Positions 1 through 39,248 of a stretch of DNA of 39,248 nucleotides are shown one piece after another (within the stretch, counting starts at the first letter, position 1; every line of letters starts with the position of its first letter). A program made the position numbers and the translations under genes. Below the pieces are notes generated by a model. The model did not search any database and was not told the DNA's origin. It saw nothing but the letters and a program-made list of their open reading frames with translations. Source of the stretch: Verrucomicrobiales bacterium (GTDB lineage: Bacteria; Verrucomicrobiota; Verrucomicrobiia; Limisphaerales; F1-80-MAGS106); NCBI GenBank assembly GCA_005805305.1, contig SYMW01000274.1:1-39248 (forward strand), read 5' to 3'.

Positions 1-357
1 GGTCCTTTCCCACCGCCCAAAAGGTTTCCAATACCCAAATGCGTCTCCTCAACCTCAAAACCCACTCCGTTCTACCCGTCTGGAACTACACACTTTCTCC
101 CGACCAAAATCGGAATTAATTTCTGCACGGTTCCTTAGCCGCGATTGTTCCGTTGGGAGCGGATCGACGGCGTGGTGGGTTTTGGCGCAAGTCGTTCCAT
201 GGAGGACAACCGGGCCAATGATATACTCACCCCAAGGATCCCGTCTCATGTCTCGACCCGGTTGTGCGAACATTGGTTCGCCGGCCGGTTGCTGGGCGGG
301 GAAATCCAATCAGCCGCGCGGACGCTACAACGAGATGAGAATTGCTCGCTTCACCCC
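1..357. other. Left-edge non-coding stretch
   Basis: I see no convincing gene here. Short open frames occur on both strands, but none has a recognisable domain, and the amidohydrolase frame stays open upstream of its likely start without resembling protein from that family. The stretch probably carries the amidohydrolase promoter, but I cannot point to a good -35/-10 pair. Confidence 0.5.
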
Positions 358-1653
358 ATGAAGACCGCTGTCGGAATTACATTGATCAACAACGGCCAAC
401 TGATTGACGGCACGGGCGCTCCGCCGGTCCCGGATGCCGCGTTGCTGATCGAGAACGGTCGCATTCGATACGCCGGCCCCGCCGCTCTTGCCCCTGAAAC
501 CCCTCGGGACGCGGAAATCATCGACGCGCGAGGCGGAACGATCATGCCTGGCCTGGTCGAGGCCCATTTTCACGCCACTTACTTCAACATCGCGGCCTTG
601 GAGGATCTCGATATCAAATATCCGGTGGAATATGTGTCGTTGCTTTCGTCGGTGAACACGCGCCTAGCCCTTGAGTGCGGCTACACGGCGGCCCGCTCGG
701 GCGGGTGTTTGTTTAATGTCGATGTGTGGCTCAAGAAAGCCATCGAGAGCGACCTAATTCCCGGACCACGATTGGCGGCGTCGGGACGCGAGATTTGCTC
801 CGCGGGCGGACTCATGGATTGGAACCCTGAGTTCCGAAAAATCGGGATGGAAGGACTTGTGTTCATCATCAACGGGGAGGAAGACGCGCGCAAGGCGGTT
901 CGATCCCTGGTAAAGGACGGAGTCGAGTGGGTGAAGACGTACCCCACGGGGGATGCCGCTTCGCCTGATGTGAATGATCATCACACTCTGTGCATGACAT
1001 TTGAGGAGATGCACGCGGTCGTGGGCACGGCGCATAACCACAAGCTAAAAGTCACCGGCCACTGCCGCGCGACACAAGGCATTAAGAATGCATTGCGGGC
1101 CGGATACGACACCATCGAACACGGCACGTTTATGGACGACGAGGCGTTGGATCTGTTGCTGGAGCGCAACACGCCCGTGATACCGGCGCTTTATTTTGAG
1201 AAAGCCAGCATAGAACGCGGGCCGGAGTTTGGCCTGTCGCAGGCTGTTATCGACGGTCATCAGGAAACGCTCGACGGCGGCGCGGAAAGCGCTCGCCGCA
1301 TCTTGCGGGCGGGCGGCCGCCTCGGCATGGGCGGCGATTACGGATTTGGCTGGAATCCACATGGAGATTACGCCCAGGAATTGGTTTTTTTCGTCAAGCA
1401 CGTCGGGCTCACGCCCCTTGAAGTCATCCGATGCGCCACCAAAACAGGTGCAGAGATTATGGCGCGTGGCGAGGAGTTTGGCACGCTTGAAAAAGGCAAA
1501 CTCGCCGATGTGCTCGTGGTGAAAGGAGATCCTGTGGGTGATATTTCGGTGCTGAAAGACCGTTCCAAATTTCTGGCTGTCATGCAGGGAGGCGTGATCA
1601 AAGCCGGGACTCTCGCCAAGCCGTTTCCGACCGTGATCAGGGTGGAGAAGTAG
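358..1653 (+). CDS. Amidohydrolase-family protein (imidazolonepropionase/prolidase-like)
   Basis: This is a 431-residue metal-dependent hydrolase of the amidohydrolase superfamily, probably cytoplasmic because no signal peptide is seen. The N-terminal strand-rich part carries INNGQLIDGTG and the IMPGLVEAHFH motif, whose HxH pair (about residues 70 and 72) binds metal. Downstream lie a candidate carboxylated lysine (EWVKTYPTGD), histidines in VTGHCRA and DTIEHGTF, and the late metal aspartate in MGGDYGFG. The C-terminal GTLEKGKLADVLVVKGDP is the usual return to the small beta domain. I chose the ATG at 358 because the family homology starts there; the frame stays open upstream to about 145 but that part looks non-coding. 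No Shine-Dalgarno is evident. Substrate is unknown: cyclic imides, Xaa-Pro dipeptides and related amides are all hydrolysed by relatives. Its 3' end faces the PEP-CTERM gene across a repeat element. Confidence 0.88.
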   Translation: MKTAVGITLINNGQLIDGTGAPPVPDAALLIENGRIRYAGPAALAPETPRDAEIIDARGGTIMPGLVEAHFHATYFNIAALEDLDIKYPVEYVSLLSSVNTRLALECGYTAARSGGCLFNVDVWLKKAIESDLIPGPRLAASGREICSAGGLMDWNPEFRKIGMEGLVFIINGEEDARKAVRSLVKDGVEWVKTYPTGDAASPDVNDHHTLCMTFEEMHAVVGTAHNHKLKVTGHCRATQGIKNALRAGYDTIEHGTFMDDEALDLLLERNTPVIPALYFEKASIERGPEFGLSQAVIDGHQETLDGGAESARRILRAGGRLGMGGDYGFGWNPHGDYAQELVFFVKHVGLTPLEVIRCATKTGAEIMARGEEFGTLEKGKLADVLVVKGDPVGDISVLKDRSKFLAVMQGGVIKAGTLAKPFPTVIRVEK

Positions 1654-1680
1654 GGAGGGCCAGAAGCATCGATCCACCAT

Positions 1681-1838
1681 CCCTAAAGCGGCAGTTGCCC
1701 CTGGCGAATCTTCGCAAGATCCTGGTGATAAGGTTTTCCGAAACCCTCGCAAGATCCATAAGGGATGCGCCTCCCTCGCGCCTAGCACCTGGCCGGGCAG
1801 CGCTCCCGCCAAAATCCGAAGTTATTTTTGCGTGGACC
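1681..1838 (-). repeat. Dispersed TIR element, copy A (degenerate)
   Basis: This region aligns with the complete copy at 23164-23326 in the same orientation. The left end (about 1682-1697, CCTAAAGCGGCAGTTG) matches that copy's terminal repeat. The segment up to about 1795 is clearly homologous (shared GCAAGATCCTGG and ATGCGCCTCCCTC-like blocks), and the rest up to about 1838 is weaker. Read on the minus strand it contains a decayed frame ending DLAKIRQGQLPL-stop after one single-base deletion is allowed for. It fills the gap between the convergent amidohydrolase and PEP-CTERM genes. Confidence 0.7.
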
Positions 1839-1839
1839 C

Positions 1840-2895
1840 TTACTGTGCGGCGGGCTGTTTGGAACGACGGATGAAAGATGCCGCGAGGGGCGCCAAGAGC
1901 AGAAGGCCCACGGCGTAAGTGGATGGCTCTGGAACGGGGGGGATTTCGACGATCCCAGCCGGCGCAAATGTGACGTGTTCCCACTGCCCGGGGTCGAATG
2001 AGTCGCCTGTCAAGGTCACGGCTTCGGTGACCAGCGTGGATCCGTTCCATTTAAGGGTGAAGAGTCCAGATGTGCCTCCGAATTCCTGAGTCAAAAGAAT
2101 ATCCCCGACGGCCGACGTGAAATAAGAGGCAGGTGCACCGAGCAGTTTTCCGGTTCCATAATTGACCCCGTAGAAATTCTCATTCGCGTTGATCATATCG
2201 ATGTCTTCGATCGCCACCCCCAGCGAATGAGTTGTGACACCCCCCGCCGTGTCGAAGGCGTACAACAGGCCCGAACCTTCCGCTCCGGCAATCATTTTTC
2301 CCGCCAACGGTCCATACTTGGCGACATTATCGGGGACACTCATCAGACCTTCCAGGTGGGGGGGGACGTCAGCGACCTTGGTGGGAGTTCCCGCGCTATT
2401 GATCCGCCACGCTTCGCCAGTCGTAGTGACTGCCAAAAGATCTCCTCCCCACACTCCTGTTCGATCCACATGCAGCGAGCCGCGCATGAGCCCGTTGCCT
2501 ACTCCAGGCAAGTCGACCCAAGCGCTGATGAATGACGTGCCATCCGGGCTGATCTTGGTGATTTGGCCATCGATGCCGTTTCCGGTGAAAACGGTTCCAG
2601 TCGGAAAGGCCGAGCCAGACCGGGCGGTGGCAAGCTTCACTTCATCCGTCAAACCACTGACAGTTGAAAAAGGAAGCTGGGTTCCGTCCGCTTTGACGCG
2701 AACGAAGCTGTTTGGAGATCCGCTGGGGTAGTTCACCGACATGACGACCGAATCTGTTGGCTGGTGATAATCGATGCCGATGGCGCCTGGGAATGGGGTT
2801 GATATGGGTGTGAGCTTGACGCTAATCCCCGCCTCCGCCGCGCAGGCTGAGGCGATCACCGTGCCGGCCGTAATGACTGCAACGTTAAGTTTCAT
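1840..2895 (-). CDS. PEP-CTERM sorting-domain protein
   Basis: A 351-residue exported protein of unknown function. It begins with a signal peptide (about residues 1-22, MKLNVAVITAGTVIASACAA) and ends with a textbook PEP-CTERM tail: VPEPSTYAVG, a hydrophobic helix (LLLLAPLAASF), then basic residues (IRRSK). In known systems this tail is recognised by an exosortase (EpsH family), which anchors or releases the protein at the cell surface. The central part reads like a beta-rich, possibly propeller-like secreted domain (repeated G-x-G and DGT/DGQ turns, for example FTGNGIDGQI). No exosortase gene lies in this window. The start is well supported by a strong Shine-Dalgarno site. It is monocistronic as far as can be seen. 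Confidence 0.9.
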   Translation of the reverse strand: MKLNVAVITAGTVIASACAAEAGISVKLTPISTPFPGAIGIDYHQPTDSVVMSVNYPSGSPNSFVRVKADGTQLPFSTVSGLTDEVKLATARSGSAFPTGTVFTGNGIDGQITKISPDGTSFISAWVDLPGVGNGLMRGSLHVDRTGVWGGDLLAVTTTGEAWRINSAGTPTKVADVPPHLEGLMSVPDNVAKYGPLAGKMIAGAEGSGLLYAFDTAGGVTTHSLGVAIEDIDMINANENFYGVNYGTGKLLGAPASYFTSAVGDILLTQEFGGTSGLFTLKWNGSTLVTEAVTLTGDSFDPGQWEHVTFAPAGIVEIPPVPEPSTYAVGLLLLAPLAASFIRRSKQPAAQ

Positions 2896-3200
2896 TTGGG
2901 TCTCCTTCTGAATTGCATTCCAATGAACCGAGCTTTTTAGCTGGTCTCATGGACCACGCAATAGTGTAGAAAATTGAGTGGAATTGGTGATTATCGGGTC
3001 GTAATCTTCACTTATCGTAGTCGAACGACGGCGTCAATCGTTTATTGGCACATTTTTGAACACTTTTGAGACATCGCGGAACGTACAGTATCATAAAGCG
3101 ATACGAGCAAGAATGGAGAGGTCTGCAAGATGACGAAACAGTTGATGTGATGAGACAACAACAATGAACCATTCCACAGGTAGAGCTTTGAACTCGGGTT
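2896..3200. other. Intergenic stretch upstream of the PEP-CTERM gene
   Basis: About 300 bases between the pseudopilin stop and the PEP-CTERM start, both on the minus strand. It is more AT-rich than the flanks and should hold the PEP-CTERM promoter, but I see no convincing -35/-10 pair, gene or terminator. A weak stem (GTATC/GATAC at about 3088-3104) is the only structure noticed. Confidence 0.4.
2901..2909 (-). promoter_or_regulatory. Strong Shine-Dalgarno of the PEP-CTERM gene
   Basis: On the minus strand AGAAGGAGA lies 5 nt ahead of the ATG at 2895. It is notable because most genes in the window lack such a site. It fixes the start codon and suggests efficient translation. Confidence 0.75.
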
Positions 3201-3950
3201 TTACCGTATCCGGCTGTCTTTGAAATGCGCCACATGACCGTCTAGGAAAAGCCGGTTGCGGCCGCCAAGGTGCGCGGACCAACCGCGAATTTCGGGAGGC
3301 AACGACGCTATGGTGTTGGGAAAGTAGGGATCGACCACAAGCTCGACCTCGGTTGGACCAGCCGGAGCGCCGGCCACCGGATTATTCGCTTCGATCAATT
3401 GCGTCAACGCCTCGGAAGTTGTTTTTCCCCAAAAATTGTCGAGTGGAATGGGGTCGTCCGGGCGATCGAAACGCCACATCCAGTAATTGACCAGCGGAGC
3501 CGAGTTGGTGTCGAACCCACCGATTTGGTGGGCCTGCTCGGCTCGGGCGAGCGGACCGGCGGCCATCGCGGGACACGACCAGATCCGCGTTGTTCCGAGA
3601 GCGGGATTCAGCGCGATGGCAGCCCACCCGGCGCGTGGGTCGCTTTTCGGCCACGTGGTCCAGGGCATGTAGCCACCGGGCAAGGTTGTCTTCAAGTCGC
3701 GTCGATCGGGAAAGCGATCTTCATTTTCGTCCAGGTACAACTGCCAGGCCAGCCCAATTTGGTGTTGATTCGACACACAGGCGGATTTGCGAGCGACACC
3801 CTTCGCCCGGGCGAGCGCGGGGAGCAAGAGGGCCGCCAGCACGGCGACAATTGCGACCACGACAAGCAGCTCAATCAACGTGAAGCCCAGAGGCCGCGGG
3901 ACTTCAAGCGCGGTTCTGGAACGCGTCCGCGATGGAGGTTTGCGAGTCAT
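3201..3950 (-). CDS. Pseudopilin-like protein, type II secretion/type IV pilin N-terminus, H-X9-DG motif
   Basis: A 249-residue protein with a class III prepilin leader: a basic leader, then [19 protein letters not shown] (about residues 22-40). A prepilin peptidase would cleave before FTLIE. The conserved Glu at position +5 of the mature form and the roughly 20-residue hydrophobic helix are present. The globular domain includes [18 protein letters not shown], typical of verrucomicrobial and planctomycete pseudopilins, and near the C-terminus H-X9-DG ([12 protein letters not shown]). Such proteins are very numerous in these phyla and are mostly orphan genes not linked to secretion operons; their roles are largely unknown. 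No secretion-machinery genes adjoin it. A possible 66-residue gene ends 18 nt upstream. Confidence 0.9.
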
Positions 3951-3968
3951 CGTGTTGAAATCATTTGC

Positions 3969-4169
3969 TCAAGGCAAAGGCCACGAAATGGCGCCGCTTT
4001 TTGTGTGGATTTTGCCACCGCCCCACGCAATGACGATATTCTGTCCTCTTTTCACGGAAACGGTCGATGGCGTGGCAGAGCCCGCCGGGGGGGCTTGGAA
4101 TGTCTGAAGCGCGGGGAGGTGGCACAACAGGGCGAGTGGAATGTGGCGCAAAGGTGGCAAGATCTGCAT
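3969..4169 (-). CDS. Possible small secreted protein upstream of the pseudopilin
   Basis: A 66-residue open frame not recognised as any family. Supporting points: AGGAAA lies about 6 nt before the ATG on the minus strand, a rare feature in this window; the N-terminus (MQILPPLRHIPLALLCHLPA) could be a signal peptide; and the stop lies 18 nt ahead of the pseudopilin ATG, as in an operon. Against it: the body is short and proline- and glycine-rich, and there is no homology I can name. The alternative is chance reading of GC-rich leader DNA. Confidence 0.3.
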   Translation of the reverse strand: MQILPPLRHIPLALLCHLPALQTFQAPPAGSATPSTVSVKRGQNIVIAWGGGKIHTKSGAISWPLP

Positions 4170-4478
4170 CGTGGTTTCCTGTTATCAGTATCGTTTCCGG
4201 CATGAAGATGGAAGCGCTCAATGTTTTTGCGGAGCCTGCGGCGGCCGGGATTCCGGGGAAACGCTGTGGGCTGCTCGACAGAATAGGCCAGCAAGAACGA
4301 GGGGGTGGCGCTGAAATTGGTCCGGGGCTGGTTGCCCCGCCGGTCGAGCCCCTCGGCGAATCCACCGCAAGGGAGCGTGGGGGCTCAACGAATGCTTCGC
4401 TTGTTTCTTGATGCAGCCTCAGTATTGTCAGTGCGTCCAACGAACCGCGGACTGGGCGATAGCAATCATTAATAGACG
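4170..4478. other. Divergent intergenic region
   Basis: About 310 bases between the minus-strand pseudopilin (with its possible small upstream gene) and the plus-strand dienelactone hydrolase. It must contain promoters in both directions. Open frames here are low-complexity proline/arginine-rich and look spurious. I see no clear terminator, repeat or operator. Confidence 0.4.
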
Positions 4479-5270
4479 ATGATCATCAAAGACAACGAAT
4501 TCGTGGACATCGCGACGCCTACGGGCCCGATGCGAACGCACCTTTTTCGTCCTGTCGCGGAGGGCCGATATCCGGGGGTTTTGTTGTTCTCCGAGATTTT
4601 TCAGATTACAGGACCGATACGGCGGACGGCGGCTCTGCTGGCCGGGCATGGATTCGTGGTGGCGGCGCCGGAGATTTACCATGAGTATGAGCCTGCCGGA
4701 GTGGCTTTGGCCTACGATCAGTCCGGCGTGGAGCGGGGCAATGCGCTCAAGATCACGAAGGAGCTCCCGGCCTATGACACGGACGCGCGCGCCGCGTTGG
4801 ATTACTTGAAAGTCCATCCTGCGTGCACGGGCCGGCTGGGGGTCATGGGGATTTGCATCGGCGGCCATCTCTGTGTCCGGGCGGCGATGAATGGCGGCGT
4901 TCTCGCCGGGGTTTCCTTCTACGCGACGGACATCCACAAGCGGGGTCTTGGCCGGGGCATGCGGGACGACACACTTGACCGCCTGCGGGAGATCAAAGGA
5001 GAGATGTTGATGATTTGGGGGAGGCAGGACCCGCATGTCCCGGCGCAGGGGCGGGCGATCATCTACAATGCGATGGCCGATGCGGGTCTTCATTTCACCT
5101 GGCACGAGTTCAACGGCCAGCACGCGTTCATGCGGGACGAGGGGCATCGTTATGATCCCGAGCTGGCGGTGAAATGCCAGGGCCTCGCGCTGGAGCTCTT
5201 CCGCCGCAAATTAGGCGAAGGCGATCTGCCAGCGAAAGCAGAGGGGGGAGCGGCGGAGGTGAAGCACTAA
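4479..5270 (+). CDS. Dienelactone hydrolase family protein
   Basis: A 263-residue alpha/beta-hydrolase of the dienelactone hydrolase family, cytoplasmic (no signal peptide). The family uses a Cys-Asp-His triad, all visible: Cys126 in GICIGG, Asp184 in GRQDPHVP and His215 in GQHAFMRDEG. An early FSEIFQITGPIRR segment corresponds to the conserved EiFG-type motif after the first core strands. Classical members open carboxymethylenebutenolide in chloroaromatic degradation, but most genomic relatives act on unknown esters or lactones. No aromatic-catabolism genes are nearby, so a specific substrate should not be assumed. The 108-nt gap to hsp20 suggests an independent transcript for the downstream pair. 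Confidence 0.9.
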   Translation: MIIKDNEFVDIATPTGPMRTHLFRPVAEGRYPGVLLFSEIFQITGPIRRTAALLAGHGFVVAAPEIYHEYEPAGVALAYDQSGVERGNALKITKELPAYDTDARAALDYLKVHPACTGRLGVMGICIGGHLCVRAAMNGGVLAGVSFYATDIHKRGLGRGMRDDTLDRLREIKGEMLMIWGRQDPHVPAQGRAIIYNAMADAGLHFTWHEFNGQHAFMRDEGHRYDPELAVKCQGLALELFRRKLGEGDLPAKAEGGAAEVKH

Positions 5271-5341
5271 CGAGTCATCGGTGGCGGGCCAACCAAGGCT
5301 CGACCAACTGATCGATGATAATGGGGGTATATCGCCACGTC

Positions 5342-5370
5342 TTGCCCCCTGGGAAAACTTCAATCATACT
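5342..5370 (+). promoter_or_regulatory. Candidate sigma70-like promoter ahead of hsp20
   Basis: TTGCCC, a 17-nt spacer and CATACT are found just upstream of the hsp20 ATG at 5379. If used, the transcript would be nearly leaderless, which fits the absence of a Shine-Dalgarno site. No CIRCE-type inverted repeat is seen. This is a pattern match only. Confidence 0.3.
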
Positions 5371-5378
5371 GAAAACTT

Positions 5379-5789
5379 ATGGGTGTGAACAAAGCGGTTG
5401 GCTCGAAGGGCGCGACAACCAGCGCGCCAGGGATGGAGGGCAGTGTCGGATTGCCCGGAGGGTCCTGGGCGCCGAACACGGATGTTTATTCGACCCCGCG
5501 CAGCCTCGTCGTGAACATGGAATTGACCGGGATGAAGCGGGAGGATCTGCGGGTGGCGGTCGAGGATGACCGGCTTAAGATTTCGGGGCATCGATCCGAT
5601 GCCACTCGTGACCCGCGATGCAAGTTCCTGCGAATGGAGATCAATTACGGCCCTTTTGAACGCGTGATCGAGATTCCCGCATCTTACGATGTGAGCCAGG
5701 TGCGCGCGTCTTACGACAATGGTTTTTTGAGGCTCGAGGTTCCATTGGCGGTGCCGCGGGTTTCACGGCCGGTGGAGATCTCGAGCTGA
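5379..5789 (+). CDS. Small heat-shock protein, Hsp20/alpha-crystallin family
   Basis: A 136-residue ATP-independent holdase. A short glycine/serine-rich N-terminal arm is followed by the alpha-crystallin domain (about residues 33-125): PNTDVYSTPRSLVVNMELTGM opens it, then LRVAVEDDRLKISGHR and the characteristic ASYDNGFLRLEVPLA near the end. The C-terminal tail (VSRPVEISS) is short and contains a V-x-I-like element. Family members bind unfolding proteins and hold them for refolding or degradation. The gene lies 32 nt ahead of lon, so a shared transcript linking holdase and protease is likely. A second ATG (residue 19) is a possible alternative start, since no ribosome-binding site decides between them. 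Confidence 0.93.
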   Translation: MGVNKAVGSKGATTSAPGMEGSVGLPGGSWAPNTDVYSTPRSLVVNMELTGMKREDLRVAVEDDRLKISGHRSDATRDPRCKFLRMEINYGPFERVIEIPASYDVSQVRASYDNGFLRLEVPLAVPRVSRPVEISS

Positions 5790-5821
5790 AGAGCGGCGCG
5801 TGTTCCTGACTGGATCTGCCG

Positions 5822-8233
5822 ATGCCCATGAATGAAGTAAAAGTAGTGGAAGTAGTGGGGGTGGAGGAGAACGCTTCGGAGGCCGGGGGTGAGCCTCCGC
5901 TTCGGGATCTCCCGAGAAGCCTGCCGATCCTGGGGCTTTCCGACATTGTTGTCTTTCCGGGCATGACCGTTCCACTGCTGGTGGAATCCGGCCCGAGCAT
6001 TCGGCTGGTGGATGACGTTGTGGATGGGGAGCGATTGGTGGGTCTTGTGCTGCAGAAAGACCCGGTTCCACAGAATCCGACGCCGGATCAGTTGTGGACC
6101 ATCGGGTGCGTTGCGAGGGTTTCCAAGATGTTGAAATTTCCAGACGGCACGGCGCGCATCATGGTGGAAGGCACGAGGCGGTTTCGGATTCAGGGTTTTT
6201 CCCAGGAAAGCCCCTATTTGATCGCGGAGGTGGACGTGCTGACGGAGGCAGCCAATGATTCGATCGAATTGGAGGCGTTGGGGCGCAGCGCCAAGAAGGC
6301 GTTCGAACAGATTTCGGAAATTTCCCAGAGCATCGGTGACGAGGTCAAAGTGGGGCTTTTGAACGCGGACGCGCCCGGGCGGATCGCCGATTTGATTGCC
6401 CCGCATGCCAACCTCAGTTTGGAGGACAGGCAGGCGTTGCTGGAGCTTCCTGATCCCAAGGATCGTCTTTCCCGATTGCTGCCGCTCTTGAATCGCGAAG
6501 TTCAGCTGCAAACGCTCGGTTCGAAGATTCAGAAAGACGTGGCGGATTCGATGTCGAGGTCGCAGAGGGAGTTTTATTTGCGGGAGCAATTGAGAGCGGT
6601 CCAGAGGGAGTTGGGAGAGGATGGAGGAGCCACGGAGATGGAAGCTCTCGCGCAGAAAATCGAGGCGGCGGAGATGCCCGAAGCCGTGAGACATGTGGCC
6701 AGAAAGGAATTGGAAAGGCTGCGCCAGATTCCTCCACAAGTCGCGGAGCACAGCATTGCCAGGAACTATTTGGACTGGCTTGTGGACATGCCCTGGAACC
6801 GGGGAACCGCGGACCGTCATGATCTGAGCCGGGCGGCGAAGATCTTGGACGCGCACCATTGCGGACTGGACAAGGTCAAGGAGCGGTTGCTGGAGTTTTT
6901 AGCGGTGTTGAATCTGAATCAGAAACTCAAGGGGCCGGTGTTGTGCCTGGCAGGTCCTCCCGGGGTGGGGAAGACGTCCTTGGGGAAAAGCGTGGCGGAG
7001 GCTTTGGAGCGGAAGTTTGGCAGAGTTTCATTGGGAGGGGTGAGGGATGAGGCGGAGATCCGCGGGCATCGGCGAACCTACATGGGCGCGTTGCCGGGCA
7101 GGATCATCCAGATGATGCGAAGGCTTCGGAGCAACAATCCCGTGATTCTCCTCGACGAACTGGACAAGGTGGGAAGCGACGTGCGGGGCGATCCCGCGGC
7201 GGCGTTGCTGGAGGTTCTCGATCCAGAGCAGAACAAATCGTTCAGCGACCATTTTTTGGATGTGCCATTCGATTTGTCCCGGGTGTTTTTCATTGCGACC
7301 GCCAATTGGCTGGAACCGATTCATCCGGCGCTCCGTGACAGATTGGAGGTGCTGGAAATCCCGAGCTACACGCCTCGTGAAAAATCGCTCATCGCGATCA
7401 AACACCTCGTGCCTCGGCAGATCGAAGAGCACGGGCTGGCCAAAGGGGATGTGAGAATGCCCTCGCGAACGATCGAGGTTTTGATTCGAGACTACACAAG
7501 GGAAGCGGGGGTCAGGAATTTGGATAGGGAGATTGGCGCCGTCGTTCGAAAAGTGGCGAGGAAACTAGTCGAGAAGGAGAAAACACCCAGGCCTGTCGTG
7601 GTGAATCCGGGTGATGTGGAAACGATGCTGGGCGTGGCACGATTTCAACGGGAACCGGAGCAACCACTCGCTCGATCCGGCATGGCGATGGGATTGGCTT
7701 GGACCCCCGTGGGCGGGGAACTGCTGGTGATCGAAGCGACGCGCATGGCCGGCGCCGGGAGACTGCTGCTGACGGGATCCCTTGGGGACGTGATGAAGGA
7801 GAGCGCGCAGATCGCGTTGAGCCATTTACGGGGAGGAGAATCGGGGGTCGACCTCAGCGAAGTTCCATTTGAGAAGCTGGATCTGCATATCCACGTCCCC
7901 TCCGGAGCCGTTCCGAAAGACGGACCAAGCGCGGGTATCACGCTCGTGACGGCGCTGGCTTCGCTCCTGTCTGGCCAAGTGGCGCGTCCGGATGTGGCGA
8001 TGACAGGAGAGATCAGTCTGCGGGGTCGAGTCCTTCCCGTGGGGGGCATCAAAGAGAAGGTCATGGCGGCGTTGAGGGGAGGAATGAAGTCCGTGCTGTT
8101 GCCGGTGGGCAATCGAAAGGATTGGAGCGAAGTGCCAGAGGAAGTCCGCAGAAGGCTGAAGGCCCATTTCGTGGGCACGGTTTCCCAGGTGTTGCGGCTC
8201 GCGCTTGGATCCAAGCCGGTGCGAGGGAATTGA
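5822..8233 (+). CDS. lon: ATP-dependent protease LonA
   Basis: A full-length 803-residue Lon of the LonA subfamily, a cytoplasmic hexameric AAA+ protease that degrades misfolded and regulatory proteins. Order of domains: Lon substrate-binding N-domain (about residues 30-230, starting LPILGLSDIVVFPGM), coiled-coil linker (QREFYLREQLRAVQRELG), AAA+ module with Walker A GPPGVGKT (from residue 378) and Walker B ILLDELDK (Asp445, Glu446), then the Ser-Lys protease domain with Ser703 in KDGPSAG and Lys746 in GGIKEK. Spacing between Ser and Lys is 43, as in the E. coli enzyme. Nothing appears truncated. The gene follows hsp20 closely and probably shares its transcript. The stop TGA is followed after one base by a dispersed repeat element. 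Confidence 0.97.
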   Translation: MPMNEVKVVEVVGVEENASEAGGEPPLRDLPRSLPILGLSDIVVFPGMTVPLLVESGPSIRLVDDVVDGERLVGLVLQKDPVPQNPTPDQLWTIGCVARVSKMLKFPDGTARIMVEGTRRFRIQGFSQESPYLIAEVDVLTEAANDSIELEALGRSAKKAFEQISEISQSIGDEVKVGLLNADAPGRIADLIAPHANLSLEDRQALLELPDPKDRLSRLLPLLNREVQLQTLGSKIQKDVADSMSRSQREFYLREQLRAVQRELGEDGGATEMEALAQKIEAAEMPEAVRHVARKELERLRQIPPQVAEHSIARNYLDWLVDMPWNRGTADRHDLSRAAKILDAHHCGLDKVKERLLEFLAVLNLNQKLKGPVLCLAGPPGVGKTSLGKSVAEALERKFGRVSLGGVRDEAEIRGHRRTYMGALPGRIIQMMRRLRSNNPVILLDELDKVGSDVRGDPAAALLEVLDPEQNKSFSDHFLDVPFDLSRVFFIATANWLEPIHPALRDRLEVLEIPSYTPREKSLIAIKHLVPRQIEEHGLAKGDVRMPSRTIEVLIRDYTREAGVRNLDREIGAVVRKVARKLVEKEKTPRPVVVNPGDVETMLGVARFQREPEQPLARSGMAMGLAWTPVGGELLVIEATRMAGAGRLLLTGSLGDVMKESAQIALSHLRGGESGVDLSEVPFEKLDLHIHVPSGAVPKDGPSAGITLVTALASLLSGQVARPDVAMTGEISLRGRVLPVGGIKEKVMAALRGGMKSVLLPVGNRKDWSEVPEEVRRRLKAHFVGTVSQVLRLALGSKPVRGN

Positions 8234-8234
8234 A

Positions 8235-8301
8235 CCTTAAAACGGCGGTTGATCCTCGTGGAGATTTGGAAAAGCCTGGATGAGAAAGGCTTGACGAAGA
8301 G
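8235..8301 (+). repeat. Dispersed TIR element, copy B (truncated half)
   Basis: This begins CCTTAAAACGGCGGTTG one base after the lon TGA. For about 67 bases it matches, in inverse orientation, the right half of the copy at 23164-23326, with only a few substitutions and a one-base deletion (GGCTATGAC becomes GGCTTGAC). After GACGAAGAG similarity stops, so only one arm is present. It lies between the convergent lon and cupin genes. Confidence 0.8.
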
Positions 8302-8328
8302 TGACTGACGACCAGGGCCGACTCCCGG

Positions 8329-8667
8329 CTACTGCGTGACCGTCAGCGGACCGTCGAAGATGGTGAGGCTCACCACCTCCGTCTTGGCGAAGTGCGGATT
8401 ATGTTTGACACCTTTAGGAGCGTGGAAGAAAGCGCCTCGAGTGTACACCGTCCCGCCCTCTTCCCATTCGCCGGAAAGGACGAAAACTTGCTCGTTCGCA
8501 AGCGGGTGGATATGGGCTGGGACTGTGACGCCGGCGCGAAACTTCCTCAGCACTGTGACCCCTCCAGACTGCTCGTTCCGGTGAAGCAAAAGCAGTTCCA
8601 CGCCCTCGTAAGGACCGGGTTGCCATGCGCTATCCACGGGATCTGGAAGCTTGATGTAAGGAAACAT
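8329..8667 (-). CDS. Single-domain cupin protein
   Basis: A 112-residue small beta-barrel protein. The cupin motif 1 reads GVTVPAHIHPLANEQVFVLSGEW, giving the usual two histidines and a Glu for metal binding, and motif 2 lies around GAFFHAPKGVKHNP with a further His. The overall pattern resembles the ChrR-like cupin group (anti-sigma C-terminal domain relatives), but the zinc-binding anti-sigma part is absent, so it is a stand-alone cupin. Enzymatic or sensing function cannot be told. It is transcribed towards lon; a pseudopilin gene on the same strand ends 177 nt upstream. No good Shine-Dalgarno is seen. Confidence 0.87.
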   Translation of the reverse strand: MFPYIKLPDPVDSAWQPGPYEGVELLLLHRNEQSGGVTVLRKFRAGVTVPAHIHPLANEQVFVLSGEWEEGGTVYTRGAFFHAPKGVKHNPHFAKTEVVSLTIFDGPLTVTQ

Positions 8668-8779
8668 GGGCCCATGAGACGCTGAATCCGCGAAAACTCA
8701 AGTTCCACTTCCGCATGACTAGCGGGGCGAGTGTGGATGAAGCTCGCCGTGAACGGGACACTCCTAGACGGCGATATCG

Positions 8780-8814
8780 GAGCGGAGGACTTCGTCGCGA
8801 CGCGAGCGGAGGAC
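8780..8814. repeat. Direct repeat flanking a short palindrome upstream of the cupin gene
   Basis: GAGCGGAGGAC occurs at 8780-8790 and 8804-8814, and between them lies the perfect 10-bp palindrome CGTCGCGACG (8793-8802). It lies in the 177-nt gap before the cupin gene and could be an operator or just a local duplication. Confidence 0.4.
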
Positions 8815-8844
8815 CGAAGGCACTCGCAAAAACGTGCGGCCGGC

Positions 8845-9669
<825 letters not shown>

Positions 9670-9902
9670 GAGAAACTAAGATGGGGGTTATGATGGGATA
9701 ATCCTCTTCGTGATGCCGAATGCAACAGCTAAAGCTGGCTGTGATGGGGCGATGTGGCATCCCATTCTTCATTCAGGATCAGGCGCCTGGCAAATTTTGT
9801 TGCGCGAACCAGTCCAACGTCCCTAGGAAATGCTTCCAACTCGATGACTACGATACCTTCCGTGGGGGCGGGCGCGGGTCGCGCGGGCTCGCTATTCGAG
9901 CG

Positions 9903-11717
9903 TCAACGCATTGGCAGAAGGATCGAGCCCAGGAGCGTCACGATCAAGCCCGCGGCGCTGTTGACGGAGACCACGACCGTCCAGGTTTTGAGCGTTTCTT
10001 TTTCAGAGAATCCGCTCAGCTTGCCGACGACCCAAAAGCCGCTGTCGTTCATCCAGGAGAGCATCATGGCGCCGAAGCCAATGGCCATGAAAATGTAGAC
10101 TGGATTATAAGGCAGTGCCGCGCCCGCGCCGCTCATGATGGGGTAAATCATGGAGGCCGTCGTGAGCATGGCCACGGTGGCGGAGCCTTGGGCGATGCGG
10201 ATGACGGCGGCGACGACCCAGGAGAGGAGAATCAAGTTGACCTGCTTGCCATGCACCAGGGCTTCGACTGCTTGACCGACGCCGGCGTTTTTGAGCATCA
10301 ATCCGAAAGCGCCACCGGCGCTGGTAATGAGGATGATGGTCCCGGCCGTGGCGAAGGGCGGCTCGATCATTTCGGCGATTTTGGCGAACGAAAGGTTTTT
10401 CTTTTGGAGCACGAGCACCGCGAGTGAAAGAAACGCCCCCACGAAGAGCGCCACGTTTCTGTTCCCCCAAAACACGCCCAGGGTATAGAGAGTTGGATTC
10501 ATGCCCCGCGTTTGCTTGAGTTCATTCGGAAAAGCGTCTTCGAGCAACAGGCGGTTCAGCCGGACCAAGTTGTCGGCTTGCGGGAGGGAGGCCCGCAGTT
10601 GCGCGGTCTCCGGCCTCAAAGTGATGTTGGCGAACCGGTTGGGATTGGAGAGATCTCGTTTGCGAATGGCGTCGTTGAGTTCGCCCACGATGAGGCTGAG
10701 GATCGGCGCGTCCGCCTGGGTGGCGTTGGCTTCTTGGAGTTTAGCTCGGTTGGCGGGCGTGAAGTTCGCGACCAAATCCTGGGAGACGGGGTCGGACGGC
10801 GTCTTGAGTTTCGACAAAAGGCTCGACGCGTTTGAGATGTTGCTTGTTTCAAATCCCTTGCCCTGGATGGCGATGAAGATGGACGAGATCGAGATGAGCG
10901 CGATGGGGAGCAGCACGGGGAGGATGGACCAAGTGAAGGAGGGGAGTTCGGACTCGGGCCGCTCGGCGCTGGCGCGGAGGGAGGCGATCGACAAACCGGG
11001 GGTTTCGCGCAGCGGGATGGAAAGGCTCCGGCCAAGCCATTTGACGGTCATCCACGAGCAGCAGACGGGCACGATTCCTGCCACGAGTCCCACCACGATT
11101 GTGAGGCCCAAGTCGAGTTTGAGATACTCGGCCATGGCGAGCGGTCCGGGGTGGGGGGCGACCAGCGAATGGGTCACCACGCCGCCGCAGCAGATGGCCA
11201 TGATGTACAGCATGTAATCCTTCCCGGTGCGCAGATGCATCGCGACCGCCAGCGGCAGGAGCAGCATGAAGAAAGTGTCGAAAAAAATCGGTATGGAAAG
11301 GACATAGCCGCTCACCAGAATGGCCGCTCCCGCGCGTTTCTCTCCGAACAGGCTGATGAATCGCCGCACCACCTTGTCGGCCGCGCCGCTGGCCATGAGG
11401 CAGAGGCCAATCACGGAAGCGAGCGCGATGACGATGCCGATCTTGCCGGCGGTATTCCCCAGTTCGGTGGCGGTCAGCTCCACGGCTTGCACCCATTGGC
11501 TTTTGGCGGGAGCGTCCCAAGCTTTGCGCAATTTTTCATCGCTGAGACCGTTCACGTTCGTCAGCAATCCGGCGAGCATCGCCGCCATCACCAGCGCGAA
11601 GAATGCGTGCACGCGAAGCTTGGTGATGAGGATGATGATCGAGATGAGGCAAACGATGAGGACGACAAAGGGCCAGTAAATGGAGGAAGCAGCGGAAGCT
11701 TGGGCGAAGAATGGCAT
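9903..11717 (-). CDS. GntP-family permease with a large central insertion
   Basis: A 604-residue integral membrane transporter of the gluconate:H+ symporter (GntP) family. Family signatures include GSYVLS-like SGYVLSIPIFFDTFFMLLLP, CCGGVVTHSLVAPHPGP and the C-terminal GSATVAMLTTASMIYP and MSWMNDSGFWVVG stretches. Typical members are about 440-450 residues with 12-14 membrane segments. Here roughly 135 extra residues (about 284-418), hydrophilic and helix-rich, interrupt the middle after SISSIFIAI and end before NRNVALFVGAFL. I set the start at the ATG at 11717 (MPFFAQAS) because family homology and the first membrane helix begin there; the open frame continues upstream antisense to the M20 gene but that part is spurious. 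Substrate is probably a sugar acid or hydroxy acid, not determinable here. Confidence 0.9.
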   Translation of the reverse strand: MPFFAQASAASSIYWPFVVLIVCLISIIILITKLRVHAFFALVMAAMLAGLLTNVNGLSDEKLRKAWDAPAKSQWVQAVELTATELGNTAGKIGIVIALASVIGLCLMASGAADKVVRRFISLFGEKRAGAAILVSGYVLSIPIFFDTFFMLLLPLAVAMHLRTGKDYMLYIMAICCGGVVTHSLVAPHPGPLAMAEYLKLDLGLTIVVGLVAGIVPVCCSWMTVKWLGRSLSIPLRETPGLSIASLRASAERPESELPSFTWSILPVLLPIALISISSIFIAIQGKGFETSNISNASSLLSKLKTPSDPVSQDLVANFTPANRAKLQEANATQADAPILSLIVGELNDAIRKRDLSNPNRFANITLRPETAQLRASLPQADNLVRLNRLLLEDAFPNELKQTRGMNPTLYTLGVFWGNRNVALFVGAFLSLAVLVLQKKNLSFAKIAEMIEPPFATAGTIILITSAGGAFGLMLKNAGVGQAVEALVHGKQVNLILLSWVVAAVIRIAQGSATVAMLTTASMIYPIMSGAGAALPYNPVYIFMAIGFGAMMLSWMNDSGFWVVGKLSGFSEKETLKTWTVVVSVNSAAGLIVTLLGSILLPMR

Positions 11718-11831
11718 GGCGGCGTGGAATGATTGAGTTCGGATAGTCCTACACGAATCGTCTTCGAGGTCAAGATTGCCCCGCCATTGTTTTGATTTTA
11801 CATCCGGCACGCTATCCCCTACACGACTCGG
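11718..11831. promoter_or_regulatory. Divergent promoter region, permease/M20 peptidase
   Basis: The 114-nt gap must drive both the minus-strand permease and the plus-strand peptidase. It contains an AT-richer core (TTGTTTTGATTTTACAT) but no promoter pair I would defend. Confidence 0.4.
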
Positions 11832-13256
11832 ATGAGTCCAGTCCGCCCCCGATTCGCGTGGTTCATGATGGTCCTCTTGTCCGCGCTTTGGAATGCCGCC
11901 GCCGCCCCGGCCACGCCTGATTTTGATTCCGCGCACGAGGAGACACTCAAGATATTGACCGGCTTCATTCGGGTCGACACGGTGAACCCTCCCGGAAACG
12001 AATCGAGAGGCGCCGAGTACTTGAAGCGATTTCTCGATGCCGAAGGGATTCCATCCGAGATTCTGGCCTTGGAAGCCGGTCGTGGGAATTTGGTGGCGAG
12101 GCTCAAGGGCAGCGGGAGGAAGAAACCATTGCTGCTGATGGCCCATCTCGACGTCGTGGGCGTTGAGCGGGAGAAGTGGACGGTGGACCCATTCGCGGGC
12201 GTGATAAAGGACGGTTACGTCTATGGGCGAGGAGCCAGCGACGACAAAGGCATGGGCGCCGTGTGTCTGGAAGTTTTGTTGCTCCTTCACCGGCTCAAGG
12301 TGCCGCTGGATCGGGACGTCATATTCCTAGCTGAAGCGGGTGAGGAGAGCAGCACCTACGTGGGGATTGATTTTATGGCCGGCAAACATTGGGAGAAAAT
12401 CGAGTCCGAATTCGCTCTCAACGAAGGCGGGCGCATTTATGAAAAGGAGGGCAAGGTTCAATACGTGGGGGTGGCCACGACTGAAAAAGTGCCTCGACCG
12501 GTTTTTTTGACGGCGCGGGGAGTCAGCGGTCACGGCTCGAAGCCTCGATTGGACAACCCGATCGTCCGCCTGGCGGCCGCGGTTGCGCGAGTTGGCCAGT
12601 GGCAGCCGCCAATGCGCCTCAATGAGACGACCCGCGCGTTTTTCAAGCGATTGGCGGCAATTTCTCCGCCGGAGGAGGCGTTCCTCTTTCAACATTTGGA
12701 GGATCCCGCCCTCGGGTTGATGGTGCAAGAGAAGCTCCGGGTCACGAACATCGGTTATAATTCCATGCTTCGGACCTCCATCTCCCCAACCGTTTTCAAG
12801 GCCGGATTCAGAAACAACGTGATCCCGGGCGATGCCACGGCCACGCTCGACGTCCGCTGGTTGCCGGATGAGGATCAGGAAGCCTTTGCCCAGGTGTTGC
12901 GCCGATTGATCGACGATCCCGCCGTGGAAGTGGCCATGGCCGAGACAGGCGGACGCAAGCCATCTCCGCCGTCCAGATTGGACACGGAGTTGTTCCGAGC
13001 TTTGGAACGGGTTCAGCAACGAATGTTTCCAGAGGCCGCCACGCTGCCGGTTATGCTGACCGGGGCCACAGATTCCGCGCAGTTGCGCGCCAAAGGGGTG
13101 CAGGTGTATGGAATCGGCAACGTGTCGACCGAAGAGGACAGCGCCCGAGTGCATGGCAATGACGAACGCACGTCCGTGGCGGGGTTGAGAAAATTTCTGG
13201 AATTTGTGTGGTGGACGGTGATCGACGTGGCGGGTGCGGGAGGGACCGGCCGCTGA
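11832..13256 (+). CDS. Secreted M20/M25/M40-family metallopeptidase
   Basis: A 474-residue zinc aminoacylase or carboxypeptidase-like enzyme of the M20 family, exported by a signal peptide (about residues 1-25, ending NAAAAPA). Metal and catalytic residues fit the family: His105 and Asp107 in MAHLDVV, bridging Asp137 in GRGASDDKG, the catalytic/metal Glu pair in EAGEES (about 171-172), a later Glu region LNEGG, and the final His in ARVHGNDER. The lid (dimerisation) domain lies around residues 225-350 (VSGHGSKPRLDNPIVRLA). Relatives cleave N-acyl amino acids or dipeptides. It is followed 74 nt later by the DNRLRE-spondin gene on the same strand. The proposed location is the periplasm or outside the cell. 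Confidence 0.93.
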   Translation: MSPVRPRFAWFMMVLLSALWNAAAAPATPDFDSAHEETLKILTGFIRVDTVNPPGNESRGAEYLKRFLDAEGIPSEILALEAGRGNLVARLKGSGRKKPLLLMAHLDVVGVEREKWTVDPFAGVIKDGYVYGRGASDDKGMGAVCLEVLLLLHRLKVPLDRDVIFLAEAGEESSTYVGIDFMAGKHWEKIESEFALNEGGRIYEKEGKVQYVGVATTEKVPRPVFLTARGVSGHGSKPRLDNPIVRLAAAVARVGQWQPPMRLNETTRAFFKRLAAISPPEEAFLFQHLEDPALGLMVQEKLRVTNIGYNSMLRTSISPTVFKAGFRNNVIPGDATATLDVRWLPDEDQEAFAQVLRRLIDDPAVEVAMAETGGRKPSPPSRLDTELFRALERVQQRMFPEAATLPVMLTGATDSAQLRAKGVQVYGIGNVSTEEDSARVHGNDERTSVAGLRKFLEFVWWTVIDVAGAGGTGR

Positions 13257-13330
13257 GAATCCTTTCCACCGTCGGTAGGTCTGATAAGGTGCCCACTGTG
13301 CCAACTAAAGCTTTGCACACGGCGCCACCG

Positions 13331-14899
13331 ATGAATCGAATTCCCCCTTCCACATGGTCCTTTGCTCTGATTCTCCTTGTCCTCGCCTCGGTCCTTCAGG
13401 CGCGATCGGAGACGGTTGTTCTGACGCCCTCGGCGGACACGACGCTGCACGAGAAGTTTCCCGGGAACAACCTGGGTGCCAATGCGGATTTATCGGCCGG
13501 GACGGTCTCGACCGGTGAGAAGACGCGAGCCTTGCTCAAGTTCGACTTGGCGGGAAAAATCCCAACAAACGCCACCATCGTCTCAGCGCAGTTGAAGCTT
13601 CAAATCATTCGGCAGCCGTCCAGCGGGGGCGCCTCGGGTGTCTTGCAATTGAACCGAGTGCGCCGTATGTGGGTCGAGGGAGTGGGAAAAAGCTTGATCG
13701 GGGAACCGGCAAACACCGGGGAAACGACATGGGCTTTAACCATGTCTCCGGGCATGCCTTGGTCGGAGGGAGGGGGAAGCTTTGGATCTGATTTCGCCTC
13801 GACTCCCAGCGCGTCGGCCTCTTTTGGAGGCCTGGGCTCGGTGACGATCCCATCGAGCCGCGAACTCGCCGCCGACGTGCAGTCATGGCTTGCTGATCCG
13901 GGTGGGAACTTAGGATGGGTGCTGGCGGTCAACGACGAGAACGTCCGGGAGTCGGCGCGACGAATCGCCTCCCGGGAAGATCCCACGAGAGCGCCCCAAC
14001 TCGTGGTGGAATACATCCTTGGGTCGAACGAGCTTCGCCTCGACAGCATCTCCTTGACGGCCACCCATGCGCTGTTGTCCTGGTCGGGAGGGACGGCTCC
14101 ATTCCAGGTGCAACGGAAGTCTAGGCTGGGCGATGATTCCTGGGTCAACGTTGGGGAGGCGACTTCAAATCGAGTCTTCCAATCGGCGTTGATTGATTCG
14201 ACCGGGTTTTATCGAGTTCGATTGGCGGATTCCGCGGCGCCCACGAATTCAAACCCTTCGACTCCGGGAGGGAGTTCGACGAATACGCCTCCAGGGACGG
14301 CGACCAACTCGCTCGACACCGCGGAGTACGAGGTGGCGTTCAAAAGCGAATGGACATCCGCGACTCATCCTCAGGAATACCCGATTGGGGCGCATTGGTC
14401 TCCACTGGTAGGAGGGACGCACCGGGCCTCGGCCGTTTTTTGGGAGGGAGGCGGTTTGGCGTCGCGCGGCATCGAAGACATGGCTGAGGTGGGGAGCATT
14501 GTGAACCTTCGCAATGAAATTAACGCCGCCATTGGGCTTGGGACGGCTTTCAATGTGTTCACTCGCCCCGGCTCCATTCCCGGCAATGGCACGGTGTTCA
14601 CATCATTCACCATGCATCGGGATTTCCCGTTGGTAACGCTGGTGACCATGATCGCTCCGAGCCCTGACTGGTTCACGGGGGTGCATGGGATCAGTTTGCG
14701 GGAGAATGGCGCTTGGGTGGAAACCAAGACGGTCGTTCTCAACCTATACGATGCGGGAACGGATAGCGGGCGCAGTTATGCCTCGCTTGATTCCGACACG
14801 CAGCCGCGGGAACGAATCCGTCAGATCACAGGTTTCCCCGCATCTGTCAACGGACAGCTCGTGCCCTTCGGCACCTTCACTTTCAAGCGCAAGAAGTGA
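13331..14899 (+). CDS. Secreted DNRLRE-domain protein with C-terminal Spondin_N domain
   Basis: A 522-residue exported protein. After a signal peptide (MNRIPPSTWSFALILLVLAS) comes a DNRLRE-type beta-sandwich (about 28-230: ADTTLHEKFPGNNLGANADL, ALLKFDLAGKIP, VQSWLADPGGNLGWVLA), a short Fn3-like or laminin-like strand region (about 230-300) and a Pro/Ser/Thr-rich linker (about 300-335). The C-terminal third (about 340-520) matches the Spondin_N pattern: FKSEWT, HWSPLVGGTH, ASRGIEDMAEVG, PLVTLVTMIAPSPDWF, GVHGISLRENGAW and LNLYDAGTDSGRSY. Spondin_N is best known from animal matrix proteins and appears sporadically in bacteria; a surface-binding role is inferred. I chose the ATG at 13331 because the signal peptide begins there. 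Confidence 0.85.
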   Translation: MNRIPPSTWSFALILLVLASVLQARSETVVLTPSADTTLHEKFPGNNLGANADLSAGTVSTGEKTRALLKFDLAGKIPTNATIVSAQLKLQIIRQPSSGGASGVLQLNRVRRMWVEGVGKSLIGEPANTGETTWALTMSPGMPWSEGGGSFGSDFASTPSASASFGGLGSVTIPSSRELAADVQSWLADPGGNLGWVLAVNDENVRESARRIASREDPTRAPQLVVEYILGSNELRLDSISLTATHALLSWSGGTAPFQVQRKSRLGDDSWVNVGEATSNRVFQSALIDSTGFYRVRLADSAAPTNSNPSTPGGSSTNTPPGTATNSLDTAEYEVAFKSEWTSATHPQEYPIGAHWSPLVGGTHRASAVFWEGGGLASRGIEDMAEVGSIVNLRNEINAAIGLGTAFNVFTRPGSIPGNGTVFTSFTMHRDFPLVTLVTMIAPSPDWFTGVHGISLRENGAWVETKTVVLNLYDAGTDSGRSYASLDSDTQPRERIRQITGFPASVNGQLVPFGTFTFKRKK

Positions 14900-14993
14900 G
14901 TTGTTGATGGTTGCAGGGAGGACGGCCAAGCTGTTCTCCTCAACAAAATAGTTTAACTCAGGGCGGGGCCGTGCTATAGGACATCCGTTTCCT

Positions 14994-16316
14994 ATGCAAC
15001 CAGCTTTTTTTCGCCGATCCCTCTTGTGCGCCGCCGCACTCGCCACCGCCACCGTCCTCTCCCATGCCGCGTCCCCACCCCCCGGGTTCTCCGCCCTGTT
15101 CAATGGAAAAGATCTGACTGGCTGGCGTGGGGGCGACACGTTTGATCATCGCAAATACTTGGCGCTCTCCGAGAGCCAGCGAGCCGAGCAAGACGCCAAA
15201 TGGACCGCCGACATGAGAGCTCATTGGACAGTGGAGGGGGACGAACTCGTGAACGACGGGCATGGGAAGTATGCGACCACCGTGGCGGATTACGGAGATT
15301 TCGAGCTGTTATTGGAATATAAGACAGTGCCATTGGCGGATTCCGGCATCTACTTGCGCGGCGTTCCGCAAGTTCAGATTTGGGATCATACCAACCCACG
15401 CGAGTTTGAAGTCAAGAATGGCGTCCAAAAAGGCAGTGGCGGCCTGTGGAACAACAGCCCTGGGGCACCTGGAAAAGATCCCTTGGTACTGGCCGACAAG
15501 CCTTTCGGCGAATGGAACAAATTTCGCATCCTCATGGTGGGCTCGCGCACCAGCATCTGGTTGAACGACAAACTCGTCGTCGATCATGCGATTCTGGAAA
15601 ATTACTACGATCGGAAGATCCCCATTCCAGCCAAGGGACCCATTGAATTACAAACCCATGGCGGCGAGATCCGCTGGCGGAATATTTTTCTGCGGGAGAT
15701 TGGAGGGGAGGAGGCGAACAAGATTCTCGCATCGAAGGGCGAGTCAGGTTTTGTGAGTGTTTTCAACGGCCGCGACTTCGCCGGTTGGGAAGGCCCTCTC
15801 GAGGACTACGAGATTCAGGACGGCGCTATCCGCTGCAAGCCCAAGCGAGGGGGCACGATTTTTACGAAAGCCGAATTTGGCGATTTCCTTGTGCGCTTGG
15901 AAATCAAGTTTCCGCCTGGTGGCAACAACGGCTTGGCGATCCGCTACCCCGGCCAGGGGGGCGCCGCGTCGGTGGGCATGTGCGAATTGCAGGTGCTGGA
16001 CGACCACTACGAGAAGGCAACCGGTGAGAAGATCGACCCACGCCAGGCACATGGTTCCGCTTATGCCATGGCTCCGGCCGCCCGGGGCTTTCACCGCCCC
16101 ATCGGCGAATGGAATTTCCAGGAGGTCTCTGTTCAAGGTTCGAAGATCAAAGTGGAGCTGAACGGTTTTTTGATCCTCGACACCGACCTGTCGAAGATCA
16201 CCTCATTCATGAACAACTCGGAGCATCCTGGCAAAGATCGGACAAAGGGCCATTTTGGGTTCGCCGGCCACAACGATCCCGTGGCGTTCCGTCACATACG
16301 TCTCAAACCGCTCTGA
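14994..16316 (+). CDS. Secreted protein with two tandem DUF1080 domains (3-keto-disaccharide hydrolase-like)
   Basis: A 440-residue exported protein: signal peptide (about 1-26, ending VLSHAAS), first DUF1080 jelly-roll (about 32-238, opening FSALFNGKDLTGWRGG and containing DSGIYLRGVPQVQIWD) and second DUF1080 (about 250-440, opening FVSVFNGRDFAGWEG, with GNNGLAIRYPG and MCELQVLDDHY). DUF1080 is annotated as 3-keto-disaccharide hydrolase and has a concanavalin/laminin-G-like fold. The motifs F-NG-DL-GW, SG-Y-RG and E-Q--D are present in both halves. A single domain is the commoner arrangement; tandem domains occur in Planctomycetota and Verrucomicrobiota. The DNRLRE gene ends 94 nt upstream and the FG-GAP operon begins 200 nt downstream. 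A role in extracellular glycan breakdown is inferred. Confidence 0.9.
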   Translation: MQPAFFRRSLLCAAALATATVLSHAASPPPGFSALFNGKDLTGWRGGDTFDHRKYLALSESQRAEQDAKWTADMRAHWTVEGDELVNDGHGKYATTVADYGDFELLLEYKTVPLADSGIYLRGVPQVQIWDHTNPREFEVKNGVQKGSGGLWNNSPGAPGKDPLVLADKPFGEWNKFRILMVGSRTSIWLNDKLVVDHAILENYYDRKIPIPAKGPIELQTHGGEIRWRNIFLREIGGEEANKILASKGESGFVSVFNGRDFAGWEGPLEDYEIQDGAIRCKPKRGGTIFTKAEFGDFLVRLEIKFPPGGNNGLAIRYPGQGGAASVGMCELQVLDDHYEKATGEKIDPRQAHGSAYAMAPAARGFHRPIGEWNFQEVSVQGSKIKVELNGFLILDTDLSKITSFMNNSEHPGKDRTKGHFGFAGHNDPVAFRHIRLKPL

Positions 16317-16516
16317 TTCGGGGGCCGCTTCCCAGGCTCAGGGAAGACGAGCTGAAGGGACTCGGCGTGGATGTATGGGCGGGATGTTGAGGTGTGTGTG
16401 CCCCGTCATAGACGGTGCCAGGACAGGACCGAATCTCCGAACCGGCATCAGGGCTCCGAATGGACTTCGAACGCGCCCAGGATTGACAAGGCCGCTCAAT
16501 TTGTTCTTCTGACCCG

Positions 16517-19500
16517 ATGATCCTAGCCGGCCGGGCACTCACGGCCTTCGCGTTCATACTTCTCGGGTGCTATCAGGCTTGCGGCAACTCCTCTTGGGTG
16601 GCGGGTCCGGGGTTCCGATCCAGATTGGCGCAGCCCAGTCAGGGCGGGAAACCGGGCTTCGTTCCCATGTTGAGTTCCCAAACTGGAATCTCTTTCACCA
16701 ATATTCTCGGTGAAGACGCCTTTTTGACCAACGCCGTGGCCCACAACGGCTCGGGAGTCGCGATCGGGGATGTTGATGGCGACGACAGGCCCGACATCCA
16801 TTTCTGCAATTTGCAAGGGCCCAATGAACTCTATCGCAACCTCGGCGATTGGAGGTTTGAGCCGATGGCGCTGGGTGAGGCCTCCTGCGCCGGGCAATTT
16901 TCCACTGGAGCCGTGTTCGCGGATGTCGACGGCGACGGGGATTTGGATTTGCTGGTGAACGGCATCTCGGCGGGGACCAGGCTGTTTCTGAACGATGGCA
17001 AGGGGCGATGGACGGAAGCTGTGGAGTCTGGGCTGTCGCGCACGGCGTCGGCGACTTCCATGGCCTTGGCCGACATGGATGGCGACGGGGATCTCGATTT
17101 GTATTGCACGCATTTCATCGACGCGATGCTTTTGGCGGATCCAACCACTCGTTTCGCGCTGGCGAGGCGGGGGGACCAGTGGGAGGTGACGCGAGTGAAT
17201 GGGGAATCGGCTCGGCTGGCGAGGTGGAAGGATCGATTCGAGGCGTTTCCGGATGGGAAAGTCAGGGAGCTGCCCGAGGTGCATGGGCTCTATCGGAACG
17301 ATGGAAAAGGCCGTTTCAAAGCGATCCAGTTCGAGCCGGGTGTTTACTCGGATCATCAAGGCAAGCCGATCCCACCATACCGGGACTGGGGACTGGCGGT
17401 GATGTTTCGCGATCTGAATAGAGACGGCATCCCCGATCTCTATGTCTGCAATGACAACACCTCGCCGGATCGGATTTGGATCAACTCCGGGCAAGGCACT
17501 TTTCGTGCGAGCGACCCGGGAATGTTTCGACACACAAGCCGGTCATCCATGGGGGTCGATGTGGCGGATTTGGACAGGGATGGGCACGACGACATCGTCG
17601 TGGTGGACATGCTGGCTCGGGACCACTCCAAAAGAATGACGCAGTTGGTGCGGGACCGCCCCAACCCGATCGAAATCGAATTGATGGACTCCCGGCCTCA
17701 GTACAACCGAAACACTCTCTTTTTGGGACGCCCTGATGGATCCTTTGTGGAAACGGCATTTATGGCTGGGGTAGCGGCCACGGACTGGACTTGGGCCGCG
17801 ATTTTCCTGGATGTCGATCTTGATGGGTATGAAGATTTTCTTGTCACCAATGGGTTTGAATTCGATGTGATGGACCAAGACAGCCACAACGTCATCAAGG
17901 ATCCGCGGCGGCGGCACACCGAGGCTCAATTAAAGAGGTCGATGCAGTTTCATCCCCGATGGCCAACGAGAAACGCCGCGTTTCGCAATCGGCGAAATGG
18001 CACTTTCGAACCGATGGGCGCCGAGTGGGGATTTGAGCTTTTGGGGGTTTCCTTCGGCCTGGCGCAGGCGGATTTGGACGCCGATGGAGATTTGGACTTG
18101 GTGGTGAATAACCTCAACGCCGCCGCCAGTCTTTATCGGAATGAGGCGGCGGCCCCGCGGATCGCGGTGCGCTTGAAGGGGCTGGGGGGCAACACTCAGG
18201 GGATCGGCGCGAGAATCGAAATCGTCGGCGGCTCGATCCGCCAAGCGCAGGAGATGATCAGTGGCGGTCGTTATCTATCCGGCGACCAGGCCCTGCGCGT
18301 GTTCGCCGCGGATTTGGGCGCCCAACAGCCCTTGCGCGCCGAGATCCGCTGGCGTGACGGCTCCCGGAGTAGCGTGGATGGCATCTTGCCGAACCGAACA
18401 TACGAAATCAGCCAATCGCATGAAGCCTCGCGAGTTCATGCGTCAGCTCAAGAGCTCCATCAAGCGGCGCACGGAGAAAGAGTGGGTGCCAAGGCCTTGC
18501 CCCCGTTGTTCTCGGATGTTTCGACGCTGATTCGGCACGAGCATGCGGAGTCGGTCTATGACGATTGGGCGCGACAACCAACGCTCCCCCGGCGCTTGAG
18601 CCGGCTCGGGCCCGGCATTGGATGGCACGATCTGGATCAGGATGGATGGGAGGATTTGATGGTAGGCGCTGGCCGTGGTGGCAACCTTGCGGTTTACAAA
18701 AACGAACACGGGAGTCATTTCAAGAAACTCGAGGGAATGCCTGCCGCGGTGGGAGATCAAGGCGCGGTGCTGGGCTGGGCCGATGGCCGGGGAAATCGAA
18801 TGCTCCTCGTGGCAAATTCGAATTATGAACTAGCTTCAGAACAGCAATCTGAGATCCATGCCCATTCGATCTTCAGCCTCCATGCTCCGGAGCGGTGGCC
18901 CGCAGGAAGCGCGAGCCTCGGACCTCTTGCTGCCGCCGACATCGACGGGGACGGAGATTTGGATGTTTTTGTGGGAGGCCGATCCAGTCCAGGGCGCTAT
19001 CCCGAGCCCGTTTCGTCCTCCATTTGGATCAATCAAAGTGGGAAACTAGCGCGGCAATCCTCGGCCGGCGATCCTTTTAAATCAATTGGCATGGTCAGTG
19101 GAGCGACCTTCCTGGATTTGGATGGAGACGGTGACTCGGATCTCGCCTTGGCCATGGAGTGGGGGCCCGTTCGGGTTTTCCAAAACGAAGGAGGGCTCTT
19201 CGAGGAAAGAACCGCCCGATGGGGGTGCGCCTCGTTGACCGGGTGGTGGACCAGCGTCACCGCGGGGGACTTTGATGGAGATGGAAGAATGGATCTGGCA
19301 TGCGGCAATTGGGGACGGAACACCGTTTACGAACTGCTTCAACCCACGGTTTTCAGATTGTATCATGGCGACTGGGACCACTCTGGCGTGGTCCAAATGA
19401 TTGAATCATGGCAGTCGGGGACAAATTGGTTTCCGGTGCATGATCGCACCTGGCTGTCGCGGGGTTTTCCGGGACTTTCAGAGCTGTTTCCCACGCACCT

Positions 19501-20218
19501 CGCCTTCTCCAAGGCCACGATCGCCGATTGGCTGGGAAAGCGGCTCGAGAGCGTTTCTTTTGTCGAGGCGGCCGAACTGTCTTCCATGGTGTTCCTTAAC
19601 CGAGGCGCGCGGTTCGAAGCTGTTCCGCTGCCAAGCCTGGCCCAACTCGCCCCCGTTTTCGCCATCAACGTTGGCGATGCGGACGGGGACGGGGTCGAGG
19701 ATCTCTTCCTGAGCCAGAATTTTTTTGGAACGGCGTCCGATATTTCCCGCGACGACAGCGGCCGCGGGCTTTGGCTGCTTGGAAAGGGGGACGGGACTTT
19801 CACGGGGCTGGACGCCAGCGTGAGCGGCGTCAAGATCCTTGGGGAACAGCGCGGGGCGGCCCTGGCCGACTTCAATCATGATGGCAAGATCGATCTGGTG
19901 GTTTCACAGAATAGCTCGGCCACGAAGTTGTACTTGAACCGGGGGGCGAGACAGGGGTTGCGGGTGGTTCTGAGAGGCGCGCCCGCGAATCCGGATGGCG
20001 TGGGCTCCCAAATGCGAGCCGTCTACGCTAACAAACGCATGGGCCCCTGCCGAACGGTTCAAGCGGGGTCCGGTTACTGGTCCCAGGACGCGGCGGCGCA
20101 AGTGCTCGGCCTCATCGAACCTCCTGCGGCTGTTTGGGTGCGATGGCCCGGAGGCACGGAGCAAGTTGTGGCGGTGCCGAACCAGCAACGGACCATTGAG
20201 ATAACGAATCAAGAATGA
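16517..20218 (+). CDS. Double FG-GAP/ASPIC-UnbV (CRTAC1-type) secreted protein
   Basis: A 1233-residue exported protein with two complete CRTAC1-like modules in tandem. The N-terminus (MILAGRALTAFAFILLGCYQ) is a signal peptide, possibly lipoprotein type with Cys18. Module 1 contains at least seven FG-GAP/VCBS calcium loops of the DxDxDGxxD kind (GDVDGDDRPDIHF, ADVDGDGDLDLLV, RDLNRDGIPDLYV, ADLDADGDLDLVV and others) and closes with an ASPIC/UnbV domain (about residues 550-635). Module 2 adds HDLDQDGWEDLMV, ADIDGDGDLDVFV, LDLDGDGDSDLAL, GDFDGDGRMDLAC, GDADGDGVEDLFL and ADFNHDGKIDLVV, then a second ASPIC/UnbV domain at the C-terminus. These form seven-bladed propellers; function in bacteria is mostly unknown. 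The stop overlaps the next start (ATGA), so translation is coupled. Confidence 0.9.
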   Translation: MILAGRALTAFAFILLGCYQACGNSSWVAGPGFRSRLAQPSQGGKPGFVPMLSSQTGISFTNILGEDAFLTNAVAHNGSGVAIGDVDGDDRPDIHFCNLQGPNELYRNLGDWRFEPMALGEASCAGQFSTGAVFADVDGDGDLDLLVNGISAGTRLFLNDGKGRWTEAVESGLSRTASATSMALADMDGDGDLDLYCTHFIDAMLLADPTTRFALARRGDQWEVTRVNGESARLARWKDRFEAFPDGKVRELPEVHGLYRNDGKGRFKAIQFEPGVYSDHQGKPIPPYRDWGLAVMFRDLNRDGIPDLYVCNDNTSPDRIWINSGQGTFRASDPGMFRHTSRSSMGVDVADLDRDGHDDIVVVDMLARDHSKRMTQLVRDRPNPIEIELMDSRPQYNRNTLFLGRPDGSFVETAFMAGVAATDWTWAAIFLDVDLDGYEDFLVTNGFEFDVMDQDSHNVIKDPRRRHTEAQLKRSMQFHPRWPTRNAAFRNRRNGTFEPMGAEWGFELLGVSFGLAQADLDADGDLDLVVNNLNAAASLYRNEAAAPRIAVRLKGLGGNTQGIGARIEIVGGSIRQAQEMISGGRYLSGDQALRVFAADLGAQQPLRAEIRWRDGSRSSVDGILPNRTYEISQSHEASRVHASAQELHQAAHGERVGAKALPPLFSDVSTLIRHEHAESVYDDWARQPTLPRRLSRLGPGIGWHDLDQDGWEDLMVGAGRGGNLAVYKNEHGSHFKKLEGMPAAVGDQGAVLGWADGRGNRMLLVANSNYELASEQQSEIHAHSIFSLHAPERWPAGSASLGPLAAADIDGDGDLDVFVGGRSSPGRYPEPVSSSIWINQSGKLARQSSAGDPFKSIGMVSGATFLDLDGDGDSDLALAMEWGPVRVFQNEGGLFEERTARWGCASLTGWWTSVTAGDFDGDGRMDLACGNWGRNTVYELLQPTVFRLYHGDWDHSGVVQMIESWQSGTNWFPVHDRTWLSRGFPGLSELFPTHLAFSKATIADWLGKRLESVSFVEAAELSSMVFLNRGARFEAVPLPSLAQLAPVFAINVGDADGDGVEDLFLSQNFFGTASDISRDDSGRGLWLLGKGDGTFTGLDASVSGVKILGEQRGAALADFNHDGKIDLVVSQNSSATKLYLNRGARQGLRVVLRGAPANPDGVGSQMRAVYANKRMGPCRTVQAGSGYWSQDAAAQVLGLIEPPAAVWVRWPGGTEQVVAVPNQQRTIEITNQE

Positions 20219-21162
20219 AGAACTTTTCACGGGATACGGCGAGAGGGCGACTGGAAGCTGGGGCTCGTGCCCTGGCGAAAAAAGCCGTCTCTGGGAGATG
20301 CAAGGCGGCGAGGCCATCCCCGGGGCGGGCGATGATGGCGGCGCTCTTTCTCGCGCTTGGTCAATCAGGTTGCGACACCAAAGCTCCCGGCCCCGGAAGC
20401 GGCTCGTCCGGCACTCCGCCACCTTCGGCGAAACAGGCGCTTGTTCCCGGAACCAACATGGTTTCCATCAAGGCCGGCACTTTCATGCGCCTCAAATATC
20501 CGGTGGCCATCACGCGCGATTTTTGGATTGGGAAGTATGAGGTGACACAGTCTGAATTCGGGGCCTTGGTGGGTCGAAACCCCAGCCATTTTACCGGGGA
20601 CTCGAACCGGCCAGTGGAAAAAATCACTTTTTTCGAAGCCACGGCCTATTGCTCGGCCATCACCCAGAGGGAGCGCGCCGCGGGGCGTTTGCCTCCGGAT
20701 TACGAATACCGGCTGCCTTCCGAAGCCGAATGGGAATATGCGTGCCGGGCGGGAACGACCAATTTGTTTAGCTTTGGTGACGACGTCAAAACCGCGGATC
20801 AATTCGCTTGGACAGCGGAGAACAGCGACGCCACGACGCATCCTGTGGGTCAAAAGCAACCGAATCCCTGGGGCCTTCACGACATGCATGGGAACGTTTG
20901 GGAATGGTGCCAGGATTGGTTTGAAGCTTATCCCGCCGCACCGCTCACGGATCCAACGGGGCCAGCGACCAGCAAGTTCAAACTATTTCGAGGCGGAGGC
21001 TGGAACCAAGATATCGAATACGCGCGGTCGGCCAACCGGTTCATGATGTCCCCCTCCAATGGCATTCATTTCGTGGGGTTCCGCATCGCCCTGGGCCATA
21101 AACGGCCCGAGCCGGCCCCCGTGTCTCAGATGAATCCCCTCAAACCTCCAACTAACCCATGA
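20215..21162 (+). CDS. SUMF1/FGE-fold lipoprotein lacking formylglycine-generating cysteines
   Basis: A 315-residue protein of the formylglycine-generating-enzyme fold (SUMF1, C-type-lectin-like). The N-terminal part is long and basic, then a hydrophobic stretch ends in the lipobox-like LGQSGC, suggesting an exported lipoprotein. The SUMF1 domain (about 80-295) has NMVSIKAGTFMRL, YEVTQSEFGALV, RLPSEAEWEYACRAGT, GLHDMHGNVWEWCQDW, FRGGGWNQDIEYARSANR and GFRIAL. In true FGE the segment after GGS carries two cysteines that bind copper and oxidise the sulfatase cysteine; here that segment has none, so formylglycine synthesis is unlikely. A binding or structural role is more likely. The gene overlaps both neighbours by ATGA, so it is made together with two FG-GAP proteins. 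Confidence 0.88.
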   Translation: MKNFSRDTARGRLEAGARALAKKAVSGRCKAARPSPGRAMMAALFLALGQSGCDTKAPGPGSGSSGTPPPSAKQALVPGTNMVSIKAGTFMRLKYPVAITRDFWIGKYEVTQSEFGALVGRNPSHFTGDSNRPVEKITFFEATAYCSAITQRERAAGRLPPDYEYRLPSEAEWEYACRAGTTNLFSFGDDVKTADQFAWTAENSDATTHPVGQKQPNPWGLHDMHGNVWEWCQDWFEAYPAAPLTDPTGPATSKFKLFRGGGWNQDIEYARSANRFMMSPSNGIHFVGFRIALGHKRPEPAPVSQMNPLKPPTNP

Positions 21163-23162
21163 ATCACTTTGCGATGGCGACTGGAAAAGCTCTTAGCCGA
21201 TGGTTGGTGGCCGGGCTGTTTCTGGCGCTTTTGTGGCACTTGCGATGGCTGCCACTGGTTCGAGGGGCGGACGGCACGGATGCCAAGGAAGTGATCGACC
21301 CTTCTGGCCAACAGGAGAATTCCATCCGCTGGTTGACGGCTAACAGGGAGAAACAGATTCAGTCCGCCAAAACTTGGGCCACGTTCCACGGCTTTCAGTT
21401 TACCGACCGGCAGGAAGAGAGTGGCATCAACTTCGTTTTGCGCCCTGTCGATGACGCTTCGAAGGACTACAAGGCGGTGCACTATGATCATGGCTCTGGT
21501 TTGGCGGCCGCCGATGTGGATGGCGACGGGCGTTTGGATTTATTTTTTGTGAATCAACTCGGGGGGAATCAACTTTGGCGGAACCTCGGCGGCGGCAAGT
21601 TCGAGGATGTGACGGCGGCTGCGGGGGTGGGAATGGCGGACAAGATCTGTGTCGGAGCCTCGTTCGCGGACATCGACAATGACGGTTTACCGGATCTGCT
21701 CGTCACCACGGTGAGAATGGGCAATTCTTTGTTCAAAAACATGGGCCGAGGCGTGTTTCGAGATGTCACCGCCGCATCAGGGATAAACGAAGGTCGTCCG
21801 GCGCATTCGTCAGGAGCGGTTTTTTTTGACTTCAACCGGGACGGGTTGCTGGATGTGTTCGTGTGTAATGTGGGGGTCTACACGAGAAACGAAAAGGGCC
21901 GGGGGGGCTTTTATTTGGGACGTTCGGACGCTTTTCAGGGATGGCAATTCACGGCGCGGAGCGAGCAAAGCAGCCTCTATCAAAACTTGGGAGGCGGAAA
22001 GTTTCAGAATGTGTCGAGCAAGCTGGGCCTGGAACATCGCGGTTGGTCAGGGGATGCGACCTTCTGCGATTTGAACGGGGACGGTTATCCGGATCTTTAC
22101 GTGCCCAGCATGTCTGGCAACGACCTGTTTTACGAGAATGAAGGAGGCGGAAAATTCAGGGAAAAGACCGCGGCTTACTTTCCCAAGACTCCTTGGGGCA
22201 CGATGGGTCTCAAGTTTTTCGACCACAATTTGGATGGGTTGATGGACCTTTATTTGACGGACATGCACTCCGACATGACGGTGGTCCAGATCAAGGCGGG
22301 CGACAAGGACTACAGCCCGCAGTTCGAGAAGCAGAAAAGCGATGCTTGGTGCTCGGCGGAGTGGTCGCCTGCCGCTCTCCAAAGCGCCTCCAATAATATC
22401 TTCGGCAATGCGTTTTACCAAAACCAAGGCGGGGGCAAATTTATCGAAATGTCATCGCGCATAGGCGCGGAAACCTACTGGCCGTGGGGCGTCAGCGTTG
22501 CCGATTTCAATGCCGACGGCTACGAGGACGTGTTCGTTGCCGCAGGCATGGGCTATCCTCTCCGTTATGCCATCAACTCGATGTTGTTGAACGAAGCGGG
22601 CGAGCGGTTCGTGGATAGCGAATACGTGCTCGGCCTGGAACCCCGCAAGAACAACCGCATTCAAATGGAATTCTTCACTTTGGATTGCTCTGGGGTGGAT
22701 CGGAAACACGCCCTGTGCAGAGGCAAGTCGGGAGTGTTGAGTGTGACGGGTTCGGCCAGTTCGCGGTCCTCGGTTGCTTTCGATCTCGACGACGACGGGG
22801 ACTTGGACTTGGTCACGAATGAATGGAATGGTCATCCCCAAGTGCTTATCAGCAACCTGGCCCAGAAGAAACCTGTTCGGTGGCTGATGCTGAAGCTCAT
22901 CGGAAGACCGAACGCCGCGGGAGGCTCAAATCGAGACGCTCTCGGCGCCCTCGTGCTGGTTCATGCCGGGAGCAAGATCCTCACGCGTTACAACGATGGA
23001 AAGAGCGGGCATCTGTCCCAAAGCTCATTACCGTTGTATTTCGGCTTGGACGGCTTCTCAAAAGTCGATCGAATTGAAGTCCTTTGGCCTTCGGGAAAAC
23101 GCCAAACCTTCACGGGGGAAACTCGTGTCAACTCGTTGCTGACGATCAAGGAAGAGGGGTGA
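21159..23162 (+). CDS. CRTAC1-family FG-GAP/ASPIC-UnbV secreted protein
   Basis: A 667-residue exported protein. The N-terminal membrane or signal segment is about residues 9-30 (ALSRWLVAGLFLALLWHL). Seven calcium-loop blades can be read: ADVDGDGRLDLFF, ADIDNDGLPDLLV, FDFNRDGLLDVFV, CDLNGDGYPDLYV, FDHNLDGLMDLYL, ADFNADGYEDVFV and FDLDDDGDLDLVT. The C-terminal ASPIC/UnbV domain (about 580-665) includes NRDALGALVLVHAG and DRIEVLWPSGKRQ. It is the last gene of the FG-GAP/SUMF1 operon; its ATG overlaps the preceding TGA. The stop TGA is followed after one base by the complete copy of the dispersed repeat element. Family function in bacteria is not established; animal CRTAC1 is an extracellular matrix protein. 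Confidence 0.92.
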   Translation: MNHFAMATGKALSRWLVAGLFLALLWHLRWLPLVRGADGTDAKEVIDPSGQQENSIRWLTANREKQIQSAKTWATFHGFQFTDRQEESGINFVLRPVDDASKDYKAVHYDHGSGLAAADVDGDGRLDLFFVNQLGGNQLWRNLGGGKFEDVTAAAGVGMADKICVGASFADIDNDGLPDLLVTTVRMGNSLFKNMGRGVFRDVTAASGINEGRPAHSSGAVFFDFNRDGLLDVFVCNVGVYTRNEKGRGGFYLGRSDAFQGWQFTARSEQSSLYQNLGGGKFQNVSSKLGLEHRGWSGDATFCDLNGDGYPDLYVPSMSGNDLFYENEGGGKFREKTAAYFPKTPWGTMGLKFFDHNLDGLMDLYLTDMHSDMTVVQIKAGDKDYSPQFEKQKSDAWCSAEWSPAALQSASNNIFGNAFYQNQGGGKFIEMSSRIGAETYWPWGVSVADFNADGYEDVFVAAGMGYPLRYAINSMLLNEAGERFVDSEYVLGLEPRKNNRIQMEFFTLDCSGVDRKHALCRGKSGVLSVTGSASSRSSVAFDLDDDGDLDLVTNEWNGHPQVLISNLAQKKPVRWLMLKLIGRPNAAGGSNRDALGALVLVHAGSKILTRYNDGKSGHLSQSSLPLYFGLDGFSKVDRIEVLWPSGKRQTFTGETRVNSLLTIKEEG

Positions 23163-23163
23163 C

Positions 23164-23326
23164 CCTTAAAACGGCGGCTGCCCCATTTGAATCTTTGCAA
23201 GATCCTGGCGATAAAATTTCTCCGAATCACTCACCAGATCCGCAAGGGATATGCCTCCCTCTTCGTCATAGCCTTTCTCATCCAGGCTTTTGCAAATCTC
23301 CACGAGGTTCAACTGCCGTTTTAAGG
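23164..23326 (-). repeat. Dispersed TIR element, copy C (most complete, 163 bp)
   Basis: The ends are imperfect terminal inverted repeats: CCTTAAAACGGCGGCTG at 23164-23180 and, inverted, CCTTAAAACGGCAGTTG at 23310-23326, 15 of 17 positions equal. The similarity between arms continues weakly inward (TTTGCAA, CCTGG), so the whole unit is an imperfect palindrome. On the minus strand an uninterrupted frame spans it: it contains EICKSLDEKGYDEEGG and later RQDLAKIQMGQPPF, and its TAA stop (23166-23168) lies inside the left terminal repeat. It begins one base after the stop of the upstream gene and lies between convergent genes. Confidence 0.8.
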
Positions 23327-23370
23327 TTGACCGACACCGGTTCAATGGGGTTGCCGAATGGTAGTTGGCC

Positions 23371-24498
23371 CTAAGGCGATGGAATGCGGTAGCCAGCGTC
23401 GTGGTATTCCTTGGCTGTGGGGATCAAGGACTTGTCAAAGAGCGGTGGCGGCGCGTTGAACAGGTTGTTGGTTCTGGATACTTCCTTGCGCACATCATGG
23501 AGCGTGCCATTGATGAAACAATTTGTCACCCGAGCTCCGGCGTTGACCGCTAATTCGTAACGGGCATATCCCTTGAGTCCGGTGTCAAGCTGGTTGTCCG
23601 CAAAAATGCAGTGAGTGTAGACGCTCGCTCCACCCATGTCGTCGACGCCGTTGCGATTTCCCGTGAAAGTGCAATGCCGCAGCTCCGCCTTGGAGTTCCA
23701 AAAGATGGTCAACACCCCGTTGTTTACGAACGGACGTTCACCGGAAGCCTTGGCCACGGGATCTTCCCCGGTATTGGAAACGTTCCCCACGAACAAACAA
23801 TTCGTGATGTGCGCGGAGCTTCCAGCCAGGAGATCCACCGCCGCCCCAGTCCCTTGGGCGCGGTTATTGATGAAAACGCAGTCTTGGATGGTGACCGAAT
23901 CCTGATTGAATCCCTGGTGTTGCACCGAAATGCCTCCACCGCAGGGGCTTGAAAAATTGTCCGCGATTTCAACTCGTTGAATCGTGGGATAGGATCGGCC
24001 GAAAATCTTGATCGCGCCGCCGTCAGAATAGAAAAAGTGGTTCTTCGGGATTGTCCGATTGGGCTCCATTTCCCTGGTGCGCTCTTTGGTCACGAAATTG
24101 TTCGCCCCAGTGATGCGAAAGCCCTTCAATACAGTGTTTGAGCTGATGCCATCGCCGAAATACACCACATGATTCACCACTGCGGGAAAGCTGGGCTCAG
24201 AAGGGAATGCCAACTCCGGGTTGGCAGCGGTTAATGTGACCGATCCTTCGGCCTGGAGCCGGACGCCATCGTGGGATTTGTTGAACCAAATGAGGGCCTG
24301 ACGCCGGCTGCTGGGACGGTACACACCCGCGTGGACGCGAATGACTTTGTTCGTAGGGTCCGCCGCGGCTTGCTGGATGGCCTCCTGGATGTCATCTCCA
24401 GGAAAAACGTGATACCCGTTTTCCGACCGAATGATGGCGGCGTTCAAGCCGATAACGAGCAGGCCCTTGCAAACTATGAAAACCACCGGGCTCTTCAT
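23371..24498 (-). CDS. Secreted right-handed parallel beta-helix protein
   Basis: A 375-residue protein: a probable signal peptide (VVFIVCKGLLVIGLNAAII), then HVFPGDDIQEAIQQAAADP and VIRVHAGVYRPS, the typical opening of pectate-lyase-like (PbH1) proteins. Repeated strand-turn units follow (VVYFGDGISSNTVLKGFRI, IQRVEIADNFSS, VTIQDCVFINNRAQGTGAA, ITNCLFVGN, LRHCTFTGNRNG, VYTHCIFADNQ). The fold supports polysaccharide lyases, hydrolases and structural proteins; no catalytic signature lets me choose. The ATG at 24498 is favoured because the signal peptide begins there, although GGAGG directly abuts it with no spacer, which is abnormally close. The frame is open further upstream to 24615. The gene is divergent from the large mosaic gene. 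Confidence 0.88.
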   Translation of the reverse strand: MKSPVVFIVCKGLLVIGLNAAIIRSENGYHVFPGDDIQEAIQQAAADPTNKVIRVHAGVYRPSSRRQALIWFNKSHDGVRLQAEGSVTLTAANPELAFPSEPSFPAVVNHVVYFGDGISSNTVLKGFRITGANNFVTKERTREMEPNRTIPKNHFFYSDGGAIKIFGRSYPTIQRVEIADNFSSPCGGGISVQHQGFNQDSVTIQDCVFINNRAQGTGAAVDLLAGSSAHITNCLFVGNVSNTGEDPVAKASGERPFVNNGVLTIFWNSKAELRHCTFTGNRNGVDDMGGASVYTHCIFADNQLDTGLKGYARYELAVNAGARVTNCFINGTLHDVRKEVSRTNNLFNAPPPLFDKSLIPTAKEYHDAGYRIPSP

Positions 24499-24642
24499 CC
24501 TCCGAAATTGTGGTGCGGGTGTCTTGAATCGACAAGTTAATTCCTGACCATGCCGAGCCCCGCCCTTTCTGAACTCGAAAAGGCGAGTCAGGATGCCAGA
24601 TGGCTCTAGTGTCAACAGAGCCCTTCGAGTCGAACTTCGGGG

Positions 24643-24668
24643 ACTTTTTATAAAAACTTTTTATAAAA
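24643..24668. repeat. Tandem 13-bp AT-rich repeat
   Basis: ACTTTTTATAAAA occurs twice head-to-tail without change. Each unit has dyad symmetry (TTTTTATAAAA). It lies in the 258-bp gap between the divergent beta-helix and mosaic genes, where the DNA is much more AT-rich than anywhere else nearby, and may be a regulator site or an UP-element-like promoter part. TTGACA at 24691-24696 is nearby but has no matching -10. Confidence 0.6.
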
Positions 24669-24756
24669 AGCTTGGCTTTCGTTCCTGCATTTGACAAATA
24701 AAGCTTCTTCGCATCCGACTGCCCTCAGTCAAAGATGTTAATATCCAACCCATATC

Positions 24757-27700
24757 ATGAATAGCACATCAATGAAGACGCTGCTTGCGCTCGGCGTCTG
24801 TCTGTTCGGTCTCAAAGCGTCAGCAAACGACATTGAGCCAGGAAAGGAATTCTACAAAGTAGTTTTCGCTCCAAACCCGATCGTTCTCGATGGAAACTTG
24901 GGCGAGTGGTCTGGAGTTCCCGTCCTTGCGGATCCGAAGTTTGCGGTTCCCAAGTACTCCGGGACGAACGCCGCCCCCAAGTATGTGCTCTTTGAGGAAT
25001 ATAACGGCGGGACATGGACCGGTCCGGACGATCACACGTCCGCGGTCCAAATTGTGTACGACGCGGACAACGTCTATTTCGGATTTGTGGTGACGGATGA
25101 TTACCACGAGAACGCCGCCAATAGCGCGTGGAACGGCGACTCTGTCCAACTGATGATCGCCAGCGCCGACCGCAAATCCCAGGTGGCTCTTTACAACTAC
25201 GCCCTGGGGGGCGTCGAGGCCGCGACCGGGGAAGTCATCGTGCAGCACGAGGCTGGTCCGGGGGGCACCGAAGCTGTGATCACCCGAAACGGGACGACAA
25301 AGCGCACCACCTACGAAATCAAGCTGCCCAAGGAAGCCTTGGGACTAGAGTCACTCAGGGGCGGACCTCAATTCGGTCTGGGGATGGCCATCAATGACGG
25401 TGATGAACTCACTCCTGGCCAAAAAGGCTGGGGTGGACTTGGGGCTCATTCGATTGTTTTTGGCAAGACTCCCGCGGAAACCGCGTTGATTACTCTAGCC
25501 AAGGGCAATGACATTGAACCGGGCAAAGAATTTTACACGGCACTCCGCACCACCGCGGCCATCACGTTGGATGGAAGCCTGAAGGAATGGACGGGGGCCC
25601 CTGTGCTTTCGGATCCTAAATTCGCCACCCCGAAATACTCGGGCACCAACGCCAACCCAAAATATGTTTTGTTTGAAGAATACAACGGGGGCACTTGGAC
25701 CGGCCCGAGCGATCAAACCTCAGCGGTCCAAATCGTTTATGATGCCGAAAACGTTTACTTCGGGTTCGTCGTGACGGATGACTTCCACGAGAATGCCGCG
25801 AACAGCGCCTGGAACGGCGATTCGGTCCAACTCATGATCGCGAGCGCCGACCGAACCGCGCAAGTGGCTCTCTACAATTATGCCTTGGGCGGCATCGAAA
25901 ACGGCATCGGAGACGTCATCGTGCAGCACGAGGCTGGTCCCGGCGGGACGGAAGCGGTGATCAGCCGCGACGGAGCCAACAAAAAGACCACATACGAAAT
26001 CAAACTGCCGGTCGAATCTCTCGGGTTGGCCGCGCCACTGACTATTGGAACTCAGTTTGGGCTGGGAATGGCGATCAATGATGGCGACGAATTGACCCCC
26101 GGCCAAAAAGGTTGGGGCGGTTTGGGCGCTCACTCCATCGTGTTTGGCAAGACTCCCTCCCAGACCGCGCTCGTCACCTTGGGTTCAACCGTGTCCGGTT
26201 CGGATCGCTTGTTCTTGTCATCGATCAATCCGTCCATTTTGACGTTCACATTTCGTGTTAACGACAAAGGAACATCGATTCTTAACCCCGCCAGCGCCAA
26301 GCTGACCATTGATGGCCAGGCCGTCACCTTGACCGCTGGCGCGAAAGTGGTGGATGCCACCGACTTTACCTATTCTCGAACGACTCAATTCGCGGCGGGT
26401 AATCATACGTATGCGATCGAGGTTCGAGATGCTCAGGGCAACGTGGTCACCGATTCTGGAACTTTCCGGGCCGCTAATGTCCCAGTGTTTGCGAAAGCCC
26501 AGCAGGCGGCGACGGTCGACAAGACCAAGCCAGGTTTCATCTGGCGCATGTTCCAAAACGAGATCACTCCCACGACAACCCTCGCTGAAGCGGAACTGGC
26601 GCTCACTGGAAAACTGCTGGATGGCAGCGGAGCGGTCGTTCCCAATAATGCCGACCCGGCCGCAGCGGGCATCGCTATAGCCGCTGGCACTAAAGACGGT
26701 GCGGTGATCAAATATGAGATCCCGACGGTCATCAACGTCAGCCTCTTTGCCGGGGATGCGAACGGGAATTTCCAACCGGACGATCAAATCCCGGGGATCC
26801 CCGGAGTTACCGCCGGGGACTTTGGAATCGTCGCCGAGGTCACTACCTACGTCGATCTCCCAGCCGGTCTAATCACTATGGGTGTGAACAGCCGGGATGG
26901 TTTCAGATCTCAAGGCGGCAACATTGGCAAACCCACGGACGGCACATTGCTGGGTGAATTCGAGGGCGACCGCGGTGCGACTGACTCGCTTTTTCGATTC
27001 GTCGTCCAAGACGCGGGTGTCTACGGATTGCGCACCGTTTGGCGGCAAGCCTCTGGATTGACTGTGTTGGAGTGGTTCACGGTAAAGGCGGATGGCACCA
27101 AGGTGCTGCTGAATGACACGGCTAACGGGGGGCTGAGCGCCTACCGCGTTGGAACCGGTCCCAGCCCCATTCCTCCCGGCATTCCGGTGGCGCCCAATCT
27201 CTCGGTTGCGGCGGCGCGAACGACTCCTGGGGACGGACTTTTTGGGGAGTATTGGAAGCGCGGTGTAAACACCATCAAGACTGATGGCAACACAGTCCCA
27301 GCGAACCGCATCGATGCTCAGATCGCCACCTTCGGCGCTCCTCGCGGTACGTTTCTGGCCAAGATTCTCAGTTACACTGGAAACGATTTGACCGCCGTTC
27401 CTGGCTGGCTGGGAGGTGACAGTGCTTCCTACTCGGGCATTCCTGGCAACTTGGACGACGGAGCTTTCCGATTCACTGGTTTCATCAATATCACCGCACC
27501 TGGAACGTTGAACATCGGCACCACATCCGATGACGGATCCCGCATCAAAATCGCGGGAATTGACATCATTGATAACGACGGCGGCCATGGGGACGCGACT
27601 GTCGACAAAGACGTCAGCTTCACTGCCGCGGGGATTTATCCCATCGAAATCACGTTCTTCAATGGAGATTGGACCAGCGACGGGGACAATCACTCCGGCA

Positions 27701-30015
27701 GCACGGATCCAGCCCTCCATGGCGGGGCGAATTTCCACCTTCGAATCAAAGGGGCAAACGTTACTCCAGCGCAGGTTGCGACTTACTTCTACACCGCTCC
27801 TTTGCCCAATTACGTGAGTGCCCGGATGTCCGTGGCTGCCCCGAGAACCGCCGTTGGCGATGGGCTTTACGGCGAATATTGGCAGCGGGGTGTGAATACG
27901 ATCAAAACTGATGGAAACACCGTTCCGGCCAACCGTATCGACACTCAAATCGCGAGTTTTGGCGCTCCCAGCGGCACGTTCGCCGCCAAAGCGCTCAGCT
28001 ACACCGGCAACGACCTCAGCCCGGTGCCCGCTTGGCTCGCAGGAGACACGGCGTCGTTCTCAGGGAAACCGGGCAACCTCGATGATGGTGCTTTCCGCTT
28101 CAGTGGGTTCATCAGCATCAAGGCGGCTGGCAAACTCAATATTGGCACGACTTCCGATGATGGGTCACGGGTCAAGATCGCTGGCATGGACATCATCGCC
28201 AACGATGGTGGGCACGGCGATGCCACCGTGGATGCCGATGTCAACTTCGCTGCGGCCGGGGTTTACCCGATCGAGATCACTTACTTCAATGGAGATTGGA
28301 CCAGCGACGGAGACAATCACTCGGGAAGCACGGATCCAGCCATTCATGGAGGAGCGAACTTCCACTTCCGCGTAAACGGATCCAACATTACTCCCGCGCA
28401 GGTTGGGACTTATCTCCACACCGCGCCGGCTCCGAATTATGTGCATGCCAGAAACGCGGCGGGCACCGCCCTGACCGGCGACGGCGACGGATTAAACGGC
28501 GAATATTGGCAGCGCGGAGTGAACACGATCAAGACTGATGGCAACACCGTCGCCGCTAATCGCATCGATGCCCAGATAGCCAGCTTTGGGGCTCCGAGTG
28601 GCAAGTTTGCCGCGAAGCTCCTGACTTACACCGGCAACGATCTGAGCCTCGTTCCAGCTTGGCTGGCCGGGGATAGCGCCTCATTCTCAGGTACGCCAGG
28701 CAACCTGGACGACGGCGCATTTCGCTTCACGGGGTTTATCAATGTCGCGGCGCCGGGCAAGCTCAACATCGGCACCACTTCGGACGACGGATCGCGCGTC
28801 AAAGTGGCCGGGATGGATATTATCGCGAATGACGGCGGCCATGGTGATGCGACTGTGGACGCCGATGTGAATTTCGGCGCCGCTGGCGTGTATCCCATCG
28901 AGATCACGTTTTTCAACGGCGACTGGACAAGTGACGGCAACAATCACTCCGGCAGCCCTGATCCAGCCCTCCATGGCGGGGCTAATTTCCACTTCCGCGT
29001 CAACGGAGCCAACATCACGGCCGAAGGCGCGAAAATGTTGTTCCGCACGGTCGACGGCAAGCCGGTGGTCGCTCCCAAAAAAGTTGCTTGGGTCAGCTTC
29101 CATGAGGACGATAATAAACCCACCACGGCAGCCGCTGCCGCGGGCTTCACTAAAGCTCCCGACGTGGGCTACACGGACCTGCTCAAAGCCAATGGTTACC
29201 AGGTGACGCGGTTCAAGAGCGTCGACAGCGCAAACGTGAGTTCACTCAGTTCCGCCGATCTGGTTATCATCAGCCGGTCTGTCGCCAGCGGTCACTACCA
29301 GCAAGCCGACGAAACGGCGACGTGGAACGGCCTTGGCAAACCTCTCATTGTCATGGGCGGTTATATCATGAGAAACAGCCGCTTGGGTTTCACGACCGGC
29401 GCGACGATTCCTGACACTTCTGGAACGATCAGTTTGAAGATCAACGACCCTGCTCATCCGATCTTCGCGGGAGTCGCCCTCGGAGCTGATAACGTCATGG
29501 CCAACCCGTACGCGAAGCTGGTCACTTACGCCGGCGGCGTTCAGCGCGGCATTTCAGTGAACACCGATCCGGTGGCGGGTAGTGGTAAGATTTTGGCCAC
29601 CGTGGGAACCGCGGGTGACGCGGCCAACGGCGGTTTGGTGATCGGCGAGTGGACGGCAGGGGCCGTCATGGGCGATGCCGCGAAGGACGTGTTGGGCGGT
29701 CCTCGCCTGGTCTTCCTCAGCGGCAGCCGGGAACAAGTCATCACCTCGGAAGGCGCGGGCATCTTTGATCTCGATCCGGACGGGGCGAAGCTGTTCTTGA
29801 ATGCTGTGGCCTACATGGCCAATAAAGTCGTGGCTGAACCGCTGGTGTTCTCGTCAATCGTCCTGAGCGGCAACAACCTCACCTTGACGTGGAAAGGCGG
29901 CGGCACTTTGGAGCAGGCGGTCAGCGTCACGGGTCCGTGGACCCAGGTTTCGGGAGCGTCTCCTCACACAGTTCCCTCAAGCGGCGCGGGCGCGTTTTTC
30001 AGGCTGCGCCGGTGA
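24757..30015 (+). CDS. 1752-residue secreted mosaic: 2x CBM9-like, 3x PA14-like, ThuA-like
   Basis: A giant exported protein with signal peptide (about 1-23, ending LKASA). Two tandem CBM9/DOMON-like sugar-binding units of 227 residues (about 24-250 and 251-478) both start NDIEPGKEFY and share LDG-L-EW, YVLFEEYNGGTWTGP, WNGDSVQLMIASADR and NDGDELTPGQKGWGG. A linking region (about 480-820) follows. Then three PA14-like units of 209 residues start near 825, 1034 and 1243 (GEYW-RGVNTIKTDGNTV, GNLDDGAFRF, NIGTTSDDGSR, YPIEIT-FNGDWTSDG). From about 1440 to 1690 lies an alpha/beta domain resembling ThuA/class I amidotransferase folds (VAWVSFHEDD, ADLVIISRSVASGHY, LIVMGGY). The short C-terminal tail ends GAGAFFRLRR and may be an export or sorting tail. 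Glycan binding at the surface is inferred; no catalytic centre is evident. Confidence 0.85.
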   Translation: MNSTSMKTLLALGVCLFGLKASANDIEPGKEFYKVVFAPNPIVLDGNLGEWSGVPVLADPKFAVPKYSGTNAAPKYVLFEEYNGGTWTGPDDHTSAVQIVYDADNVYFGFVVTDDYHENAANSAWNGDSVQLMIASADRKSQVALYNYALGGVEAATGEVIVQHEAGPGGTEAVITRNGTTKRTTYEIKLPKEALGLESLRGGPQFGLGMAINDGDELTPGQKGWGGLGAHSIVFGKTPAETALITLAKGNDIEPGKEFYTALRTTAAITLDGSLKEWTGAPVLSDPKFATPKYSGTNANPKYVLFEEYNGGTWTGPSDQTSAVQIVYDAENVYFGFVVTDDFHENAANSAWNGDSVQLMIASADRTAQVALYNYALGGIENGIGDVIVQHEAGPGGTEAVISRDGANKKTTYEIKLPVESLGLAAPLTIGTQFGLGMAINDGDELTPGQKGWGGLGAHSIVFGKTPSQTALVTLGSTVSGSDRLFLSSINPSILTFTFRVNDKGTSILNPASAKLTIDGQAVTLTAGAKVVDATDFTYSRTTQFAAGNHTYAIEVRDAQGNVVTDSGTFRAANVPVFAKAQQAATVDKTKPGFIWRMFQNEITPTTTLAEAELALTGKLLDGSGAVVPNNADPAAAGIAIAAGTKDGAVIKYEIPTVINVSLFAGDANGNFQPDDQIPGIPGVTAGDFGIVAEVTTYVDLPAGLITMGVNSRDGFRSQGGNIGKPTDGTLLGEFEGDRGATDSLFRFVVQDAGVYGLRTVWRQASGLTVLEWFTVKADGTKVLLNDTANGGLSAYRVGTGPSPIPPGIPVAPNLSVAAARTTPGDGLFGEYWKRGVNTIKTDGNTVPANRIDAQIATFGAPRGTFLAKILSYTGNDLTAVPGWLGGDSASYSGIPGNLDDGAFRFTGFINITAPGTLNIGTTSDDGSRIKIAGIDIIDNDGGHGDATVDKDVSFTAAGIYPIEITFFNGDWTSDGDNHSGSTDPALHGGANFHLRIKGANVTPAQVATYFYTAPLPNYVSARMSVAAPRTAVGDGLYGEYWQRGVNTIKTDGNTVPANRIDTQIASFGAPSGTFAAKALSYTGNDLSPVPAWLAGDTASFSGKPGNLDDGAFRFSGFISIKAAGKLNIGTTSDDGSRVKIAGMDIIANDGGHGDATVDADVNFAAAGVYPIEITYFNGDWTSDGDNHSGSTDPAIHGGANFHFRVNGSNITPAQVGTYLHTAPAPNYVHARNAAGTALTGDGDGLNGEYWQRGVNTIKTDGNTVAANRIDAQIASFGAPSGKFAAKLLTYTGNDLSLVPAWLAGDSASFSGTPGNLDDGAFRFTGFINVAAPGKLNIGTTSDDGSRVKVAGMDIIANDGGHGDATVDADVNFGAAGVYPIEITFFNGDWTSDGNNHSGSPDPALHGGANFHFRVNGANITAEGAKMLFRTVDGKPVVAPKKVAWVSFHEDDNKPTTAAAAAGFTKAPDVGYTDLLKANGYQVTRFKSVDSANVSSLSSADLVIISRSVASGHYQQADETATWNGLGKPLIVMGGYIMRNSRLGFTTGATIPDTSGTISLKINDPAHPIFAGVALGADNVMANPYAKLVTYAGGVQRGISVNTDPVAGSGKILATVGTAGDAANGGLVIGEWTAGAVMGDAAKDVLGGPRLVFLSGSREQVITSEGAGIFDLDPDGAKLFLNAVAYMANKVVAEPLVFSSIVLSGNNLTLTWKGGGTLEQAVSVTGPWTQVSGASPHTVPSSGAGAFFRLRR

Positions 30016-30046
30016 TCGGACAGCTCCGATCAACCGTTAATGTCAC

Positions 30047-30081
30047 AAAGACACCCGGCCATGGCCGGGTGTCTTTTTTTT
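30047..30081 (+). terminator. Strong intrinsic terminator
   Basis: A 14-bp perfect GC-rich stem (AAAGACACCCGGCC pairing with GGCCGGGTGTCTTT) with a minimal loop is followed by an eight-T run, 32 nt after the mosaic gene stop. It is the best intrinsic terminator in the window and separates the mosaic gene from the next operon. Confidence 0.95.
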
Positions 30082-30206
30082 GTCCCGCGATCATAGGAAT
30101 CTTTGTCCCTCGAGTGGATCAAACACCTGAGTTCGACGCGACGCGTCACTAATCCCTCATCGCCGACCCGCTCCAGTTTGACTTGGGCCCCTCCATCTGG
30201 CTCAGT

Positions 30207-30210
30207 AGGA
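30207..30210 (+). promoter_or_regulatory. Shine-Dalgarno deciding the start of the FG-GAP lipoprotein
   Basis: AGGA lies 5 nt before the ATG at 30216 and supports this start over a TTG at 30183 in the same frame. Confidence 0.5.
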
Positions 30211-30215
30211 CAAAT

Positions 30216-32009
30216 ATGATCGCGATCCCCCAGAACTCCCCGACAACCGCCCATGGATCGCCGTTTCAGTGGACCGGAGTCTTGCTTTTGTTTCTCCAGT
30301 TGGCCGGCGTCGGATGTCGCGAGCAACAACAAACTCCCGGGGCCCCATCGTCCACTCTCCACGATCAGAGTCAATCCTGGCTCGAAGACGCCACGGACAA
30401 GTTCGGTTTAAGCTTCAGCCACGACGTCGGCCAAGTTGGGCGTTACTTTATGCCAGAGTCGCTGGGATCTGGAGCTGCGATTTTCGATTTCGACAATGAC
30501 GGGCGCATGGACCTCTTGCTGTTGCAGAACGGAGGGCCGGAATCTCAATCGAAGCACCAGCTCTTTCATCAGGAGGTGGAGGGACAATTCCGCAACGTCA
30601 GCGCTGGAAGTGGGCTCGATGTGGCCGGCCATGGCATGGGTGTGGCGATCGGGGATGTCGATAATGACGGTCTTCCAGACGTCGCGATCACCGAGTATGA
30701 AAAAATTCGACTGTTCCATAATCGAGGCGGCGGACGATTCGCCGAGGCTGCGACACAGTCGGGCCTGGAGAATCCTCACTGGGGCATGTCGGCTTGCTTT
30801 TTCGACTATGACAGGGATGGTTGGCTGGACTTGGCGGTAGTAAATTACATCGATTATTCGCCCTCGATGAAGTGTCCGGAGGCGCAGGGCACGCCCGGCT
30901 ATTGCGGACCTTCTGGCTTCAAGGGAACTGTGCCCAGGCTCTTCCGAAATCTGGGTGCCGAAGGAAAAGGCATTCGATTCGCCGACGTCACAGTTGGGGC
31001 CGGTCTCGCCAATTTAGCCGGGCCTGGCTTGGGGATTGTGTGTGCCGATTTCGACGGCGACCGATGGCCCGACCTCTTAATTGCCAATGATGGCCATGTG
31101 AACTGGCTGCTTGTGAATCAGCGGGACGGAACGTTCACTGAGCAGGCAGCCGCCCGCGGCGTCGCCTACAATCGCATGGGCTCCGTTGAGGCCAACATGG
31201 GGGTCGCCATGGGAGACGTGGATGCCGATGGACTATTCGACATACTGATAACACATTTGAACACGGAAACCCACACCCTTTGGAGGCAAGAACCTCGCGG
31301 ACAATTCCGGGATCGGACGGCCCAGTCCCGCATCGCCTCATCAAATTGGCGGGGCACTGGCTTTGGCACCGTCTTGACGGATCTGAACAATGATGCCAGC
31401 CCGGATTTGGTGGTCGTGAATGGAGGCATTAAACGGCTCGGCATCGAACCAGCCCCAAACGGCAAGGCCAACCGTGATCCGTTTTGGAATGGGTTCGAAC
31501 AGCGCAATCAGGTTTTCGCAAACAACGGATCCGGAACGTTTGAGGACATCTCCGCCCGCAACTTGTCCTTCAGCGGGACGGCGGCCGTCTCTCGTGGCTT
31601 GGCGGCGGGAGATTTGGACAACGACGGTGCGACCGATTTGGTCGTCACACGAATCGCGGCGTCAGCGCGGATCTATCGCAATGTCGCACCCCGCGCGCAT
31701 TGGCTGACTCTCCGTTTAGTGGATCCAGCGTTGGGGGGACGTGATGCCTATGGTGCGGAAGTGCGCATTGTGTCGGGCGGGCGCCGACAAACCGCATGGC
31801 TGAATCCAGCGTATAGCTACCTCTGCAGCAATGACCCCCGGATACATTTCGGTTTAGGATCCTCTTCCCGAGCGGAATCTATACATATCGTTTGGCCAAA
31901 CGGATCGGAGGAGCAGTTCGATGGTGTGGCCGCCGCTCGCATCATCACTCTCCGCAAGGGAACCGGAAGATCATTGGTCGAACCAAGTGCCCAGCACAAA
32001 AGTCCATGA
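30216..32009 (+). CDS. CRTAC1-family FG-GAP/ASPIC-UnbV lipoprotein
   Basis: A 597-residue exported protein with lipobox LAGVGC after a hydrophobic segment (WTGVLLLFLQLAG), so probably lipid-anchored. Seven calcium-loop blades are readable: FDFDNDGRMDLLL, GDVDNDGLPDVAI, FDYDRDGWLDLAV, ADFDGDRWPDLLI, GDVDADGLFDILI, TDLNNDASPDLVV and GDLDNDGATDLVV. The C-terminal ASPIC/UnbV domain (about 500-585) contains RDAYGAEVRIVSGG and SIHIVWPNGSEEQ. Its stop overlaps the ATG of the TPR gene (ATGA), and CRTAC1/TPR pairs of this kind recur in Planctomycetota and Verrucomicrobiota. The start at 30216 is preferred for its Shine-Dalgarno. Role unknown; probably extracellular binding or scaffold. Confidence 0.92.
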   Translation: MIAIPQNSPTTAHGSPFQWTGVLLLFLQLAGVGCREQQQTPGAPSSTLHDQSQSWLEDATDKFGLSFSHDVGQVGRYFMPESLGSGAAIFDFDNDGRMDLLLLQNGGPESQSKHQLFHQEVEGQFRNVSAGSGLDVAGHGMGVAIGDVDNDGLPDVAITEYEKIRLFHNRGGGRFAEAATQSGLENPHWGMSACFFDYDRDGWLDLAVVNYIDYSPSMKCPEAQGTPGYCGPSGFKGTVPRLFRNLGAEGKGIRFADVTVGAGLANLAGPGLGIVCADFDGDRWPDLLIANDGHVNWLLVNQRDGTFTEQAAARGVAYNRMGSVEANMGVAMGDVDADGLFDILITHLNTETHTLWRQEPRGQFRDRTAQSRIASSNWRGTGFGTVLTDLNNDASPDLVVVNGGIKRLGIEPAPNGKANRDPFWNGFEQRNQVFANNGSGTFEDISARNLSFSGTAAVSRGLAAGDLDNDGATDLVVTRIAASARIYRNVAPRAHWLTLRLVDPALGGRDAYGAEVRIVSGGRRQTAWLNPAYSYLCSNDPRIHFGLGSSSRAESIHIVWPNGSEEQFDGVAAARIITLRKGTGRSLVEPSAQHKSP

Positions 32010-33400
32010 GTGGAAGTTCGCGACCAAAACGTAAGCATGGGAAACCGCAGAGGATCGAAACACCAGCGCCGCCGAGTTTTCGTCCGCGCAATCGGCTTTA
32101 TTGGATAGCCGCGATGTTCCTGGGCGCTATCGCCTTTCTTGTGTTTTTGGTCTGGCGGCCTCCGCCTCCACCGGTGGTTGAAGTGAATGCGGGTGGATTC
32201 GATCCCGCCATCGCTTCAGCGATTCTGGAAACTCGCGACGCCGCGCGCGGGGCTCCTCGTTCGGCCGAAAAACGAGGTCGTATGGGACAGGTGCTTCTCG
32301 CGCACGAGGTTTGGGCGGAATCGCGGCGGTGCTTCGAGCAAGCCATGGCCCTCGATCCGAGGGAACTTCGATGGCCGTACCTTTTGGGAGTGTCGAGGCT
32401 TGCGGATAGCCCCTCGGACGCCGCTTTGGCATTCGAGCGGGCGGTGCGGTTGTCTCCGGAACGCGAGTCCGCTCCGCGGCTCAAGCTGGCTCAGGTTTTG
32501 CTCGGTTTGGGCCGGCTTGATGAAGCGGAGAGCCTGTATCGCCATGTTTACGCGCGGGAGCCTAATTCCGCCGTTGCCTTGCTTGGCTTGGGCAGGGTCG
32601 CCGCGGCGAGGGATCATTGGTCGGTGGCGGTCGATTTTCTCAACGCCGCGGCGGCAGATGCCTCGACGAGGAAAGCGGCGCACAGGCTGCTTTTGAACGT
32701 TAACCAACAATTGGGCCGAACCAACGAAGCAGGCCGGAACGCGAAAGCACTCGCTGATTTACCCAACGACGAGCCACCCCTGGATCCATACCTCTCGGAA
32801 GTCGAGCGGTTGAAGACGGGCGAAGAAGCATGGATCAACACGGCCGACGAATGGATCAAGAAAGGACAGGTGAGCGAAGCGGCTGAATTGCTCGAGAAGA
32901 CCCTCAAGTCGTATCCGCGGTCGGATCGTGCCCTGTTCTTTCTCGGCCGAGCGCGGCTCCGTCTCGGCGATGCCAGGGGAGCCGAATCAATCCTGACGCA
33001 GGCGGTGGAATTGGCGCCAGACTCAATTGAGGCCCAGCTCCAATTAGGCGCGACTCGGCTGTATCGCGGCCGACCAAAGGAAGCTCAAGCGTGTTTTCGC
33101 GCCGCGATCAAGGCCAAGCCAAACCTGGGCGAGGCGTGGTTCAATTTGGGCCTGAGCCTTGGTGCGAAGTCGGAACGTCCAGAATGTATCCGCGCATTTC
33201 GAGAAGCCATTCGACTCAGACCAAATCTATTCGAAGCTTACCTCGGGCTTGCCGTGATTCTTCGAGCCGAAGGCGAGCTTCAAGCTGCGGCCTTGGAATT
33301 ACGCCGCGCTTTGGCACTTGGCCCTCCGGACGCCTTGCGGGAAAAACTGTTCGCCCATCTGGCGCTCGTGGAGCCCGGCAGCCGTGGCGCTGGCAAATGA
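32006..33400 (+). CDS. Membrane-anchored tetratricopeptide-repeat protein
   Basis: A 464-residue protein. A basic cytoplasmic tail (SSRPKRKHGKPQ) precedes one membrane helix (about 31-50, LYWIAAMFLGAIAFLVFLVW) and a proline-rich spacer (RPPPPPVVEV). The remainder is a TPR solenoid, probably in the periplasm: repeats include ESRRCFEQAMALDPRELRW, DAALAFERAVRLSPE, LDEAESLYRHVYAREPNSA, AAELLEKTLKSYPRSDRA, GAESILTQAVELAPDSIEA, EAQACFRAAIKAKPNLGEA and CIRAFREAIRLRPNLFEA. TPRs bind partner proteins, here perhaps the FG-GAP lipoprotein encoded immediately upstream with a 4-nt overlap. The frame is open further upstream inside that gene, but the overlap ATG at 32006 fits a coupled operon. The next gene starts 25 nt downstream. 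Confidence 0.92.
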   Translation: MSGSSRPKRKHGKPQRIETPAPPSFRPRNRLYWIAAMFLGAIAFLVFLVWRPPPPPVVEVNAGGFDPAIASAILETRDAARGAPRSAEKRGRMGQVLLAHEVWAESRRCFEQAMALDPRELRWPYLLGVSRLADSPSDAALAFERAVRLSPERESAPRLKLAQVLLGLGRLDEAESLYRHVYAREPNSAVALLGLGRVAAARDHWSVAVDFLNAAAADASTRKAAHRLLLNVNQQLGRTNEAGRNAKALADLPNDEPPLDPYLSEVERLKTGEEAWINTADEWIKKGQVSEAAELLEKTLKSYPRSDRALFFLGRARLRLGDARGAESILTQAVELAPDSIEAQLQLGATRLYRGRPKEAQACFRAAIKAKPNLGEAWFNLGLSLGAKSERPECIRAFREAIRLRPNLFEAYLGLAVILRAEGELQAAALELRRALALGPPDALREKLFAHLALVEPGSRGAGK

Positions 33401-33425
33401 AGCAGAGCTAGTTTTTCCGAAGCCG

Positions 33426-36400
33426 ATGAAGCTATTCCTGATCCAGATCAGTTCCATCAGATGGCTGGCGGCAATGATCGTCCACTTCGTTTGGCTGCAC
33501 CCACTCAGCGCTCAGGGCAATCCCAAAGCCCCCGTGGTTGACGACTATCACGGGACGAAGGTGTCGGACCCTTACCGCTGGCTTGAGAATTGGTTTGACC
33601 CCGCCGTTCGGCGCTGGAGCGGCGGTCAAACGAAGTTCGCTCGAGCCGCGTTGGATGCGCTTCCCGCCAGAGCTCCGACCGAAGACCGGTTCACGCGGCA
33701 TCTCCTCGCTCCCTCCTCCCGCTATTCCTCGTTGGAATGGCGTCGCGGGCAGTTGTTTCTCCTGCGATCAAGCATGCCGGACATGCACCCGGCGCTCGTG
33801 TCGATCGGTTCTCCCACGGATTTAAGCTGGGTGAAGGTCATTCTCGATCCGAACCAATGGAGTACCGTTGGCGCCGTGGGGATCGACTGGTACGTCCCTT
33901 CTTTGGACGGACGCAAGGTGGCCATTGCCCTTTCCGAGGATGGATCTGAGTTCAGCAAGCTCCATTTGTGCGAGACGATGACCGGCCAGCGCCTGCAAGA
34001 CGAGGTGCCTCATGCGCAAGGCTCCAAGAAAGGGCGCGGAGTCGCTTGGAATCGCGACGCCTCCGGGTTCTTCTACGCCCGATCTTCGGCTTCCAGCGAA
34101 CGCTCCGATTCGGGGGCGGCGCTCCCTTTGCGGATCTATTTTCACAAGCTTGGCTCTCCCGCCGAGCGAGACTCCTTTGAGCTCGGGATCGATTCTCCTC
34201 GAAACGCCACCGCGCAATTCCAATCGAGCCCGGACGGACGCCAGGTATTGGTGACGGTCATCAATGGCCTCAACGGGGAGCGCGCTCATTATTTTCGAGA
34301 TGCCCAAGGGGCTTGGAAGCAGGTCGCCAAGTTTGAGGATCGCGTCACGCAGGCGGCCTTTGGGCGCGATCCGCTTGGGAGTGAGTTCAACGATGACCAC
34401 GTGCTTTTATTTCTGGCACGTGGTGAATCCGCCAATGGGAGAATCCTCCGAGTCCCGCTGGATGCCACAAGCTTGTCCGACGCTCAAATCATCGTTTCGG
34501 AAAAATCCAAAAAAATCCGAGATTTTGTTCCTGCGGCGACCGGAATTTTCCTTGCCTTGGAGCAGCCGGGAACAGCAGAGATCGCGTTTTTTGATTATTC
34601 GAAAAAGGACCTCACTCACCCGAAAAATGGAGCCGACACGGACACGGGGCCGGGGGTGGGGGACATGGTGGCCACCAGAGGAGACGAGGTGCTTTATCAA
34701 TCGTTGTCCTACACTCGTCCTCCCATGTGGATGCGATTTGATCCGGGGAATGGCAAATCAACCAGTCAGGCAACGGCTCTTGCAGCAACTTCACCGGTTT
34801 CATTTAACGACGTCGAAGTGGTTCGCGAGTCGGCGCCATCCAATGGCGGCGGCAAGATTCTTCTGACCATGATTCACAGAAAGGGAACGCGGCTCGACGG
34901 CCAGGCCCCCGCGCTTCTCGCGACGTGCGATTCTTTGGTCAGCGGATCGAGTCCTGAATCCGAAGTGGCGCGACGAGTTTGGCTCGACCAAGGCGGCGTG
35001 ATCGCGATCGCCAACTTGCGCGACAGCCCCCGCCTCGGCCCGGACTCACAACGGCCAGGGGAGGGGATTCGATCACTCGCTGCCGACGCCGACAATTTGG
35101 CTAACTGCGCGCGGCGCCTGGTGGAACTTGGCTACAGCGCTCCTGCGAAGCTCGCGCTCGAAGGAGCCCTAGAAAGCGGAGTTCTCGTGGGCGCCTTGCT
35201 CGCCCGAAATCCTGGGACGGTGAGGGCAGTTGTTTCGCGATCGGGCTTGCACGACTTGCTTCGCGCGGAGCTGATTCCGAACAACTTCATCGGCAAGACG
35301 CAATTTGACGCCGGCGCGAGCCTCGAGCAATTTCAGGGACTTCTTGGCGTTTCTCCCTATCACGGAATCCTTCACAAACTGAATTATCCCGCCGTGCTCC
35401 TGCTTTGCGGCGCGGAGGACGGCGAGGTGGATCCGGCCCATTCTAGAAAGATGGCGGCGAGGCTCCAAGCGGCCACCACCCCCTTCCGCCCGGTTCTTGT
35501 TCACGCGTCCGCGACTGCGCGGCGGGGAATCGGGTCCCAGTTGATGGGGCGGATTGGGGATCTGGCTGATGTCTACGCTTTCTTATTGGATCAACTGGGA
35601 ATCGAGTATTCCCAAATTGACCGTGGTCCCTGGTCGGGCGCCGTGACCCACTCTTCGGCCATCGTGAAGGCAAGACTCGTTCGTGAAGGATTATCCGCCC
35701 GCTTGGCAGTCAGCGTCAGCCCCTCCTTGTCACGGCCGATGTATTTCGGATACAGCCGATCGGACACAAACCGGCACAGCATTGTGGAGTTCGCGGCGGA
35801 GAAACTCCGAGCCGACACGCAATACTATTACGGAATGGAAATTGAAGGTCGTTTGGACCGGAGAAACACGGGCCTGTTCAGGACATTTCCCGCCCCGGGT
35901 CCCGCGTCTTTCACGATCGCCTTTGCCTCTTGCGCCAAAACGGGATCGATCCTGGATACGTTCGATCGCATTCGCGAGAACCGCCCCCTCTTCTTCATGC
36001 ATTTGGGGGATATGCACTATGAGGATATCCGAACGGACAGCCTGGCGCTGTTTCGAGACGCCTATGATAGAGTGCTCGCCTCTCCACAACAAGGGGATCT
36101 CTACCGGAGCGCGCCGCTGGTTTACGTGTGGGATGATCACGATTTCGGTGGGAACAACAGCGACAGCCGGGCGGTGTCGCACGAAGCTGCCCTTCGTGCT
36201 TTCGAGGAATATGTGCCCCATTACCCGCTGGTCCTCGCTGAAAAGCAGGGAGCGGTCTCCCAATCATTTTCGGTCGGCCGGGTGAAATTCATCGTCACGG
36301 ACCTCCGATCACAACGAAATGATCCAAGGAGAAGGGACACTTCCCGGAAAAGCATGATGGGTTCGAAACAAAAGGAGTGGTTCAAGCAGGAGTTGCTGTC

Positions 36401-36968
36401 CGCCAATGGCCAGTACCCCCTGATCTGCTGGGTGTCTTCCGATCCGTGGCTTGGGCAGCCGAGGACGAATTATTACCATTGGATACGCGCCGACCAATAT
36501 GGCTACATCCACCATACGAATCACCTCGCCGAATCAATCGCGCGGACCAATCGGACCACCGCGGCGGACGATCATTGGAGCGTGTTCGCCAGCGAGAGGC
36601 GGGAGATTGCCGAGTTCGTGAAGGCCAACCGCATTCGAGGACTGTGCATTCTCCATGGCGATTCCCACATGCTTGCCGCTGATGACGGCAGCAACGGGGA
36701 TTTCGCGGTTGGCGGAGGCGCTCCCATTCCCGTCATGTGCGCCGGCCCACTGGATCAAACAGCGTCGATCAAAGGCGGCTATTACAGCGAAGGCGTCTAC
36801 CGTGTGCGCCCGGGCGAAGGCGGCTTTGGGCTCTTAACCGTGACGGATCGATTCGATCGCATCGATGTTTCTTTCAGCGGGCGGAACAATCTCAATGAAG
36901 AGAAGATCTCGCTGCGGTTCTCGGTGCCCGCCTCGAAGCGGTTCATGGACTTTTTCAAGCGGCCGTGA
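33426..36968 (+). CDS. Fusion of a degenerate prolyl-oligopeptidase module and a PhoD-type phosphatase
   Basis: A 1180-residue exported protein with an N-terminal signal peptide (WLAAMIVHFVWLHPLSAQG). Residues about 30-725 follow prolyl oligopeptidase (S9A): VVDDYHGTKVSDPYRWLEN opening, a propeller, then the alpha/beta-hydrolase part. The nucleophile motif GGSNGG is replaced by GALESG (Leu582 where Ser is expected), the catalytic His by Arg700 (ARRGIG for AGHGAG), and only the Asp (Asp665, EDGEV) remains, so peptidase activity is unlikely. Residues about 735-1180 are a PhoD-type metallophosphatase: the N-terminal GPWSGAVTHSSAIVKARL strand domain, FASC, HLGDMHYED (Asp862), WDDHDF (903-907) and HGDSHM (1077-1082), all apparently intact. 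There is no frameshift or stop at the join. It is the third gene of an operon with the FG-GAP lipoprotein and TPR genes. Phosphodiester or phosphomonoester hydrolysis is inferred. Confidence 0.85.
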   Translation: MKLFLIQISSIRWLAAMIVHFVWLHPLSAQGNPKAPVVDDYHGTKVSDPYRWLENWFDPAVRRWSGGQTKFARAALDALPARAPTEDRFTRHLLAPSSRYSSLEWRRGQLFLLRSSMPDMHPALVSIGSPTDLSWVKVILDPNQWSTVGAVGIDWYVPSLDGRKVAIALSEDGSEFSKLHLCETMTGQRLQDEVPHAQGSKKGRGVAWNRDASGFFYARSSASSERSDSGAALPLRIYFHKLGSPAERDSFELGIDSPRNATAQFQSSPDGRQVLVTVINGLNGERAHYFRDAQGAWKQVAKFEDRVTQAAFGRDPLGSEFNDDHVLLFLARGESANGRILRVPLDATSLSDAQIIVSEKSKKIRDFVPAATGIFLALEQPGTAEIAFFDYSKKDLTHPKNGADTDTGPGVGDMVATRGDEVLYQSLSYTRPPMWMRFDPGNGKSTSQATALAATSPVSFNDVEVVRESAPSNGGGKILLTMIHRKGTRLDGQAPALLATCDSLVSGSSPESEVARRVWLDQGGVIAIANLRDSPRLGPDSQRPGEGIRSLAADADNLANCARRLVELGYSAPAKLALEGALESGVLVGALLARNPGTVRAVVSRSGLHDLLRAELIPNNFIGKTQFDAGASLEQFQGLLGVSPYHGILHKLNYPAVLLLCGAEDGEVDPAHSRKMAARLQAATTPFRPVLVHASATARRGIGSQLMGRIGDLADVYAFLLDQLGIEYSQIDRGPWSGAVTHSSAIVKARLVREGLSARLAVSVSPSLSRPMYFGYSRSDTNRHSIVEFAAEKLRADTQYYYGMEIEGRLDRRNTGLFRTFPAPGPASFTIAFASCAKTGSILDTFDRIRENRPLFFMHLGDMHYEDIRTDSLALFRDAYDRVLASPQQGDLYRSAPLVYVWDDHDFGGNNSDSRAVSHEAALRAFEEYVPHYPLVLAEKQGAVSQSFSVGRVKFIVTDLRSQRNDPRRRDTSRKSMMGSKQKEWFKQELLSANGQYPLICWVSSDPWLGQPRTNYYHWIRADQYGYIHHTNHLAESIARTNRTTAADDHWSVFASERREIAEFVKANRIRGLCILHGDSHMLAADDGSNGDFAVGGGAPIPVMCAGPLDQTASIKGGYYSEGVYRVRPGEGGFGLLTVTDRFDRIDVSFSGRNNLNEEKISLRFSVPASKRFMDFFKRP

Positions 36969-36999
36969 GTTTTAAGGTCGCGGTCAATCCCGTCCGTCC

Positions 37000-38370
37000 T
37001 CAGCCTCCCAAGTTTTTTGGATCACTCACGTCGCCTTTGTTAAAATCCACATAGGCTTCAGTAAGATCCGCCGCATACATGAGGGCGCTCCCGGCACCCA
37101 AATTGAGTCGGATATGCAAATCGAACTCGCCGGGAGCGGCTGCCTCGCACAACACGGGGTATGACACTTTCGTAGGCTGCCCATTTCTTAAGGACCACAC
37201 GACCCGCCGTCCTCCGGGAGCGCTGTAACCAATATCCACTTTCTGCTCGACCACGGTCGCAGGACTGTAGCCGAGCGCGTCGATTATCCGGCCCCAGTTG
37301 GGATCGCCTCCGTGCCAGCTCGTTTTGACTAGAGCGCTGTTGGCGACGGCCCGGGCAGCCGCGTCGGCCTCACGGTTGTTCTTGGCTCCCTCAACTCGAA
37401 CCGTGACGACTCGATGAACGCCTTCGCCGTCGCGAACGATTTTTTTGGCGAGATCCAGGCACACGTGCTCCAAGGCTCGTGAAAATTCGGTGAAACCCGC
37501 GGATCCTTCGGGGTTCTTCCCCGCCTTCACCGCCCTGGCGATCTTCTCGGTGATCGGCGGGTTCTCCGCGAGGCCATTGGCCAGCACCAAGACAGTGTCA
37601 TTGGTGCTCATGTCGCCGTCCACGGTGATCCGGTTGAAACTCTTCGTGACCGCTTCCTGTAGAGCCAGACGCAAGGCGGCTGGGTGGATCGCGGCGTCCG
37701 TGGTTATGAAACAAAGCATGGTGGCGTGGAGCCCTGATGGCGTTGCGGCGGGACGCCTCCCAGACAGGCTCATGCCCGGTTGGATCATGCCCGCGCCTTT
37801 GCACATCCCTCCGATGCACACCGGCTTTCCCGCAACACGCAATTCCACCGCGGCCGTTTTGAGGCGCGTGTCGCTCGTCATGATGGCTTCGGCGGCATGC
37901 TGCGCATGCTCCGCCGAGCCGCCGAGTTCGGCGCAGGCCGCCAAAATCCCCTCCCGCACTCTCTCCATGGGCAGCTCGACGCCGATGCGCCCCGTTGAAG
38001 CCACGAGCACTTGCTCCTCGGGAAGGCGCAATTCCTGGGCGGCCAGGAGCGCCATGGCGCGGGCGTCCTTGATCCCTTGATCGCCAGTGCACGCATTGGC
38101 ATTGCCGGAATTGATGACGATGGCTTGAGCCACTCCACTTTTCACGCGATCGATGCAGAGTTTGACTGGGGCCGCGCAGATCTGATTCGTCGTGAACAGC
38201 CCGGCCACGGCCGCGGGCACCTCGGAGACAATCAAGGCCACGTCCCGCTTGCGCCCTTTGCTGGAGCCCTTGCCTGTTCCTAGTCGTTTGATGTCGCAGA
38301 AGACGCCGGCGCTCAAAAAACCGCGAGGCGCGACTACTGAGCCGGGGATCGTTGTGAATTTCAATTTCAT
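37000..38370 (-). CDS. argJ: Arginine biosynthesis bifunctional protein ArgJ
   Basis: A 456-residue ornithine acetyltransferase/N-acetylglutamate synthase that recycles the acetyl group from N-acetylornithine to glutamate in the cyclic arginine pathway; cytoplasmic. Conserved stretches include GLFTTNQICAAPV, VINSGNANACTGDQG, ASTGRIGVELP, IMTSDT, GGMCKGAGMIQP, ATML (Thr217, autocatalytic nucleophile), VDGDMSTNDT, GDPNWGRI and the C-terminal DLTEAYVDFNKGD. Family length is normally about 400-410; part of the excess is 15 extra residues directly before the ATML self-cleavage site (201-215). It lies 12 nt behind hemL on the same strand, so probably one transcript. No other arginine genes are in the window. 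Confidence 0.96.
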   Translation of the reverse strand: MKLKFTTIPGSVVAPRGFLSAGVFCDIKRLGTGKGSSKGRKRDVALIVSEVPAAVAGLFTTNQICAAPVKLCIDRVKSGVAQAIVINSGNANACTGDQGIKDARAMALLAAQELRLPEEQVLVASTGRIGVELPMERVREGILAACAELGGSAEHAQHAAEAIMTSDTRLKTAAVELRVAGKPVCIGGMCKGAGMIQPGMSLSGRRPAATPSGLHATMLCFITTDAAIHPAALRLALQEAVTKSFNRITVDGDMSTNDTVLVLANGLAENPPITEKIARAVKAGKNPEGSAGFTEFSRALEHVCLDLAKKIVRDGEGVHRVVTVRVEGAKNNREADAAARAVANSALVKTSWHGGDPNWGRIIDALGYSPATVVEQKVDIGYSAPGGRRVVWSLRNGQPTKVSYPVLCEAAAPGEFDLHIRLNLGAGSALMYAADLTEAYVDFNKGDVSDPKNLGG

Positions 38371-38382
38371 GAGTCTAGAGGC

Positions 38383-39248
38383 CTAGCACGCCTTCATGCT
38401 GTCGCTGGCGGCGGAAACTGTTTTTGCAATGTCGTCCATTGAGTGCGCGGAGGAGATGAATCCGGCCTCGAATTGGGAGGGCGCGAGATAGACTCCGCGG
38501 TTTAGCATCCCGTGGAAGAAACGGGCAAAGCGAGCTCGGTCACAGCGCATGGCGTCGTTCACGTTCCAGACCGGAGTTTCCGTGAAGTAACCGCAGAACA
38601 TCGAGCCCGCGCGTTGAAACTGAACGGGCACGCCCGCCGACTTGGCGGCGTCGCGCATGCCGGACTCCAGCGCCTCTCCGAGCTGCTCCAGGTGCGCATA
38701 AACGTCCGCGGATGCCAGCTCCTCCAAGGCGGCAATGCCGGCGCCCATCGCCAACGGGTTGCCGCTCAAAGTGCCTGCCTGATACACCGGTCCGAGCGGC
38801 GCGAGCAAGTCCATGATCTCAGCTCGTCCTCCAAACGCGCCTACCGGCAGCCCGCCTCCAATGATCTTGCCGAAGCAGCTCAAATCAGGGCGGATGCCAT
38901 ACACTTGCTGCGCCCCCCCGGGCGCCAGCCTGAACCCCGTCATCACTTCGTCGAATATCAATAGCGCCCCTTGCTCGCTCGTGATTCGCCTCAGGCACTC
39001 CAGAAAGCCGGGCTTGGGGAGGTAGAGGCCGGCGTTGCCCGGAACGGGCTCGAGGATGATCCCCGCGATCTGGCCGGCGTTCGCCTGAAACGCGGCCGCC
39101 ACGGCTGCCTCGTCGTTGAAGGGGAGCACGATCGTGTGCTCCGTGAACGAAGCAGGAACGCCCGCACTGTCAGGATATCCAAACGTCAAGGCGCCGGACC
39201 CTGCCTTCACCAGCAGCGAATCCGAATGCCCGTGGTAACAGCCTTCGA
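38383..39248 (-). CDS. hemL: Glutamate-1-semialdehyde 2,1-aminomutase, partial
   Basis: The last 287 residues of a PLP enzyme that converts glutamate-1-semialdehyde to 5-aminolevulinate in tetrapyrrole synthesis; the N-terminus lies beyond the right edge. The first residues visible, EGCYHGHSDSLLVKAGSG, are highly characteristic. Further motifs are IILEPVPGNAG, LLIFDEVMTGFR (PLP-contacting Asp) and the Schiff-base lysine in SCFGKIIGGGLPVGAFGG, then GTLSGNPLAM and, near the C-terminus, GVYLAPSQFEAGFISSAH. All match HemL and not acetylornithine or GABA aminotransferases. The gene is cotranscribed with argJ judging from the 12-nt spacing. Confidence 0.96.
   Translation of the reverse strand, partial: EGCYHGHSDSLLVKAGSGALTFGYPDSAGVPASFTEHTIVLPFNDEAAVAAAFQANAGQIAGIILEPVPGNAGLYLPKPGFLECLRRITSEQGALLIFDEVMTGFRLAPGGAQQVYGIRPDLSCFGKIIGGGLPVGAFGGRAEIMDLLAPLGPVYQAGTLSGNPLAMGAGIAALEELASADVYAHLEQLGEALESGMRDAAKSAGVPVQFQRAGSMFCGYFTETPVWNVNDAMRCDRARFARFFHGMLNRGVYLAPSQFEAGFISSAHSMDDIAKTVSAASDSMKAC

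Follow-up and report, generated by a model that had tools for sequence, protein, structure and literature searches.

The window analysed here, a 39,248-nucleotide stretch of a Verrucomicrobiales contig (SYMW01000274.1), contains a gene in which a prolyl-oligopeptidase (POP) module of subfamily S9A, its active site lost, is joined in one chain to a PhoD-type metallophosphatase domain; relatives from the same order carry the same fusion, some with a peptidase half that looks live and others with one that is dead. We think it probable that the gene product is an exported PhoD-type metallophosphatase or phosphodiesterase carried behind a dead POP module that has turned into a non-catalytic scaffold, and that it descends from a fusion with a live peptidase.

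A POP module and a PhoD domain in one frame

The fusion gene is a single open frame from ATG to stop, encoding 1,180 residues in the order signal peptide, complete S9A POP module, PhoD_N and PhoD. Pfam searches returned Peptidase_S9_N at residues 35–446 (5e-46), Peptidase_S9 at 518–725 (3e-17), PhoD_N at 737–820 (0.0012, under its cut-off) and PhoD at 832–1088 (2.5e-24). The solved structures nearest by sequence to residues 30–737 were POPs, aligned end to end over the first ~735 residues (best E 7e-60), and the nearest to the last ~450 residues was Bacillus subtilis PhoD (2yeq). The features of the locus are as follows.

31892..33400, + strand: TPR protein, the upstream neighbour, ending 25 bp before the fusion; not conserved at other fused loci
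33426..36968, + strand: S9A–PhoD fusion gene, 1,180 aa (frame, translation, Pfam)
33426..33512, + strand: Sec-type signal peptide, residues 1–29 (MKLFLIQISSIRWLAAMIVHFVWLHPLSA), judged by eye
33528..34763, + strand: POP beta-propeller, residues 35–446, Peptidase_S9_N (Pfam; predicted fold)
34803..35609, + strand: alpha/beta-hydrolase domain, residues 460–728, Peptidase_S9, catalytically dead (Pfam; residue alignment)
34926..34928, + strand: Cys501 at the oxyanion Tyr position, POP Tyr473 (alignment)
35169..35171, + strand: Leu582 at the nucleophile Ser position, POP Ser554 (alignment)
35418..35420, + strand: Asp665, the triad Asp, kept, POP Asp641 (alignment)
35523..35525, + strand: Arg700 at the catalytic His position, POP His680 (alignment)
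35634..35885, + strand: PhoD_N domain, residues 737–820; weak Pfam match, conserved in all relatives (Pfam; alignment)
35919..36689, + strand: PhoD metallophosphatase domain, residues 832–1088 (Pfam; 2yeq match; predicted fold)
35931..35933, + strand: Cys836, aligned with the Fe3+ ligand Cys180 of B. subtilis PhoD (alignment)
36009..36020, + strand: D-M-H-Y, with Asp862 (PhoD Asp207) and Tyr865 (tyrosinate position) (alignment)
36132..36137, + strand: Asp903 and Asp904 of WDDHDF, PhoD Asp265 and Asp266 (alignment)
36660..36668, + strand: Asp1079-Ser-His1081 of HGDSHM, PhoD Asp436 and the following His (alignment)
37000..38370, − strand: argJ, convergent, directly after the fusion, at the place of the partner gene of other loci
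38383..39246, − strand: hemL-like aminotransferase, cut by the window end

The protein is presumably exported. A hydrophobic N-terminus also precedes the POP module in most other fused proteins; no twin-arginine signal was seen by eye in the window copy.

Loss of the peptidase active site

The window copy belongs to the S9A fold family, with a propeller and a C-terminal Peptidase_S9 domain recognised by Pfam and in the predicted fold, and lacks what an active member requires. GALESG (580–585) occupies the place of GGSNGG in relatives, so that the triad positions read Leu582, Asp665 and Arg700. Cys501 at the oxyanion Tyr position and Glu667 at the position of the substrate Arg (POP Arg643) add to the losses of Ser and His, so several parts of the active site are gone. 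No Trp is found at the S1 position (POP Trp595), and the whole sister clade is likewise without it. An ordinary POP with an intact triad is encoded elsewhere in the window's genome (L002). A first-pass annotation of the window had described one unbroken frame joining an S9A-like module, deprived of its nucleophilic Ser and catalytic His, to a PhoD domain that retains the motifs HLGDMHYED, WDDHDF and HGDSHM; the frame, the domain order and the alignment bear out each of these points.

A PhoD-like half with a near-complete set of metal ligands

The metal-binding residues of B. subtilis PhoD include Cys180, Asp207, Asp265, Asp266, Asn271, Asn272, Asp436 and a Tyr (PMC4223295). Aligned with that protein, the window PhoD half carries the Fe3+-site ligands Cys836, Asp862, Tyr865 and Asp1079-x-His1081 (ligands from PMC4223295), and at the two Ca2+ sites Asp903, Asp904 and Asp1079 align, with Asn271/Asn272 falling against G909/N910/N911 in an ambiguous register. 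By alignment, the metal-binding residue set is near-complete and most ligand motifs are intact. The domain scored 86.5 bits against a curated PhoD cut-off of 27, and 32.7 bits against the cut-off of 1000 of the NCBIfam PhoD equivalog, which it does not reach; it is PhoD-like and not an equivalog of the B. subtilis type. Phosphatase or phosphodiesterase activity is likely.

In an AlphaFold2 (AF2) model of the full chain, built from 26 alignment rows, the PhoD half had a pLDDT near 93 and matched 2yeq at E 4e-24; just three of those rows covered the POP half, so that half of the model was unusable. Residues 29–735 were modelled separately from five rows, with moderate confidence (mean pLDDT 72, pTM 0.71), and this model matched the open-state POP 3iuj (TM 0.77/0.81), so the dead half still looks like a complete POP in its predicted fold.

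Distribution of the fused genes

Searches for the architecture covered the window's own genome and 97 relatives, together with sets of 384 genomes from the class, 320 from the order and 388 from the phylum. Fourteen further fused genes were present in 11 genomes, all from the same order as the window (G013, G314, G021, G040, G041, G530, G531 and G599 with one each; G043, G084 and G529 with two), giving 15 with the window copy; those of G041 and G531 are cut by contig ends, and that of G314 lies in a single-contig genome. The same domain order and a short junction, RGPWSG, are common to all 15. The first-pass annotation had said that orthologues always found as two separate genes would point to an assembly artefact; this is not the case, and the same order of domains does recur in related genomes.

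No fusion was found outside the window's order in the 388 phylum genomes (E <= 1e-90), and among 74 contig loci only two were fused (L033 and L034), both from the window's order. Elsewhere the POP and PhoD halves are separate genes. Secreted PhoDs that stand alone and bear a signal peptide of their own are frequent in the order, so a shorter PhoD form is viable. No fusion copy was seen in the same-genus genomes G001 and G002. Viral contigs scanned for POP relatives yielded only two distant POPs of active type, and one such scan yielded none.

Live and dead copies

The 15 fused genes divide into eight that look live and seven dead ones, the window copy among the latter. GGSNGG, the Asp and the HG motif are intact in seven (G040, G021, G043a, G013, G084a, G314 and G529a), and G041 was counted as live on the Asp and HG kept in the portion present. 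Ser and His have been lost by differing substitutions in the window copy, G043b, G084b, G529b, G599, G530 and G531, where the residues at position 582 are L, G, R, G, H, D and G, with no candidate nucleophile in common. The stand-alone sister POPs inspected keep the triad, save for a single short fragment that has a local gap where the Ser would be. Three genomes of one genus (G043, G084 and G529) each hold one live and one dead copy, and the dead type is held by five of five genomes of their family. Only a dead copy was seen in the window's genome (G000), G530 and G599, with G000 and G530 only ~82% complete and thus able to hide a live one.

Divergence differs sharply between the two halves. 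Mean identity to the live set is 0.54–0.62 for dead and 0.56–0.62 for live copies in the PhoD half, compared with 0.30–0.44 and 0.66–0.71 in the hydrolase domain and 0.30–0.41 and 0.47–0.55 in the propeller. Among themselves, dead copies are 0.21–0.55 identical in the hydrolase domain and 0.27–0.40 in the propeller, and no pair of dead copies above 80% identity turned up. Identity at fourfold-degenerate sites is at about chance level, that is, synonymous change is saturated, and the persistence of hydrolase identity despite this means that the sequence is still constrained in dead copies. Live copies share 133 invariant positions in the hydrolase domain. Dead copies conserve the 10 of these that line the active site at a rate of 0.16, compared with 0.50 for the remaining 123 (permutation p 0.0007; the pocket set follows established POP numbering and was chosen after the alignment had been seen). 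The nucleophile elbow and His loop are dismantled, while scaffold positions such as Pro495, Trp519, Gly524, Pro596, Pro644, Pro655 and Asp715 remain. Leaving aside the one dead copy truncated by a contig end, all six others, among them the window copy, keep the whole ~700-residue POP module.

A partner gene beside the fusions

Each of the other 14 fusions, whether live or dead, has a partner gene immediately downstream in the same orientation, the gene ends mostly overlapping or nearly touching. The partner is an uncharacterised secreted protein of ~230 residues with two repeats (GxWxWxFTMPDG...YPWEAxR), for which searches of Pfam, NCBIfam and the PDB gave no match of note. None of the stand-alone POPs or PhoDs examined had the gene as a neighbour, though genes of the wider repeat family abound in the order. 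The window is the sole fused locus without it, argJ following there on the opposite strand, and the best relative of the partner in the window's genome is a distant one on a different contig. Since the partner gene is absent beside it, the window copy may behave unlike the other fusions.

Only the window and G021 have a hemL gene close to the fusion, in G021 ~3 kb downstream of a live one, which hints at positional orthology between that live fusion and the dead one of the window. The same-genus genome G001 shares neighbours with the window (PA14, FGE and argJ) and has no fusion beside its argJ.

Phylogeny

By their POP halves, the fused genes group as a single clade within the stand-alone sister family (support 100). 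For the PhoD halves, a single clade of all fused genes as against stand-alone PhoDs was borderline (AU p 0.063). A quick POP tree grouped all seven dead copies (support 99, with a long-branch warning), the POP branches of G599 and G530 being very long. In a careful PhoD tree the dead-copy grouping had support of 50/66, and placement of the window copy with live ones gave an AU p of 0.15; a careful POP tree gave AU p 0.10–0.15 on a single origin of the dead state. As these careful trees leave both possible, neither single nor multiple inactivation is established.

Interpretation and alternatives

The fusion probably arose within this Verrucomicrobiota order at a time when the peptidase half was active, and a live fusion would be an exported peptidase–phosphatase that, with its partner, acts on phosphorylated matter of a peptide-like or glycopeptide-like kind. 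The lineage of the window would then have seen its peptidase active site dismantled and the fold retained, which makes a non-catalytic scaffold the most likely present state of the propeller-hydrolase half. In the dead line the phosphatase is retained under the same constraint, and the folded POP half could serve it by docking substrate, by gating or by oligomerisation. The first-pass annotation had suggested that the dead peptidase may present substrate to the phosphatase: a dead peptidase and a probably intact phosphatase in one chain are what we found, and binding and presentation by the dead module is possible and stays a proposal.

A related reading, which overlaps with the scaffold explanation and places the stress on the paralogue pair, is that duplication was followed by division of labour, with live copies as bifunctional peptidase–phosphatases and dead ones as phosphatase-only paralogues, each with a partner. 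We regard it as conceivable and somewhat doubtful. The three genomes that pair a live copy with a dead one, both having a partner gene behind them, fit it well, whereas the three genomes in which only a dead copy was seen, two of them incomplete, and the lack of an adjoining partner gene at the window do not. About equally tentative is a broader form, in which the order would possess an exported two-gene module of a POP–PhoD protein and a dedicated two-repeat secreted partner, and the pseudo-peptidase of one paralogue would gate or feed the phosphatase, giving the live/dead pairs.

The main rival, which we consider unlikely, is that the POP half has no role and persists as a passive relic, slowly decaying in frame between a signal peptide and a PhoD domain that are both needed. 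Such decay would agree with hydrolase and propeller identities well below those of the PhoD half in every dead copy, with the very long branches of G599 and G530 and with the loss of active-site positions first. Against it, dead copies still resemble one another in the hydrolase domain despite saturated synonymous sites and keep half of the non-pocket positions invariant in live copies; the entire module survives in every uncut dead copy although stand-alone secreted PhoDs are common; and the window POP half still folds as a POP in the model.

Some observations count against the scaffold reading itself. The integrity of the POP-half frame is partly due to the need to read on into PhoD, and the fast divergence of dead POP halves, as in the propeller, also fits a slowly decaying relic. 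The ambiguous register at the second Ca2+ site, the missing partner gene at the window and the absence of a copy in G001 and G002 belong here too.

It is highly improbable that the hydrolase half is not dead at all and works by other chemistry or by a displaced triad, for instance one made of Ser584, the residue named in the first-pass annotation, and a nearby His. Asp665 is kept, and a Ser and a His do stand at 584 and 693; by alignment, however, Ser584 lies two residues beyond the nucleophile position, and all other dead copies have Gly or Asn there. The dead copies share no candidate nucleophile at 582, His693 is not conserved, position 700 is not His in any of them, and the window copy has lost the oxyanion Tyr and substrate Arg as well. 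That two genes were joined in assembly, or that the gene is a frameshifted pseudogene, has next to no probability, since the fragmented state of the window's genome (319 contigs, 82% complete) is outweighed by independent assemblies, one of them a single contig, that carry the same domain order and RGPWSG junction in 14 other genes and so refute a chimera.

Relation to known systems and significance

Both halves belong to known families. Like the S9A POPs of MEROPS (porcine 1qfm, Myxococcus 2bkl, apPEP 3iuj), the window protein has a full propeller, a hydrolase domain and the triad Asp; unlike them it has lost the Ser, His, oxyanion Tyr and substrate Arg, and bears a PhoD fused C-terminally. 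With B. subtilis PhoD (2yeq; PMC4223295) it shares the succession of PhoD_N and PhoD, the Cys, Asp, Tyr, Asp-Asp and Asp-x-His motifs and the fold, whereas identity in the fold alignment is 17% and the domain is carried behind a POP module. DPP6 and DPP10 are inactive S9 proteins with binding roles (PMC4350108), and thus likewise dead propeller-hydrolase members kept for a non-catalytic role, as the window module may be; in contrast to it, they are animal membrane proteins of subfamily S9B that are not fused to another enzyme, and DPP10 has lost the Ser alone, its His and Asp remaining (PMC4350108). Closer relatives are the separate genes of the order and class, namely stand-alone POPs ~36–43% identical to the window POP half, with the triad intact where inspected, and stand-alone secreted PhoDs 49–54% identical to the PhoD half. 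In the literature searched, outside which most subscription journals lie, we found no description of the fused architecture, its live and dead forms or the partner, in keeping with the first-pass annotation, which had known of no characterised protein of this architecture; the combination is apparently undescribed within that scope.

The study of pseudo-enzymes is made hard by the usually large distance to an active ancestor. In the present case, a single fused protein occurs live and dead within the same genomes, each form beside the same partner gene, with the phosphatase as a read-out; because related genomes hold the intact fusion, some alongside a dead copy, the role of a dead enzyme half can be asked about directly. 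PhoD phosphatases are one of the major families that cycle phosphorus in soil. Should the live copies function as their residues imply, a PhoD phosphatase can be coupled to a peptidase in one chain, and such coupling, if real, suggests that the two activities jointly attack phosphorylated matter of a peptide-like or glycopeptide-like kind.

A secreted protein beside the fusions

In all 14 other POP-PhoD fusions, the next gene encodes an uncharacterised secreted protein that lies directly 3' of the fusion (L187-L195, L196, L197, L198, L200, and L201), and among the fusion loci it is missing at the window locus only. The protein consists of two tandem repeats of the form GxWxWxFTMPDG...IESxWxGExxxYPWEAxR.

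L196:8179-8880, + strand, two-repeat secreted protein, next gene after the POP-PhoD fusion

No Pfam, NCBIfam, or PDB matches were found for this protein. Many genomes of the order carry this repeat in tandem, in two to several copies (for example, contigs G027:C42, G018:C206, G077:C366, and G054:C127), and it apparently represents an unnamed repeat family that is widespread.

Gene neighborhood in the window

Within 16 kb, the window contains three FG-GAP/UnbV_ASPIC proteins; an FGE-sulfatase-type gene and a TPR gene lie among or next to these.

16517-20218, FG-GAP/UnbV_ASPIC protein
20215-21162, FGE-sulfatase-type gene
21159-23162, FG-GAP/UnbV_ASPIC protein
24757-30015, protein of 1,752 aa carrying two CBM9-like domains and three PA14 domains
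30183-32009, FG-GAP/UnbV_ASPIC protein

In the 1,752-aa protein, the CBM9-like and PA14 domains sit in near-identical internal repeats. A relative (75%) is encoded close to argJ in G001 (L235), a genome of the same genus.

Prolyl oligopeptidases on contigs filed as viral, and the S1 pocket of the peptidase subclade

Two IMG/VR contigs filed as viral (L212 and L214) each encode a full prolyl oligopeptidase with an intact triad; these may be host flank or misfiled contigs.

The S9A subclade comprising the stand-alone sister POPs and the live fusions lacks the S1-pocket Trp595 of POP, and carries PNGAFNVTEFG where POP has TIGWAWTSDYG. With this tryptophan absent, the cleavage specificity of the subclade is probably not prolyl.
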